Both the position numbers and the translations under genes were made by a program. 57,818 nucleotides of DNA from positions 1 through 57,818 of the forward strand of contig JAUHYI010000020.1 of NCBI GenBank assembly GCA_030426385.1, given 5' to 3'. Shown piece by piece: positions 1 through 57,818 of the stretch. Under the pieces are notes generated by a model. The model did not search any database. It saw nothing but the letters and a program-made list of their open reading frames with translations, and was not told where the DNA came from. Every line of letters begins with the position of its first letter. Within the stretch, counting starts at the first letter, position 1. The DNA is from Phycisphaerae bacterium. GTDB taxonomy: Bacteria > Planctomycetota > Phycisphaerae > Phycisphaerales > Phycisphaeraceae.

Positions 1-361
1 CATGTCGATTGTTACGTCGCGCAGTCGACAGTATCTGCGCTGCCTCAGCCGCCGTACGGCAAGGTGGCTTCTCGATGAACACATGGCACCCGGCATCCAG
101 CGCCGCGAGGGCAACCTCCATGTGGAGCACTTCGCCACCCACGCAGAACACCGCATCCAATTCTTCATTCGCAAGCATCTGCCGGTAATCGGTGTAGGTA
201 CTTGGCGCACCATACATCCGGGCGGGCACGGCGGCTGTCTCTGGATGACGCGTCGCCACCGCTACCAGTTCGCACGGCGCCAGCCGCAGCGACGGGTAGA
301 TACAGTGCATCGCGTGATCTCCTGCGCCAACAAATCCCAACCGCAAGCGTTCCTTACTCAT
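1..361 (-). CDS. Gfo/Idh/MocA family NAD(P)-dependent oxidoreductase, N-terminal part (cut by window edge)
   Basis: Reading down from the ATG at 361 gives 120 residues that run off the left edge, so only the N-terminal Rossmann half is visible. It has the dinucleotide-binding motif GFVGAGDHA (residues 9-17) and the EKP motif of the family at residues 97-99, which in characterised members places a lysine near the substrate. Members oxidise or reduce sugars and inositols in the cytoplasm. The start codon overlaps the stop of the upstream hydrolase gene as ATGA, so the two are translationally coupled and the enzyme probably handles a sugar released by that hydrolase. The substrate cannot be read from the sequence. 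The family call is firm; the C-terminal domain is not visible. Confidence 0.88.
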   Translation of the reverse strand, partial: MSKERLRLGFVGAGDHAMHCIYPSLRLAPCELVAVATRHPETAAVPARMYGAPSTYTDYRQMLANEELDAVFCVGGEVLHMEVALAALDAGCHVFIEKPPCRTAAEAAQILSTARRNNRH

Positions 362-2196
362 CACGCGCCATCCTCGACTTGCTTGTCAGACGATTCGGAC
401 TGAAGGATCGCTTGAAGCGTTAGAATGGATTTGACCACCTCGCTGCGCCATGTGTCGTACGTTGTCGGATCAGTGGTTCGGGCGAATTCGAAAAATTCCA
501 TCCCCTCGAGCGGCAACTTCTGCAGGATCGCATCTAGGTCGTGTCGGGCATCCGCGGCTGCTTTGCGAGCTGCGGGAGCTTCGCTGGCTTGGGCCCGACT
601 TATCAAATCGTCAAGCAAGGCCAGATAGCGTGAGTCATCGATCCCTTCGGCCATCTTGAGAAGTCGAGACGTGGGAATGGGTCCGTCGGGGCTATCATGA
701 ACCATGTGCCCATAAGGCCAGAAAAAGAAGCCGGACGGCGACCCGTGTATGTACGCCCATTGAGATACGCCCCGGATGCCCAAGCGTTTTGGATAGAACC
801 CTAGGGCAACACGGTTGGAATAGCGTCGTGGCTCGGAACGAGCGACGTTATAGATGTCCAGGGGCTGACCTAGACGTTTAGCATCGGCCATCACTTCCCG
901 ATTAAGCACACTGTAGCAACGCGCGTCCAAATGTTCGGCGACTTCCTTGGCCTCGTCGCGGCCCCAACGTGGACCATTGCTGACCAGAATCGCTTTCGAT
1001 TGTTCTGGCAGCAAAGGCAAGAAGTAATGCAACGCCTCAAGACGGGCAGGCTTGGCTGTCGCTTCTTCCTGCACGAAGTAGTACCGGTCAGGCCAACCAT
1101 TCTGTGCTGCGCATCGCTCGATCTGCCGCACGATCTCCGCGAATGCCTCACGCGTTGCAGGGTGGTCGAATACCTCCACCTCGTACCCGCCCGCTACTTT
1201 CAACTCGGCCGGTAGTTCCTTCCCATCCTTCTGGTGAGCGTCGACAATGCGCCCAAAGTTACTTGACCAACCGTTGACGTAACGCAGGTCAATATGCACC
1301 GGCCCATCCATCCCTGCGGCCATGAAAGCATCCATCAATCGCTCAAGCGAACGAGTGTCGATCGCTACTTTTCCATCGCGATAAAAAATACCTGGCGGAT
1401 TGTTGGCTTGATAGATGGAGTTAAAACCCAACTCGGCCAACTGGGCTAGATGATCGGGGGTGTTCTTCTCATAAGTTCCGTCCCATGCACCGATCTTCGT
1501 GTACCAGACGCTTGCCAAGACCCCCGGCTTCCCGAGTGTGATGGGGAGCACAGTCAGCTTTAACGCCACCCGCGCCAGCACGTCCGCTTCTCGCCGGATC
1601 ACACACTCGCCCAGATATGTACCCGCAGGAGTTTCCGGTGGCAGCCAAACGTTGATCCAGACTTTTCGATTCTGCTGCCCGGGAATCGCGTACTCATCTT
1701 GTTCCACCAGGACTTGGTGCTCCATCGTGTACAGTTGCTTGTCCCGATCGGTCCGATACGGCAGGGGCACACTGAGCCGCACGTCGATCTGCTCAGGCGG
1801 AATCGCCACATCAGAGCCATCATCTTTTATCAGCGGCCCAACCTCCAGGAAAACCCCCGAAAGGTCGCGGCCCGCAAATACACCGAATGTCATGGAAACA
1901 TACTCTGCCCTGGCTCCCTGAACCTCCAACGGCCCCGTCAAGGCTCGGTCGGGCAGCGCATACGGCGACATCTCCATTTCGAGCGAAAAAGGAAATGCGA
2001 GCAACTCCTCCTCGACCGCGATGACCCCCGACCTATCGGGCAGCGCTTCTTCATATCCGTCCGGGACAGTGGACTCCCGCACAGGCAATTGGTCTGCCCA
2101 CATTTCGAACAAATTGCCCTGCAGCTGGGCGTGGACCCCCGTCGCTCCTAGAGCGCTGGCCAGCACCAAAATTATTGTAGATCGCACTGAAAACAT
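361..2196 (-). CDS. secreted DUF4091 / GH123-like glycoside hydrolase
   Basis: This is a 611-residue protein with a Sec signal peptide (hydrophobic stretch at residues 5-22, likely cleavage after VHA). A beta-sandwich-like region at about 60-210 contains the phrase ETPAGTYLGE. A TIM-barrel-like region follows to about residue 530. The C-terminal block, with SQWAYIHG, a FFFWPYG aromatic cluster (about residue 475) and EGIDDSRYLALL (about 510-525), is characteristic of the DUF4091 domain found in GH123-type beta-N-acetylgalactosaminidase relatives. Acidic residues that could serve in catalysis (for example in YYFVQEEA) are visible but not assigned. It is the fourth gene of a LacI-containing operon and is coupled to a Gfo/Idh/MocA oxidoreductase. 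Expected role: extracytoplasmic glycan cleavage. The exact linkage is unknown. Confidence 0.75.
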   Translation of the reverse strand: MFSVRSTIILVLASALGATGVHAQLQGNLFEMWADQLPVRESTVPDGYEEALPDRSGVIAVEEELLAFPFSLEMEMSPYALPDRALTGPLEVQGARAEYVSMTFGVFAGRDLSGVFLEVGPLIKDDGSDVAIPPEQIDVRLSVPLPYRTDRDKQLYTMEHQVLVEQDEYAIPGQQNRKVWINVWLPPETPAGTYLGECVIRREADVLARVALKLTVLPITLGKPGVLASVWYTKIGAWDGTYEKNTPDHLAQLAELGFNSIYQANNPPGIFYRDGKVAIDTRSLERLMDAFMAAGMDGPVHIDLRYVNGWSSNFGRIVDAHQKDGKELPAELKVAGGYEVEVFDHPATREAFAEIVRQIERCAAQNGWPDRYYFVQEEATAKPARLEALHYFLPLLPEQSKAILVSNGPRWGRDEAKEVAEHLDARCYSVLNREVMADAKRLGQPLDIYNVARSEPRRYSNRVALGFYPKRLGIRGVSQWAYIHGSPSGFFFWPYGHMVHDSPDGPIPTSRLLKMAEGIDDSRYLALLDDLISRAQASEAPAARKAAADARHDLDAILQKLPLEGMEFFEFARTTDPTTYDTWRSEVVKSILTLQAILQSESSDKQVEDGA

Positions 2197-2239
2197 ATCT
2201 TGCGTGTTCCTTACCTAATGAGACAACCTGCCCCGATTA

Positions 2240-2950
2240 CTAATTCAAAGCCCAATATGCTCGGATGAACCCGAAATCCTGGAGAAGCGACATGCTGCCG
2301 GGCTCACCGTGACCGTCCATGAACAGAACGTTCGCGCTACTGTTGTGCCTCAGGTGCGCCCCGGCGGTAACCCCGTAAACCGAGAGCGTGTGGGTGAACA
2401 CCTCCGCCCACTGAACATCGCCAGCCACGACATCGTCCACGCCCCGCACACTGTCGACCACCATCATCGTCGATGAGTGATTCTGAAATTCAGACATTCT
2501 CCGCTTCTCAGGCCAACCTGGCCCACGGAGATTCTGAATCATCCCGTAGGTATAGCGATACGTCCCGTAGTTCTGGTACGTGGCTGAGTGATAGCCGAAT
2601 GGCTCAATCGACGGGCAGACGTAAGCGTTGCTCTGAGGCGCCAGGTAATCATGGTAATAGGATCCCCAACCAAATTTCTGTGGCACCAGGCCGAGGTTCA
2701 TCGGCCCGATGTGGAAGTGATCCTCGTTTTCCATGGCATACATCGATATGGAAATTCCAACCTGGCGTTGATTGGAAAGGCATACCGACTGCTTCCCAGC
2801 TTCGCGTGCCGCCTTTAGAATCGGAAGCAGAATTGAAATCAAGATCGCGATAATCGAAATGACCACTAACAATTCAACCAAAGTGAATCCCTTACCCGCT
2901 CTGCACCGACAGCCAAGTAAGAACATGCCTTTTTGGGTTGACTTTGACAT
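2240..2950 (-). CDS. type II secretion-like pseudopilin (prepilin N-methylation motif, H-X9-DG C-terminus)
   Basis: The protein has 236 residues if it starts at the ATG at 2950, which has GAGGTG six to seven bases upstream; an in-frame extension to 3019 lacks such a site. A short basic leader precedes [17 protein letters not shown], the class III prepilin cleavage and N-methylation site with its hydrophobic helix. The C-terminus carries the planctomycete H-X9-DG signature (H, nine residues, then DG in LFMDG). Such pseudopilins are very abundant in Planctomycetota and are thought to form surface or periplasmic fibres; individual roles are unknown. It lies 43 bases before the DUF4091 hydrolase gene and 69 bases after the LacI gene, so it is probably co-transcribed and may help secrete or display the hydrolase. 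Confidence 0.85.
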   Translation of the reverse strand: MSKSTQKGMFLLGCRCRAGKGFTLVELLVVISIIAILISILLPILKAAREAGKQSVCLSNQRQVGISISMYAMENEDHFHIGPMNLGLVPQKFGWGSYYHDYLAPQSNAYVCPSIEPFGYHSATYQNYGTYRYTYGMIQNLRGPGWPEKRRMSEFQNHSSTMMVVDSVRGVDDVVAGDVQWAEVFTHTLSVYGVTAGAHLRHNSSANVLFMDGHGEPGSMSLLQDFGFIRAYWALN

Positions 2951-3019
2951 AGATGCACCTCGACTATGGCAGTTGAAATGAACAGCCCCACACGAATTGA
3001 GAACTCGATCCCCTGGCAA

Positions 3020-4069
3020 TTACTGCCCCACCGACGAGCGTCGCGACGAATCACGCACGATAAGTTCGGTAGGGACCTTAAGGATTTTTCCTGTTCCGCC
3101 TCGAGCTCCCTCAATGCGGGCATGAAGCGCCTTGATGGCAGTCGATGCCTCTGCAGCGAATAGACGACGGATAGCACTCAGCCTCGGGGTCACGAGCTCT
3201 CCCACCCAGAACCGGTTGCCGACCTTGAGGTCCACCATGGTGATAACGCCGACCTGATCCGGTACAGATAGCCCGCGACTCTCCGCCCCACGCAGGACGT
3301 CAACCGCGAACCAGTCACTCTCACAGAGCAAAGCCACAGGTCCGTCCACACCGCTTAGCAGAGCGTCAACATGCTCGGACGGCTGATTGCTTGTGTCTTC
3401 GAACAACACACTTCCCGGCATCGCGTGCCGCGCAAGGCATTCCCGAAAAAGAGACGCGCGCTCCTGGTGAGCGGAGCTGTCCGCATGATGACTGATGTAA
3501 TGGATCCGCTGGTAGCCACCATCGATCAGGTGAACGAAGGCTTTTTCCATGCTTGTATCGAAGTCCACGTCGACCCTGTCGGCATCGGGTAGGCCGGGCG
3601 TGGTGTTTTCAAGCAAAACGACGGGGGTGTTTGTCTGTCGAATACGGGCGGCAAGATCCGAATAATCATGACTCGGCTTGCAAGGACACCAGAGAATCCC
3701 GTCCGTTCGCCGCTCCAGTGCCGCCATGATGGCCCGCTCCTCGGACTCGAGCACGGAATCCTTCGGATAGCTGAGCGTTATCGCATAACCCCTCTCTTCA
3801 GCGGCGGCCTCGGCGGCGTCGGCTAGCTCCGGCGTCGCCCAGGGCGAGACTAAACTGATCACGTTCGACCTGCCCCCCTTGAGACCGCCAGCCAACCTAT
3901 TGGGCACGTAATGAAGATCGGCAACCGCACGCAGGACACGTTGACGCGTTTCCTCGCTGATCGGCATCGCACCGGCCTTACCACTTAGCACCTTAGACAC
4001 GGTGCTTTTGGCCACCTCGGCACGAGCGGCCACATCTCCCATCGTTGAAACAGATTTCGGTACCATCAT
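3020..4069 (-). CDS. LacI family transcriptional regulator
   Basis: This 349-residue protein begins with the LacI helix-turn-helix (GDVAARAEVAKSTVSKVLSG) and the hinge segment RVLRAVADLHYVPN. A periplasmic-binding-protein-like effector domain covers about residues 70-340. Two consecutive ATGs at 4069 and 4066 follow AAAGGGAA, and the second has the better spacing. The effector is probably a sugar freed by the neighbouring hydrolase. It is the second gene of the operon, 41 bases after the PEP-CTERM gene, so it would be autoregulated. The obvious operator candidate is the palindrome at 4928-4963 ahead of the first gene. Whether it represses or activates cannot be read from the sequence. Confidence 0.92.
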   Translation of the reverse strand: MMVPKSVSTMGDVAARAEVAKSTVSKVLSGKAGAMPISEETRQRVLRAVADLHYVPNRLAGGLKGGRSNVISLVSPWATPELADAAEAAAEERGYAITLSYPKDSVLESEERAIMAALERRTDGILWCPCKPSHDYSDLAARIRQTNTPVVLLENTTPGLPDADRVDVDFDTSMEKAFVHLIDGGYQRIHYISHHADSSAHQERASLFRECLARHAMPGSVLFEDTSNQPSEHVDALLSGVDGPVALLCESDWFAVDVLRGAESRGLSVPDQVGVITMVDLKVGNRFWVGELVTPRLSAIRRLFAAEASTAIKALHARIEGARGGTGKILKVPTELIVRDSSRRSSVGQ

Positions 4070-4110
4070 TTCCCTTTGCTATAAACATTCAACCGCTTGA
4101 CAACGGTACA

Positions 4111-4836
4111 TCATCGGAGGCGCCGACCGCGGATCAAGCAGAGCATGCCCGCAGCCAACAGTGCGCCCGCTGCCGGCTCTGGCACCGACACCGGCCCCGG
4201 TGCATAAGCCCCTGTCGTGTCAAGTCGGAAGTAGTCGACCAACACTTCTTTTCCGTCATTGCCAATCCCGCCACCCAAGTCGCCGAACCACTGCCGATTG
4301 AGCGTGTGAGCACTGTGACTAGGATTTGCGGTCACCACACCATCCACCCACAGCTTTTCCTCGCCACCTATCCCTTCACGCGCATACCTAATTGTCACGA
4401 AGTCATCGACGAAATTGTAATTGCGAAGACTCACCCCTTGCGCGTTCGCGATGGCCCCTTCGCGGATATTCAACACCGTGTAATGGCCATTGTGACCATC
4501 ACCGAGCGCGATCGTGAGAACATCACCCGTGGCCGCGGTATCGATCACCTTCAGCCGAATCTCCATCGTCCAACCCGTGGCTGCGGCCAGTGAGCCGCTA
4601 CTACCCGCAGCGCCGTCTACCCCATCATGCTGGATAAAGTAGTTGCCGCTGCCATCGACGGTCCAATCGCTGATGTCGCCACTTATGGCCGACGGCACAG
4701 AGTTGCCCTCGTGGTTTTTGGTGTTGAAGTCCGCCGAATTTTTAGTCGCGACAATAGCCGCATTGCCGGAAGGCACCCAACCCGCCACCACGAGGACAGC
4801 CGCACACCACATCAATTGATTCATCTGTGAAAACAT
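4111..4836 (-). CDS. PEP-CTERM sorted extracellular protein
   Basis: A 241-residue secreted protein with a signal peptide at residues 5-26 (cleavage near GNA-AI) and a beta-rich, LamG/concanavalin-like middle. The C-terminal sorting signal is typical: VPEP, a hydrophobic helix (AAGALLAAGMLCLI) and the basic tail RGRRLR. The PEP-CTERM/exosortase system cleaves such proteins and anchors or releases them at the cell surface. The start at 4836 is supported by GGAGGAAG six bases upstream. The middle domain could bind a glycan, since these proteins often do, but no binding residues are identifiable. It is the first gene of the operon and is directly downstream of the putative LacI operator. Confidence 0.85.
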   Translation of the reverse strand: MFSQMNQLMWCAAVLVVAGWVPSGNAAIVATKNSADFNTKNHEGNSVPSAISGDISDWTVDGSGNYFIQHDGVDGAAGSSGSLAAATGWTMEIRLKVIDTAATGDVLTIALGDGHNGHYTVLNIREGAIANAQGVSLRNYNFVDDFVTIRYAREGIGGEEKLWVDGVVTANPSHSAHTLNRQWFGDLGGGIGNDGKEVLVDYFRLDTTGAYAPGPVSVPEPAAGALLAAGMLCLIRGRRLR

Positions 4837-4927
4837 AATCTTCCTCCAAAGGAATGAAGTGAATTGCGCCTATCCACATCAGATCGGCACGGGATCTGGA
4901 CACATTCAAGGAACATCCAGGGTTACT

Positions 4928-4963
4928 CCACGGAAACCGAATCAAGGAAACCGGTTTCCGTGG
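4928..4963. promoter_or_regulatory. candidate LacI-type operator / nested inverted repeats
   Basis: Two nested perfect inverted repeats share one arm. CCACGGAAACC (4928-4938) pairs with GGTTTCCGTGG (4953-4963), and GGAAACCGGTTTCC (4946-4959) is a 14-bp palindrome with a central CG, as in LacI-family operators. The site is 92-127 bases upstream of the first gene of the operon that encodes a LacI regulator. The arrangement offers three half-sites for cooperative binding. A structural hairpin is the alternative reading. Confidence 0.6.
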
Positions 4964-5775
4964 ACCGGTATTCTACCGCAAGTAAATCTGGCGTCAATGG
5001 GGTGCGTCAGAAATTGATGTATTTTCAACGCAAATCGCGGTGGTGGCGCTGGCAATGCAGCAAGGGAAAGAAGAATCGAGGCATAGACGCTACCGTGGCC
5101 TGGGCCGCGTCCCTACGGGCAACAAAAACCCTCTGCCCGAGTGACGACTTCAAGGGTTGCGGACTGTTCCCTTCGCTCAACCCCACCCCTTTAAAAGTTC
5201 GCACTTTTCAGAGGCCGCCAGAGCAGCGACTTAAAGTGTTTAACAGGGTCAAGTCAATTATTCAAAACAACTTACGTCATGCACATTGTCGCTACACGTC
5301 CGCCGACAACAGACGTGGCCCCCGAATCTTGGACAGGCGGTCGGCCAGAATAATGGGTGAAAACTCGAAACTGGCGAACATCGCAGATGACAAAAGCGCC
5401 CTTGAAATTGCATGCTACAAGGGAACATCACGCGTTCCTGCGAATTCACCAGATCGCAACCATTTTGGGCTGGGCTTGCATCAAATTGACAAAATGGCCA
5501 CGTCAACAGCAAGTACGTTTCAGATTTGGTCCGGTAATTGTTCTAGGGGCCGCAGTGAAGAACCGGCAGAATACAAGCCGTCCCTTCAGTGGCAAGGCAC
5601 AATGATCCGAATACGCTTAACGCGGGCGGGCCTTGATGAACACCATGGCAAGCACGACCAAGAATTGATCTTAAAGCGTACACAGAATTAAGGTTATAGA
5701 AATTGTCGGCCGCGGCGACCTGGACGGGATGATGGTGTGAAAATCGCATGCGCTATCAATGCGGCGATGTCGCAG

Positions 5776-5812
5776 TCGTAGCCGCAGCCACAGCCGTAGC
5801 CATAGCCATAGG
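5776..5812. repeat. degenerate (TAGCCR/CAGCCR) hexanucleotide repeat
   Basis: About six imperfect copies of a TAGCCA/CAGCCG-type hexamer occur here. On the minus strand they would encode alternating Tyr/Cys-Gly (YGYGYGCGCGY) within a short cysteine-rich frame (5694-5924) ending in CDIAALIAHAIF. The frame could be a fragment of a small Gly/Tyr/Cys-rich protein, but no start signal or homologous domain is recognisable, so only the repeat is annotated. Confidence 0.45.
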
Positions 5813-6193
5813 ACGCACCGGTTAGGGCATCCCCACATGCGGTCGGCTCCGGGCAAGATGCGCCAACACTTCCGCCACCTGCCTCTCCGATTCCTGCTCT
5901 GCCCCCACACAATTTGAGACCCACCGAGCTGGCTCTTCTTCATCAACAGGCTCTTAAAAATCAATTCTAAACGGGAGCCTCTGCTTTTAAGTTGTGCTGT
6001 TTTGGGAGGATTACATGAACATCACCCGGCGAGCGATGGATCACCACGATGCGTCAAGCCGTATCCATACAGCTTCATGAAAATGATTTTGCTGATCCTC
6101 AACCCGGCGTCATCAAACCAAAAGCAACGGAGCATAGGCCGCGTTGATTTTTGAGGCGCTGCGCTAGCGCATGCTGTTTGTGTTACGCCGATG

Positions 6194-7672
6194 TCATGCT
6201 TCGCTGGACGTGGCACATGACAGACGGTCAGGCTTGAAAATACACGAACCAAGCACTGTCCATAGGACTGCGGTCGCAAAAGAAGTGGGGCCGACCCAGA
6301 GACTGACCAACGGCGACCACGCGACGACCCAACCCGCAGCGCTACCAAGGACCATGCCGCTAAGCATGGCCATGGGTGAAAACCGCCAACGCATCGTCGA
6401 CAGAAGAAGACACGCAAACAGCGGGCCGGTGAATGCACCAAGCAATGTCTGCGCGATATCGAACACGGTACCGAGTCCGCCCACGAGGCCTGCGAATCCC
6501 GTGGCTAAAACGCCGACGATCAAACTCGCCGCGCGACTGAAACGCAGTTGTTGCTGGTTATCAAGTTTCGCCAGCGACCCCATGCGCATGCGGAAATCAA
6601 GCGTGATCACCGCCGCAATGGTGTTGATGCCGCTGGTCATGCTACTCATGGTAGCCGCAAGAATCGCCGCGATTAACAAACCCGTGACGCCGACGGGTAA
6701 TTGCGTGGCAATGAAATACGGAAACACCTGATCCGCATTGGTTGGCAGTGATGCGTCTGGCACTTGCAGATACCACACACGCAAGGCCATCCCCACCGTC
6801 ACCAACAAAAGAAACACGACCGACACGCCGACAACATTGACCGCAAACGCGCGGCTGGATTCCTTCACATCACCACTGGCCAGGTATCGCTGCAACGACA
6901 TCTGGTCGCCGATGTAGCTGCCAAGATTGCCGACGATCGCGCCAGCGCACACCGCCCACACGGTGAGCGTGCGACCACTCAACGACAGATCAAAGCTTGC
7001 GAAAAATCCATCGTCGACAAGCGACTGCACCGCTTGAGCGCTGGTGCCTGGCATGTTGATCAGAACATAGGCCACCACATAAATGATGCCGATGGCGATC
7101 ACAACAAATTGCAGCGCGTCGGTAAAAATTACGCCGCGGATACCGCCCATCGTGGTGTAGATCGTGCTGGTCAATCCGATGATCAGCACCAGTGGCCAGA
7201 ACCACGCATCATCGAGTTGCCAGGCGCCCATGAGCGCGACGGTCGGCGCATAGATCAGCGCAGCCATCCAGCCCACACGCAACAGCAAAAACATAGACGC
7301 CGCCCCGCTGCGCACGATGCCGCCGAATTGACGCTCAACGATGTCATAAGGTTGTTGCCCCGCAGGCCCGGACAGGTAACGCGGCAAAAACCAATAACGC
7401 AACACCACCCACGCCAACGGAAAACTCGCCACCGACAGGACAAACACCGTGCCACCGCCGTAAATAACGCTGGGCAACATGATGAAACTTAGCCCGCTGA
7501 AAAGCGTCGCCGCAATGCTCAATCCGACCAACAACGAATTGAACCAGCCACGCATGGAACCGCCGGCGACAAAATAATCGGCCGCGCCGGATTGCTTTCC
7601 ACTAAACCAAACGCCCGCAACCACGCAGCCAATCAGGTACGCGCCAATGATGATCAGGTCAATCGGGTTCAT
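6194..7672 (-). CDS. sodium:solute symporter (SSS family), probable sugar/sialic acid transporter
   Basis: A 492-residue integral membrane protein with about thirteen hydrophobic segments. It has the SSS opening (IDLIIIGAYLIGCVVAGVWF) and the family region around YTTMGGIRGVIFTDALQF (about residues 170-187), which contributes to substrate and sodium binding. ATG at 7672 overlaps the stop of the giant sialidase-like gene as TGATG, so the two are translationally coupled; the TTG one codon earlier is less likely. Family members import sialic acids, glucose, proline and similar solutes with sodium. The neighbouring sialidase-like protein and NanM-like mutarotase make a sialic acid or related acidic sugar the best guess. 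The substrate is inferred from context, not from residues. Confidence 0.87.
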   Translation of the reverse strand: MNPIDLIIIGAYLIGCVVAGVWFSGKQSGAADYFVAGGSMRGWFNSLLVGLSIAATLFSGLSFIMLPSVIYGGGTVFVLSVASFPLAWVVLRYWFLPRYLSGPAGQQPYDIVERQFGGIVRSGAASMFLLLRVGWMAALIYAPTVALMGAWQLDDAWFWPLVLIIGLTSTIYTTMGGIRGVIFTDALQFVVIAIGIIYVVAYVLINMPGTSAQAVQSLVDDGFFASFDLSLSGRTLTVWAVCAGAIVGNLGSYIGDQMSLQRYLASGDVKESSRAFAVNVVGVSVVFLLLVTVGMALRVWYLQVPDASLPTNADQVFPYFIATQLPVGVTGLLIAAILAATMSSMTSGINTIAAVITLDFRMRMGSLAKLDNQQQLRFSRAASLIVGVLATGFAGLVGGLGTVFDIAQTLLGAFTGPLFACLLLSTMRWRFSPMAMLSGMVLGSAAGWVVAWSPLVSLWVGPTSFATAVLWTVLGSCIFKPDRLSCATSSEA

Positions 7673-10600
7673 CAATGGCTACCTCGCGGCCCTGCCTTCG
7701 CAGAACTCGACTCACCACTCTGACGCAGGTTCGAATCACGGCTCTGGCCGCGTTGCGAAACCGATTCGACAATGAAACCTCCGGTATCGATCCTCTCAGC
7801 AATCGAACGCAGTCGCAGGTAATTAATACCAACAACCGCGTGATTGAGTTGCTTGATTCGTCCGACCGACTGGCCATCAATCACAACGTCAGCCGCAGTG
7901 TTTTGTGCATCCAAGTTCCAACGCAGTTGCAGGTCATGCCACACGCCGATCTGTAATCGACCCCCGCCATTGAGTTGGCCATTGGGTTTGATATTGAGGC
8001 GGAAGATGGCTTGTTGTTCGCCTTGCAGATCGGTCGGTTGGAAGAAACAGTCAGCCAATCCGATGCTTGCACCTTGGAAACCGGCGAGCAATTTGAGTCG
8101 CACATGGGTCACGCCTTGTCGAGCCAGTGGGAAATTCCAGACGGCCCCATCCGGGTCATGTTCATCGGGACGCGCCAAATGCAGAACCGGCTGATCGCTT
8201 TGCTTATCGGGGTCCGTGGTCAGTCGAGCGCCAAGTACGCGATCGCGTTTAACACGTTGCACCGGCCCAACCGATTTAAAAATCGACCAACGATCCAAGG
8301 GTTGTGCGCCGGTGAAATCGCTGGCCGCGTCAGTCTGTTCCAGCCAATCGGGATCAACGCGAAGCATCGCACGAGCACGAGCTTGCCCGGTAATCACCAA
8401 CACACGACCGTCATCAGTCGGCGTTGCAAACGGATAGGCTGTACCACTATCACCCGTGAGCGGTGATTCGTTGCGATAGGGATCGAGATAGACCTCGCGG
8501 AAACCGGACCACGTTTTGCCATCGTCCGAACTGACCGCCGCATGCAGCGCATCGCGACCGGCATACCATACCTTGCCCTCATGACGTTGTGGCATCGCCG
8601 CTTGATTCCATAGCAACACGAGACGATCGTCATCCAGCCGCACCATGCTCGGCGGACCGGTTGATGAACGGAATTGGCTTGGCACCGCCTCCGACCACGT
8701 CACACCATCATCGGACGAATACGATTCGGTCAACCGCCCTGTCTGCGATCGCATCAGCATCCAGAGTCGGCCGTCTCGCAATTCAACGATCGTCGGCTCA
8801 ACCGCCCCCTCGCCCGCACCGTTATATTTATTCGGAACCGGCGAATGCAATTTCACACTCGGTTGCGACCACGTTCGACCATAGTCATCGGAAAAAATAA
8901 CCGTGGTGTAGTTACGACCAAACGGATCGGTTGACCTACCGCCAGGAATCCAATTGCCAAAGGGCAACACAAACCGCCCGGTGCTCGTCTGGATCGCGGT
9001 CATCATTGAGCCGGTGTAACCGTGATGAATCTTTTTCGGCTCGGGCCAGGTTGTTCTCTGGTTCTCTGACCACACGTGCCAGATGTCGAGAAAATAATTG
9101 ACATTGGGTTTGCGTGGGCCACCGTTGCTTTGGTTGTCCAGCAGAAAACGAAAGTAATGCAACTCGCCACGATTGTCGAGCAACGGCACCGGATTGGTCG
9201 AGCCTGTGGTGGGAAATTCTTTGACCGGCGGCGCCCAGGTGATTCCATGATCGTTCGAAGTCTGGCTAAGTAGAAAGCCGCCGCCGGCGCGCACGCGTTT
9301 GATCGTCCCATCGGGCAAGCGGAACACATTGACATAATTCAACGGATCAAGAATTTCGGGTGCAACCCCAACCCTCACCACATCAACAGACTCATCAGCG
9401 CCAACCTTGCCAACCTTGCCAACCTTGCCAACCGGGCCAACCGCGCCCACCGCAACAACCGCTTTCGCAACCGCGTGCGCCATATTGCCCGTTGTGCCCT
9501 GTGGTTTGGCCTGCGTCATGCCTTGCAACTTGTCCATCGCAACCCAATCAACCTGCCAACCTTCCGGATCAGGCTCTCCCGCACTGTTGCGTAACAGCAG
9601 ATAACAAACTCCATTGACCAGCACCCGCTGCGTCGCAATTTCGCCCGCGAGTTGCCCGTCCACTTGCACACGACACGTATCAGCATCCCAAGTCAGCTCG
9701 AGCGTATGCCACTCACCTGGCGTCAACCCATCCAATGATTGCAACGAAAAACTAAAACTCGCCGCTTCATCGGCCGCCGCATCTGTGGGATTGAAAAAAT
9801 GTTCTGCCAATGCAATGCGACCATCACCACCGCCAGGCTTGACGCGCACACGCAATTCCAACCGACCCGCAACCGCTGCCGGAAAATTCCAAACCGCCCC
9901 ATCACCATCGCGTCCATCCGGTCGACGCAACCACAACACCGATCCCGATTTTGCTGACGGATCATCAACCACACTCGCGCCCTGTTCACGGTCACGCCAC
10001 CATCGCTTAGCTGGTCCGAACTCCGTAAACGCATGCCATTGCGTCAAACCCCTGGAAAAATCATCCGCCGCATCATCATGCGTCACCCAATCCGGAACGA
10101 CGCGCAATGTCCGCCTCACATGCGCGCCTTGCCCGGTAACGATCACGATTTTTCCATCAGCCGCCTGCACCGCCGTCGGATAGGCCGTGCCACGATCGCC
10201 GCGCTGCGGTGGCGTTTGATGACGGGTCGGATCACGGTAAACCTCACGAAACCCTTGCCATGTTTTGCCATCATCGGATGAGAGCGCCGCCGATAGCGCA
10301 TCGCGTCCACCATAGACCCCATCGCCATCGTGACGCGGCGGCATCACACTGTTGTTCCACAACATCACGATCCGACCGTCGTCGAGTTTTGTCATGCTGG
10401 CGGGAGAATTTGATGACACAAATCGGCTCGGCGTCGGGTCGGCCCAACTTGTTCCATCATTCGAAAATGATTCATACAGAAATCCGGTCTGCGTGCGAAT
10501 CAACAACCACAGTCGGCCATCGTTCAACTCGATGATCGACGGCTCAACCGCGCCGTAATTTGCACCGTTGTAACCCTCGTACACCGGAGCGGTCAGGCGC

Positions 10601-12864
10601 AAATCAGATCGCGTCCAGGTTTGCCCATTGTCATCACTGGTCACAAACGTGATGTGGTTCTTGCCCGTGTTCGGAGCCACCTCGTCATCAGGATGGTTCC
10701 ACGCGCCGATCGGCACCAGCAAACGACCATCCTGCAATTGCAATCCACCACGCAATGCCCCCGTATATCCCTCAAACGCCACCGTGGGTTCGGACCAGTT
10801 GTTCTGTGTGTCCCGGATGTTCGATGCGTAATTGTGACAAACACGATGCAGAACATTAATGGTGTAGTCCACATTGATCTTACCCTTGCCGTGTTTGTCC
10901 AGATAAAACACATGCAACGCATTGTCACGATCGAGAAATACGTCGATCGCGTGGTGCGTCCGACCGGTTGCAAACTCAACGCGCGGTTCGCTCCACGTTA
11001 GGCCGTTGTCGTGCGATGTAATCGTGCGCACCTGCGACGCTTCCATATCCGTGTAAAAAAGCACCAGCGTATCGTCAGCAAGTCGGACCAGATCGGTCTC
11101 ATTGCCTGGTGCAGGTCCCACAACCTGCGGCGACTCAACCCCACTCGCCAATGGCTTGGTCACGCTCGCCTCAACCGTTTGGCTTGACTGAACCACCAGT
11201 TCCAAATCCGTCCACAGAGCTGACCCGTGGTCCAGTTGCAGACGCACCTTGTTTGAACCTGATTTAATCTGATCCACACGCACAGGCAGATCAACAACCC
11301 ATTGCGCCAGGTCAGGCCTGGTTGCTTTCGCGGGTGCGGGGGTCGCAACATGGCTGATCGTATCATGCCATACCGACATTCCGTTGAGAGCAATCGTCAT
11401 CGTTTGATCAGGCTGCACTTCGCGCAACCCCAACCGCAACGCGATACGACGGTCCTCTTTTAGGGCAGACGGATCGATACCCACCAACAGCGACACTTCC
11501 GAAACATCATCCGAATCTGTTGATGCAATCGGCGTGGGCAATGCTTTGCGGTTTTCGTAGGTGCCTTCATGGTCTTGCCAATTTGCCTTGGTCACACTGA
11601 ACACAAGGTCCTGTGACGTCATCGCAGAGGGATTCACGAGTTGTTTGATGATGCGCGAAGCCAAACCCACCTCGGGTTGATCCAGCCACAATTTATAATG
11701 TTGAAAATTAAACAGGTAGATTCCATCAGCACCCAACGACCATAAATTCAACGCCGCACCACGCAATTGCGACAACGACAGATCACGGGTAAATCCCTTG
11801 CTTCCTTTGGCAGGCGATGATGCTGGATATTCATCGTCAAACGCACCCCAACGCCAACCCACACGCGGCATCATGGTCGGATAAATTTTCGTCTCACCAC
11901 CCGCATCATTGATGATCTGTTTGAATGCCTCGATCTGCATGTCGAACTCGGTCGTCATCATCAGCGAAGGCACGAGCACATCAACCAGTCCCTCATTAAC
12001 CCAGGTGGGAATATCCAATCCCGACCAGGCACAACTTTCCAGCGTCGGCGGGATGCGCACGATCAACAAATATCGCCGACCGTTTTGTTGACCCAGTTCA
12101 TCGAGTTGCGCTCGCGTTTGTCGCACCAATTGCGTCATCAACGGCATGCCGACCTTTGCACCGTCTGGCGGGAAAAACACTTGAAAACGCGTAAAATCCA
12201 GCTCAAATCCGTCCATGACATCTTGATAACGTTGCGTCGCTTCGTGGATCTGATCCATACGATGTTGACGCACTTGGGCATGGGTGAAATCAAGCAGTTC
12301 GCCATACTGTTTGCGACTACGAATCGGCGACTCGCCAATACGATACTCGGGATGCTCGAGGTAAAAACTTCCGGTTAACGGATAGTCGCGCGGTGGCTTG
12401 CCAAATGCATAATGCGCGTCATTCATCCGCAGGCTTGGCAAGAACAACATGCCATGCTGTTTGGCCTGTTCACCAGCCACACGTATGGCATCACCACCCG
12501 CGTCTTGATTCGCTTTGTTGCGGGCAATACGCGCACTCCACTTGGGGTCATCGTCATAAGGCGTCGAACGCCAACCCCAGGTGTCGGCCACCTTGGTTGG
12601 ATACAACATCACTTCCGAACCCGCACCCAGGCAATACACAATCGTGCCCACCTCGGCCTCGGCATAGCGATCGATCTCGGCACGCAGCGCCGCTTCGGAT
12701 TCGGCCAACGTGTCGCGCGAGTAGGCCGCGTCACCATCGATGTTCATCACCACGCCCAGATCGGGCAAGTCCGGCGAACTGGCTTGAGCCTCCTCGACCC
12801 CACACGTTCCCCCAAGCATTGACAGTAATAGCCCAACAATGACGACCCTGAATATTGACAACAT
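7672..12864 (-). CDS. giant secreted multidomain protein: GH10-like domain plus two tandem sialidase-like (BNR) propellers
   Basis: The ATG at 12864, with GGTGA upstream, gives 1730 residues; an in-frame TTG at 12891 is the alternative. After a signal peptide (cleavage near EAQA-SS) comes a TIM-barrel-like glycosidase region at about 33-420, with DGFELDFTRF near 218 and GADGIYLFNF near 380. A spacer leads to propeller 1 (about 585-905), with four Asp-box-type motifs such as SHDNGLTW, SDDNGQTW and SSDDGKTW. A LamG-like sandwich (930-1115), a GKVGKVGKVG linker, propeller 2 (about 1170-1500, with four more Asp boxes) and a second sandwich (1510-1730) follow. The two propeller+sandwich halves are clearly duplicated. 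Context (NanM-like protein, SSS transporter) supports exo-sialidase-like activity. The propellers resemble the BNR_2 type, in which many members are uncharacterised, so the substrate remains open. Confidence 0.8.
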   Translation of the reverse strand: MLSIFRVVIVGLLLSMLGGTCGVEEAQASSPDLPDLGVVMNIDGDAAYSRDTLAESEAALRAEIDRYAEAEVGTIVYCLGAGSEVMLYPTKVADTWGWRSTPYDDDPKWSARIARNKANQDAGGDAIRVAGEQAKQHGMLFLPSLRMNDAHYAFGKPPRDYPLTGSFYLEHPEYRIGESPIRSRKQYGELLDFTHAQVRQHRMDQIHEATQRYQDVMDGFELDFTRFQVFFPPDGAKVGMPLMTQLVRQTRAQLDELGQQNGRRYLLIVRIPPTLESCAWSGLDIPTWVNEGLVDVLVPSLMMTTEFDMQIEAFKQIINDAGGETKIYPTMMPRVGWRWGAFDDEYPASSPAKGSKGFTRDLSLSQLRGAALNLWSLGADGIYLFNFQHYKLWLDQPEVGLASRIIKQLVNPSAMTSQDLVFSVTKANWQDHEGTYENRKALPTPIASTDSDDVSEVSLLVGIDPSALKEDRRIALRLGLREVQPDQTMTIALNGMSVWHDTISHVATPAPAKATRPDLAQWVVDLPVRVDQIKSGSNKVRLQLDHGSALWTDLELVVQSSQTVEASVTKPLASGVESPQVVGPAPGNETDLVRLADDTLVLFYTDMEASQVRTITSHDNGLTWSEPRVEFATGRTHHAIDVFLDRDNALHVFYLDKHGKGKINVDYTINVLHRVCHNYASNIRDTQNNWSEPTVAFEGYTGALRGGLQLQDGRLLVPIGAWNHPDDEVAPNTGKNHITFVTSDDNGQTWTRSDLRLTAPVYEGYNGANYGAVEPSIIELNDGRLWLLIRTQTGFLYESFSNDGTSWADPTPSRFVSSNSPASMTKLDDGRIVMLWNNSVMPPRHDGDGVYGGRDALSAALSSDDGKTWQGFREVYRDPTRHQTPPQRGDRGTAYPTAVQAADGKIVIVTGQGAHVRRTLRVVPDWVTHDDAADDFSRGLTQWHAFTEFGPAKRWWRDREQGASVVDDPSAKSGSVLWLRRPDGRDGDGAVWNFPAAVAGRLELRVRVKPGGGDGRIALAEHFFNPTDAAADEAASFSFSLQSLDGLTPGEWHTLELTWDADTCRVQVDGQLAGEIATQRVLVNGVCYLLLRNSAGEPDPEGWQVDWVAMDKLQGMTQAKPQGTTGNMAHAVAKAVVAVGAVGPVGKVGKVGKVGADESVDVVRVGVAPEILDPLNYVNVFRLPDGTIKRVRAGGGFLLSQTSNDHGITWAPPVKEFPTTGSTNPVPLLDNRGELHYFRFLLDNQSNGGPRKPNVNYFLDIWHVWSENQRTTWPEPKKIHHGYTGSMMTAIQTSTGRFVLPFGNWIPGGRSTDPFGRNYTTVIFSDDYGRTWSQPSVKLHSPVPNKYNGAGEGAVEPTIVELRDGRLWMLMRSQTGRLTESYSSDDGVTWSEAVPSQFRSSTGPPSMVRLDDDRLVLLWNQAAMPQRHEGKVWYAGRDALHAAVSSDDGKTWSGFREVYLDPYRNESPLTGDSGTAYPFATPTDDGRVLVITGQARARAMLRVDPDWLEQTDAASDFTGAQPLDRWSIFKSVGPVQRVKRDRVLGARLTTDPDKQSDQPVLHLARPDEHDPDGAVWNFPLARQGVTHVRLKLLAGFQGASIGLADCFFQPTDLQGEQQAIFRLNIKPNGQLNGGGRLQIGVWHDLQLRWNLDAQNTAADVVIDGQSVGRIKQLNHAVVGINYLRLRSIAERIDTGGFIVESVSQRGQSRDSNLRQSGESSSAKAGPRGSH
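9401..9445. repeat. 9-bp tandem repeat (CCAACCTTG) encoding a GKV linker
   Basis: Three exact copies of CCAACCTTG are followed by two diverged copies (CCAACCGGG, CCAACCGCG). On the coding (minus) strand they encode the linker GPVGKVGKVGKVG between the first propeller/sandwich half and the second propeller of the giant sialidase-like protein. Copy number should be prone to slippage in steps of three residues, so the reading frame is preserved. Confidence 0.8.
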
Positions 12865-12874
12865 AGCGTTCACC

Positions 12875-12888
12875 GTTTTTATAAAAAC
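12875..12888. promoter_or_regulatory. 14-bp palindrome GTTTTTATAAAAAC just upstream of the sialidase-like gene
   Basis: A perfect 14-bp palindrome ends about 10 bases before the preferred start codon at 12864. A second, imperfect palindrome (TTCGT...TTATTC-N6-GAATAA...ACGAA, 12909-12938) lies immediately further upstream. Either could be an operator for the GntR-LacI hybrid regulator encoded by the same locus. The AT-rich core could also serve as a promoter element. No experimental or comparative support is available here. Confidence 0.4.
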
Positions 12889-13149
12889 CAACCAAAAAGA
12901 CGGGGTAATTCGTGATTATTCGTATGTGAATAAACGAAGACAAAGGAAGGATTGATCGCGCGTAAGGAGGGTGGAATGCAAACACATACGAAACATAGCC
13001 GTGCCTGTTATGTATGCGTGTCGCATGGGAATCAACATCTAGTTATCAATGGCGTGCCAACTGCGGCCCATCAAATGCGGTGCATCCCCTGTAAATTTCG
13101 CACATATCATTTCCGCATTCGCAGCGACATTCGCAGTTACGTTCATGGC

Positions 13150-13899
13150 CTACTTGCGATCCCACAAGCTTTCCTCACCGACGTCCGCCGCTAACTTGCC
13201 AGGCAACTCGGGAAACACTTCCCGAGGATCTGCAAGGTGCACGGTATTCGCATGACCGTCAGCCCAGAGCACATTCACCGCGTTCAAATGACGACCGATG
13301 CCGTTGTATGTGTGATGTTCGTCGTACGCGATGCAATAACCTCTCACTACATCTCGCCGCTCGACATCAAGCATGGCGATCGTGCGTGAAGGCGCCGCAA
13401 TATCTTCGTAGCGCGGCGTCAGCGCACGCCAGTTTGCGGGCCTGGGTGATTCCTGATTCGCTGAACCTAGAAAACGTCCGTTGTAACCATAGTGGGTGAA
13501 CGCCAGCGTGTGATCGATTAAGTTCGCAGGCAACGACAAGTCGAGATTCTCGAATGTCTGAACATCTGGCGTTTCAAACGCGGGACACACGAATAGCTTG
13601 ACCGTTTTTAACTGCGTCTCTTTGATCAGAACCGCAGGCCACCATATTTCGAAGTATTTACTGCTTGTTGTATATCCGTCCCAATAAGGCACGAAGTAAC
13701 TGTCAAAATCTGAACTGTAAATAGTCATCGTCAGACCAAGCTGGCGCTGATTGCTCAGACACAGTGACGTGCGAGCTACTTCTCGCGACGCACTCAATAC
13801 TGGCAACAGGATCGCCACCAGCAGCGCGATGATGGAGATCACCACCAACATCTCAATCAACGTGAAGCCTTGCATGGACTTGCGTTTTTGGCTCTGCAT
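13150..13899 (-). CDS. type II secretion-like pseudopilin (H-X9-DG type)
   Basis: A 249-residue protein with a short basic leader (QKRKSMQ), the prepilin cleavage/methylation site [17 protein letters not shown], and the H-X9-DG signature near the C-terminus ([12 protein letters not shown]). GAGGATC lies upstream of the ATG at 13899. The first 45 residues are very similar to those of the pseudopilin at 2240-2950; the rest differs. It sits between a PEP-CTERM gene and the giant sialidase-like gene, the same position relative to a secreted hydrolase as in the first locus. A role in surface display or secretion of the enzyme is inferred from this pairing only. Confidence 0.87.
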
Positions 13900-13977
13900 A
13901 AATTGATCCTCAGATCATCACTCGATCAGCAATGTTGCAAACACCCGCGATGCCGACAGACCATGCCGACAGACCAC

Positions 13978-14838
13978 TCAGACCGATTGCGTTTTGCGAC
14001 GGCGCAAGAAGCACAGGGCACCAATGCTGGCCAACGCCAGACTGCCCGGTTCAGGCACGGACGCAGGCGCGAAGGCACCGGACGTGATCGCCACGTAGTC
14101 GATTTCAGTCGTGCCACGCGAGCCACCGCCGACGTCACCGATCAACATGCGTCGTGTGGCGAATGGACGTTCGCGGTCCAAATCGTCGCCGACTTCCAAG
14201 TCGTTGATGTAAAGCGTGTAGCTCAAACCGCCAACTGCACCGACATCCGGCGTCGCCGCAATCCGAACGGTGAAAAATTCATCGGCGGCTACCGTGGCGT
14301 AGACCGCCCCAATCGCACCAAGGTCCCAGTAAATCGCCAGATCGTTGTCCGTATCCAGATCGACATATTGCCCAGTGACCGCAGCGAGATTTTGAGCATC
14401 TGCCACATCCATCGTCAACCCACCATCGTTACCAGTGGTCACGTTCGGCGTCAATCGCACGCGGTATTCCACGGTATAACCCGTCGCGTTGGTCATCGCT
14501 GATGCCGCGGTGGATGACACCCAGAAGAGATTACTCTCCGACGTGTTGGTGGCTAGGGAAATTTCCCCTGCCGTCGGTGTTGGCGTCAGGCTCCATTCAT
14601 TGGTTCCGTCGCTGGCTTGTGCGCCGGTCGTGCCGTTGTACCGATCGTAGTTCTCGGTGGTATTGGCACCATCAAAGTCCCAGCGATAGGTGAAAGCAAG
14701 ATCATCAAGCTCTGCCACCGGTGCTGCCGAGGCTTGCCCGACCATGCCCGTGAACACGCCAGGAACAAAGCCCGCCACCATCCCAACACCAAACATCATG
14801 CCTGCCATAATCGATACTTGTTTCGTTTTCATCATCAT
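13978..14838 (-). CDS. PEP-CTERM sorted extracellular protein
   Basis: The start at 14838 (first of three consecutive ATGs, preceded by AGGAAGG) gives 286 residues; an upstream extension to 14898 lacks a ribosome site. A signal peptide (MAGMMFGVGMVAGFVPGVF, cleavage near ASA-AP) precedes a beta-rich LamG-like region of about 200 residues with a YTVEYRVRLTP strand pattern. The C-terminus is a textbook PEP-CTERM signal: VPEPGSLALASIGALCFL, then the basic tail RRRK. The fold and length resemble the PEP-CTERM protein at 4111-4836, although sequence similarity is low by eye. It is the second gene of the sialidase locus, 77 bases after the regulator gene, and may bind the target glycan at the cell surface. 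Confidence 0.87.
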   Translation of the reverse strand: MMMKTKQVSIMAGMMFGVGMVAGFVPGVFTGMVGQASAAPVAELDDLAFTYRWDFDGANTTENYDRYNGTTGAQASDGTNEWSLTPTPTAGEISLATNTSESNLFWVSSTAASAMTNATGYTVEYRVRLTPNVTTGNDGGLTMDVADAQNLAAVTGQYVDLDTDNDLAIYWDLGAIGAVYATVAADEFFTVRIAATPDVGAVGGLSYTLYINDLEVGDDLDRERPFATRRMLIGDVGGGSRGTTEIDYVAITSGAFAPASVPEPGSLALASIGALCFLRRRKTQSV

Positions 14839-14915
14839 CCATTCCTTCCTCAGTAATGTTTCGATTCGTGATAGGCTTTCGGCGACAGACGTACGCACCC
14901 AACCCGACCCAACGC

Positions 14916-16049
14916 CTACGCGGCATCGGGAACGTACAATGCCACCGGAAGCAGCACTTGCTTAGCACTTTTTCCTGGCCCCTGACTGGCCACCTCATGC
15001 AACATTTGCGCTACCTTTTCCAGTGTCTGCGACCATGATTCAAAACGATGCGTGCAAGGGAACGGCAACGGCTTTTCCGGCAAGTTCCGCCCCAGGTCAT
15101 AGGCCACGATCAGGTCATCCGGCACCGACAATCCAACGCTGCTAGCAATCTCAGCAATCAACGCCGGTGCCCAAACATCATGGGATGCGTTCTTTCCGCG
15201 ACGCATTAAACCCTTGCGAGAAATGATCGCGGTCGGACGATCTTCCTGTTGCAAAAGCAATCGCACGTTCTCGGCAAATTCCGATTGATCTGACGGCAGA
15301 CTACGCACGCAAAGACTGGTGACTGGTAGTCCGGCTTCGCCCATCGTCTGTCGGATGGATTCGAAAAACAGATTGTCGCCTTGCAACCACACCTCTGGCA
15401 TCAGCACACTGATACGCTGCCGGCCTTGAGCGATGAGGTATTCAACGAGCATCCGCCCCGCCGCGACGTAATCACCATCAACCGAACTGAGTGACGCTGC
15501 CACTTCAATACCAAGCGATCCCATGACCACCACGGGCAACTGCGAACCAGCCAACAAGGTGTAAATTTTTCGCGGAATACTGATCGGCAAAAATCCAACC
15601 GACTCACCATTGGCTCCGGCACGATCGATCAGATCTCTGACATATTCCACCGGCGAATCAGAGGGAAGTCGAATGAATTCAACCGACGCGCCGGGGAACT
15701 CGCGCCAGAACACTTCGATCATGTCATCGGCATCCACATAAGTGCCCGCGACCGAGTGCGTCGTCAATACAAAAATTTTCGTCAACGGCGTCCGCTTTGA
15801 TGAGGCCGAGACGGTTTCAGCGCATGGCCCAATAAATGTCCCAGCCTTCTGCCGCCGAACCAGCACTTCGCTGTCGGAAAGCACACGCATGGCTTTGTTC
15901 ATCACCGCACGCGGAACACCAAAACGTCGCCCAGCCTCTTCCGCGGTGAAATACCGATCGCCGGGCCTCAGCCTGCGTGCCTGAATATCGCTGCGTACCA
16001 AATCCGTCAACACGCCCAGCTCAGAATCTAACTTGGTGACTGTCGCCAT
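14916..16049 (-). CDS. GntR-type DNA-binding / LacI-type sensor hybrid transcriptional regulator (AraR-like architecture)
   Basis: With the start at 16049 (ATG after GGGGGT) the protein has 377 residues; a longer form starting at 16079 is possible. The N-terminal 70 residues are a GntR winged helix: LVRSDIQARRLRPGDRYFTAEEAGRRFGVPRAVMNKAMRVL, then the wing VLVRRQKAGTFIG. Residues of about 90-360 are a periplasmic-binding-protein-like effector domain as in LacI regulators (for example VDGDYVAAGRMLVEYLIAQGRQRISVL). This domain pairing is that of AraR-type sugar repressors. It heads the sialidase locus on the minus strand and is divergent from the NanM-like gene, so the shared AT-rich spacer is the natural site of action. 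The effector is presumably a sugar released by the locus. Confidence 0.88.
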   Translation of the reverse strand: MATVTKLDSELGVLTDLVRSDIQARRLRPGDRYFTAEEAGRRFGVPRAVMNKAMRVLSDSEVLVRRQKAGTFIGPCAETVSASSKRTPLTKIFVLTTHSVAGTYVDADDMIEVFWREFPGASVEFIRLPSDSPVEYVRDLIDRAGANGESVGFLPISIPRKIYTLLAGSQLPVVVMGSLGIEVAASLSSVDGDYVAAGRMLVEYLIAQGRQRISVLMPEVWLQGDNLFFESIRQTMGEAGLPVTSLCVRSLPSDQSEFAENVRLLLQQEDRPTAIISRKGLMRRGKNASHDVWAPALIAEIASSVGLSVPDDLIVAYDLGRNLPEKPLPFPCTHRFESWSQTLEKVAQMLHEVASQGPGKSAKQVLLPVALYVPDAA

Positions 16050-16237
16050 ACCCCCAACATATACCAACGCCCGTGACAATGCAATATAAAATTTATTAAT
16101 TTATTATTTTTTCACACCCGAGCCATTTCGCTTATAATCGCATATTGCACGGTATAAATATCGTTTTCTGTCATTTAGCCCACGCCTTTCGCAACACACG
16201 AATGCTTCAAAACCATAAAAAAAACTAATAATTTTTA

Positions 16238-16249
16238 TATTAATTAATA
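16238..16249. promoter_or_regulatory. AT-rich palindrome in the divergent regulator/mutarotase promoter
   Basis: TATTAATTAATA is a perfect 12-bp palindrome 24 bases before the NanM-like start codon. The whole spacer (16050-16272) is unusually AT-rich compared with its surroundings and contains further TTATTAATTTATTA-like runs near the regulator gene. It probably contains both divergent promoters and an operator for the GntR-LacI hybrid regulator. Confidence 0.4.
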
Positions 16250-16272
16250 ATATCCAATCAGGATTCGACACC

Positions 16273-17424
16273 ATGACAACTCGCAAAAAACTTCACAAAA
16301 CGGTACATTCAGCGGTGTGCGGCACTGCTCTGACGATGGCGGCTTGTGGCATGTCAGCCTGTCAGTCCATCACCAACCGCGCGGCCGCAGACATGCCATC
16401 CATCCACATTCACACCAACGAATTGCCGTCGCTACCCAACACCCCAGGGGTCGCTGGACCCTACGTCGGCGTGCACAATGATGCCCTCATTCTGGCGGGC
16501 GGAGCCAACTTCCCAACCGCTCCACCCTGGGACGGCGGGAAAAAAGTATGGCACGACACGATCTATGTGTTGACCAAACCCCACGGGACCTGGCAAAACG
16601 CAGGACGCCTTCGCGAAACCCGCGCCTACGGCGTATCGATCACAACCGACCGCGGCGTACTCTGCCTCGGCGGTAACAATGCCGAACAAACCACCAATCA
16701 AACCTTCTATCTAACCTGGCGCGATGGGCAAATCCTGCAAAAGCCGTTTGTCCCGCTGCCCACCGCGATGGCATCATTCGGCGGCGCACAAATTGGTTCG
16801 CGCATATACATCGCAGGAGGCCAGGCACAATCCAACCCAATGGCCACGCCATCGCTGTCGACATTCCTGATGATCGACCTGGATGCCGACGAACCCACAT
16901 GGACTGCCCTACCGACTTGGCCGGGGCCCGAACGATTCTTCCCCGTCGTCGCGACCGATGGGCAATCGTTCTACATCTTCAGCGGCTTCCAGCGCATAGC
17001 CAAACTCGGCGAGTCTCCCAAACTGGAATACTTGAAAGATGCCTATCGATACGATCCTGCGAGCAATCGCTGGACGCGCTTGGCCGACCTGCCCCATCCC
17101 AACGCTGCGGCTCCTTCACCTGCACCGATGCACAACAACCAAATCCTTCTGCTGGGCAATGGTGCTGACGGAACCGGACTCGAGCTTCCATTAAAAGATC
17201 GCCCATCCCTTGGCCGAGATATTTTGTCCTATGACATCAATGCCGACCAATGGTGCGTCGTCGGCCAACTGCCGTATGGTGTGGTCACCACGCCTGCCGT
17301 GAAATGGCAACACGCCATCGTTCTTGCAAGCGGCGAACCCAAAGCAGGTATGCGAACACCAAGAACGCTCAGCCTCGAAATCACATCGGACGCCAAAGAG
17401 CAACGTGCGCATGACGCGCCATAG
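16273..17424 (+). CDS. NanM-like kelch-repeat mutarotase lipoprotein (N-acetylneuraminate epimerase family)
   Basis: A 383-residue protein whose N-terminus ends in a plausible lipobox (MSAC, Cys at about residue 29), so it is probably a lipoprotein. The body is a six-bladed kelch propeller. The family phrase GPYVGVHNDALILAGGANFP, followed by PPWDGGKKVWHDTIYVL, is diagnostic of NanM and the cyclically permuted mutarotases. Further kelch blades carry IYIAGG and FYIFSG. NanM interconverts alpha and beta N-acetylneuraminate in the periplasm so that uptake is faster. The gene is divergent from the operon that carries the sialidase-like protein and the SSS transporter, which strengthens a sialic-acid-type role. 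ATCAGGA lies upstream of the ATG. Confidence 0.83.
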   Translation: MTTRKKLHKTVHSAVCGTALTMAACGMSACQSITNRAAADMPSIHIHTNELPSLPNTPGVAGPYVGVHNDALILAGGANFPTAPPWDGGKKVWHDTIYVLTKPHGTWQNAGRLRETRAYGVSITTDRGVLCLGGNNAEQTTNQTFYLTWRDGQILQKPFVPLPTAMASFGGAQIGSRIYIAGGQAQSNPMATPSLSTFLMIDLDADEPTWTALPTWPGPERFFPVVATDGQSFYIFSGFQRIAKLGESPKLEYLKDAYRYDPASNRWTRLADLPHPNAAAPSPAPMHNNQILLLGNGADGTGLELPLKDRPSLGRDILSYDINADQWCVVGQLPYGVVTTPAVKWQHAIVLASGEPKAGMRTPRTLSLEITSDAKEQRAHDAP

Positions 17425-17526
17425 CATGAACAAGAAATATGACACGCGCCTCGCGGAACATGCAAGAACCATGCGGGATTAGTGCGGCGGCCACAAGCAT
17501 GACGATAACCGCAACGATCGACACAC

Positions 17527-18372
17527 CTAGGGGTGCAAAACTTTTTTGCCGTGACGAATCTGCCGTGGCGATTGATTGTGTTCGCGGCGTATCAGTTTGT
17601 TGAATTGCTGCAGGTCGGGCACGCCGACATCGATGGCGATCGACTTGATGGGCAACGATGTATCCTGCAACAAGCGCAGCGCACGCTGGCCACGTCGGCG
17701 ACGAATATATCCAACAATTGATGTGCCTTGATCCTGTTGAAACAAACGCGTCAGTTGATTGTGCGACATCGCCACATGGCTAACCACATCGGCCACGGAA
17801 ATCGAATTGCCCAGATGCCGTTCGATGTAGCCAATAGCATCGACCAGATCTGGGTGACGCGCGCCGGGCGTCGGCGTACGCGGGGCATGCTCAACCATAG
17901 CCCACAACAACATCCACAACAGGGCTTCGGCACGACGCGGACTGACGGGATAGTAACCAATGGCCGCCTGAAACTGGTCATGCCACCCGGCGAACTGGTC
18001 ATGAAAATCAACCAGAATGGGGATGCGCTGGGCCAGCGCCGAATCGCGAGACATCGCGGGCCGTCGCGAACCTGAATTAACGGGCCACTGAAAATGTGCC
18101 GCGGCATGTGTACTATTCGGTTCATGCCAACGATATTTAACCGGCACGCCGGGCGGTGTAATACCGATCATCCCCGGGTGCAATTCATGCTGATATATCC
18201 CTATAAATTCCAGATTCGCGCTGTAGTTATAGAGATGAATTGCCCAGCTATCCGGCAACAGGTATTCGGCATGCGATTGCGGGCCGAACGAACCGTTGCC
18301 GATGAAGACAATTTGTGGCGGCGTGTTCAACACAATTGGTACGGTCTCGGTCGTTGGCTCGGGCGTTTTCAT
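17527..18372 (-). CDS. AraC family transcriptional regulator
   Basis: A 281-residue protein with an N-terminal cupin-like sensor domain (about 20-120, including GMIGITPPGVPVKYRWHEP) and a C-terminal AraC double helix-turn-helix (about 180-275: ISVADVVSHVAMSHNQLTRLFQQDQG, then PIKSIAIDVGVPDLQQFNKLIRREHNQSPRQIR). It is divergent from the PhyH dioxygenase gene. A direct repeat between them (18388-18431) is a plausible binding site. AraC proteins usually activate nearby catabolic genes in response to a small ligand, which here is unknown. Confidence 0.92.
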   Translation of the reverse strand: MKTPEPTTETVPIVLNTPPQIVFIGNGSFGPQSHAEYLLPDSWAIHLYNYSANLEFIGIYQHELHPGMIGITPPGVPVKYRWHEPNSTHAAAHFQWPVNSGSRRPAMSRDSALAQRIPILVDFHDQFAGWHDQFQAAIGYYPVSPRRAEALLWMLLWAMVEHAPRTPTPGARHPDLVDAIGYIERHLGNSISVADVVSHVAMSHNQLTRLFQQDQGTSIVGYIRRRRGQRALRLLQDTSLPIKSIAIDVGVPDLQQFNKLIRREHNQSPRQIRHGKKVLHP

Positions 18373-18387
18373 AACGGTGATTATTAA

Positions 18388-18431
18388 CCACTAATGGTGA
18401 TTCTGGCAAATTGAATCGGCCACCAATGGCG
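18388..18431. promoter_or_regulatory. direct repeat CCACYAATGGYG, candidate AraC half-sites
   Basis: CCACTAATGGTG (18388-18399) recurs as CCACCAATGGCG (18420-18431), matching at 10 of 12 positions, with starts 32 bp apart, about three helical turns. AraC-family dimers bind direct repeats with such spacing. The pair lies between the divergent AraC and PhyH genes. The core ACTAATGGTG reappears in the promoter of the other AraC gene at 42428-42437. Confidence 0.45.
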
Positions 18432-18534
18432 GTAAAGTGTGAGGGTACACCGCCACACGCTCGAGATGCATGACGGTCCGACTGACACATCACACCTGAA
18501 CCGCGCATCTGACCCTTAACCCTGGACTTGAATT

Positions 18535-19527
18535 ATGACAACAACAACCCATCAACTATCGCCCGAACAATGCCAACACCTGCGCGACCAAGGCTACCTC
18601 ATGGTACCCAACCTGATCGACACGGCCACCATCGACGGCGTGCGCCAGGAATTGAATGAAGTGGTCGACGCCACCGCGCATGCCATGAAATCGGAAGGCC
18701 AATTGGTTGACACCCATTCGGATGCGGGATTCGATCGACAACTGGCTCGGATTGCTCATGACAGCATGGATACCGCGAGCAAGCTGATCGCGCGCATTGA
18801 AGGTGATGCCGGCAGCGGCGGACATATGGGGCCGGGCGTTTTTGAATTGTTGCGGCATCCGTGTTTGCTCGATGCCATCGAATCATTGGTCGGCCCTGAA
18901 ATTATTGGATCAAGTGTGTATCGCATTCGTCCCAAAGTGCCCGGCTTAATTCGCGGAGCCGTGCCGTGGCATCAGGACAGTGGTTACCTGATGGGCCATT
19001 GCGATCGCGAGTTGATCATCACGTGTTGGATTCCCCTGGTTGACGCGACAATTGAAAACGGATGTTTGTATGTGATACCCCAAGTACACAAAAATGGAAT
19101 CATGAAACACCACACCGGCGGTTCCGCCAATTACCTTGTGATTAAAGACGAAGACATCCCTGGTGACACAACACCGATCGCCGTGCCGGTTCCCAAAGGT
19201 GGCGTGTTGTTTATGACCAACCTCACACCACACGCGTCATTCACTAACGCTTCGGATCATGTGCGTTGGAGCGTGGACCTTCGCTACCAGAACGCTAACA
19301 CACCACACAATGCCGACCTGTTACCAAGCGAATCTAAATCCGATAGCGCCGATGTTGAAATAGCATGTTATCCCCCCGAAGCGGATTTCGTTTTGCGCAG
19401 TCCCAGTCAGCCCAACAAAGAAATCCGTGACTGGCAAACACTCAAACAATTGCGCGATCGCCACTTCATCAACAGACATACCAACCAGATTCCTTTCCCC
19501 GATCGATGGCCATCCTTGAAAGCGTGA
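18535..19527 (+). CDS. phytanoyl-CoA dioxygenase (PhyH) family Fe(II)/2-oxoglutarate oxygenase
   Basis: A 330-residue cytoplasmic protein of the PhyH family. The iron-binding facial triad is visible: H146 and D148 in WHQD, and a distal His at 233 in TPHAS. An arginine in DHVRWSVDLRY (R244 or R250) would bind 2-oxoglutarate. The double-stranded beta-helix runs from about residue 110 to 255. Bacterial members hydroxylate diverse small molecules, and Planctomycetota encode many of unknown substrate. The gene is divergent from an AraC regulator, which probably controls it. The family assignment is secure; the substrate is unknown. Confidence 0.9.
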   Translation: MTTTTHQLSPEQCQHLRDQGYLMVPNLIDTATIDGVRQELNEVVDATAHAMKSEGQLVDTHSDAGFDRQLARIAHDSMDTASKLIARIEGDAGSGGHMGPGVFELLRHPCLLDAIESLVGPEIIGSSVYRIRPKVPGLIRGAVPWHQDSGYLMGHCDRELIITCWIPLVDATIENGCLYVIPQVHKNGIMKHHTGGSANYLVIKDEDIPGDTTPIAVPVPKGGVLFMTNLTPHASFTNASDHVRWSVDLRYQNANTPHNADLLPSESKSDSADVEIACYPPEADFVLRSPSQPNKEIRDWQTLKQLRDRHFINRHTNQIPFPDRWPSLKA

Positions 19528-20268
19528 AGACACAAGGGCGTGAATGCAAAAAGCGCTCGAGCGCAAACACGAGAAGTTGTAAAGACGAAATCGCATTGCA
19601 AACTCGCCATCATCCGACGCGTAGCGACTGGCGATCACCAATGCACGCACCCTTCGACGACGCGTGTGTTCGCAGGAGGGGCGGAACGGCGACGCGCCGC
19701 CCAAGGGCGCCGGCTAACACCCAAGTTCCAAGCAGGATGGACGCACCACGCCTCCAATTTGCCACACCCAAACCTGCGGCACGGCACCCCATATCTCAAG
19801 CATCAGCCAACCTGCGTTTCCCATAAACCAATTCACAAAAGCGACTTAAACCCCAAGCCAGACATCCCCTCACACATTTCCCACTCCCTTATGGTCGTGC
19901 CCAATACGTTGACTCAACGACGAATACAAAGTACAAAAAACAGCAGGCCATTGGCATCATAAACGCCCATATCCAGCCTGCCCTCCCTCAAATTTATCTT
20001 GCGACCACGGGAAATAAGCGTATGATGAGCAACTGTTGCACCGCGGCCGCAGGCATCAACTCACACCTCAACCGGTGGCGCTTCGTTCCGCAACGGCACG
20101 CATTCGCAACATTGACGCTGGCTTTTGCTATCGATTCATCGAGCTGTTTCGAATCATCACATCGCTTCGCATTGCACTCGGTTGTGTTGCATCGCATTGT
20201 ATGGGCCAGCCCTTGATTGAGCACCGCACGCTCCACGCTAGTTTTACCGCCATATAAAGGAATGCAAG
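19528..20268. other. intergenic region without a convincing gene
   Basis: A 741-bp gap precedes the LacI-type gene at 20269. Short frames on both strands have no recognisable domain. The part around 19660-19715 contains a GC-rich palindromic stretch (GGCGACGCGCCGCC, then GGCGCCGGCTAAC) resembling a sequence at 40562-40590 that also ends in CGCCGGCTAA, perhaps an intergenic repeat family. AAAGGA upstream of the GTG at 20269 is the ribosome site of the next gene. Confidence 0.4.
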
Positions 20269-21291
20269 GTGTCTCCTAAAAAACCGCCAGCTTCAAAAGC
20301 CAAACGCAGCAAATCCAAAACGCGCAAGCTCGGCTCGATCTATGACCTGGCCGACCAAACCGGCGTGGCCCCCAGCACCATCAGTCGGGTACTCAACCAG
20401 CGCGGCCGCATCAGTGAAGAAACACGCTTGCGCGTTTTGGCTGCCGCGCGCGCCGCAGGATTTAAACCGCGCGCCGCTGTCCGTCGCAGTACGGTGGCCC
20501 TCATTATCGACCGTATGCACTACGCGGTGTACGGCGGTTTCGTATCGAGCATGTTGTCCCACCTGATCTGCGAGATGGCCATGTATGACATCGCCGCTGA
20601 AATCTATACCGAAGACAACGCCAGCCAACTTGGCACACGTTTTATTGATGGTGTGATTGCGCTGACTTGGGACACACAGACGATCAAAAAATTAGAAGCC
20701 CTGGAGTCTGTCCCTGTGGTACTGGTTAACCGCCAAGGGTCGGAAGGGTTTTCAGCCGTGGCGTCGGACCATTTTCAAGGCGGGTTATTGATCGGCCAAC
20801 ATCTCGTCAAACATGGCCACAAAAACATCGCGGCTATCAGCGAGGAATCTGACTGGGGTTGCCAGGAACGTTTGCGCGGCGTCAAAAAATCCATGGAATC
20901 CGCAGGACTCAACCCCGACAGCTTGACCCTGCGTCTGACCGAACACCAACCTGTCGAATCAATCATTCGCGAACTGATGGCCCAACAAACGACCGGGCTG
21001 TTCCTGGCGGGCGAAGACCTGACCATTGAATCGATGCATGTCTTAACCCACACCTTAGGCATTGATATCCCCCGCGAACTATCAGTGGTCGGATTGGAAA
21101 TTGCCCGCGTATCCCCGTTTGTCCAACCACCGCTGACCTGCGTGGCCCAACCCTTTGAAAAAATTGCACAGCAAACCCTTTCGCTGCTGGTCAATCATAT
21201 TGAAACCAATTCGACCAAGCCCCAGCAAATCGTAATCCCCAACCAATTAATCGAACGCGCCTCAGTGGCCTCGCCATACCCTCAGGCGTGA
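20269..21291 (+). CDS. LacI family transcriptional regulator
   Basis: A 340-residue protein starting at GTG (AAAGGA upstream; the ATG at 20263 is out of frame and stops after five codons). A lysine-rich tail (KKPPASKAKRSKSKTRK) precedes the LacI helix-turn-helix (SIYDLADQTGVAPSTISRVLN) and hinge. The effector domain (about 75-330) has the usual FIDGVIAL and GGLLIGQHLVKHGHKNIAAI strands. The basic N-terminal extension is unusual and may add nonspecific DNA contact. No hydrolase or transporter is adjacent on the same strand, so the target genes are not evident. Confidence 0.9.
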   Translation: MSPKKPPASKAKRSKSKTRKLGSIYDLADQTGVAPSTISRVLNQRGRISEETRLRVLAAARAAGFKPRAAVRRSTVALIIDRMHYAVYGGFVSSMLSHLICEMAMYDIAAEIYTEDNASQLGTRFIDGVIALTWDTQTIKKLEALESVPVVLVNRQGSEGFSAVASDHFQGGLLIGQHLVKHGHKNIAAISEESDWGCQERLRGVKKSMESAGLNPDSLTLRLTEHQPVESIIRELMAQQTTGLFLAGEDLTIESMHVLTHTLGIDIPRELSVVGLEIARVSPFVQPPLTCVAQPFEKIAQQTLSLLVNHIETNSTKPQQIVIPNQLIERASVASPYPQA

Positions 21292-21466
21292 AAGCGATTG
21301 CATCCGAACAACACCCAAGCAATACGCGATAGCACACTGATCGTCCTGTGAACCACCGCAACCGCGTTGAATCCTAACGGCGCGTAATGGTTAACCTACG
21401 CCTCTTTTTCAACGGTTCCCTGTCGCTTTGTGCACACAAAACCTACTGCCACCATCACGTGCACAC

Positions 21467-22048
21467 TTATTTATCATGATCATCACCGCGCCCATACCCA
21501 CGCCAAGCAAACAACCCAAACGTGCTGGCCACCCCTATATACATCCCTACTATCTGTATTCTATCCAGCCAGTCTTTCCCTTCGTCCCACGCCACAAGCA
21601 ATCCACCAAACCCCAAAACTAACACCAGAAAGAAACACACCATCCGCACAAAAAGTTCACGATTCCGTGCGCCAGCCATACCGTCATTCATCTCAACCAA
21701 TCTATCTACTTGGGTATTTCCTTCACTCGATTCATCATCCGGATTACGCCGACCATCCATTTCACGTGACAACTTACCCGGCGCATAGCTAGGCCAATCG
21801 TGCGATTCAATAAATGACAATGCGCGCACCGCATCGCATTGATGTACATATAACTGTCGCACCCTTATCACATCAAAATTAAACGCTGCTCCACCCATCA
21901 TCCCACGACCCGCATAAAAACAGGGCATCCCTTGTTCAATCAGCGCATCACGAATCGCCGTCGCTTCCCATTCATCCTGCGGCCACCAAATAGCCACCGT
22001 ATTCTGCGATTCATCATCACATACCGATTGGTTCTCTGCCTCATCCAT
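21467..22048 (-). CDS. hypothetical membrane protein with DUF2007-like N-terminal domain
   Basis: A 193-residue protein not assignable to a characterised function. Residues of about 15-80 (TVAIWWPQDEWEATAIRDALIEQGMPCFYAG) resemble the DUF2007 'putative signal transducing' fold, which typically reads as a strand, an EA-x-x-L helix and a second strand. An acidic, low-complexity linker follows. Two hydrophobic helices (about 133-152 and 165-182) anchor it in the membrane. It ends the run of small membrane-protein genes at 22048-22522, all on the minus strand. Confidence 0.65.
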   Translation of the reverse strand: MDEAENQSVCDDESQNTVAIWWPQDEWEATAIRDALIEQGMPCFYAGRGMMGGAAFNFDVIRVRQLYVHQCDAVRALSFIESHDWPSYAPGKLSREMDGRRNPDDESSEGNTQVDRLVEMNDGMAGARNRELFVRMVCFFLVLVLGFGGLLVAWDEGKDWLDRIQIVGMYIGVASTFGLFAWRGYGRGDDHDK

Positions 22049-22126
22049 GTACGTTCATCCCAGAACTGTTTCGGCTCATACAACAGCTATCGTAAAAATC
22101 ATATCATTGCCGCTTCGTTTTTCATA

Positions 22127-22318
22127 CTAAAACCGATACCCTTTTTTCTGCCCTTCCGATGGGCCAATCAATAACAAAACCATGCCACACAAATACAGAC
22201 TATCGCATCGTAATTTTGCCCAATCCGGGCCTAAAAAATACGGCGCACTTCCCAGCCCGATCAACAACAACGCAATCGGATAACGAACCCACCACGGTAA
22301 GCCGGTCCATACATCCAT
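22127..22318 (-). CDS. small hypothetical membrane protein (63 aa)
   Basis: The ATG at 22318 is preceded by AAAGGAG with six-base spacing, which fixes the start seven codons inside a longer frame. The product begins MDVWTGLPWWVRYPIALLL and has two short hydrophobic stretches (about residues 9-28 and 38-52) and a basic C-terminus. No family is recognised. It lies between two other small membrane-protein genes on the same strand. Confidence 0.6.
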   Translation of the reverse strand: MDVWTGLPWWVRYPIALLLIGLGSAPYFLGPDWAKLRCDSLYLCGMVLLLIGPSEGQKKGYRF

Positions 22319-22369
22319 CGCAAACTCCTTTCTTAGCAAACCACCAATTATAAAATCGTCTTCGCCAGA

Positions 22370-22522
22370 CTATGCGGTTAACACGTCCCGCAACCCCCCG
22401 TAATAGGCCAACACACCCAGCATCACTAAAAACGCCACACAAAAAATGATCGTCATACAACCGCAACCCATGCTTGTCACCTCCGCCGGTCCAACCCGAA
22501 TACCCACTGCATGCGTCACCAT
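22370..22522 (-). CDS. very small hypothetical membrane protein (50 aa, or 33 aa from an internal start)
   Basis: The ATG at 22522 follows AAAGGAGCTGGCG. An internal ATG at 22471 follows a stronger GGAGGTGACAAGC, giving a 33-residue product beginning MGCGCMTIIF. Both forms contain one transmembrane helix (TIIFCVAFLVMLGVLAYY) after a Cys-Gly-Cys motif. Two usable ribosome sites in one short frame suggest a real gene, possibly with two products. No function is known. It is followed 51 bases later by the 63-residue membrane-protein gene. Confidence 0.5.
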   Translation of the reverse strand: MVTHAVGIRVGPAEVTSMGCGCMTIIFCVAFLVMLGVLAYYGGLRDVLTA

Positions 22523-22805
22523 CGCCAGCTCCTTTCATGCCTAGTAATGTCATCAAAACTCAACTCGCGCACCGATCGCGCCACAGATCTAAATGCCTTG
22601 CTTTCACGTCAACACAACTAACGCTTTTACAAACCCACCAACTCGCTCAGAAAATGTAAACAGCCAATCCGCGCATCTCAATCAACCGCACGATTCATCT
22701 GGAATTTCTCATACAAAAATCCTATCACCGCAATGCGCTGCATTGCCGATACAAACCCACAATCCTGTCACAAAATTGGGATACCCCTCCCCTCCCCCCC
22801 GCACG

Positions 22806-24239
22806 TCACACCCGACACCCCACCTGCAACAACGGCACATCCTGATGTTTGTACGGGATGAAAAATTCCCGATGCCCCAAACGTTCAGGCTTACTCATCG
22901 CACCACTTGCGGTCGCCAAAACCAAGGCCAACAATTCATCCGCGCATTCATCCAATGTCACTCGGCCTTCCAGAATTCCTGCGGCGCAAAAATCCATGTC
23001 GCCTTGCATGCGTTCATATGTCTGCCGATTTCCTGTCACCTTAATCAACGGCGCGATCGGCGAACCAATCACCGAACCTCGGCCCGTCACAAACAACACA
23101 ATCTGACACCCCGCTGCAATCAGATCCATCAACCCCTCACTGTCGTTCGCATTCGTATAACCAAACTGCATAAAATGCGCATCGGGCACACTATCCAACA
23201 GCCACAACCCGCCCGCATTTTTTTTACTCGCATGCCCACCACGTGAGGGGTTCGCCGATTCCGGTGACATGCTTTGTTCCGACTCATTGCCCAAACGCGA
23301 TCGATGCCAAACCGGCTCGCCAACTTTCACCACGCCTTCAATGGCCCGGCTTCCACTCTTGGCAAACGCACCCAGGCTCTTCTCCTCAATCGTCGTTAAT
23401 CCCCCGGCAAAATTCCCCGGCGCTGCACTGAATTGTCGAACTTCCTGACAATACGCCATCGCCTTGTCATAAGCATGGGCCAATGCCTCGCGCGCCTCAT
23501 CATGTGCCGCCCGTGACAATATCATCTCCTTCAAGCCGATCATCTCGACCGTTTCTTCAAAAACCGCCAACCCGCCCGCATCCACCAATCGATCGAACAG
23601 TCGCCCGACGACGGGGTTCCCCGCTAAGCCTGATGTGCCATCACTTCCCCCGCATTCGCAACCAATCACCAGATCCGCCATCGTCATCGTCACGCGTTTC
23701 GCATCACGCGTGATCTGTTCGCGCATCTGATTCACGATTTGCTTGCCTTTGGCGATCCCCGTTTCGGTGCCACCCACGTCCTGAATAAAAAAGTTGGCCG
23801 CGGGCCGACCCGATTCGCGCACCACGTCCGCGATGCGCTTCGGCTGTGTGTACTCGCAACCCAAACCCACTGCCAACACCGCGCCCACATTCGGGTGACG
23901 AGCCAATGCCAACATCAAACGAATCGCATACGCATTGTCATAGCAACCCGGGAAACCAATCACGTGCGTATCCTGTTCGCCCTCAGCTATCCGTTGTGCC
24001 ACAAAACTCGCACACTCCACCGTGTAAATCACCAGCACCAGATTCCGAACACCCTTGCGCCCATCCTCACGCAAATAACCCTCCCACCCCCCCACTTGTC
24101 CCCCCATCTGCCCCCCCACGCCCTCCACTTTTCCCACGTCTCCCTCGTCTCCCATTTCTCCCACCACATGTCCGCCCACATGTTCCGCCGCAGTCTCTTT
24201 CCGAAGACCGCCAGTATGTTCCGATTTCACGTCATTCAT
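22806..24239 (-). CDS. UxaA/SuyB-type dehydratase large subunit (altronate/galactarate dehydratase family)
   Basis: A 477-residue protein starting at the ATG at 24239. After about 55 atypical residues it shows the family signature [13 protein letters not shown], the conserved [15 protein letters not shown] block (about residue 195), and a C-terminal half with ITGRGS-like and [15 protein letters not shown] segments. Family enzymes dehydrate sugar acids (altronate, galactarate) or eliminate sulfite from sulfolactate (SuyB) using a metal centre. The N-terminal residues of about 20-54 are a Gly/Val low-complexity segment encoded by the C-rich DNA at 24080-24180 and look like an insertion; another non-family patch lies near [16 protein letters not shown]. 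The small SAF-domain subunit is encoded just upstream. The substrate cannot be told apart from sequence alone. Confidence 0.82.
24080..24180. repeat. C-rich low-complexity element inside the UxaA-like gene
   Basis: About 100 bases of C-runs separated by CACTTT, CATCT or ACG. The stretch 24114-24137 matches 44804-44827, inside the FtsX permease gene, at 22 of 24 bases (shared core CCCTCCACTTT). On the coding strand it encodes VGKVEGVGG-like residues ahead of the conserved catalytic domain. Confidence 0.7.
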
Positions 24240-24304
24240 AAAACATCCATTCAACCCACCGCACGTCCAGACCAACTTCGCAAGCTCTTTTCCAACTTCG
24301 CCAA

Positions 24305-24655
24305 CTACCGGTACACATCTCGCTCCGTCGGTGCGCCCGTATGCACATCCAACGTATTCGATCGCTCGTCAAACTGGCTTTCGCAGTTATGCAAATGCAC
24401 CCATTGCCCTGGAGCAATATCACACGTCGCTCGCCCGATCGGCAGGCCATATTTCACCACGGCTTCGCCCTTCGCGATAGCGCGCGATGCCATTTTATGA
24501 CCTGCGTCAATCGGCTCACTGCATGCGACCTCAGCAACTTCATGAATGTCAACTTCCCCCAACACGCGCACCGGCCCCGGCACCAGCCCCACCAAGGCGG
24601 TACCCACGTTGTCCTCACGATGGATGCAATAAACCTGTGTCATAGATTCAAACAT
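24305..24655 (-). CDS. UxaA/SuyA-type dehydratase small subunit (SAF domain)
   Basis: About 116 residues. The SAF-domain pattern is clear: [22 protein letters not shown], then [19 protein letters not shown], matching the N-terminal domain of altronate dehydratase and the separate SuyA subunit. The first ATG used here (24655) lies 31 bases after the preceding gene's stop. A downstream ATG at 24643 is an equally plausible start because neither has a strong ribosome site. Fused UxaA enzymes carry this domain at the N-terminus, whereas here it is a separate gene 65 bases before the large-subunit gene. It follows the methylamine operon on the same strand with a short gap, so read-through is likely. 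Confidence 0.82.
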
Positions 24656-24686
24656 TATGAACCCAACAGGCCATCCGCACAACAAA

Positions 24687-25352
24687 TTATCCCAACTCGC
24701 GACCTATCCCCGCCAACGTTTCCCACAGCGCAGGCCCAAACGAATAGTCAGTCCATATTCGATACACCCGCGCCCCGTCTTGCATCTCTGGAATAATCCC
24801 ACACGACATGCCCGCCACCCGCGTATAAAAAATTCGATCCACCGGCTCCTCAATCACATTGACGCCACATGTCTGCGCCCAAACTCGCCCGACTCGTTCT
24901 CCCCCCAACAAAAACGTACACCCTGCTTGCTCAACCCGATACACCTCCATCATCTTTTCCGCTTCATGACCATCAACCGCAAGCGCTTTTTCAAGACGAC
25001 CCACCAACGCATCATCACCCGCACCCGACTCCGCAATCACCTCATCGCCCCCAACGCGCACCAACACCCCCCCCGCCCCCCCCACACCCCCCAACTCCCC
25101 CCACATATTTCCTTCCTCACTTTCCCCACTACTGCCCACACGACCACCACCACTCGCCGCTTCGCGCTCAATTCCATACACATCTTCCGCGCACATAAAC
25201 CCATGCGCACTCAGCCATCCCAATACGCCTCGGCCTTTCAAACCCACCTTCACCAACGCGCTGCAATCGCGCAGCCAAACTCCCGCGTTCAACAACTCAT
25301 CACGCTTACCAACCAGTTCTGCCACCGCGCTACGTTTCATATCAACACTCAT
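24687..25352 (-). CDS. mgdD: N-methylglutamate dehydrogenase subunit D (sarcosine oxidase gamma-like)
   Basis: This 221-residue protein has the gamma-subunit layout: VGLKGRGVLGWLSAHG near residue 36, a C-terminal half with WAQTCGVNV, DRIFYTRVAGMSCGIIP, and a terminal RIWTDYSFGPALWETL. In heterotetrameric sarcosine oxidases this subunit folds like the GcvT family and packs on the alpha subunit. It is the last of the four dehydrogenase genes (A, B, C, D), and the neighbouring mgsABC and gmaS genes argue for N-methylglutamate rather than sarcosine as substrate. Residues of about 70-98 (GRVGSSGESEEGN followed by a Gly-rich run) are low complexity, encoded by C-rich DNA at 25062-25150, and appear inserted into the fold. 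Confidence 0.8.
   Translation of the reverse strand: MSVDMKRSAVAELVGKRDELLNAGVWLRDCSALVKVGLKGRGVLGWLSAHGFMCAEDVYGIEREAASGGGRVGSSGESEEGNMWGELGGVGGAGGVLVRVGGDEVIAESGAGDDALVGRLEKALAVDGHEAEKMMEVYRVEQAGCTFLLGGERVGRVWAQTCGVNVIEEPVDRIFYTRVAGMSCGIIPEMQDGARVYRIWTDYSFGPALWETLAGIGRELG
25062..25150. repeat. C-rich low-complexity element inside mgdD
   Basis: C8 and C9 runs with CACACC, ACTC and ACATATTTCC interruptions. On the coding strand it gives a Gly/Val/Ala-rich, in-frame peptide with no counterpart in the family pattern on either side. It resembles the elements at 24080-24180 and 34906-34990. Confidence 0.65.
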
Positions 25353-25447
25353 ATCAATATTCCATATCTACATGCATCAACATCATTCAAAAATCAAAAT
25401 CAATTTTTCCACCTCTGCCTTGCTCAATCACGCGCCTTCTGCCGTCC

Positions 25448-28378
25448 CTACCCTTTCTGTTTCTCGCCATCATGATGGGGCAACGCCACCACCTCGGCGC
25501 GACTCATCGCTCCGCCATCCACGCGAATATCAATCTTCGTTCCAGGCCTCGCCATATCTGGATGCACAAACGCCATACCCAACGCATATCCCAACGTCGA
25601 GCGATGCGCCACACTTGTCACGCGGCCGACCATTTTGTGTCGCACTTCATCAATCACCAGATGGCATTCCTCCGGCAACGGCCCGCTATAACCTGCCTCC
25701 CAACGAATACCCACCAACTTCCGCTCCAACGTTTGCTTACGCATCACAGCGATACTACGCTGCCCCACATAAAACGGCTTATCATCCGCCAATGCCCAAC
25801 CGATATCCGCCTCATCAGGATGCGTCAGCGCATCCGTATCATGACTGATTATCAAATGCCCCATTTCCAAACGTAATAATCGCTGCGCCTCCACACCAAA
25901 CGGCCTGATGCCCGCTCCCGCATCCATCAATCTTTCCCATAAACGCAAACCCATATTCGCAGGCACATGCAATTCGTATCCTAATTCACCCACAAAACCC
26001 ACGCGCATCATGATCGCCTGCACCCCTGCCACCATTCCCTCTCGCGTTCCTAAAAATGGAAACGCATCATTTGATAAATCAACATCCGTTAATCCTGCCA
26101 ACACCTCACGACTCTTCGGCCCGGCCAAATTCATCGCCGCATACTGACCTGTTGCATTGATCAACGTCACATCCATACCCCACACCAATGCCCACCGCTG
26201 CATCTCTCGATAGAACGCTGCCACGCCCGAACTGGTCGCGGTCACGTAATACCGATCCTCCGACAATCGCGACACCACCCCATCTTCGATCATCACCCCC
26301 GTCTCATCGAGAGCCACCGCATACCGCTGCTTGCCGATTTTCATGCTGGCAAAATGCCCGGTGTAAAGACGTTCCAAAAACGCACCCGCATCCGCGCCGC
26401 ATATAAACAGTTTCCCCAACGTACTCAGATCGATCAGTCCCAGCGATTTGCGCACATGCATCGCTTCCGACAGGATGCAATCTTCTCGCGACATCGATCC
26501 ATTGCGATAAAACTCCGGACGATACCACGCGCCCGCATGAAACATCACCGCGCCATGTTGCTTATGCCAATCATGCATCGGCGTGTGCCGCATCGGATGA
26601 AACCGCCGACCAGCCAAATGACCAATCGGCACCGGTTGATAGAACGGCCTTGACGTTGTCGTGCCTGTTTCGTTGATCGTTTTTCCGTTCAACTTCGCCA
26701 GGATGCGCACCGAATTTACATTCGCAATTTTCCCCTGACTCGGCCCCATCCCCACCGTGCTATACCTTTTCATCAATTCAATATTGTCGTAACCCTCTTG
26801 ATGCGCATTTACAAAATCCTTCAGATGTAAATCCTCATCAAAATCCACAAAATTTTTCTTGCCCGGGTGCTCAAAAATCGGATACCCGTGACTCATCGCC
26901 ACCTTCGACCGCCCCCCCACATCTTGCCCCTCACCTACCTCACCATTCCCCTCACCCAAACACCCCGCAGCACCCAACCCTGCCCGTTCACCATCACGCA
27001 ATCGATCCGTCCACGCATACACGCCATTCGCACGCCCTGCCACAAACACTGTCGCTGGCACTACGTCTGGCAACAACTGCTCAAGACCATCGTCATACAC
27101 AAAACGCACGCCCGACTGATACAACAAGCCCGCGTTCGGCGTCCAACCCACCGACACCGCCACACCATCACACGCAATTGTCTCACAACGTTTCGCATCC
27201 AACTCACCATCATCATTTAATGGACACACCACCACACCCGCCACTCCTATCCGATCACGCCCCGTCCCACGCGCCTGCGCTTCATAGATCCCACATCCCA
27301 TACGCACCGCCACTCCTGTCGCGCGCACCTGTGCCATCGCATCCGTACTCAGCACATCATCCTCGCGCCGCAGGTCAACCACTGCTTTCACCACAACGCC
27401 TACGTCCAACAGATCCAGCGTCGCTCGATATCCATCATCATTGCCCGCCAACACCACCGCCTGTTCAAATGGCTTGATCGCAAACAAGCGCATCAACCGC
27501 TGCGCCGCCGACGCCAGCATCACACCAGGCAAATCATTGTTCCCAAAAACCGCAGGCTGTTCAATCACACCGGTCGCAAAAACCACCGATTTTGCCCGCA
27601 ATTTCGTTAATTTTTCACCATTGAACAACCCCATCCAATGATCCCCATAATATCCACCTGCCATCGTCGAACACCGCACTTCAATGTTCTCATGCGCCTC
27701 AACCTTCGCCACCATCGCCGCCGCTAGCGGCTCAACGCGACCACCATGATCACCGCCCCCTTGCCACACCAATGACCCACCCAACTTCAAACCTTCATCA
27801 ACCAGCATCACCCGCGCGCCGCCGTCTGCCGCAGCCAATGCCGCAGACATTCCCGAACCTCCGCCACCAATCACCAACACATCGCACCACGCATAATCCT
27901 TGGGCGAATTCGTTGGCGCATTGTTCGCGTTGATCGCGCCTAACCCTGCCACCTTTCGCATCTGCTTTTCATGAAACGGAAACAACCATCGCGGTTTATA
28001 AAAGGCTTTGTAATAAAAACCCACCGGCATAAATCGGCTGAATCGCTCGGTGATGTTCAGGCGATCACGCTTCAACCCGCCGGCTGTATTCACCGCACGC
28101 AGATTCATCCCGCTTTCAAGACTCACCTGATCCCCGCGAATATTCGTACGCACCCCATCGGTCAACATCGCATGCGCATCATGACCAGCCATGCTGTAAC
28201 TCCCACGCGCTCGGTGATACTTGAAACTGCGCCCCACCATACGCATCCCATTCGCATACAGCGCACTGGTAATCACATCGCCCTGGTAACCACGGCACGA
28301 CATGCCTTCAAATGTAAAATTCAACTCACGCGAACGATCGATCCATTCGCCTGCTTGCTTGGGCAATCTGTTATTCAC
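25448..28378 (-). CDS. mgdC: N-methylglutamate dehydrogenase subunit C (sarcosine oxidase alpha-like)
   Basis: About 976 residues. The N-terminal Fer2_4-like domain (RSRELNFTFEGMSCRGYQGDVITSAL) is followed by an FAD/NAD domain (VLVIGGGGSGMSAALAAADGG, about 165-185) and a second dinucleotide motif. The C-terminal aminomethyltransferase (GcvT) domain (about 580-970) binds tetrahydrofolate in sarcosine oxidases, so formaldehyde can leave as methylene-tetrahydrofolate. The GTG at 28378 overlaps the mgdB stop as GTGA and is preferred; an ATG at 28399 has no ribosome site. Residues near 480-500 (GEGNGEVGEGQDVGG) are a low-complexity insertion from C-rich DNA at 26910-26980. With mgdA, B and D it forms the dehydrogenase that oxidises N-methylglutamate to glutamate. 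Confidence 0.87.
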   Translation of the reverse strand: MNNRLPKQAGEWIDRSRELNFTFEGMSCRGYQGDVITSALYANGMRMVGRSFKYHRARGSYSMAGHDAHAMLTDGVRTNIRGDQVSLESGMNLRAVNTAGGLKRDRLNITERFSRFMPVGFYYKAFYKPRWLFPFHEKQMRKVAGLGAINANNAPTNSPKDYAWCDVLVIGGGGSGMSAALAAADGGARVMLVDEGLKLGGSLVWQGGGDHGGRVEPLAAAMVAKVEAHENIEVRCSTMAGGYYGDHWMGLFNGEKLTKLRAKSVVFATGVIEQPAVFGNNDLPGVMLASAAQRLMRLFAIKPFEQAVVLAGNDDGYRATLDLLDVGVVVKAVVDLRREDDVLSTDAMAQVRATGVAVRMGCGIYEAQARGTGRDRIGVAGVVVCPLNDDGELDAKRCETIACDGVAVSVGWTPNAGLLYQSGVRFVYDDGLEQLLPDVVPATVFVAGRANGVYAWTDRLRDGERAGLGAAGCLGEGNGEVGEGQDVGGRSKVAMSHGYPIFEHPGKKNFVDFDEDLHLKDFVNAHQEGYDNIELMKRYSTVGMGPSQGKIANVNSVRILAKLNGKTINETGTTTSRPFYQPVPIGHLAGRRFHPMRHTPMHDWHKQHGAVMFHAGAWYRPEFYRNGSMSREDCILSEAMHVRKSLGLIDLSTLGKLFICGADAGAFLERLYTGHFASMKIGKQRYAVALDETGVMIEDGVVSRLSEDRYYVTATSSGVAAFYREMQRWALVWGMDVTLINATGQYAAMNLAGPKSREVLAGLTDVDLSNDAFPFLGTREGMVAGVQAIMMRVGFVGELGYELHVPANMGLRLWERLMDAGAGIRPFGVEAQRLLRLEMGHLIISHDTDALTHPDEADIGWALADDKPFYVGQRSIAVMRKQTLERKLVGIRWEAGYSGPLPEECHLVIDEVRHKMVGRVTSVAHRSTLGYALGMAFVHPDMARPGTKIDIRVDGGAMSRAEVVALPHHDGEKQKG
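26910..26980. repeat. C-rich low-complexity element inside mgdC
   Basis: CCCCCCCAC and CCCCTCACC-type runs encode GEGNGEVGEGQDVGGRSK between the FAD/NAD domain and the connector to the GcvT domain. The left end (CGACCGCCCCCCC) resembles the start of the 44785 element (CGATCGCCCCCC), both encoding GGRS. Confidence 0.6.
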
Positions 28379-28638
28379 GACGCGTCGTCTCCGTTCCATA
28401 AATATGTGCGAATCACCTGATCACTCACCGTCTCTCGCTCTGCAATAAACCACGTGCCCGAAGCCATGTGGTACCACCACTCCCGCTGCACACCGGGCTC
28501 ACCCGCACGATTGAATACATAATCCGCCCACTGCTCATCACTACACCCCGACCCTTCTGGCATCTCGCGCACCGCACCTCCAAACGAAAACTCTTGAATC
28601 GCTCTGACTCCATTCACTGGACATTTCAATAATTTCAT
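28375..28638 (-). CDS. mgdB: N-methylglutamate dehydrogenase subunit B (sarcosine oxidase delta-like)
   Basis: The start at 28638 (AGGAA eight bases upstream) gives 87 residues; 28644 is an alternative. The delta-subunit pattern is retained: KCP near the N-terminus, EFSFGGAVREMP, WADYVFNR, and EWWYH followed by TWFIAERETVSDQVI. Characterised delta subunits bind zinc through a CPxCG pair, a His and a later Cys. Here only the first Cys (C6) and the His (H57) remain: CPxCG reads CPVNG and the H-x-x-G-C segment has no cysteine. Zinc binding is therefore probably lost or altered. The gene is encoded between mgdA and mgdC and overlaps mgdC by four bases. Confidence 0.8.
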   Translation of the reverse strand: MKLLKCPVNGVRAIQEFSFGGAVREMPEGSGCSDEQWADYVFNRAGEPGVQREWWYHMASGTWFIAERETVSDQVIRTYLWNGDDAS

Positions 28639-28735
28639 AACCATGTTTCCTACACGCTGTACTTCTGTAACCCGCAAGACCAATACTTTTTTGACCACCG
28701 CTTATCGCACACTTGTCTCTTGTGAAATCCTGTCC

Positions 28736-28795
28736 CAATCTGTAATAATCTGTGGACAAACTTCTTCCCTGCGTCTCTGTGGTTAATCTTCTTCC
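28736..28795. repeat. dispersed 'ATCTGTGGAC / GTCTCTGTGGTTAA' repeat in the mgdA-mgdB gap
   Basis: The 162-bp gap between mgdA and mgdB contains ATCTGTAATAATCTGTGGAC followed by GCGTCTCTGTGGTTAATC. The core AATCTGTGGACAAA (28747-28760) recurs as AATCGGTGGACACA at 33357-33370 in the mgsB-mgsC gap. Sequences of this appearance are scattered in intergenic DNA of various bacteria; this is from memory and unverified here. Confidence 0.5.
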
Positions 28796-28800
28796 CACAT

Positions 28801-30072
28801 TCAATGCCCCACCGATGCCGCGCCCTTCTCACCCACCAATCGGAACTTCCCAAAACGCGACAAATTAAACGCCTTGATCAATTCGTGATCCGCATCATTC
28901 GCAATCGTATGCGCCATCGCATAACCACTCACCGGCGTCGCTTTGAATCCCCATGTCCCCCAACCCGCGTCAATATAAAAACCCTTGATCGGCGTCACCC
29001 CCATGATCGGCGAAAAATCAGGCGTCATATCACACAAACCCGCCCACTGCCGCATCACCTTGATGTCACCCAGAAACGGAAATAAATCCATCAGGTGCCC
29101 GCTCAAACCTTCGGCAAATTCCAACGTCGAACGCGTTGACGTTAATTCATAAGGATCCAACGATCCGCCCGTCACCAATTCGCCACGCGACGATTGACTC
29201 ACATACGTATGCAACGATGCCGACACCACGATCGTATTCAACCACGGCTTCAACGGTTCAGTCACCATCGCCTGCAATGGATGAATCGTCAACGGCGTGC
29301 GCAATCCCACCATCCGCTGAATTTGTGGTGTCCATCCCGCGACCGCTGATAAAACTTTCCCCGCCTTGATAAAACCCTTATCCGTATGCACACCCACCAC
29401 ACGCCCCCCCACATTCCCACTCATATTCACACCACCTTCGATTTCAATATCCGTCACCGCGGTCTGTTGAAAAATATCAACACCCTTGCGATCCGCTCCG
29501 CGTGCATACGCCCATGCCACCGCATCATGTCGCGCGATCGCACCGGGCGGATGGAACAACGCACCATGGATCGGTGGTTGATGCCCACCACAATCGAGAT
29601 CAATTTCCGGCACCATCTTCTTGATGAAATCGCGGCCCACCACTTCGCTATCGATCCCCAAATGCTTATTCACCTCCGCCCGCCAACGTTGCGTGCGCAA
29701 TGATGCGGGCGAGTGCGCCATCGTGAAGTGCCCACGCTGCGAATAAAACATATTGAAATCCAGCGTCCGCGACAGATCCTGAAATAGCTCCACACTTTTC
29801 TGATAGAAACGCGCGCCGTCTTCCGTCAGATAGTTCGAACGCACAATTGCTGTATTGCGTCCGGTTCCCCCCCCGCCCAGATATCCCTTTTCAATCACCG
29901 CCACATTCGTGATGCCACATTCATTCGCCAGGTAATAGGCGGCTGCCAACCCGTGGCCACCGCCACCGATGATCACCACGTCATACGCATCGCGTGGTTG
30001 TTCCACCTTTCGAAACATGCGCGGTTCCGAATACTTCTTCGACAATCCAAATTTAATCAGTCCAAATGGCAT
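28801..30072 (-). CDS. mgdA: N-methylglutamate dehydrogenase subunit A (sarcosine oxidase beta-like, FAD/FMN)
   Basis: A 423-residue DAO-fold flavoprotein. The ADP-binding motif VVIIGGGGHGLAAAYYLA lies at 32-49, followed by GGGGTGRNTAIVRSNYL, which is characteristic of the beta subunit of heterotetrameric sarcosine oxidase. The PGAIARHDAVAWAYARGA segment and the C-terminal GWGTWGFKATP (flavin and substrate region) are well conserved. This subunit carries out amine oxidation. Here the expected substrate is N-methyl-L-glutamate because mgsABC and gmaS precede it in the same order as in known methylamine-pathway operons. A short low-complexity patch (VNMSGNVGGRVVG) comes from C-rich DNA around 29395-29435. 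Confidence 0.87.
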   Translation of the reverse strand: MPFGLIKFGLSKKYSEPRMFRKVEQPRDAYDVVIIGGGGHGLAAAYYLANECGITNVAVIEKGYLGGGGTGRNTAIVRSNYLTEDGARFYQKSVELFQDLSRTLDFNMFYSQRGHFTMAHSPASLRTQRWRAEVNKHLGIDSEVVGRDFIKKMVPEIDLDCGGHQPPIHGALFHPPGAIARHDAVAWAYARGADRKGVDIFQQTAVTDIEIEGGVNMSGNVGGRVVGVHTDKGFIKAGKVLSAVAGWTPQIQRMVGLRTPLTIHPLQAMVTEPLKPWLNTIVVSASLHTYVSQSSRGELVTGGSLDPYELTSTRSTLEFAEGLSGHLMDLFPFLGDIKVMRQWAGLCDMTPDFSPIMGVTPIKGFYIDAGWGTWGFKATPVSGYAMAHTIANDADHELIKAFNLSRFGKFRLVGEKGAASVGH

Positions 30073-30312
30073 ACATCGTTCTCATTCAGTAACAGTTTTA
30101 TTTCCTACACACATACAGCCGTCTGCGCCTTCGCGCAAACTATTTTCACAAGCGCACATCAAAACGCGCTCTGCCTATCAAACACTTGTTTAAATATGAC
30201 TGCGTGCCATCACCCGGCATGGATACCGCTTAGGTGAACCCGCTAAAACGATCGCACGTTGTTCCCATATCATTCGCATGCCGTTTGGTCCTGAAACTGC
30301 AGATCACAATCA

Positions 30313-31671
30313 TCAAAAACTCGTTAGATACTGATCAATTTCCCAATCCGTCACTTGCTTGTCATACGCTTCCCATTCCGAAATTTTCAACGCCACAAAC
30401 TCATCTGCGATCGGTCCCAACGCGCCCATGATCACCTCATCCTCACGCAATTCGTTCACTGATTCCCACAACGTTTGCGGTAATATTCCAATCCCCTTGC
30501 CACGAATTTCCGCCAGGGTCCGCTCATACATATTGCCCAGGTTCGGCTCGCCCGGATCAATTTCGTTTTTAATTCCATCCAAACCTGCCGCCAGATACGC
30601 CGCGATGGCTAGATAAGGATTCGTGCCCGCCGAGATTGTTCGGTCCTCAAAATGCCCAGGCCCCGCCGTCCGAATCATCTGCGTTCGGTTGTTGTCACCA
30701 TACGTGATAAACGCAGGCACCCAACTGAACCCCGACCGGCTCGACGTCAAACCCTCACCGATTTTGATGCGCTTGTAACAATTCACCGTCGGACATGTCA
30801 CCGCACACAGCGCCCGCGCATGCTTGATCACACCACCAATAAAATGGTACGCCAATTTCGAACACGCCAACCCACGTGAATCATCCTTGTCGACAAACAC
30901 ATTATCACCCGTCTTCGCATCCGCCAGGTGATAATGCATATGCAACCCACTGCCCGTCCGATCGCTGAACGGCTTGGGCATATGCGTCGCGATTGCCCCG
31001 TATTTTTTTGCAATCTGGGACGTTGCCATCTTGAAAAATATCACGCGGTCTGCCGTCGTCAGCGCATCGGTGTAGTTGAAATTAATTTCGAACTGACCGT
31101 TCGCGTCCTCATGATCGCATTGATAAACGCCCCACCCCAACTCATTCAACGATGACGTCAGATCCTGTAAATACGACATCGCTGGCGCCATCGATCGATA
31201 GTCATAACACGGCTTGGCCAATGACTCGACACCATCCGGATCCCATGGCTTTATCCCACCGCACGACGTTCGCTCCACGAGAAAATGCTCCGGCTCCATC
31301 CCGATATTAAACACATAGCCCAGCTTTGCCACTTCGCCCAACATGCGTTTCAAATTCGTCCGCGGACAATAACCATAGGCCTCATCGTCTACAAATAAGT
31401 CCGCCGCAAACCTTGCGGTATTCGCACGCCACGGAATCGGTGTGTAACTAGCCACATCAATACGCGCCATCATGTCATGCGAATGCGGCCCCTGCCCCAC
31501 ACCACGCACCGCCGCCCCCGCAAAACCCGCACCCTCATCAATCGCATCATCAAAACTCGACGCGGGCATCATCTTCACCTTTGCAGAGCCCGTAATATCC
31601 ACAAACTGTGCCAACAAAAACTCAACCCCGTCTTCTTCCATCCGCTTCTTGATCTGTTCCCGCGCCGTCAT
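30313..31671 (-). CDS. gmaS: gamma-glutamylmethylamide synthetase (glutamine synthetase family)
   Basis: About 452 residues; the second of two ATGs after GGAGG is preferred. It is a glutamine synthetase homologue of the GlnT/GmaS branch, with the GS beta-grasp N-terminus (VEFLLAQFVDITGSAKVK). The catalytic core shows the metal-binding MEPEHFLVE, CDHEDANGQFEINF, GSGLHMHYHL and the ATP-region TCPTVNCYKR segments, and NRTQMIRTAG follows. GmaS makes gamma-glutamylmethylamide from glutamate, methylamine and ATP. Paralogous GlnT could make glutamine instead; placement between mgsC and mgdA favours GmaS. The gap upstream contains a C-rich element. Confidence 0.87.
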   Translation of the reverse strand: MTAREQIKKRMEEDGVEFLLAQFVDITGSAKVKMMPASSFDDAIDEGAGFAGAAVRGVGQGPHSHDMMARIDVASYTPIPWRANTARFAADLFVDDEAYGYCPRTNLKRMLGEVAKLGYVFNIGMEPEHFLVERTSCGGIKPWDPDGVESLAKPCYDYRSMAPAMSYLQDLTSSLNELGWGVYQCDHEDANGQFEINFNYTDALTTADRVIFFKMATSQIAKKYGAIATHMPKPFSDRTGSGLHMHYHLADAKTGDNVFVDKDDSRGLACSKLAYHFIGGVIKHARALCAVTCPTVNCYKRIKIGEGLTSSRSGFSWVPAFITYGDNNRTQMIRTAGPGHFEDRTISAGTNPYLAIAAYLAAGLDGIKNEIDPGEPNLGNMYERTLAEIRGKGIGILPQTLWESVNELREDEVIMGALGPIADEFVALKISEWEAYDKQVTDWEIDQYLTSF

Positions 31672-31727
31672 CATGACCTCCAGTCCCATGTGTCATGCTT
31701 CATTTCAGTCTTCCAAACATCTCACAA

Positions 31728-31825
31728 TACACCCCCCCACATTTTCCCCCGCACTACTCCCCACATTTTCCCTCGCACTTCTTCCCACATTTCACCGGCA
31801 CTTTCCCCGCGTTTCTCCAGTCGCT
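31728..31825. repeat. C-rich element in the mgsC-gmaS gap
   Basis: Three near-copies of CCCACATTTTCCC (around 31736-31750, 31760-31775 and 31785-31800) alternate with GCACTTC-type spacers. The 222-bp gap between mgsC and gmaS has no visible gene. The motif is the same as that found inside coding regions of this operon. Confidence 0.65.
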
Positions 31826-31893
31826 TGCAGCTTCGCGAGCCATCTCCACCATCTGATTCACCGCTTGAGTTTCTGTGCCTCTATTCCTCGTTG

Positions 31894-33228
31894 TTATATT
31901 TTTCCCGGCACCCAATTCGTCCCTGCCAATGGCAATCCCGACATCGCGGCCGACTCGATCGTCAAGGCCACCAAGTCTTCTGGCTCCAAATGATGTACGT
32001 GACTTTTTCCGCATGCCCGCGCTATCGTCTGACATTCCAACGTCAACACCCGCAAGTAATTTGCCAAACGCTTGCCACCAACCTCTGGGTCTAATCGCTT
32101 CGACAATTCTTCGTCTTGTGTCGTGATTCCCGCCGGGTCACGGCCTTCATGCCAATCATCATAAAACCCCGCACGACTTCCCAGCTTTGCATACTCTGCA
32201 TCCAGTGTCGGACTGTTATCGCCCAGCGCAATCAGCGCTGCTGACCCGATCGATACCGCATCCGCGCCCATCGCCAGCGCCTTAGCCACATCTGCGCCAG
32301 ACCTGATTCCGCCCGACACGATCAGCTGCACCTTCCGATGCATATCCATATCCTGCAGCGCTTCAACCGCTTGTCGCAAAGCTGGCAATGTTGGGATTCC
32401 CACATGTTCGATGAACACATCCTGCGTCGCACCGGTTCCGCCTTGCATGCCATCGAGCACGACCACATCCGCGCCAGCCTTCACTGCTAACTGCACATCG
32501 TAATACGTCCGCGTGGCACCAATCTTGATATAGATCGGCTTTTCCCAGTCCGTGATCTCACGCAACTCAATCATCTTGATCGCCAGATCATCAGGCCCCG
32601 TCCAATCCGGATGTCGACACGCCGACCGCTGATCAATACCTTTTGGCAGTGTCCGCATCCCGGCCACGCGATCTGAAATTTTTTGCCCCAATAACATCCC
32701 GCCGCCACCAGGCTTGGCCCCTTGCCCCAACACCACCTCAATCGCATCGGCCTTACGCAAGTCATCCGGATTCATCCCATACCGCGACGGCAACAACTGA
32801 TACACCAACATCGACGAATGCCCACGCTCCTCCGGCGTCATCCCACCATCGCCCGTCGTCGTACTCGTACCCACCGTCGACGCCCCGCGTCCCAACGATT
32901 CCTTCGCCTGCGCCGATAGCGAGCCAAAACTCATCCCCGCAATCGTGATCGGAATTTTCAAATGCAATGGCTTCTTCGCGAAACGATCACCCAGCACCAC
33001 TTCCGTCGAACATTTTTCACGATAGCCTTCCAACGGATACCGCGACATACTCGCGCCCAGAAACACCAGATCATCGAAATGTGGCACCCGTCGTTTCGCA
33101 CCGTGCCCACGAATATCATAAATCCCCGTTGCCGCCGCCCGCTGAATCTCCGCAATCATATGGCGATCGAACGTTGCCGACTCTTTCAACCCTCCCGCAT
33201 CTGGATTCAAACCCGTGTCATTTTTCAT
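31894..33228 (-). CDS. mgsC: N-methylglutamate synthase subunit C (glutamate synthase FMN-domain homologue)
   Basis: With the start at 33228 (AAAGGG upstream) the protein has 444 residues; a longer frame to 33390 runs through the repeat DNA upstream and is unlikely. It is the FMN-binding TIM-barrel domain of glutamate synthase: PITIAGMSFGSLSAQAKESLGRGA, GEGGMTPEERG-like TTTGDGGMTPEERG, QGAKPGGGGMLLG, VVLDGMQGGTGATQDVF, and the phosphate-binding VSGGIRSGADVAKALAMGADAVSIG. In the pathway, MgsABC transfers the methylamino group to form N-methylglutamate. The order mgsA-mgsB-mgsC-gmaS on one strand matches characterised operons. Confidence 0.88.
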   Translation of the reverse strand: MKNDTGLNPDAGGLKESATFDRHMIAEIQRAAATGIYDIRGHGAKRRVPHFDDLVFLGASMSRYPLEGYREKCSTEVVLGDRFAKKPLHLKIPITIAGMSFGSLSAQAKESLGRGASTVGTSTTTGDGGMTPEERGHSSMLVYQLLPSRYGMNPDDLRKADAIEVVLGQGAKPGGGGMLLGQKISDRVAGMRTLPKGIDQRSACRHPDWTGPDDLAIKMIELREITDWEKPIYIKIGATRTYYDVQLAVKAGADVVVLDGMQGGTGATQDVFIEHVGIPTLPALRQAVEALQDMDMHRKVQLIVSGGIRSGADVAKALAMGADAVSIGSAALIALGDNSPTLDAEYAKLGSRAGFYDDWHEGRDPAGITTQDEELSKRLDPEVGGKRLANYLRVLTLECQTIARACGKSHVHHLEPEDLVALTIESAAMSGLPLAGTNWVPGKI

Positions 33229-33235
33229 ATGCAAT

Positions 33236-33370
33236 CCAAACCCTTTTCTATTCCCCTCTACCTCGCACTCACACCCTCCGACTTCTCTCCTCACCTGCCC
33301 CTGCCTCTTCACTCTTCTTTTTCTCACTGGCTTAAAAAACCTGTGCCTATCTGCGAAATCGGTGGACACA
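33236..33370. repeat. C/T-rich and CTGTGGAC-type repeats in the mgsB-mgsC gap
   Basis: The 158-bp gap contains C/T-rich runs (TTCCCCTCTACC, CTCACCTGCCCCTGCC) and then CCTGTGCCTATCTGCGAAATC with GGTGGACACA (33336-33370), related to the repeat at 28747-28760. No gene is visible in this stretch. It could be transcribed as an untranslated spacer within the operon. Confidence 0.5.
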
Positions 33371-33386
33371 ACTCGCCCATCTGACC

Positions 33387-34088
33387 TCAATAATTCCCTG
33401 CCTTATCCGCATGAAAATGGTACCACTGCCGCGCCGACCCATATCGTTTGAACGCTGTCACATCCGCTTCCATCCCCGCGGCCTTCAGCAATCCCGACAG
33501 ATGCTCGACATGCTCGTCGCGCATCGGCTTCTCCACACAATCCGCACCCAGGCTTTTCACCTGACCACGCACATAAATTTTCGCTTCGTATAACGAGTCA
33601 CCCAATGCCTCGCCCGCATCACCACACACTACCAGTGTCCCCGCTTGCGCCATAAAACAACTCATGTGCCCCACCGAACCCCCCACCACGATATCCCCAC
33701 CTTTCAATGAAATGCCGCAGCGTGCTGACGCATCCCCTTCGATCACCAACAATCCACCGTGGGCCGTCGCTCCCGCACATTGGCTGGCTTGACCTTTCAC
33801 ACGAACCACTCCCGACATCATGTTTTCCGCAAGCCCGACACCTGCGTTGCCATGCACAGTCACCATCGCATGTTGATTCATCCCCGCGCAGTAATACCCT
33901 GCATGCCCTGCGATATCGATCGTCGCTCCTACTTTCATCCCACACGCCAGCGCATGCGCCCCTTTCGAATTCTCAACCCGCCACGGCACATCACAATCGT
34001 CAACCGCCAAATCATGCAACCGCTGATTCAACGCCCGCACCCCTCCCCCTCTCACATTTCCCTCGTTTTCCATATCAAATACATGCAT
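33387..34088 (-). CDS. mgsB: N-methylglutamate synthase subunit B (glutamate synthase GXGXG domain)
   Basis: A 233-residue single-domain protein. It is the right-handed beta-helix GXGXG domain found at the C-terminus of large glutamate synthases: GHAGYYCAGMNQHAMVTVHGNAGVGLAENMMSG (given here in part), GHMSCFMAQAGTLVVCGDAGEALGDSLYEAKIYVRG. In the three-subunit N-methylglutamate synthase this domain is a separate structural subunit. Residues 7-18 (ENEGNVRGGGVR) come from a short C-rich tract at 34039-34066. It sits 91 bases after mgsA and 158 bases before mgsC. Confidence 0.87.
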   Translation of the reverse strand: MHVFDMENEGNVRGGGVRALNQRLHDLAVDDCDVPWRVENSKGAHALACGMKVGATIDIAGHAGYYCAGMNQHAMVTVHGNAGVGLAENMMSGVVRVKGQASQCAGATAHGGLLVIEGDASARCGISLKGGDIVVGGSVGHMSCFMAQAGTLVVCGDAGEALGDSLYEAKIYVRGQVKSLGADCVEKPMRDEHVEHLSGLLKAAGMEADVTAFKRYGSARQWYHFHADKAGNY

Positions 34089-34105
34089 AATCAGTAATCC
34101 CTGCC

Positions 34106-34199
34106 CCCATGCTTTCCCCCTTATTTCCCTTCCCCACTTTTTACTTATTACTTTTAACTTTTAACTTTTAACTTTTCCCTCACGCCCCCCCACGCCCCC
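34106..34199. repeat. C-rich runs and CTTTTAA heptamer repeat at the mgsA-mgsB junction
   Basis: The mgsA-mgsB gap holds CCCCTTATTTCCC-type runs and then 3.7 copies of the heptamer CTTTTAA (34151-34176), followed by more C-runs that reach into the last codons of mgsA (34180-34199). Heptamer tandem repeats of this kind can change length by slippage. No gene is visible in the gap. Confidence 0.65.
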
Positions 34200-35196
34200 A
34201 CGTGTAGACAATCCCCGGCTCCGGCTCCCACAATCGTGCCGTCTCAATCCCTGGTAATTCCGCCAACGCGCGATACTCCGATCCGATTGCCACATAGTCA
34301 TCCGTCTCCGCCATCACCGCAGGCTTGCATGCAATCGGATCGCGCAACACCGCAAAACCATCTGCCGTCCCCACCGCAAACGTATAAAATCCATCCAGAT
34401 CAATCAGCCCATGTTCCAATGCTTCCTGCAATGTATCGCCTTCGCGCATGCGCCACGTCAGATACCCCGCGGCCACTTCCGTATCGTTGTCCGTGCGAAA
34501 CTCAATGCCATACCGCTGTAATCGCCGACGCAATCGATTGTGATTGCTCAGGCTTCCGTTATGCACCAGACATAAATCCAAACCCGTGGAAAATGGATGC
34601 GATCCTTCAGTCGTTACCGCGCTCTCCGTGGCCATTCGCGTGTGCCCGATCACATGCGTCCCCTTCATCCCGCGCACATTGAATCGATCCACAATCTCGC
34701 GGGGCAATCCCACCTCTTTCAATATCTCGATGCTTCGCCCAATACTCATGATCCGCGCATCGGGCCAATTGGTTCTCAAGTGTTCGCGCAGCATCGCTTC
34801 GTCGGCTTTCACCTTGATCACTGCATACGTCTGATTCACCAACAACGACACGTCACTGATAAATGTCTTCGACAAATCTTCGGTCAGTTGTTCCCAGTTC
34901 ACCGCCACCCCCACATTGCCCCCCCCACTTGCCCCCCCACTTGCCACCTCACTTACCCTCCCACTTGCTCTCCCATTTATCCGTCCGCCAACCGCTTGCG
35001 GCTTAGCGATCTGTTCACTTCCCACATCCCGCAACGTCACTTTGATCTCACCCGCGCTCGCTTCATCTCCATAAATCGCAAACCCCGCACTATCAGGCCC
35101 ACGGTCACACATCGAATCCAGCATCGGCGCAAACATCTTTCCGATCACCGGTATCAACGCGTCATTCTTCAGATACAAACCGACTATGCCACACAT
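34180..35196 (-). CDS. mgsA: N-methylglutamate synthase subunit A (class II glutamine amidotransferase)
   Basis: The ATG at 35196 follows CAGGAG and places the catalytic Cys directly after Met (MCGIVGLYL), as required for Ntn amidotransferases, so the longer frame to 35223 is rejected. The 338-residue product has the class II signature HTRMATES, VHNGSLSNHNRLRRRL and DTEVAAGYL. It corresponds to the glutaminase-like domain of glutamate synthase. It is the first gene of the methylamine operon. About 25 residues (GGRINGRASGRVSEVASGG onward, roughly 70-98) are low complexity, encoded by C-rich DNA at 34906-34990, and break the fold before NWEQLTEDLSKTFISD. Confidence 0.88.
   Translation of the reverse strand: MCGIVGLYLKNDALIPVIGKMFAPMLDSMCDRGPDSAGFAIYGDEASAGEIKVTLRDVGSEQIAKPQAVGGRINGRASGRVSEVASGGASGGGNVGVAVNWEQLTEDLSKTFISDVSLLVNQTYAVIKVKADEAMLREHLRTNWPDARIMSIGRSIEILKEVGLPREIVDRFNVRGMKGTHVIGHTRMATESAVTTEGSHPFSTGLDLCLVHNGSLSNHNRLRRRLQRYGIEFRTDNDTEVAAGYLTWRMREGDTLQEALEHGLIDLDGFYTFAVGTADGFAVLRDPIACKPAVMAETDDYVAIGSEYRALAELPGIETARLWEPEPGIVYTWGRGGA
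34906..34990. repeat. C-rich low-complexity element inside mgsA
   Basis: Repeats of CCCCCCACTTGCC alternate with CACCTCACTTACCC across about 80 bases. On the coding strand it gives Gly/Ala/Ser/Arg-rich residues in frame. It closely resembles the element in the UxaA-like gene (24080-24180, CCCCCCCACTTGTCC). Confidence 0.7.
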
Positions 35197-35593
35197 ACCA
35201 GACACTCCTGCCCGCCCCCACACACATACTTACTTGCTTACTTACACATACACCTCACCACGTTTGCCTCTATCCTGCCTCCACCAACCCCCACCAGCCC
35301 CACCACCAGCCTCCCCGCCAGCCCTGCAACTTGCCCAATCCCAAAGCGCACCACACAACCGCCACGGCCCAGGCCATTCGCTCATTAATGTTCAATTTTT
35401 ATACACATGCCGCGACTCAGATCACCACACGCACGACCCTGCGACTATACCAACCCCATCACCATAATGTCAAACAATATTCTTATTTTTACGAATTTTT
35501 TCCACGTTATCCCAAAACCCGTATTTTTCCATCTCACGCAATAGCAAACCTCGCTACTTGACAAGACTTATCGATTGTTCAACAATTGAACAC
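35197..35593. other. divergent control region between the methylamine operon and the Fis-type regulator
   Basis: A 397-bp spacer with no gene. It should contain the promoter of mgsA on the minus strand and that of the regulator on the plus strand. C-rich sequence continues upstream of mgsA to about 35340. A promoter-like TTGACA with an overlapping inverted repeat lies at the right end (35558-35592). Confidence 0.5.
35558..35592 (+). promoter_or_regulatory. promoter-like element with overlapping inverted repeat, possible leaderless start
   Basis: TTGACA (35558-35563) is followed after 17 bp by AACAAT (35581-35586, four of six to TATAAT). An inverted repeat TGTTCAA-CAA-TTGAACA (35576-35592) covers the -10 box and ends one base before the ATG at 35594. 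Transcription would start about at the start codon, implying a leaderless mRNA. The inverted repeat is well placed for autorepression. Confidence 0.5.
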
Positions 35594-36169
35594 ATGGACA
35601 TCATGCATTACAACGACGAAGAAAAGCACCTTCACCAATATCTCGCCGAACTCGGCCACGACAACACCATCATTGCCGCCGACGCCGACCCTTTCGAATA
35701 CGCCATCAATCAACCTTTCGATGCTGCGTACATCGGCCTGCATCCGCATGGGCTCGAACTCATTCGCCTTCTTCATCGGCGCAACCGCGAATGCCTGGTC
35801 ACCATCGTCACTGCCGACATCAACGCGCGCTCTGCAGCCGAAGCCATGCAGCTCGGTGCATTCGATTACCTTTTCACCCCTCTTGAAAAACATGACATCG
35901 AGCGCACCGTCTTAATGATGACGCGCGAATATCAAAACCAACGCGAGCGCCACAACCTGGCCGGCCATATTGATAACTTCGATCTCACAACCTCACTCGA
36001 TGCGAACGACTCGCCCCCCACCACCTTGCGCGATATCGTTGCGGCCGTTGAACGCCGCGCCATCGAACGTGCACTGACCCAACACAACGGCAACATTGCA
36101 CGCGCCGCACGACAACTCAACATCAGCCGCACCACTCTCTACTCCAAAATGCAACCGCCCAACCCTTAA
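35594..36169 (+). CDS. response-regulator-like protein with degenerate receiver and Fis-type HTH
   Basis: A 191-residue protein. Residues 1-115 follow a receiver fold (DNTIIAADADPFEYAI, HGLELIRLL, VTIVTADINARSAAEAMQLGAFDYLFTPLEK), but the acidic pair reads ND, the phosphoacceptor Asp is replaced by Gly (YIGLHP) and the KP lysine by Thr (FTPLE). Phosphorylation is therefore unlikely. Residues of about 150-188 are a Fis-type helix-turn-helix (ERRAIERALTQHNGNIARAA, then LNISRTTLYSKM), as in NtrC proteins but with no AAA+ domain between. It is divergent from the methylamine operon and may regulate it; the effector is unknown. A longer frame starting at TTG 35558 is less likely because it begins within the promoter-like element. 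Confidence 0.78.
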   Translation: MDIMHYNDEEKHLHQYLAELGHDNTIIAADADPFEYAINQPFDAAYIGLHPHGLELIRLLHRRNRECLVTIVTADINARSAAEAMQLGAFDYLFTPLEKHDIERTVLMMTREYQNQRERHNLAGHIDNFDLTTSLDANDSPPTTLRDIVAAVERRAIERALTQHNGNIARAARQLNISRTTLYSKMQPPNP

Positions 36170-36204
36170 CCCAAACCACGCCCCCTTGCCCCCGCAAAAA
36201 AAAA

Positions 36205-36233
36205 CGGCCTGTCGTATTGACTACGACAGGCCG
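36205..36233. terminator. bidirectional rho-independent terminator
   Basis: A perfect 12-bp stem (CGGCCTGTCGTA with TACGACAGGCCG, 5-base loop) lies between two convergent genes. Nine A residues precede it (a T-run for the minus-strand chemoreceptor gene) and CCTCTTTT follows it (for the plus-strand regulator gene), so it can stop both transcripts. Confidence 0.88.
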
Positions 36234-36296
36234 CCTCTTTTCACTCTATCTGCTTGCGGTCACCCTTGCGAGCGACGCGCGTTTCTATTCATCACA

Positions 36297-39200
36297 TCAC
36301 AATCGGAACTGCCCGATCAATGCGCTCAACTGTTCCGCTTTCGCCGACAGTGACTGCGCTGCCTGCGCCGCTTGCGTCGTACCTTCACTGGATTGACGTG
36401 TCACCGTAGCGATCGATTCAACATTACGGCTTACTTCTTCGCTGGTGGCGGACTGCTCTTCAGCGGCCGCCGCAATCGTCTGGATCATGCCCGCCACTTC
36501 CCGGGCTGACGTTACAATTCGATTCAGACTTTCACCGGCTTCGGTTGCCTTACGCACACCCACATCAACCTGGTCGGTGCCGACACTCATTTGTTGCACC
36601 GCCTGGCCTGTTTCATTCTGAATCGCCTTGATCGATTGGCCAATTTCTTCCGTGGCCTGTGTCGTTCGGTCCGCTAATTTACGAACCTCATCGGCGACCA
36701 CTGCGAACCCACGACCATGTTCACCCGCTCGCGCGGCTTCGATCGCTGCATTCAATGCCAACAAGTTGGTCTGATCCGCAATGTCATTAATCACTTCGAT
36801 GATTTCACCGATTTGATCACCGCGTTTGCCTAATTCTTCAACGCACGCCGCGCCAGCTTTCACCGCTTCACTGATCGCCTCCATCCCTGCGATCGTATCT
36901 TTCACGACGTCGCCACCTTCACCCGCAACACGGCCTGATTCTTCCGCATTACGTGCGGCATCCGCGCTCTTACGTGCTACCTCAACCACGCTCGCTGACA
37001 TCTCTTCAACGGCAGCACTGATCTGCGTTACTTGCGATGTCTGCTCGCTCATGCCCATCGCCATTTGATCGCTCGATGCTGCGATTTCTGTCGCGGCTGC
37101 AGCCACTTCATTCGAGGCTTCAGCGACTGTCACCATGACGCCATGAATCTTCACCACGAACAGGTTAAACCATTTACCGAGACTGCCCAGTTCATCACGA
37201 CGCGATTCATCAACGCGCTTCGTGAGGTCGCCTTCGCCTTCGGCAATGTCTTTCAGGTTCACCACCATCGCTTCAACAGGATTGATAATCGAACGCGCAA
37301 TCGACACGCTCAACACCAGTCCAACCACAACGGCTGTCAACAGCATCACCAGCTCAACCCATTGGACTGAACTTTCCGTGCTGTGCATTTTATCACTGTA
37401 AAACTCGCTTAATCCTTCCGCAATCGCTTCAACCTGCGCCACATTTTGATACGACTGGGCCGCGGCAAAACCAACCTGAAGATTGTCATTGATCAGAAGA
37501 CTCGCTTCATGGGTATAGGATTCAATAATCCCGACCACTTCCTGGATCTGTTCCATTTCCCGCGCCGCCTCAGCCGGGCTAGTCGCCGCGGCGTCAATCA
37601 GTTGCCTGACTTTTCCGAGACTCAAGGCCAGTTCACCTAACTGTTCTTCCATCGACGCTACGTGTCGGTATTGACCGTCCAACATGTATTCATTCTGATG
37701 ACTAAAAACTTTGAGCCAGTGAATCTCTGACTCTTCCAACATCATGATCAGTTCGGCGACTTGCGCGATTTTGTTCACATTGGGACTTGATACAGCTTCC
37801 AATTGGTGCAACTGCTCACGGTGATGGTGAATAATCGTTTCCAATGTCTGCCCGATCTTTTCACCAGCGTGACCACTTGTTTCTTTGATTTCTTCGATCT
37901 CGTGGAATTTCTCCGAAACCGTTTCAAACTTCACCATATACGTACCAATGAGTTGCTCTAATTCGCTGATCGCTTCATTGGCCTGCACATTTGATTCACC
38001 TGCATGCAGCTCACGCAGCTTTGCCGTAAGCTCGGTCGACAGGTCTAGATGTTGTTCAACACTCTCGTCACCACGTTGCTTGTCTTCAATGCCATACAAC
38101 AGGAATTCGTTTTCAAGCCGCCCCATCTCGGTAACCATCTGTTCCACTTGCGAAACCTGCTGTGTCTGCTTAACCACACCATCCACCACGCTTCCGTAAT
38201 ACCATGCCACACCCCAGATACCAATCAGCAGTGCGACCAGACAACCGTGACTGGCATACAACTTCACGCCGATCTTGACGTGATTGAGCGCACCGGTCCA
38301 CGTAAGTCCTATTACTAGCGCCAACAACAACACGCCGAGCACGATGACGACCATCGCCAGTTTGCTGCCGTGAGCATAGTCAAGCGAAACCGTGTCATAT
38401 GAACTTGAATTCCATGCTTGCTTCGTTCGACCATAAATGTCGGCAAACTTTTTCTGGTCAATCAAAGTACCATTACCTGCAACCGTTGCACCATGACCAG
38501 CGGCTGCGTGAGATGCTGTACCGTGCCCAGCATTCGCGGCCACTTTCCCATGACCACTGCCATGGCCTGCATTTGCCGAGGCATGATGATTGCCGACAGG
38601 CGTCTTTGCCGCGACGCCTGGCCCTGCGGCCGATGCCGGGAATGATGCCAGAATCGCAGCACTCTTGGTCTGCGACAGCCATTCAACCTCACCGGTGCCG
38701 ACGTTGTAAATCGCGCCGACGACCTTGACCAAACCACGCCGTACTAACTCGCGCGTTTGTGGACTTTCGCGAAACAGATCTTCGATGGATTGCCACACGT
38801 TCGCTTCAATGCCCGCATCGATCAGCGCCGTGCCTTGCGCATGCGGATGATCATGCATCGCTTTTTTAACGGCCGGTGCAATGTTGTCGACCAAACGTGG
38901 AATGTTACGCTCCAACGCGTGGCCCTTGCCTTGCACGGCATGCGTCACCGCAGTCACTGCCCCACATTGCGAATGCCCCAACACGACCAGCACCGGCGTA
39001 TTCACGTGGGCCAAACCATATTCGATCGAACCGATCTCATCGATATCACACACATTGCCCGCCACGCGAACCACAAACAGATCCATCACGCCAGCGTCGA
39101 ACACACGTTCGACTGGAATGCGCGAATCCGAACACGTGATCACAGTCGCGTACGCATGATCGCCTTGATTTTCGCTACCAGCCTGGGCCAATCGCGTCGC

Positions 39201-40253
39201 ATCCGTATGAGGATGTTCTGAGACACCACTTACAAATCGACTGTTGCCGGCCTGCAAATTCGCAATGGCCTGATCGGCTGACGGCTTGGCGGTAAATCGC
39301 TCAATGTTTAACGGCGCATGCTCCACCTGATTGCTCTGCGCTACTTTTTCAATTGGCTCGTCGCCTGTCGCAAACACGTTACGCGCCCGCGTTGGGTCCG
39401 ATTCAACCTTTGCCAGAATGGCGTCTGATTTACTTTCATCAAGCCATTGAATCTGGCCACTACCCACGTCATAAAGCGCACCCACAACCTTGACAAATCC
39501 GCGTTTCACCAGTTCTCGTGTTGCGGGACTTTCACTAAACAGGTCTTCGATCGATTGCCACACATTGGATTCAATCCCTGCCTGCACCAGCGCATCACCC
39601 TCGGCATGCGGATGATCATGCATGGCCCGATTCACTGCCGGTGCAATGTTGTCCACCAGCTTGGGAATGTTGCGCTCCAGCGCATGACCCTTACCTTGCA
39701 ACGCATGCGTCACGGCAGTTACTGCGCCACATTGCGTATGACCCAGCACGACCAGCACAGGGGTGTTCACATGAGCCAAGCCATATTCGATTGAGCCGAT
39801 CTCGTCGGTATCACACACATTGCCAGCCACGCGAATGTTAAACAAATCCATCACACCCGCATCGAACACACGCTCCACAGGCACGCGTGAATCCGAACAG
39901 GTAATCACGGTGGCCAGCGCGTAGTCGCTCTGGTTTTCGCTGCCCGCTTTTAATAGGCGTTTTTTGTCCGTATGAGGATGCGACGATGTGCCACTGATGA
40001 AACGGGAATTGCCCGCCTTCAATATCTCAACCACTTCAGCAGGCGACGGTTTAAACTTAAACCGTTCTGTATTTAGTTTGGCATGGCTCTGCGCGGCGGA
40101 AGATGCCGCAGCCACGTGATCCAACGCTACAGGCTGAGCGTGGACTTCGCCAGCATGGCTGTTCGACCCAGCCTGCAACTCACTCACGCCAAGGAACCCC
40201 ACCATGACAGTGGCCAAAAACAACACAAAAAATCGTCGAGTTACGGCTCGCAT
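36297..40253 (-). CDS. chemoreceptor with two tandem periplasmic beta-carbonic anhydrase domains (CA-CA-TM-TM-sensor-TM-HAMP-MCP)
   Basis: A 1318-residue protein with a near-perfect ribosome site (AGGAGGT) before the ATG at 40253. A signal peptide (about 1-28) is followed by two beta-carbonic anhydrase domains, roughly 65-285 and 315-535. Each keeps the zinc ligands and catalytic dyad: CSDSR (C119, D121, R123; C374, D376, R378) and GHxQCGAV (H172, C175; H427, C430). A His/Gly/Ala-rich linker (about 554-594), TM1 (632-655), a short loop, TM2 (667-690), a helical sensor region (about 695-960), TM3 (about 966-990), HAMP and an MCP signalling domain (about 1060-1318, with the tip [20 protein letters not shown]) follow. 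The topology places both enzyme domains in the periplasm. Expected role: sensing CO2/bicarbonate or local pH for taxis or other signalling. The two enzyme domains are near-duplicates. Confidence 0.9.
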
Positions 40254-40370
40254 GGCCTACCTCCTGCATCCCGCGTTGGGATGATGGTGTAAAAACGTTT
40301 CCCGATCGTGATGCGACGTGGCATTCTCGACCTGCCTGAGAAACGCAATAGGAAACAAGAATTGTTCATT

Positions 40371-40399
40371 CACTTCCTTTCAATCGGGAAGTGATCACT
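40371..40399. promoter_or_regulatory. overlapping inverted repeats upstream of the chemoreceptor gene
   Basis: CACTTCC (40371-40377) pairs with GGAAGTG (40387-40393), and the last bases are reused in the 10-bp palindrome AGTGATCACT (40390-40399). They lie about 120-145 bases upstream of the start codon. An operator or an mRNA hairpin are both possible. Confidence 0.4.
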
Positions 40400-40635
40400 G
40401 CGACTTGACAACCAAATTTCATCGCTACCAGCTTGGCCCATAACCTCACGACCGATAACCATGATCCAACGCATCGCATCACCAAAGCGCGACCTTTAGC
40501 TTTCCCATTTCAACCGCGGCGTCTATCTCCACGAAACAAAGCGTCTTCCACCTATGAAACGGGACGCTGGCGCGTCGCCGGCTAAACATAAACACTACGA
40601 TTGGATTGGTTGCGACCTATCCATAAAAAGAAAAA

Positions 40636-40659
40636 GCCCACGCTCGTTTGAACGTGGGC
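40636..40659 (-). terminator. rho-independent terminator of the GH4 gene
   Basis: GCCCACG (40636-40642) pairs with CGTGGGC (40653-40659) around a 10-base loop. On the minus strand the hairpin is followed by TTTTTCTTTTT. It lies about 80 bases beyond the GH4 stop codon and separates it from the downstream chemoreceptor gene. Confidence 0.8.
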
Positions 40660-40740
40660 CTGGGTGTGTTGTTATAGGTATATCGTTGACACAGGCGCCA
40701 ACAATCGCGCCTTGCGATTAGCAATTAGCGCGTTCTGAAA

Positions 40741-42294
40741 TTATCGATAATCGCGCAAGTAATCTTTTTCGGCGGCAAACATTTCCATCGTCATGGCCTT
40801 AATCTGACGCGGTGTCAAGATGGCCTGACACAATGGATCAAGCATCAATGCGTGCACCGCGGCTTCGATGGATAGCTCGATCGTGGAAGTGGCTCCCAAA
40901 TCAAACATTGCCATATTGGACGCACACACGTGGGCCATTTGTGCTGGCAACGCGCCAAAGCGCGTGGGCTGAATACCATTGCGATCGACCAGACAGGCCA
41001 CTTCAACACAACCGTCGCCCGCCAAGTTGGTGATCAACTTACCCGCCTCGCCGTCGCTGCGTCTACCGACTCCGGCGGCGTGATTCATCACATTACCGTG
41101 AATGCGAAACGGGGTATCCTTTTCGATGGATTCGATAATCCACGTGCCATATTCCCATGACCGTTCTGGCTCGGGCATATCCTGACCATCAACCATACGC
41201 AGCCGCTGGGCGTCTGCTTGTTTACGCCAATCCGGCCAATTGCTGGCATAGAAACGCGAGCCGCCATGATAGCCCAGACGCAACAATTTTTTGCCCTCGT
41301 CTGACTTGCGGTAGTACGGCAGGTACTCCGACAGATGGCCTGACGATTCAGTGATGAACGCTCCGAAATTCACGCACATGTCTTTGCGAATCAAATCTTC
41401 ATGCTTGTATTGTTTGTCAATTTCGCCGGGTTTTGCGTGGAAAATATCCGCACTATCAAAACGGGCCAGCCCCGACTCGGCCTCGGCAATACCCTCAGCA
41501 ATTTCACGCTCAAACTTTGCGTACAGATGACTGCGATACAGATCCTGGCCCTGATGTTTTAATTTGGTAAACCACGCGAGATGGTTGATGCCCGCACATT
41601 CCCATTCCATTTCTTCGTAAGGCACGTCGGCATATTCTGCCAACAAATGGCTCGTGCCCTGCACACTATGACATAGCCCGACCACCGGCACCTCAGGCAC
41701 CGCACGTCCTGCAGCCAGACACATCATGTTCATCGGGTTGGTGTAATTGAGCATCAACGCACCCGAGCACAGCTCACGCATATCGCGCAGAATGTCGAGA
41801 AACACCGGCACCGTTCGTAGCGCTTTGAATAATCCGCCGGGGCCTATCGTGTCGCCGATACATTGATCCACGCCATACTTGAGTGGAATGTCATTGTCGA
41901 ACCTGACACAATCCGTGCCTGATACCTCCACGCAACAGACCACATAATGACTACCGGGCAACACCTCACGACGATCCGTTGACGAACGCACGGTCCAGTT
42001 GGCTTTGCCCAGTGAAGCGATCAGTTTTTCGATGACCTTGTGCATCGTGGCCAATCGATCTGCATCAATATCCACCAAGCGAATTTCGCCCCCGACATTG
42101 CCGGGAATCAAAAACACGTCTTTACATAAGGTAGGACAAAACTGTGAGCCAGCACCCATGAATGTGATGTTGAGTGGCCGGGTCATTTTGCCTGGCAAGC
42201 CTGCCTGCGAATCGGCGGCCTTGGTGTGAGCGCTGTGACCTACCGCTGTTTCATTGGCGTCATCAGCGAGGGCGGTCGTGGTTGAATCTGACAT
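40741..42294 (-). CDS. glycoside hydrolase family 4 (alpha-galactosidase/alpha-glucosidase type)
   Basis: About 517 residues from the ATG at 42294; an in-frame extension to 42375 is possible but atypical. After a divergent 35-residue leader the GH4 NAD-binding motif appears (NITFMGAGSQF). It is followed by the family blocks QCIGDTIGPGGLFKALRTVP, LNYTNPMNMM, the metal-binding CHSVQGTS with its Cys, and AGINHLAWF with its His. GH4 enzymes cleave alpha-glycosides through an NAD- and Mn-dependent redox mechanism in the cytoplasm. The CHSVQ form is typical of the MelA-like alpha-galactosidase and alpha-glucosidase branch rather than phospho-glycosidases. It is divergent from an AraC regulator and ended by its own terminator, so it is monocistronic. 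Confidence 0.87.
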   Translation of the reverse strand: MSDSTTTALADDANETAVGHSAHTKAADSQAGLPGKMTRPLNITFMGAGSQFCPTLCKDVFLIPGNVGGEIRLVDIDADRLATMHKVIEKLIASLGKANWTVRSSTDRREVLPGSHYVVCCVEVSGTDCVRFDNDIPLKYGVDQCIGDTIGPGGLFKALRTVPVFLDILRDMRELCSGALMLNYTNPMNMMCLAAGRAVPEVPVVGLCHSVQGTSHLLAEYADVPYEEMEWECAGINHLAWFTKLKHQGQDLYRSHLYAKFEREIAEGIAEAESGLARFDSADIFHAKPGEIDKQYKHEDLIRKDMCVNFGAFITESSGHLSEYLPYYRKSDEGKKLLRLGYHGGSRFYASNWPDWRKQADAQRLRMVDGQDMPEPERSWEYGTWIIESIEKDTPFRIHGNVMNHAAGVGRRSDGEAGKLITNLAGDGCVEVACLVDRNGIQPTRFGALPAQMAHVCASNMAMFDLGATSTIELSIEAAVHALMLDPLCQAILTPRQIKAMTMEMFAAEKDYLRDYR

Positions 42295-42427
42295 TGTGAT
42301 GAATTCCCGTGGGGTAAAAGGGACATGCCTCGCGTCTACAACGACTACCCGTGCGTCAACAAGCACAGGCGGCATGAGATCGCCCCATCATGGCGGATTA
42401 CACGAAAATTACAATCGGCAAGATGTG

Positions 42428-42444
42428 ACTAATGGTGTACATTA
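42428..42444. promoter_or_regulatory. inverted repeat at the AraC start, sharing ACTAATGGTG with the other AraC promoter
   Basis: TAATG-N5-CATTA (42430-42444) lies six bases before the AraC start codon, and ACTAATGGTG (42428-42437) is identical to 18390-18399. The position suggests autoregulation and control of the divergent GH4 gene. Confidence 0.4.
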
Positions 42445-42450
42445 TGTGAT

Positions 42451-43290
42451 ATGTCACCACCCAAAGCACAATCTCACACCCCGCCCGCACTTTGGTCTGT
42501 GTCTTCCTATGGCAAGCAAATCCACCCCATCGGGCATCATTATTGGTACGACAACGAAGTACGCCAGCCCGGCCCCTGGGTGATACAGGCCACCCTGGCA
42601 GGCCAGATCATCTATCGCGATCACGACGGCGAACAACTCCTGGATCCTGGGCAAATCGTGATTTTCTGTTACGGCGAAAAAACCGCCTACGGCCAACCGC
42701 AACCGCTTAGGCAACCTTATACCTGCCTCTGGCTAAACATTCACGGTGCCGGCCTCGCCGAACATCTCTCGACGTTTCGCAAAAGGTTTGGGGCCGTCAT
42801 CAAGCCCGGCGTCAACCATCCATTGCTCGCGGCCATCGCTGAAATCATCACAATCTCCGAACCAACATACTCCGCATCAGACACCGACATCGCCCACGCA
42901 CTGCATCGCTTGGTTATGCAACTGTTCGAATACGCCCAACATCGCCAGACCCAACATCAGTCACCCGTGCAACGCGCTATCGATGCTATCCTGGCCCGAC
43001 CCAACCAACCTTATTCCTTGCAACAAATTGCCGACCGCCACGGCTGCGCGCGTGAACACCTGTCTCGTCAATTCCAACTACAACATGGCCACACCCCCAG
43101 TCAACATCTCGCCGACGCCCGCCTGCATCTGACTTTGCAATTACTTCGCAACACATCTCTGCCCATCGCAGACATTGCCCATCAAGCAGGCTATGGCAGC
43201 AGTCACACCCTGGCGCGTTGCGTTCGACAATCCACCGGCTTACCCCCCAGCGCCCATCGACATATCCCACTGGAAACACCCACCAACTGA
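42451..43290 (+). CDS. AraC family transcriptional regulator
   Basis: A 279-residue protein with an N-terminal cupin sensor domain (about 20-120, with GPWVIQATLAGQIIYRDHDG and LLDPGQIVIFCYGE) and the C-terminal AraC domain (about 180-275: YSLQQIADRHGCAREHLSRQFQLQHGHTP in two helices, then PIADIAHQAGYGSSHTLARCVRQSTGLPPSAHR). It is divergent from the GH4 gene by 156 bases and probably activates it on sugar binding. It is convergent with the FtsX permease gene. Confidence 0.92.
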   Translation: MSPPKAQSHTPPALWSVSSYGKQIHPIGHHYWYDNEVRQPGPWVIQATLAGQIIYRDHDGEQLLDPGQIVIFCYGEKTAYGQPQPLRQPYTCLWLNIHGAGLAEHLSTFRKRFGAVIKPGVNHPLLAAIAEIITISEPTYSASDTDIAHALHRLVMQLFEYAQHRQTQHQSPVQRAIDAILARPNQPYSLQQIADRHGCAREHLSRQFQLQHGHTPSQHLADARLHLTLQLLRNTSLPIADIAHQAGYGSSHTLARCVRQSTGLPPSAHRHIPLETPTN

Positions 43291-43339
43291 CTCGCCAGTC
43301 AAACTGATCCAACAATTCTCAATCACTAAAAAACTAATC

Positions 43340-46300
43340 CTATTCCGCACGCAGCGCGTCAACCAACCGTCCCGCACCAGCCACACGCAACGCAATCACG
43401 ATCGACACAATCCCAACCAGCGCCGACAATCCAATCGTCAAACCAATCGGCCCCATTTCAATTGATGAATTCTGCCACGTCGGCCAAATCGCCACCATCG
43501 CAGCCACCCCACCAACACCCAATCCAATCATCAGCAACACCGCATGCTCCACAAAAACCGACATCCAAATCTGTCGCCGATCAAACCCCACCGCAGTAAG
43601 CAATGCCAATTCACCACGCCGTTCCAATAGATTACGAGCCACCACAATGCCCAACCCAACACAGCCAAGCGCCACACCCAATCCCCCCAGCGCCTGAAAA
43701 ATTCGCAGGTATGTATTCTGCACGCGATTAAACGAAGCCAGACGATCACGCGTCAACGTCACGGACACCCCTTGATCAGCCATGATTTCAGTCAACAGCG
43801 CTTGCGTGTCACGAATAGCATCATCAGAACGATCGCCAAGCGTAGACACGGATTCCGATGAGACGACGAGAGAAGCGGGATGCGTATGTGGCGACATCGA
43901 GTTAAATGCACGAAGGGATGCGGGGGGGAATGTGGTGTGTGTGGGGGATGTGGGGGGGGTGGGGGGGGTGGGGGGGGAGATTAGTAGCATGCTGAAACCG
44001 GACGCGCTGGGGTATAGCATCGTGAAATATTTTTCATCGATGATCAGGCTGCCTTGAAAAATGGAATTCGCCAACGTCGCTACCAACTGAACGCGAAACG
44101 GTTGGCCTCGTTCGTCGACCATATCAATCATGTCACCCAATTTTATTTTCAGCGCCCATTGCGCGGTATTCGCATCTGCAATCGCAGGAACGATCAACAC
44201 ATCACCCGTGGCCTTCGTCGAATGAGCCGCAGCATCCAAGTGGTCTACGCTATCCAATCGGCCCACGCTATCCATGCGGTCCAAATGACTCGGGCTCACC
44301 TGCAACAATGACCAGGCTGATTCGCTTTCCGTCAACGCACGACCACCCACAACATCCATCTGACCCGCAAATGAAAAGGCCTGTCGATCAGCCAATAGCT
44401 GCGCATCCACACCCAACAAACGAGGCGTGACCGTCTGATTCAAATTCAAACAACTCGCATCATCACCCGCACCCACGCGAATTGGCACCACCGACCCCGC
44501 AGGAATTTCATCATCATCCAACCCAAAATGATCACGCCCCACGCGCGTATTGATGTCGTAAGGGATTGGCAGTGTCGATTCCGCAATCAACGCGAACCCA
44601 CCCGTGCCCGTGTTACGACCCGAGACATCGCTCGGCACACCCAGCTCAAAGCCAGCAACCGCAACCACCAGAAACACGCCACTCGACAACGTCACAATCG
44701 CCGCAAGCGATCGACCTCGCCGTCGCGCCAGATTACTTCGCACCAATCCCAATGACGACATCGCTACCAATTTTTTTGACGATCGCCCCCCTACCCACAC
44801 ATTCCCCACACCCTCCACTTTCCCCACCTCCCCCATGCCACGCCCAGTAAAAATCGCATACACCCACGTCAACAAGCCAACCAATAACAACGCACCCGAT
44901 CCAAAAAACACCAACGCAGCTTCAGGACCAGTCGCCCATCGATTCGCCCACCCCAACCCCAAAGCAATGACAACCAACACAACCCCCAACACCGCCGCGG
45001 GCATAGTTCCTATCCGGGCCGTCCCCGACACTCGCCCCACCGCGCCTGCCAACAACGCGCGGGCTGTGTGCCGCATGACTTTTCGCATCGTCAACCACAT
45101 GGCCAACACACTGACCACGAATCCAACCATTGGCCCGACCCATAACCCAACCCACGACGCATGAAACAAAACAATCTCACCCATCGCCTCGCTGTTTCCC
45201 ACGCCAATCGCACCGCCCCATCCTGTCACGCCGTTCGACAACAACGACAAAACAACTTTCGTATACACCACACCCAGCACCACGCCCAACCCAACGCCCA
45301 CGATGGCCGTCAACATCCCCTCAACCCAAACCAGTCGGCGAACCTGTCCCTTCGTCCACCCCAAAGCCAACAGTGTTCCCAATGTTTTCGCACGCTGTTC
45401 CACCCCGAATACAAATAACGTAGTCGTCAACACCATCGCCGCCACAATTAAAAAGAATGACAAACTCAAAAACAGTTGGCCGAAATCAACCGTGCCCTGA
45501 CTCGCTTGCAACGCCTGCCGACGCACCGGCCGCACCTCAATACCCAACCATGCGGGATCGATTCGTGCCAACACCTCTTCATCCGTCACTGATTTTTCAA
45601 AGCGAATTGACGTGGCGGTTCCAAATCGATTCGCCCAGATTTTCTGACCCGTCGCCAGAGGAATAAATGCCCGTGGCGTAGCCCGATATTGCTCCCAATA
45701 TTTTTCATCCGTCGGCCTGATCCGCGATCGATCAATCGCGGGGCCGCCATCCCAATCAGCCATCCGCTCCGCGCCTGCTAATCCCGGAAAATCCGGCGTC
45801 AACGTTCGATCCGCATACATACCCGCAATCGGTTCCACGCGTGCAACTGTTAATTCAACCGACGCTTCAACCAACGCATCACCCGAGTTCGGCAAATAAT
45901 ATGTCAGCGTCAATACATCGCCCACCCCCACCCCTAGATCATCGGCCAACCAATCGTTAATCACGATTTCATCATCAGCCACTTCCAACCCATCCATCGC
46001 GCTAACAATCGAGTACGGCGTTTGCCGATCATCATGGGCAATCGTATTCACAAAATACGTCATCACCCGTTGGCCCGGTAAATCATCCAATGCCGACACG
46101 ATCGGCGCATCAATAAACACACGCCGACTGCGCAGCGCCACGCCACCGTGTTCCATCACATCCAATGACAGTTCTGCATCAGCCAAGGTGATCGGCAACG
46201 CATCACTGCCAACCAGGCCATTCGTTTCATGCAGTGAATCATTGCTATCACTCGGCGCATCACCTCGGCCCAATATCACATTCGATCGGCCTGCCACGTC

Positions 46301-46999
46301 CATCTGCTTCGCCAACCAATCACGATTGACAAACAAATTCATCGGTTCAGATTGTTCGGCCCGCAAACTAAACCGCCCACCTTGTTCCGGCGTCACCAAA
46401 CCCATTGCTCGCACATTCATCGCTAAAACCGCATCACGATGATTGCTCAACGCCGCATCACCCGGCACCGACACCGGCCTGGGCAATCGCACAACCAAAC
46501 CTTCTGCCATCGCCCCATCGCCATGCCCCGTCACTTCCAATCCTAACTGCCGAGCCAACGCATCATTGACATACGCCTGCCCCGGTTCAGGAACAACCAT
46601 CCCTTCAAAAAATTTACCCATCCCCGCATCAACACCAACCACCTGCACTTGATTCGCGCGTGCCCGACCATTCGGCGTCGTCACCGCACCTTGCCCCACA
46701 ATCACACTCGCTACCCCTCCCACCTTGCCTTCCGTATCCTCCACATCCTCGCGTTTCTGCCGCTGACTGTTCAATCGCTGCGCTAAATCATTCGTAAAAA
46801 AACGATCGCCCGGCGCTATGGCAAAATCCGTTGCGCCCAATCGCAACATCGCAGTCCGTCGTAACGTGTAACGCATCGAATCGCCGATCAGCAGCGATCC
46901 GCTTATCACCGCCGTCGCCAGTGCCACGCCCAACATCACGCCGACATTCGTTCGACGGTGATACCACAACGTGCGAAATATCATTAGCAAACCATTCAT
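43340..46999 (-). CDS. large FtsX-type ABC transporter permease (two FtsX domains)
   Basis: The ATG at 46999 (GAGCGA upstream) gives 1219 residues; the frame extends to 47062 without a better start. Hydrophobic N-terminal helix 1 (VGVMLGVALATAVISGSLLI) is followed by a long extracytoplasmic domain. The first FtsX four-helix module is at about 530-700 (FLSLSFFLIVAAMVLTTTLF, then EQRAKTLGTLLALGWTK). After more membrane segments comes a second periplasmic domain. The C-terminal FtsX module contains RRGELALLTAVGFDRRQIW. The domain plan resembles LolCE/MacB-type and related lipid or lipoprotein exporters. It is 17 bases after the ATPase gene. Three low-complexity segments (near 85-100, 720-740 and 1010-1030) coincide with C- or G-rich DNA. 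Confidence 0.82.
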   Translation of the reverse strand: MNGLLMIFRTLWYHRRTNVGVMLGVALATAVISGSLLIGDSMRYTLRRTAMLRLGATDFAIAPGDRFFTNDLAQRLNSQRQKREDVEDTEGKVGGVASVIVGQGAVTTPNGRARANQVQVVGVDAGMGKFFEGMVVPEPGQAYVNDALARQLGLEVTGHGDGAMAEGLVVRLPRPVSVPGDAALSNHRDAVLAMNVRAMGLVTPEQGGRFSLRAEQSEPMNLFVNRDWLAKQMDVAGRSNVILGRGDAPSDSNDSLHETNGLVGSDALPITLADAELSLDVMEHGGVALRSRRVFIDAPIVSALDDLPGQRVMTYFVNTIAHDDRQTPYSIVSAMDGLEVADDEIVINDWLADDLGVGVGDVLTLTYYLPNSGDALVEASVELTVARVEPIAGMYADRTLTPDFPGLAGAERMADWDGGPAIDRSRIRPTDEKYWEQYRATPRAFIPLATGQKIWANRFGTATSIRFEKSVTDEEVLARIDPAWLGIEVRPVRRQALQASQGTVDFGQLFLSLSFFLIVAAMVLTTTLFVFGVEQRAKTLGTLLALGWTKGQVRRLVWVEGMLTAIVGVGLGVVLGVVYTKVVLSLLSNGVTGWGGAIGVGNSEAMGEIVLFHASWVGLWVGPMVGFVVSVLAMWLTMRKVMRHTARALLAGAVGRVSGTARIGTMPAAVLGVVLVVIALGLGWANRWATGPEAALVFFGSGALLLVGLLTWVYAIFTGRGMGEVGKVEGVGNVWVGGRSSKKLVAMSSLGLVRSNLARRRGRSLAAIVTLSSGVFLVVAVAGFELGVPSDVSGRNTGTGGFALIAESTLPIPYDINTRVGRDHFGLDDDEIPAGSVVPIRVGAGDDASCLNLNQTVTPRLLGVDAQLLADRQAFSFAGQMDVVGGRALTESESAWSLLQVSPSHLDRMDSVGRLDSVDHLDAAAHSTKATGDVLIVPAIADANTAQWALKIKLGDMIDMVDERGQPFRVQLVATLANSIFQGSLIIDEKYFTMLYPSASGFSMLLISPPTPPTPPTSPTHTTFPPASLRAFNSMSPHTHPASLVVSSESVSTLGDRSDDAIRDTQALLTEIMADQGVSVTLTRDRLASFNRVQNTYLRIFQALGGLGVALGCVGLGIVVARNLLERRGELALLTAVGFDRRQIWMSVFVEHAVLLMIGLGVGGVAAMVAIWPTWQNSSIEMGPIGLTIGLSALVGIVSIVIALRVAGAGRLVDALRAE
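43922..43979. repeat. G-rich low-complexity element inside the FtsX permease gene (opposite orientation)
   Basis: Runs of GGGGGGGG separated by T, in units like TGGGGGG, lie on the plus strand, so the coding strand is C-rich and encodes SPPTPPTPPTSPT. This is the only copy in the window in this orientation relative to its gene. It could form a G-quadruplex. Confidence 0.7.
44785..44838. repeat. C-rich low-complexity element inside the FtsX permease gene
   Basis: Encodes [20 protein letters not shown] on the coding strand. The sub-stretch 44804-44827 matches 24114-24137 (in the UxaA-like gene) at 22 of 24 bases. It lies in a cytoplasmic loop between membrane segments, a place that tolerates insertions. 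Confidence 0.7.
46710..46752. repeat. C-rich element near the FtsX N-terminus
   Basis: Short C-rich runs (CCCCTCCCACC, CCTCCACATCC) encode EDVEDTEGKVGGVAS in the first extracytoplasmic domain. It is weaker than the other copies but shares the GKVGG peptide. Confidence 0.5.
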
Positions 47000-47016
47000 A
47001 TCATCGCTCGTTCGCT

Positions 47017-47721
47017 TCAGACATATGACACCAACCGCCCCGATGCCAAATGTAAAACACAATCCAACCGTGCCGCTTGATTTTCTGCATGCGTCACCAT
47101 CACCATCGCGGTCTGCTCATGGCGATTCAGTTCGATCAGCAAATCCATCACACCATCAGCCGACGCCTGATCCAGCGCACCAGTCGGCTCATCCACTAAC
47201 AATAATCCTGGCTGATTTATCAGGGCCCGCACAATCGCCACGCGTTGCCGTTGACCACCCGATAGCGCATCAGGCCGATACCCCGCGCGATCGGCCAAAC
47301 CCACCCGATCCAATAACATCATCGCCCGTTGTTGCTCTGATCCATCACGCAGCACGCCTCGTGCCAAGGTCGGCAACAATACATTTTCCATCGCTGAACA
47401 TTGTGGTAATAGATGATGTTCCTGAAAAACAAATCCGATCTGCGTGGCCCGCACCTGGGCTAGATCGCGATCGTTCAAGCCCGTCACATCTCGACCGCCA
47501 ATTTCAATTTCCCCCGACGTTGCCCGATCCAACGTCCCCAGAATATTCAACAACGTCGTCTTACCACAGCCACTCGGCCCCACTATCGCCACCGAATCTC
47601 CCGCTGACAATGACAAATCAATTTGATCCAACACCACCAACGGCTGTTCATCTCCGGGCCTGGAAAAATGCTTACAAACCTTACCCGCGTGCAATATCAA
47701 TGTGTCAGTTTCAACCGTCAT
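47017..47721 (-). CDS. ABC transporter ATP-binding protein (LolD/MacB type)
   Basis: A 234-residue ATPase with all motifs: Walker A GPSGCGKTT (48-56), Q-loop in FVFQEHHLLPQCSAMENV, signature LSGGQRQRVAIVRAL, Walker B LLLVDEPTGALD and the H-loop His in VTHAEN. The LLPQ-type segment and TGALD are typical of the LolD/MacB/FtsE branch that partners FtsX permeases. It is encoded 17 bases before the giant permease, with which it should form an exporter or extractor. It lies 97 bases after the aryl-CoA ligase gene, so it may be part of the long biosynthetic operon or start its own transcript. Confidence 0.93.
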   Translation of the reverse strand: MTVETDTLILHAGKVCKHFSRPGDEQPLVVLDQIDLSLSAGDSVAIVGPSGCGKTTLLNILGTLDRATSGEIEIGGRDVTGLNDRDLAQVRATQIGFVFQEHHLLPQCSAMENVLLPTLARGVLRDGSEQQRAMMLLDRVGLADRAGYRPDALSGGQRQRVAIVRALINQPGLLLVDEPTGALDQASADGVMDLLIELNRHEQTAMVMVTHAENQAARLDCVLHLASGRLVSYV

Positions 47722-47818
47722 TGTTCACAACCAATCGCGTTGTACAGGTCCGTTTAATTGATCCGTGCTTATCGCACAGCCACTATCTCATCACATCCCC
47801 ACTTCATCAATATCTACC

Positions 47819-49072
47819 TCACGATTCCCGCACCCATCGCCGCGCTTTAAATTCATGACGTGGCAACGCCCCCGACTCAGCCGCCACCACGGGTACACGC
47901 AATTGTAGCGCATCCCGCGCCGCCTGCGCCACCTGTTTACAAATCATCTGCACATCTTGCCCCGCCGTCGCCTCAACGCGCACCGTCAATTCCGTCATGC
48001 CCTCGCCTGCCTGCAACACCACCTGATATTCAGCCACACCCACCACCCCACGCACGATCGCATCAATCGCTGACGGATACACATTCACCCCGCGCACCTG
48101 CACCATATCATCCACCCGCCCCAATATTCCACCCACCAACACATCTGTATCGTCCACATCCTGACAAACCAGATCACCCGTGCGATATCGCAACACCGGA
48201 CACGCCGTCCGCGCCAATGTCGTCAACACCAATTCACCACGCTCACCCGGCGCGACACTCTGCCCCGTCTCGGGCACCACCACCTCCGCAAAAAACGCAT
48301 CCGACATCACACGCAAACGACCCGGCCCATCCTGATAGGTCACCGGGCCCACCTCCGTCATCCCGTGATGATCGTACACCGTCGCCTTCGGCCACAGTCG
48401 CTCGATCGCTGATCGCACGCTGGCCACCGATCCCCCCGGTTCTCCTGCCAGAATGATGCGCTCAATCGTTGCCACAAAATTCTGTTTGTTTTTCTCGCGA
48501 TCGCTTTGCGCTACTTGCCCCAAATGCACCGCATACGTCGGCGTACAACACAACGTCGTCACACCATTGTCACGAATCGTTTTCAAACGCAATTCACTAC
48601 TCATCCCACCACCGGGAATACACAGATATCCCAACTGAGTCGCCGATTCAAACGCAGTCCAAAAACCCAGAAACGGCCCAAATGAAAAGGCAAACATTAC
48701 TCGTTCACCACGTTCGCATCCGGCTGTTAAAAAAACACGCTGCCAACAATCCACCATGGCTTGCCATGACGCCGACGTATCCAACCATCGCATCGATTGA
48801 CCCGTCGTCCCACTGGTCTGTGAATAGCGAATGTAATCCACCATCGGCATCGACAAATTGGTGCCATAAGGCGGGTAAGTGAGTTGGTCTTGGGCCAATT
48901 GTGCTTTGGTGGTCATCGGCACGCGCTGTGAAAAATCATGCCACGAAATCACATCGCTCGCATCACGTATGCCCACCCCATGCAAAATCGTTCGATAAAA
49001 ATCATTGCCCGCCAGAACCACGCGGATCAAATTTTGCAACGCTTCGAATTGTTGGGCTCGATCAACACTCAT
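47819..49072 (-). CDS. phenylacetate-CoA ligase (PaaK)-like AMP-forming acyl/aryl ligase
   Basis: A 417-residue ANL-superfamily enzyme. It has the P-loop YSQTSGTTGQSMRW (about 83-96), the aromatic/adenine region YDHHGMTEVGP, the ATP-ribose motif YRTGDLV and the hinge-region sequence GRVDDMVQVRGVNVYPSAID, which is diagnostic of PaaK-type ligases. These activate aryl or acyl acids as adenylates and then thioesters. With a chorismate lyase-like protein encoded in the same operon, 4-hydroxybenzoate is a candidate substrate. The start at 49072 overlaps the preceding membrane-protein gene by four bases, so the two are coupled. Confidence 0.87.
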   Translation of the reverse strand: MSVDRAQQFEALQNLIRVVLAGNDFYRTILHGVGIRDASDVISWHDFSQRVPMTTKAQLAQDQLTYPPYGTNLSMPMVDYIRYSQTSGTTGQSMRWLDTSASWQAMVDCWQRVFLTAGCERGERVMFAFSFGPFLGFWTAFESATQLGYLCIPGGGMSSELRLKTIRDNGVTTLCCTPTYAVHLGQVAQSDREKNKQNFVATIERIILAGEPGGSVASVRSAIERLWPKATVYDHHGMTEVGPVTYQDGPGRLRVMSDAFFAEVVVPETGQSVAPGERGELVLTTLARTACPVLRYRTGDLVCQDVDDTDVLVGGILGRVDDMVQVRGVNVYPSAIDAIVRGVVGVAEYQVVLQAGEGMTELTVRVEATAGQDVQMICKQVAQAARDALQLRVPVVAAESGALPRHEFKARRWVRES

Positions 49073-49599
49073 GATGGTTTAAACAAAGAGACAAGCAACC
49101 CACCCCCCGCGGCCATGGCAATCCCCACATAAAACATCGGGTGAATGGAACCAAACGCTATTTTGCCTGCCTCGTTATGTGGCGGATGTGCAATAAACGC
49201 GGCCACCGCATTCACAATCGGCGCGCCCGCAAAAATAATGGACATGATCACAGGCACCATCGTTGGCTTACCCGCCGCACCAAAAGCCATCACCACAAAA
49301 AATGCGCCCAGCGCCCCAACGATACCCGCGACCAATGACCAACTTACCCCGCGCACGTTCGTCAAAAAATCCCACGACGCTCCATTAAATAGCAACACCA
49401 ACACCGGCGCAATCACCGCCGTCAAAAAATACGCCAACCCCACAAACAAAAATGCCTTGTAGCGTGCATTTGGATCCGTCCGCGGATCGAACGCCATCAC
49501 GCCCGTATGGATAAACACACCATACAAACCCCAGAACGCCACCGTTGATAACGCAAAAACCAACCACATGTAATTACCAGGCATTGTTGTTCTCATCAT
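49069..49599 (-). CDS. multi-pass membrane protein, EamA/DMT-like
   Basis: About 176 residues with five hydrophobic helices (for example YMWLVFALSTVAFWGLYGVFI, given in part, AYFLTAVIAPVLVLLF, SLVAGIVGALGAFFVVMAF and GIAMAAGGGLLVSLF). The pattern, with GIVGALGAFFVVMAFGAAG in a helical pair, resembles one half of a drug/metabolite transporter. No substrate is suggested by the sequence. Several ATGs (49608, 49599, 49596, 49584) are possible starts and no strong ribosome site decides. It is encoded between the thioesterase and the aryl-CoA ligase, and its stop overlaps the ligase start. Confidence 0.7.
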   Translation of the reverse strand: MMRTTMPGNYMWLVFALSTVAFWGLYGVFIHTGVMAFDPRTDPNARYKAFLFVGLAYFLTAVIAPVLVLLFNGASWDFLTNVRGVSWSLVAGIVGALGAFFVVMAFGAAGKPTMVPVIMSIIFAGAPIVNAVAAFIAHPPHNEAGKIAFGSIHPMFYVGIAMAAGGGLLVSLFKPS

Positions 49600-49637
49600 T
49601 AAAACCATTCGTCAAATAGTAAACCCCGACCCCACAC

Positions 49638-50066
49638 TCACTCGCCATCCACCGTCACCGCTTGATCAATCGCTGCGGGAATCGCCGCTGCTCGAAATGG
49701 GCCGCTGCCATCTTCGCGTACCGCATACACCACCGTAATTTCTCCCACCGCGATCGGCTCATCCTCGCCCTCGCGCATAAAACGCATCCGATACGTCACC
49801 GACTTTTCCGTCTTCTGCGTCACGATTAATTCAATCGTAAACTCATCCTCAAACCGCAACGGCCGACGATAATCACAACGCGCACTCACCCGAGGAAAAC
49901 CTTCAACACGCATGCCATGTTGCGTATGCACACTCACGCCTACAGAGCGCAGAAACGCGTGTTCCGTGTCTTCCATGTAACGGAAAAAATTCGAAAAATG
50001 CACAATGCCCGCAGCATCCGTTTCGGAAAATGCCACGCGCCTGGTTATGTGATAGTTACTTGACAT
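49638..50066 (-). CDS. hotdog-fold acyl-CoA thioesterase (4-hydroxybenzoyl-CoA/YbgC type)
   Basis: A 142-residue single-domain hotdog protein. The catalytic block ETDAAGIVHFSNFFRYMEDTEH contains the Asp of the 4-hydroxybenzoyl-CoA thioesterase/YbgC family. CDYRRPLRFEDEFTIEL and the C-terminal strands complete the fold. GGAGAC lies upstream of the ATG. Its frame overlaps the end of the glycosyltransferase gene by 22 bases. In this operon it could hydrolyse or proofread an aryl- or acyl-thioester made by the PaaK-like ligase. The family is clear; the acyl group is inferred. Confidence 0.88.
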   Translation of the reverse strand: MSSNYHITRRVAFSETDAAGIVHFSNFFRYMEDTEHAFLRSVGVSVHTQHGMRVEGFPRVSARCDYRRPLRFEDEFTIELIVTQKTEKSVTYRMRFMREGEDEPIAVGEITVVYAVREDGSGPFRAAAIPAAIDQAVTVDGE

Positions 50067-51421
50067 ATTGTCTCCAAAATCTCCGACGTTTGCATTGCCA
50101 TTCGTTCAGCCGTGAATTCCCGCACCACCGCGTCTTGTCCCGTTCGACCCAACCTGGCCCGACGCTCGTCATCATTCAACATCGCTGCCAGCGCGTCGGC
50201 CAAGGCATTCGCCTCGTCCAGCATCTCCACCTCTTCCAAATCATACAGCATACCCCCGCCCGTCCGTTCGATCACCTCGGGAAACGCCGCATGCCTCGGC
50301 TGCACCACCGGCACACCACACGCAAGCGCTTCCAACACATACAACCCGAACGATTCCCCATACACCGCAGGCACCGACAACACCGACATCGCTCGCAAAT
50401 GCGACAACTTTTCATCGAATGTCACATTTGGCGCGATCACCACTCGATCGCCATGACCCGCATCAATCAATCGCTGATGCTGATCCCGGACAAATTTCAT
50501 ATTCGTTGGCGTCGCGCTGCCCACCAACCGCAAATGCACCTCATCTGCCACCATCCCACGCTCATGCAACAACATAAACGCATCCACCAACGTATGCATC
50601 CCCTTGGTCGGACACAGCCGCGCCAAATAACCAATCGTCATCGATCCAGGCGTAACCTCGCATGCCGACATCGAATCGCCACCCTTTGCCTTATTCGTAT
50701 ATCGCTCTACATCGATGCCGTTGTACACCACTGCCACCCGATCGGTCGGCAATCCCAATCGCGCGGTCATCAAATCGGCATGATACCGACTGACGGCCAC
50801 AAACTGATCCACATCACCAACCTGTTCCCGCAACAAACCCCACGCCTGATCCCGCCAGGGCTGTGGCAGATCATCCAAAAACGTATCTTCGCCTTGCAAC
50901 GTACAAACCACCCGGCACCCCAATGCTTCGGCAATTGGTTTGGCTGCGCTCATCAACAGCGCATTGTTCAGCATCACCACATCCGCATGATCCCACAACC
51001 GCAAATGATCGATCAGTCGCTGCAATTCATCGACCGTCTTCCCATGTTCACCGCGCAACATTTCCACCGTCATCCGCCCCAACTCAACCGGACTGGTCAT
51101 GTCCGATCGCTTGGCCGCGCGATACAACAAACTCGGCCGATCCAACCAACGTTTCATCCACATCGGTATGCGCCGGAATAACCACGACTTCTGTTGCAGA
51201 TACAAATTGATGCCCCCCATCTGCACATCTTCCCCAACTGTCGCCTGCATCGAATCGTTCAATATCGCTGCGCCCGGCTCATCCAACACCAATGGCAAAT
51301 ACAACGGCACCATCAACACCTCATGGCCCAACCGTCGCAACCCACGAGCCAGTGTTTCATCATGCAGACAACTGCCACAATGAAAGTTCCCGGTCCCAGG
51401 GGTCAGCATCGCAATTTTCAT
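50045..51421 (-). CDS. glycosyltransferase family 4
   Basis: A 458-residue GT-B enzyme. The N-terminus PGTGNFHCGSCLHDETLARGLR is a form seen in a GT4 subgroup common in Planctomycetota. The C-terminal donor-binding half has IGYLARLCPTKGMHTLVDAF, the EX7E-type region PAVYGESFGLYVLEALACGVPVV and PRHAAFPEV. It transfers a nucleotide-activated sugar to an unknown acceptor in the cytoplasm, presumably the product of this cluster. Its start overlaps the flavoprotein stop by four bases (ATGA), and its end overlaps the thioesterase start by 22 bases. Confidence 0.9.
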   Translation of the reverse strand: MKIAMLTPGTGNFHCGSCLHDETLARGLRRLGHEVLMVPLYLPLVLDEPGAAILNDSMQATVGEDVQMGGINLYLQQKSWLFRRIPMWMKRWLDRPSLLYRAAKRSDMTSPVELGRMTVEMLRGEHGKTVDELQRLIDHLRLWDHADVVMLNNALLMSAAKPIAEALGCRVVCTLQGEDTFLDDLPQPWRDQAWGLLREQVGDVDQFVAVSRYHADLMTARLGLPTDRVAVVYNGIDVERYTNKAKGGDSMSACEVTPGSMTIGYLARLCPTKGMHTLVDAFMLLHERGMVADEVHLRLVGSATPTNMKFVRDQHQRLIDAGHGDRVVIAPNVTFDEKLSHLRAMSVLSVPAVYGESFGLYVLEALACGVPVVQPRHAAFPEVIERTGGGMLYDLEEVEMLDEANALADALAAMLNDDERRARLGRTGQDAVVREFTAERMAMQTSEILETICQVTIT

Positions 51422-52725
51422 GATGTCGCCATTAAGGGTCGGCCATGCGGCAATGATTCAGGCACATCCGCAAATTCACGAATACCATCAAACAGCGCCG
51501 TAAAATCTCGCGACAAATGCCCAATCAAACAGTCTGTCAGATCGCCGCGCAGATGGGGATATTTTTTCAGTAACTTGCCAAAACTGAATTCCTCATCATA
51601 AAACGCGTACACCAGTTTTCGCATTGCTTCAATCGCATTGCACAGATTGTCACTGTATTCGGCAAATGCACCGGCCGACGTGTCGCCACGAGCCAGCGCT
51701 TCATGCACTGCATCGCCGACCTGCTCTCCACTGATCAATGCCAGAAACACGCCAGAGGAAAACACCGGATCTAAAAATGCCAACGCATCGCCCGCCAACA
51801 CCAAACCATCCATGGCACTGTATTCCGATCGGTATGAATAGTCGCCCGTGACCCAGACTTGCCCATATTGCGTCGCACCTTGCATCTGATCAGCCACCCA
51901 TAAATTGGCCTGGATGTATCGATCAAAAATGGCCAGTAAATCCTTGCCGTCTTTATAAATTTCATCACGCTCGCCCACGATCCCCAGACTGATCCGATCG
52001 TCATGCAACGGGATATGCCAGAACCACCCCTTGTTTGGCAGGTACGCCACCGTGGTTGCCCCTTCATCAATACCCATGCCGCGCTTACCACCGCGGTAAT
52101 ACGTCCATAGCGATATTTTCGACAATTGCGGATCGCGTTTTCGCCAACCCATTCGGTTAATCGCAAAGCCATCGCGCCCGGAACAATCAATCGTCATCGG
52201 CGCACGCAACACTGACCGCTTGCCATCCGCATCCTCAACTTCCACGCCAACAACACGATCGCCTTCCATCACAAATGCTTTGGCCCCCACACCCATGCGA
52301 ACATCTGCGCCCGCATCACGCGCGCCATCAAGCATCATTTGATCAAAGGCACGGCGTTCGACTTGCCACGTTTGTCCTGCAGGATGACCGTCCAGATGAT
52401 CCGTAAAATAAAACGGCTGTGACACACGCCCATCCATCGTCGCAAATTGCACCGAATGCTTTTTCACAAACGGCGATGCGTTCATCTTTTCGACCATCCC
52501 CAACCGATTCAACGTGTGATAGCAATACGGCAGCAACGATTCACCGACGTGATACCGCGGAAATGGATCACGTTCTAATACCACCACCTGCCGACCATGC
52601 GTCGCCAATACTGCCGCGGCTGTCGCACCCGCAGGTCCACCACCAATCACGATTACATCGTAGTCGTGATTGTGATCACAATTACGATCACCTTCGCCCC
52701 CATCGTTTCGCATTGAATCCCTCAT
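51418..52725 (-). CDS. FAD-dependent oxidoreductase, flavin halogenase-like
   Basis: A 435-residue flavoprotein with the FAD-binding motif YDVIVIGGGPAGATAAAVLA (about 22-41), the LERDPFPRYHVGESLLP segment of the geranylgeranyl-reductase/halogenase group, and GDALAFLDPVFSSGVFLAL near the C-terminus. The motif GWFWHIPL (about 230) matches the WxWxIP signature of flavin-dependent halogenases. A catalytic Lys of the tryptophan halogenases cannot be assigned with confidence. It may therefore halogenate or simply oxidise/reduce an aromatic or polyene intermediate. A His/Asn-rich leader precedes the fold. It is coupled by four-base overlaps to the genes on both sides. Confidence 0.85.
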   Translation of the reverse strand: MRDSMRNDGGEGDRNCDHNHDYDVIVIGGGPAGATAAAVLATHGRQVVVLERDPFPRYHVGESLLPYCYHTLNRLGMVEKMNASPFVKKHSVQFATMDGRVSQPFYFTDHLDGHPAGQTWQVERRAFDQMMLDGARDAGADVRMGVGAKAFVMEGDRVVGVEVEDADGKRSVLRAPMTIDCSGRDGFAINRMGWRKRDPQLSKISLWTYYRGGKRGMGIDEGATTVAYLPNKGWFWHIPLHDDRISLGIVGERDEIYKDGKDLLAIFDRYIQANLWVADQMQGATQYGQVWVTGDYSYRSEYSAMDGLVLAGDALAFLDPVFSSGVFLALISGEQVGDAVHEALARGDTSAGAFAEYSDNLCNAIEAMRKLVYAFYDEEFSFGKLLKKYPHLRGDLTDCLIGHLSRDFTALFDGIREFADVPESLPHGRPLMATS

Positions 52726-53441
52726 GCCCCACCTCCCAACTCTTGTGTATCACCTTGACCACCTTGCACGCGACCACCCGGCATGCCATCACCCACATCC
52801 GGCACCGTCGACCCATTCACCGAATCGATCACCGGCAATATCTCAATAATCTGCGCCATGATTCGCCCGTCACTCATCGTCAACGTATTACGCCTCCCAT
52901 ACAGCACCCCTCCCCCCACCTCACCCACTTTCCCCTTCGCACGTTTCCCTGGAATGTCATCATTGCGTCCACCAATACCCAAACAATCGCGCATCGCTTC
53001 ATCAGGCACAACCCGCAAAAACGCTGACGGATTCGAGACATAATCGATCGCTTGTTCTCGCAAAATTCGCCCCAATGGAATTTTGCATTGCTCGATCATC
53101 TCTCGCGTTTTCCCTTCAAAACAGGACAGTGTGATCCTGATCGCCCCAAATTCCGCCGCTCGTCCATCGTGTTTACCCACCAACACCACTTGCCGCCACA
53201 ACGCATCGTCCACCAACTGTTTTGCGCAAACGCGCAACGTGATTTCCTGATCAAAAAAAGCTTCCAACGTCCCAGTCATATCGCGATCATGATCCAGCAA
53301 CATCCGATATGGCTGCGGCAAATCTCTGGCCATCACCACATCGGCTTCGCATGTCCCTCCGCCTTCTTCGCACACACTTTCCGGCGCAGCCAACAACGGA
53401 TATAAAACCTGCGACATGTTATGCACCACATCACCGTTCAT
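52722..53441 (-). CDS. chorismate lyase (UbiC-like) family protein
   Basis: A 239-residue protein with the UbiC-type plan: LPQPYRMLLDHDRDMTGTLE (41-60), the strand WRQVVLVG with the conserved Arg (R83), IPLGRIL (121-127), YGRRNTLTMSDG (181-192) and the terminal EILP with the conserved Glu (E200). In UbiC the equivalent Arg and Glu lie in the active site that releases pyruvate from chorismate to give 4-hydroxybenzoate. Residues 168-179 (AKGKVGEVGGGV) are a low-complexity insertion from C-rich DNA just before the YGRR strand, and the last 30 residues are Gly-rich and disordered-looking. The product would suit the PaaK-like ligase in the same operon. The assignment is by motif and should be treated as probable. 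Confidence 0.68.
   Translation of the reverse strand: MNGDVVHNMSQVLYPLLAAPESVCEEGGGTCEADVVMARDLPQPYRMLLDHDRDMTGTLEAFFDQEITLRVCAKQLVDDALWRQVVLVGKHDGRAAEFGAIRITLSCFEGKTREMIEQCKIPLGRILREQAIDYVSNPSAFLRVVPDEAMRDCLGIGGRNDDIPGKRAKGKVGEVGGGVLYGRRNTLTMSDGRIMAQIIEILPVIDSVNGSTVPDVGDGMPGGRVQGGQGDTQELGGGA
52906..52950. repeat. C-rich low-complexity element inside the chorismate lyase-like gene
   Basis: CCCCTCCCCCCACC followed by TCACCCACTTTCCCC encodes GKVGEVGGG on the coding strand. It has the CCCACTTTCCCC core shared with the copies at 24080-24180 and 44785-44838. Confidence 0.65.
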
Positions 53442-54808
53442 GCGTAACGTATCCCCCGATGCTGCGGCAGAAAAAACGCATGCAACAAACGATCAACCTG
53501 CAACAACGCATCACGTGTCAAGGTTAATTCATCGCCATCGATCGACAGCAATCCTTGCGTTTGATAATCACTAAGAATATCTGCCCACCGCTCAAATGGG
53601 TCCACACCAAATCGATCAATAAACGGCCGACGCGATATATGCCCGAGCTTCAATTGCAAAACCCATTGCCGGATCATCGCTTCTTCTTCCGTAATCGGAA
53701 GCGCTCGAAAGATCGGCGATTCGCCGGATGAAACCGCTGACACATAGGGTACGATGTCGGCCTGGTTCTGATAGTGCACGCCGCCGATGTGCCCGAACGA
53801 TGAAACTCCACACGCCAACATATCAGCACCGGCCCACAATTCGTCGCGATACACAAAACCAATCGTCGACTTATCACGCACGGCTGTATACGCACTGCCC
53901 ACCGTGTAACCTTCGGCTTCCAACGCTGCGAACGCTTCGCTCACCCATCGCCGTTTGGTTTCCCAATCTGCCACCGGTGCTTCGACCGCACCGGTTTCTT
54001 TCATCTGCTTGTAGATCGTCGTGTTGTACGGAATTTCCATCTGGTAAATCGTCACCGCATCCGGCGCCAGCTTTAACGTCGTCTCAATATTCGCTTTCCA
54101 GTTGTCTTCGGTTTCGCCCAACATCCCGGCGATCAGATCAATATTAATCTGCGGAAATCCCGCGTCGCGTGCCCATTCGTACGCGCCATAAACCTGTTTT
54201 GATCGATGGGCCCGATTATTCAATGCCAGAATATCGTCGTTAAAATTTTCGATACCCAGTGACAGTCGCGTGATTCCCAGATCGTGAATCCGTTGCAGTT
54301 TTTTCGCATTCAACGTGCCCGGCTCGCATTCAAACGCTACCTCATCCGCCCAATCCCACGGCAGCGAACGTTGCAAGCCCTCAAACAAATACGTCAGTTG
54401 TTGGTCCGACAAATACGACGGCGTGCCACCCCCGAAGTAAATGAATTTCAGTTTACGACCCGCGATCTGTGGCTTGTTCGCCAACGCCGCAAGTTCATCA
54501 ATCACCGCATCAAGGTACTGCCGAATGTCATCACTGTTTTTATCCGTGTACACCCGGAAATAACAAAAATGACAACGCTTGCGGCAAAACGGAATATGCA
54601 CGTACAGACCCAATGGCCGATCCACGTCACCCGGCTCATCAAAGCGCGCGATCGCAGTATCACGGTGTCCCGGGTTCCATTGTGAAAACGGCGGATAGTT
54701 CGATACAAAATAATTACCCGCGAGCGTCGACTGATTCGACTGATCCTCGTTATCCAATACCGGCAACGGCGTATCACTGCCCGGCGTCTTATCATTCACT
54801 GCGGTCAT
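53438..54808 (-). CDS. HemN-like radical SAM protein (coproporphyrinogen III oxidase family homologue)
   Basis: A 456-residue radical SAM enzyme. The iron-sulfur motif CRKRCHFCYF has cysteines at 75, 79 and 82 (CX3CX2C). It follows the HemN-like GLYVHIPF strand. The family motifs FIYFGGGTPSYLS, ECEPGTLNAKKL and GITRLSLGIENFND follow. The C-terminal winged-helix HemN_C-like domain (about 370-450) is present. True HemN oxidises coproporphyrinogen III; related proteins include heme chaperones and methyltransferases. A biosynthetic operon setting suggests a pathway-specific radical reaction rather than heme synthesis. Both ends overlap neighbours by four bases. Confidence 0.87.
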   Translation of the reverse strand: MTAVNDKTPGSDTPLPVLDNEDQSNQSTLAGNYFVSNYPPFSQWNPGHRDTAIARFDEPGDVDRPLGLYVHIPFCRKRCHFCYFRVYTDKNSDDIRQYLDAVIDELAALANKPQIAGRKLKFIYFGGGTPSYLSDQQLTYLFEGLQRSLPWDWADEVAFECEPGTLNAKKLQRIHDLGITRLSLGIENFNDDILALNNRAHRSKQVYGAYEWARDAGFPQINIDLIAGMLGETEDNWKANIETTLKLAPDAVTIYQMEIPYNTTIYKQMKETGAVEAPVADWETKRRWVSEAFAALEAEGYTVGSAYTAVRDKSTIGFVYRDELWAGADMLACGVSSFGHIGGVHYQNQADIVPYVSAVSSGESPIFRALPITEEEAMIRQWVLQLKLGHISRRPFIDRFGVDPFERWADILSDYQTQGLLSIDGDELTLTRDALLQVDRLLHAFFLPQHRGIRYA

Positions 54809-56040
54809 TGCGAATCTCCTGTCGTGTTATCCAACACTTTTTTCTCCACCTCACGTTTGAACGCATAGATGTTTCCGTTCTCGCAACCGATCACGATCAT
54901 CCCATGTGCCACCGCAGGCGTGGCCGTGATTGCTTCACCCACGTCATAGGACCACACCGGGTCACCCGTTTGTAAATCCAGAATCAACACTCGTCCGCCA
55001 CCCGTGCCCACCACCACACGATCTCCCGCAATCACAGGCGATGAATCAACCGCACCACGCGTGCGCGTTTCCCACAACAGGTCACCCGTGTGTCGATCCA
55101 AACAATAAACACGACGGCTTCGCGAACCAATCACCAACCGATCGCCCTCAACCGCCACTGATGCTACAAATGGGAAATCCTTGTCATGGAATTGCCACAC
55201 GACCGCCATCGTTTCCAGATCGATGGCCAGCAATTCATTTTGCATTTGTCCCAGATACGCAAACCGTTCCACGATCGCAGGCGTCGCAGCCACTTCGCCA
55301 CCAATATCCAGTTGCCCCAGTTTTTCACCCGTGTTCACATCCACGGTATACAACTGGCGATCGCACCCGCCGAATACAGCCATGTCCTGATAAATCGAAG
55401 CCCCGCCATTGACATAGCTATCAATTTTAAACGCCCACCGTTTTTCGCCGGTTAAAAAATCGATCGCGTACAACGTGCTGTCATAGCTACCCACAATCAC
55501 GACATCACGCCCCTCCTCGTCGGCAACCACCACCGCATGTGCCAACACACGTGCATCAGTCAAAAACGACCAACGCTGCGCACCCGTTTGCCCATCCAAC
55601 GCATACACATATCCATCGTCCGAACCAATGATGACCACCCCGCGATGCACAATCGGCGACGCTTCAATAATGTTCCCCGTCTCAAACGTCCACCGCATCA
55701 ACCCCGTCGCGATTTCGATCGCATGCACATAGCGATTCTGCGATCCTGCAATCACCAAACCATTGGTCATCACGGGCGACGATTTCACACTGCCACCCGT
55801 TTCGTATTGCCATGCCAATTGGTATTGGTCGAACAACTGCTCATCGGCCACGCCTAACGCCTGCGCTCCGCCGCGTGGATGCTCCCAGTCACCTGACACA
55901 TTCGCACGAGCAATCTCCCCCTTATTCGCATGCACATCCGCAAAAACCGGCGCGATCGCCAGGCATCCCCACACACAAACCATCCCCACACCCCGCGCGG
56001 CCTTGGCCCAAACATTTTTCTTAATTCGGCACATTGCCAT
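54805..56040 (-). CDS. secreted PQQ-type beta-propeller protein (BamB-like repeats)
   Basis: A 411-residue exported protein with a signal peptide (hydrophobic residues of about 17-33, cleavage near VFA-DV). Seven or eight PQQ-like repeats follow, each with a variation of GxVYALDxxTGxxxW (for example YVYALDGQTGAQRW, VYCLDRHTGDLLW, LILDLQTGDPVW). It probably folds as an eight-bladed propeller and acts as a scaffold or binding protein; no quinoprotein catalytic residues could be assigned. It is encoded six bases after the alcohol dehydrogenase gene and overlaps the radical SAM gene, so it belongs to the same operon. Confidence 0.85.
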   Translation of the reverse strand: MAMCRIKKNVWAKAARGVGMVCVWGCLAIAPVFADVHANKGEIARANVSGDWEHPRGGAQALGVADEQLFDQYQLAWQYETGGSVKSSPVMTNGLVIAGSQNRYVHAIEIATGLMRWTFETGNIIEASPIVHRGVVIIGSDDGYVYALDGQTGAQRWSFLTDARVLAHAVVVADEEGRDVVIVGSYDSTLYAIDFLTGEKRWAFKIDSYVNGGASIYQDMAVFGGCDRQLYTVDVNTGEKLGQLDIGGEVAATPAIVERFAYLGQMQNELLAIDLETMAVVWQFHDKDFPFVASVAVEGDRLVIGSRSRRVYCLDRHTGDLLWETRTRGAVDSSPVIAGDRVVVGTGGGRVLILDLQTGDPVWSYDVGEAITATPAVAHGMIVIGCENGNIYAFKREVEKKVLDNTTGDSQ

Positions 56041-56046
56041 AACGGT

Positions 56047-57220
56047 TCATCCCTCCCCGCCATGCATCGCCGCACGATACAACGTCACGAAATCATCCAC
56101 ACCCACCGGCCGTGGATTAAACGACGCTGTCCATTGCCCCGCCGCTTCTTCAGCCAGTACAGGAACAATCTCATCCGTCAGACCTTGTTTGGATAACGTG
56201 GTCCCTAACCCCGAGCCGGCCAACAACAACCCAATAGAATCGATCAACTCGCACACATCATCCAACCCTGCAGCCTGAGCCAGTTCCGTATACAAACCCA
56301 AAACATCTTGACGGCCCGCATTAAATCGAATCACATGAGGCAGCATTAAACCCACCGCTTGTCCATGCGTCACGCCCAAATGCGCGGTCAACGGATTCGC
56401 CGCGGCATGCGCCGCACCCAACATACTATTTTCAATGGCCAAACCACTATAGGCCGCACCCAACAACATATCGCCACGCGCTTCAACATCATCCGGATCG
56501 CGCATCACCGCTTGCATGGCCTGATGAATCAACACAAACGCCTCGCGCGAATATCGATTCGATACTACATTTCGACGCGTACACACAAACGATTCCACCG
56601 CATGCGTCAACGCATCAATCGAGGTACACGCTGACACGCGCGCGGGCATCGTCAAGGTTAACTCAGGATCCAACACGGGCCACCGCTGGCAACAGCTTCG
56701 GATCACCGCATGCCATTTTCATGTGCGTTTCACTGTCGGCGATCAACGCGAACGACTGCGTCTCACTGCCCGTCCCATGCGTCGTCGGCACCGCAATAAA
56801 CGGCAACATCTCCTTGTTCGCTTTACCAACGCCGTGATAATCCACAATCCGACCGCCATTGGTCAACAGCAAATTACAACCTTTGGCGGTATCCAATGAC
56901 GAGCCGCCCCCTAAACCCACAATCAAATCCGGCTTCGCCGCACGTGCTTGTATCAAACAGGATTCAATGTCGGCGGTCGTCGGATTTTCATGCGCATCCA
57001 CATACTGCGTCACCGATAAGCCTGACGAAACCAGCGATTGGGCTCCGCGACTCGTGTGCCCCGAGGTTGCTACGCCCGAATCACTCACCAGAAAAACACG
57101 CGTCGCTCCTAACTCCACCGCCAATTGCCCCAGGTGATCGATAGCACCACAGCCAAACACCAAACGTGTTCCAGGCGTGTGATCAAGATCCGAAATCCTC
57201 GGCGTCGTCACTGCCGTCAT
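56047..57220 (-). pseudogene. iron-containing alcohol dehydrogenase, interrupted by a +1 frameshift
   Basis: Two overlapping frames give one complete family protein of about 390 residues. The N-terminal frame (56663-57220) has LVFGCGAIDHLGQLAVELG, the cofactor motif GLGGGSSLDTAKG and PTTHGTGSE, and ends prematurely just after GDPKLLPAVA. The second frame (to 56047) continues with VLDPELTLTMP, SIDALTHAVESF and the metal-binding THGQAVGLMLPHVIRFN. Removing one base from the GGG at 56677-56679 restores GDPKLLPAVAVLDPELT. Members interconvert alcohols and aldehydes with Fe or Zn and NAD(P). It overlaps the aldehyde dehydrogenase stop by four bases. A sequencing error in the short G-run is as likely as a real mutation. 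Confidence 0.88.
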
Positions 57221-57818
57221 GCGCTCGCTCCTGTCATCGTAACCATCGAGTGTGCGTGTTGAATCGCTCGGCGTTGATACAACAATTCAAATAAGTTCCC
57301 CTCATGCGGCTGATCCCATCGTGCCCGACTCGTCGGAATCGGTCCCAGATTCAAGCGTTGAATCATCGGACAGCGAATCAGCTCATCAATAAACGTCGCG
57401 TTCTCTGTGATCGCAGTCACAACCAACGACGTACCAATTTTGCTCAACATATCCGCCTGGGCCATCTCAACAATCGACGAAAACGGAAACATGAATTCAC
57501 GATGCGACAGCGGATGTGCCCACGATTCGCAATGAATCAACGTCGGCAACATATACGTTCGCCCCTCAAACTCTACCAAGCGTTCCCCCCCGCTTTCCTC
57601 TTTTCTATTTTCCAATTCATCATGTTGCAGTCCCTCCGCCATGGATGCCCCATCTACCGCATCACTTCGCAACGCCGCAGTCACATCACGCGCACCACTC
57701 GTTTTCAAACCTTGACTAATTTCCGTATCCGCCCATTGACCGATCGCAGGATTAGCAATCGCAGACAACCGCGCGTTAGGATCATCAGCCCCCATCGGAA
57801 CAAGTTCATTCAAACGTT
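57217..57818 (-). CDS. aldehyde dehydrogenase family protein, C-terminal part (cut by window edge)
   Basis: The frame is open to the right edge, so the visible 200 residues are the C-terminal part; the catalytic Cys lies outside. The conserved C-terminal block is clear: LPTLIHC, then the EEMFGP-equivalent SHREFMFPFSSIVEM, VTAITENATFIDELI and RLNLGPIP-TSRARWDQPHEG, which lines the substrate pocket and tetramer interface in ALDHs. Residues around ASMAEGLQHDELENRKEESGGERL are poorly conserved and may be an insertion. It is translationally coupled to the alcohol dehydrogenase, suggesting an alcohol-aldehyde-acid interconversion step in the cluster. Confidence 0.88.
   Translation of the reverse strand, partial: RLNELVPMGADDPNARLSAIANPAIGQWADTEISQGLKTSGARDVTAALRSDAVDGASMAEGLQHDELENRKEESGGERLVEFEGRTYMLPTLIHCESWAHPLSHREFMFPFSSIVEMAQADMLSKIGTSLVVTAITENATFIDELIRCPMIQRLNLGPIPTSRARWDQPHEGNLFELLYQRRAIQHAHSMVTMTGASA

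Follow-up and report, generated by a model that had tools for sequence, protein, structure and literature searches.

A chemoreceptor gene with two carbonic anhydrase domains

The stretch of DNA analysed here (the window) comprises 57,818 nucleotides from a Phycisphaerae bacterium. A single uninterrupted reading frame of 1318 codons occupies positions 36297-40253 of its minus strand. The encoded protein begins with a signal peptide and continues with two carbonic anhydrase (CA) domains, a linker, a first transmembrane segment (TM1), a loop, TM2, a helical domain, TM3, HAMP and an MCP signalling domain. The features of the gene and its flanks are as follows:

36205..36233, plus strand: terminator-like hairpin separating the receptor gene from the convergent regulator gene (hairpin scan)
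36297..40253, minus strand: receptor of 1318 aa with the order CA-CA-TM-TM-HBM-like-TM-HAMP-MCP (frame and Pfam)
36399..36950, minus strand: MCP signalling domain, residues 1102-1285 (Pfam)
37146..37301, minus strand: HAMP, residues 985-1036 (Pfam)
37296..37352, minus strand: TM3, about residues 968-986 (hydropathy)
37353..38183, minus strand: predicted periplasmic six-helix HBM-like sensor, residues 691-967 (Pfam match below cut-off, and model)
38184..38273, minus strand: TM2, about residues 661-690 (hydropathy)
38304..38360, minus strand: TM1, anchor of the CA module, about residues 632-650 (hydropathy)
38361..38618, minus strand: His/Gly/Ala-rich linker, residues 546-631 (composition; pLDDT below 50 up to about residue 594)
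38685..39149, minus strand: carbonic anhydrase domain 2, Pro_CA match (Pfam and motifs)
39450..39914, minus strand: carbonic anhydrase domain 1, Pro_CA match, residues 114-268 (Pfam and motifs)
40170..40253, minus strand: signal peptide, about residues 1-28, with an inferred end (hydropathy and sequence)
40259..40265, minus strand: Shine-Dalgarno AGGAGGT, just 5' of the receptor ATG (sequence reading)
40634..40661, minus strand: terminator-like hairpin after the upstream GH4 gene (hairpin scan)

Pfam finds Pro_CA in two stretches (E = 8.7e-72), HAMP (1.1e-9) and MCPsignal (4.2e-51; 173.6 bits versus a cut-off of 34.6), and the conserved hairpin-tip block of the MCP domain, 32 residues long, is present. 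The signal peptide and three TM segments are seen in a hydropathy scan, with HAMP placed after the last TM, as is usual (if not universal) for MCPs. This layout had been predicted from the sequence alone and is confirmed by Pfam and hydropathy. The same prediction placed both enzymes outside the cytoplasm, and the short TM1-TM2 loop, which bears Lys and His, fits a CA module that is presumably periplasmic. At the start of TM2, an 11-residue stretch resembles, by eye, the way ordinary MCPs begin in L014, L036 and L057. The signal peptide, CA domains, linker and TM1 therefore look like an addition before a whole MCP, such that the protein has the appearance of a complete HBM-type chemoreceptor with a membrane-tethered CA in front.

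The upstream neighbour is a GH4 glycosidase gene, and the convergent gene downstream encodes a partial receiver with a Fis-type HTH (both by Pfam). Ten terminator-like hairpins occur in the region versus 4.9 expected, and the two that flank the receptor gene have the longest stems. The gene is probably transcribed alone between them. A scan for flagellar sigma-28 promoters found nothing above chance (7 matches versus 8.26 expected), and a sigma-70 scan returned one site versus 3.1 expected.

The window genome, which is 94% complete, encodes one CheA, in a CheR-CheA-CheX-CheY-FapA-CheB set, and gives six flagellin-N matches. It has three MCPs: the CA receptor, one with a Tll0287-like sensor and one with a NIT sensor. 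The receptor gene lies away from the che genes, and its product presumably couples to this CheA.

Carbonic anhydrase domains

Taken one at a time, the Pro_CA domains reach 132.3 and 131.4 bits, versus a cut-off of 25.7. Enzymes of the beta-CA class hold zinc with Cys-His-Cys ligands and carry an Asp-Arg dyad. The corresponding CxDxR...HxxC residues are kept in domain 1 (C119/D121/R123/H172/C175) and in domain 2 (C374/D376/R378/H427/C430), so that both motif sets are intact, as originally predicted. CxDxR and HxxC are likewise kept in 18 of 18 CA domains (17, plus that of L166) of the 15 fusion receptors described below. Judging by these motifs, the fused domains would be catalytically active. 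Between the CA copies within one protein, dN/dS values are 0.147/1.90 in the window receptor, 0.178/0.66 in L066 and 0.075/1.67 in L057; dN is lower than dS in all three doubled receptors, with dS near saturation in two of the three.

NCBIfam matches the protein to the carbonic anhydrase family PRK15219 at 261.9 bits versus a cut-off of 221, a score that sums both domains. Beta-CAs of this type share the CSDSR and GHxQC motifs with the window domains, and their solo relatives are 61-76% identical to them (distant second CA genes, at 29-34%, are left out of this range). The window protein differs in that its CA is doubled and fused to a chemoreceptor. Two beta-CA repeats in one chain also occur in the tandem enzyme of Porphyridium purpureum (1ddz), which is the top Foldseek match of the window model by E-value, over 528 columns. 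That enzyme, unlike the window protein, has no receptor attached. Its pseudo-dimer packing compares with the window model at a TMt of 0.29, where the model itself has a pTM of 0.42 and few tandem rows.

HICA-type (type II) enzymes have a non-catalytic bicarbonate site marked by Trp39, three residues before the first Cys ligand. A HICA-like allosteric site was considered for the fusion domains and rejected: the Trp is absent, and its position is filled by Val in 14 of 17 domains and by Ile in the other three.

The substrate might be something other than CO2. Hydrolases of carbonyl sulfide and carbon disulfide with a beta-CA fold exist, and many carriers of related CAs are Desulfobacterota by their titles. 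The CA-like domain could accordingly be imagined to act on one of these gases or on another small molecule, and the protein to be a receptor for sulfur gases. This is very improbable given the above-cut-off PRK15219 match, summed over two domains though it is, and given that the PDB sequences closest to CA domain 2 are those of a mycobacterial carbonic anhydrase (2a5v, 1ym3).

Distribution of CA-MCP fusions

A pattern scan of genome contigs yielded 66 stretches and 41 relatives. CA and MCP parts lie in one frame in 8 of the 41 scanned loci (L023, L024, L025, L026, L033, L035, L052 and L057). Adding the window receptor, those of genomes G011, G026 and G028, L157, L156 (G525) and L166 (G180) brings the count, a lower bound, to 15 receptors; they come from 14 genomes and carry 18 CA domains. 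L157 is a second fusion copy in the genome of L026. In the order shared by these fusions, the CA precedes a TM, a sensor, another TM and the MCP domain. The original prediction had proposed a search for the order beta-CA/beta-CA/TM/HAMP/MCPsignal in other Planctomycetota, and 14 further one-frame CA-MCP receptors were found. The architecture is therefore not unique to the window genome. The receptor of G011, from another genus of the same family, is the same double-CA fusion, with 57% identity over residues 67-1317.

The eight fusion loci with titles come from seven MAGs and one isolate, Desulfopila aestuarii DSM 18488, and span Planctomycetota, Thermodesulfobacteriota, Sumerlaeota and Fibrobacterota. 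Pfam finds HAMP in 10 of the 15 fusions; it is absent from the matches in L024, L026, L035, L052 and L157. Some of these sequences are incomplete: the N-terminus of L023 is cut by a contig end, and L024 runs to one. The signal peptide of L024 and TM2 of L156 fall under the hydropathy threshold.

GC3 along the receptor gene stays between 0.52 and 0.59 in 150-codon blocks. This evenness, together with the presence of the same fusion in other genomes, led us to reject an assembly artefact or a frameshift. Homologues encoded as two genes, which had been named as evidence that would count against a real fusion, are seen in one locus, L036, where about 27 nt lie between the CA frame and an MCP frame; 14 receptors besides that of the window are one-frame fusions.

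The fusion is rare. As lower bounds, at least 4 of the 61 genomes in the relatives search carry it (G000, G011, G026 and G028, with ten candidates scored per genome), as do at least 3 of 392 genomes in a sample of the window's phylum (G000, G026 and G180) and at least 2 of 395 in a sample of the Desulfopila phylum (G525 and G428, the latter being Desulfopila itself). The CA query matched at all in 213 of the 392 and in 171 of the 395. Listed matches in the phylum samples were opened where the frame reached at least 600 aa. Other opened frames of this length hold a CA with at least 11 hydrophobic segments (SulP-CA where Pfam was run), tandem CA without MCP (L082) or CA without an MCP match. SulP transporter-CA fusions (L067, L068, L159, L161 and L162) also join a membrane protein to a CA of the same Pfam family. 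They differ from the window receptor in being transporters, with the CA at the C-terminal end and without a signalling part.

Four of the 15 fusion receptors, in three genomes, sit in che clusters according to Pfam. The neighbours of L057 are CheA, CheW, CheR, CheD and CheB, and those of L025 are Hpt and CheA parts, CheW, CheR and CheB. In the genome that carries both L026 and L157, the first is flanked by CheA, CheD, CheB and CheR and the second by CheW, CheR, CheB and CheD. The remaining fusions were judged by eye for che neighbours, L023 being too short. At L036, the gene row reads CheW, MCP, CA gene, second MCP.

The linkers of the fusions have a common bias in composition. In 12 of 15 fusions, and also in L155, a receptor that has no CA, they are richer in His than the remaining protein. 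In addition, the MCP adjoining the L026 receptor has a match, below cut-off, to the zinc-binding CZB domain. A zinc enzyme with a His-rich linker could in principle report or buffer zinc for the sensor. However, the linkers of L065, L033 and L052 are not His-enriched by the boundaries used, and where His is abundant it may merely help to load the enzyme with zinc. A metal receptor is thus improbable.

Origins, doubling and loss of the CA

A tree was built of 91 CA domains, including 17 from fusions. On it the fused state requires seven changes, five of which are forced by starred branches, with the cautions that the bootstrap is not settled, that some branches are long and that three of the changes may represent one gain and two losses. 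The fused label is clustered on this tree (7 changes versus a mean of 15.8 in shuffles), and a single change of state is found in 0% of 200 bootstrap trees. For this count, L027, whose MCP part is in another frame, was scored as solo, and L166 is outside the tree. The CA of L166 is 34-39% identical to other fused CAs. Its BLAST matches 1 to 30 are all solo or other CAs, and a fusion CA first appears at rank 31. It has the motifs CADSR and HEKC, followed by a His-bearing linker (His 6/74). Because this CA is nearer to solo CAs, L166 probably arose by a separate fusion that led to the same layout. Neither the CA tree nor the L166 ranking supports a single origin of the CA-MCP fusions.

The two CA copies of the window receptor group together on the tree (99/96), as do those of L066 (98/61, weak). 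The Desulfopila copies group with their solo neighbour (100/98). From these placements, CA doubling would have happened more than once, or the copies have been homogenised. Both fusion and doubling thus seem to have arisen repeatedly.

The CA may also be missing. L155, from genome G035 of the same family, has a signal peptide, a His-rich linker, a sensor and an MCP domain without a CA; no CA gene was found in its 16.7 kb locus, and a weak CA match lies elsewhere in G035. In L158 (G508) the CA core has been lost in frame, while sensor and MCP parts are kept. Sensor and MCP parts can therefore persist without the CA, which counts against a strict need for it.

Such receptors raise the question of whether the enzyme takes part in signalling. 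The fusion might only anchor a periplasmic CA at the membrane or receptor array, where it would supply CO2 or bicarbonate while the MCP senses an organic acid or other ligand. The existence of L155 is compatible with this arrangement, and the characterised HBM receptors mostly take organic acids (PMC5126104). In the window genome, searches for the beta- and alpha-classes of CA found no beta-CA besides the two domains of the receptor, and no alpha-CA. Solo CA relatives are common, with 33 solo versus 8 fused loci among the 41 scanned, in a set biased by the query. However, repeated fusion to MCPs and presence in che clusters would be odd for a plain anchor. Moreover, 5 of the 33 solo CA genes lie within 160 bp of an MCP gene, a count that leaves out L027, includes many short flanks and comes without a background rate. 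The independent fusion in L166 slightly lowers the standing of a passenger enzyme, which is rather unlikely, and slightly raises that of an inorganic-carbon receptor.

The helical sensor and its relation to the enzyme

The helical domain of the window receptor matches no Pfam family above cut-off. Its match to HBM (PF16591) scores 18.7 bits, below the cut-off of 29.8, and among 10 related sensor rows, 6 match HBM with E values no higher than 1. A PDB sequence search with the sensor profile found no sensor relative. An AlphaFold model of residues 661-987 has six helices (pLDDT 86.8, pTM 0.64, 6 rows). The PDB structures that match it best are those of McpS-LBD in complex with malate or succinate (TMt 0.74-0.79, E 7.3e-6 to 2.0e-5), followed by PilJ and TorS. 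The sensor is thus predicted to have the six-helix, two-module HBM fold. The matched McpS-LBD structures (2yfa/2yfb) are only remote sequence relatives, with 10% identity to it in structural alignment. Chemoreceptors of the McpS type (McpS, McpK, McpQ, CtpL) share with the window receptor a TM, a six-helix periplasmic domain, a second TM, HAMP and MCP. The window receptor differs by the signal peptide, linker and TM in front, with one or two CA domains in receptors of this kind.

A model of 986 residues (pLDDT 73.9, pTM 0.42, 15 rows) places residues 542-594, within and just before the linker, under pLDDT 50. With such a linker, the CA is unlikely to pass a mechanical signal to the sensor. The original prediction had taken the carbonic anhydrase to be the input of the receptor. 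This part of it does not stand well: with a linker predicted to be disordered, and with the CA on its own TM before an HBM-like receptor that is otherwise complete, the input is more probably the helical domain, and the CA would be a tethered enzyme. On these models, the CA is more likely to be a front-end enzyme than a mechanical ligand-binding domain.

A tethered CA could still communicate by contact. Its ligand- or metal-bound state might be read by docking on the HBM-like domain, as happens between TorT and TorS or between PstS and CtpL, here with both partners in a single chain. The flexible tether would permit this, and the TorS sensor matched by the model comes from TorS-TorT complexes. 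CtpL, an HBM receptor, is reported to recognise loaded PstS (PMC5126104). Nevertheless, the joint model has no reliable contact between CA and sensor (pTM 0.42), the catalytic motifs kept in all 18 fusion CA domains are more than docking needs, and sensor types vary among the fusions. A co-receptor of this sort is unlikely, if worth keeping in view.

The sensors are not the same from one fusion to another. HBM matches fall below cut-off in L064, L065 and L156, the L033 sensor has a TarH match below cut-off, and the sensor domains of L035, L052, L157 and L166 are shorter. This variety also weakens the case for a single specialised bicarbonate pocket.

A proposed inorganic-carbon receptor

The original prediction had proposed a sensor of CO2 or bicarbonate. 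Repeated fusion and the che-cluster context of some relatives favour an inorganic-carbon receptor, whereas the identity of the signal (CO2, bicarbonate or pH) is only inferred. We tentatively interpret the window protein as a transmembrane inorganic-carbon chemoreceptor whose tethered CA converts CO2 beside an HBM-like sensor, and give this nearly an even chance. The signal peptide, one or two beta-CAs, flexible linker and TM1 would together form a periplasmic enzyme on a tether, attached to an HBM-like MCP that is complete in itself. Next to the HBM-like domain, this enzyme would rapidly turn CO2 into bicarbonate and a proton and back, and the domain may bind the product anion or respond to local pH. 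From there TM3, HAMP and the MCP tip would relay the signal to CheA and on to the flagella. Catalysis might speed or sharpen sensing.

Ligands of related receptors provide some guide. HBM domains bind small organic acids (PMC5126104). The PilJ domain of McpN, structurally similar to HBM, is reported to bind nitrate (PMC6381276). Since nitrate is a planar oxyanion, bicarbonate would be a chemically reasonable ligand for an HBM-like fold. Bicarbonate taxis or pH taxis has been reported for TlpA and TlpD of H. pylori, with bicarbonate taxis assigned to TlpA and direct sensing unsettled; the portions of that source at hand mention no CA domain (PMC5245789).

The component families are known, and the combination, its recurrence and its che-cluster placement appear to be new. 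Searches of open-access papers, judged mostly by their listings, brought up none that describes a carbonic anhydrase domain in a chemoreceptor. We know of no chemoreceptor with an apparently intact enzyme on its outer input side. More broadly, the fusions could represent a class of enzyme-coupled chemoreceptors, spread over several groups by more than one independent fusion, that sense CO2 via a CA tethered to a helical-bundle receptor. We regard this generalisation as plausible but would expect it to fail somewhat more often than to hold. If it is correct, a gas that is hard to bind is converted by catalysis at the receptor into an anion plus a proton, which a standard sensor is able to detect, and the speed and gain of CO2 taxis are set by the enzyme.

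If catalysis matters, these receptors offer a genetic handle on bacterial sensing of CO2, a gas without an obvious binding group, through Cys mutants, the natural CA-less relatives and the one- and two-CA versions. The existence of a cultured carrier, D. aestuarii DSM 18488, makes the CO2-receptor reading testable.

Distant and altered relatives of the receptor

The fusion of carbonic anhydrase (CA) and chemoreceptor (MCP) at locus L166 is only distantly related to the others, comes from a different family of the window's phylum, and probably arose independently of them. This genome (G180) also encodes a tandem CA protein, L082, which carries no MCP part.

386-3223, + strand: distant CA-MCP fusion (L166, G180)
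1219-3126, + strand: tandem beta-CA protein, a 636 aa frame with two Pro_CA stretches (L082, G180)

Three further loci hold related receptors with the CA domain missing or out of frame.

3593-6241, - strand: CA-MCP relative, CA core missing (L158)
7998-10433, - strand: receptor of the CA-MCP type that has both a signal peptide and a linker rich in His (L155)
6764-10347: CA, sensor and MCP parts in a Planctomycetota MAG (L027)

In L158, the CA core, including its zinc ligands, is absent in frame, and the sensor and MCP parts are kept. The L155 receptor lacks a CA domain, nor was a CA gene seen within the 16.7 kb of its locus. In L027, the CA, sensor and MCP parts follow one another, each in a different frame; this locus represents either a fusion gene that is now broken or a sequencing error.

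Other frames with CA or MCP domains

4874-10501, - strand: frame with CA at its C-terminal end, 1876 aa of which fall within the locus (L163)
7777-9657, + strand: 4HB MCP immediately upstream of the CA-MCP gene within a che cluster (L026)

Apart from the C-terminal CA, Pfam matches nothing in the L163 frame. The L026 MCP has a match to the zinc-binding CZB domain that falls below cut-off.

Other genes in the window

7672-12891, - strand: frame of 1739 residues
35558-36169, + strand: gene convergent with the receptor gene
25448-35223, - strand: gene cluster

The 1739-residue frame contains BNR-like repeats according to Pfam and has zero NCBIfam matches. The convergent gene encodes a Fis-type HTH and a partial receiver domain. 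Products of the cluster match GATase class II, GXGXG, a glutamate-synthase-like FMN protein and type III glutamine synthetase, over cut-off, and SoxB/SoxA-like proteins below it. The cluster resembles one for a methylamine pathway of the N-methylglutamate type.
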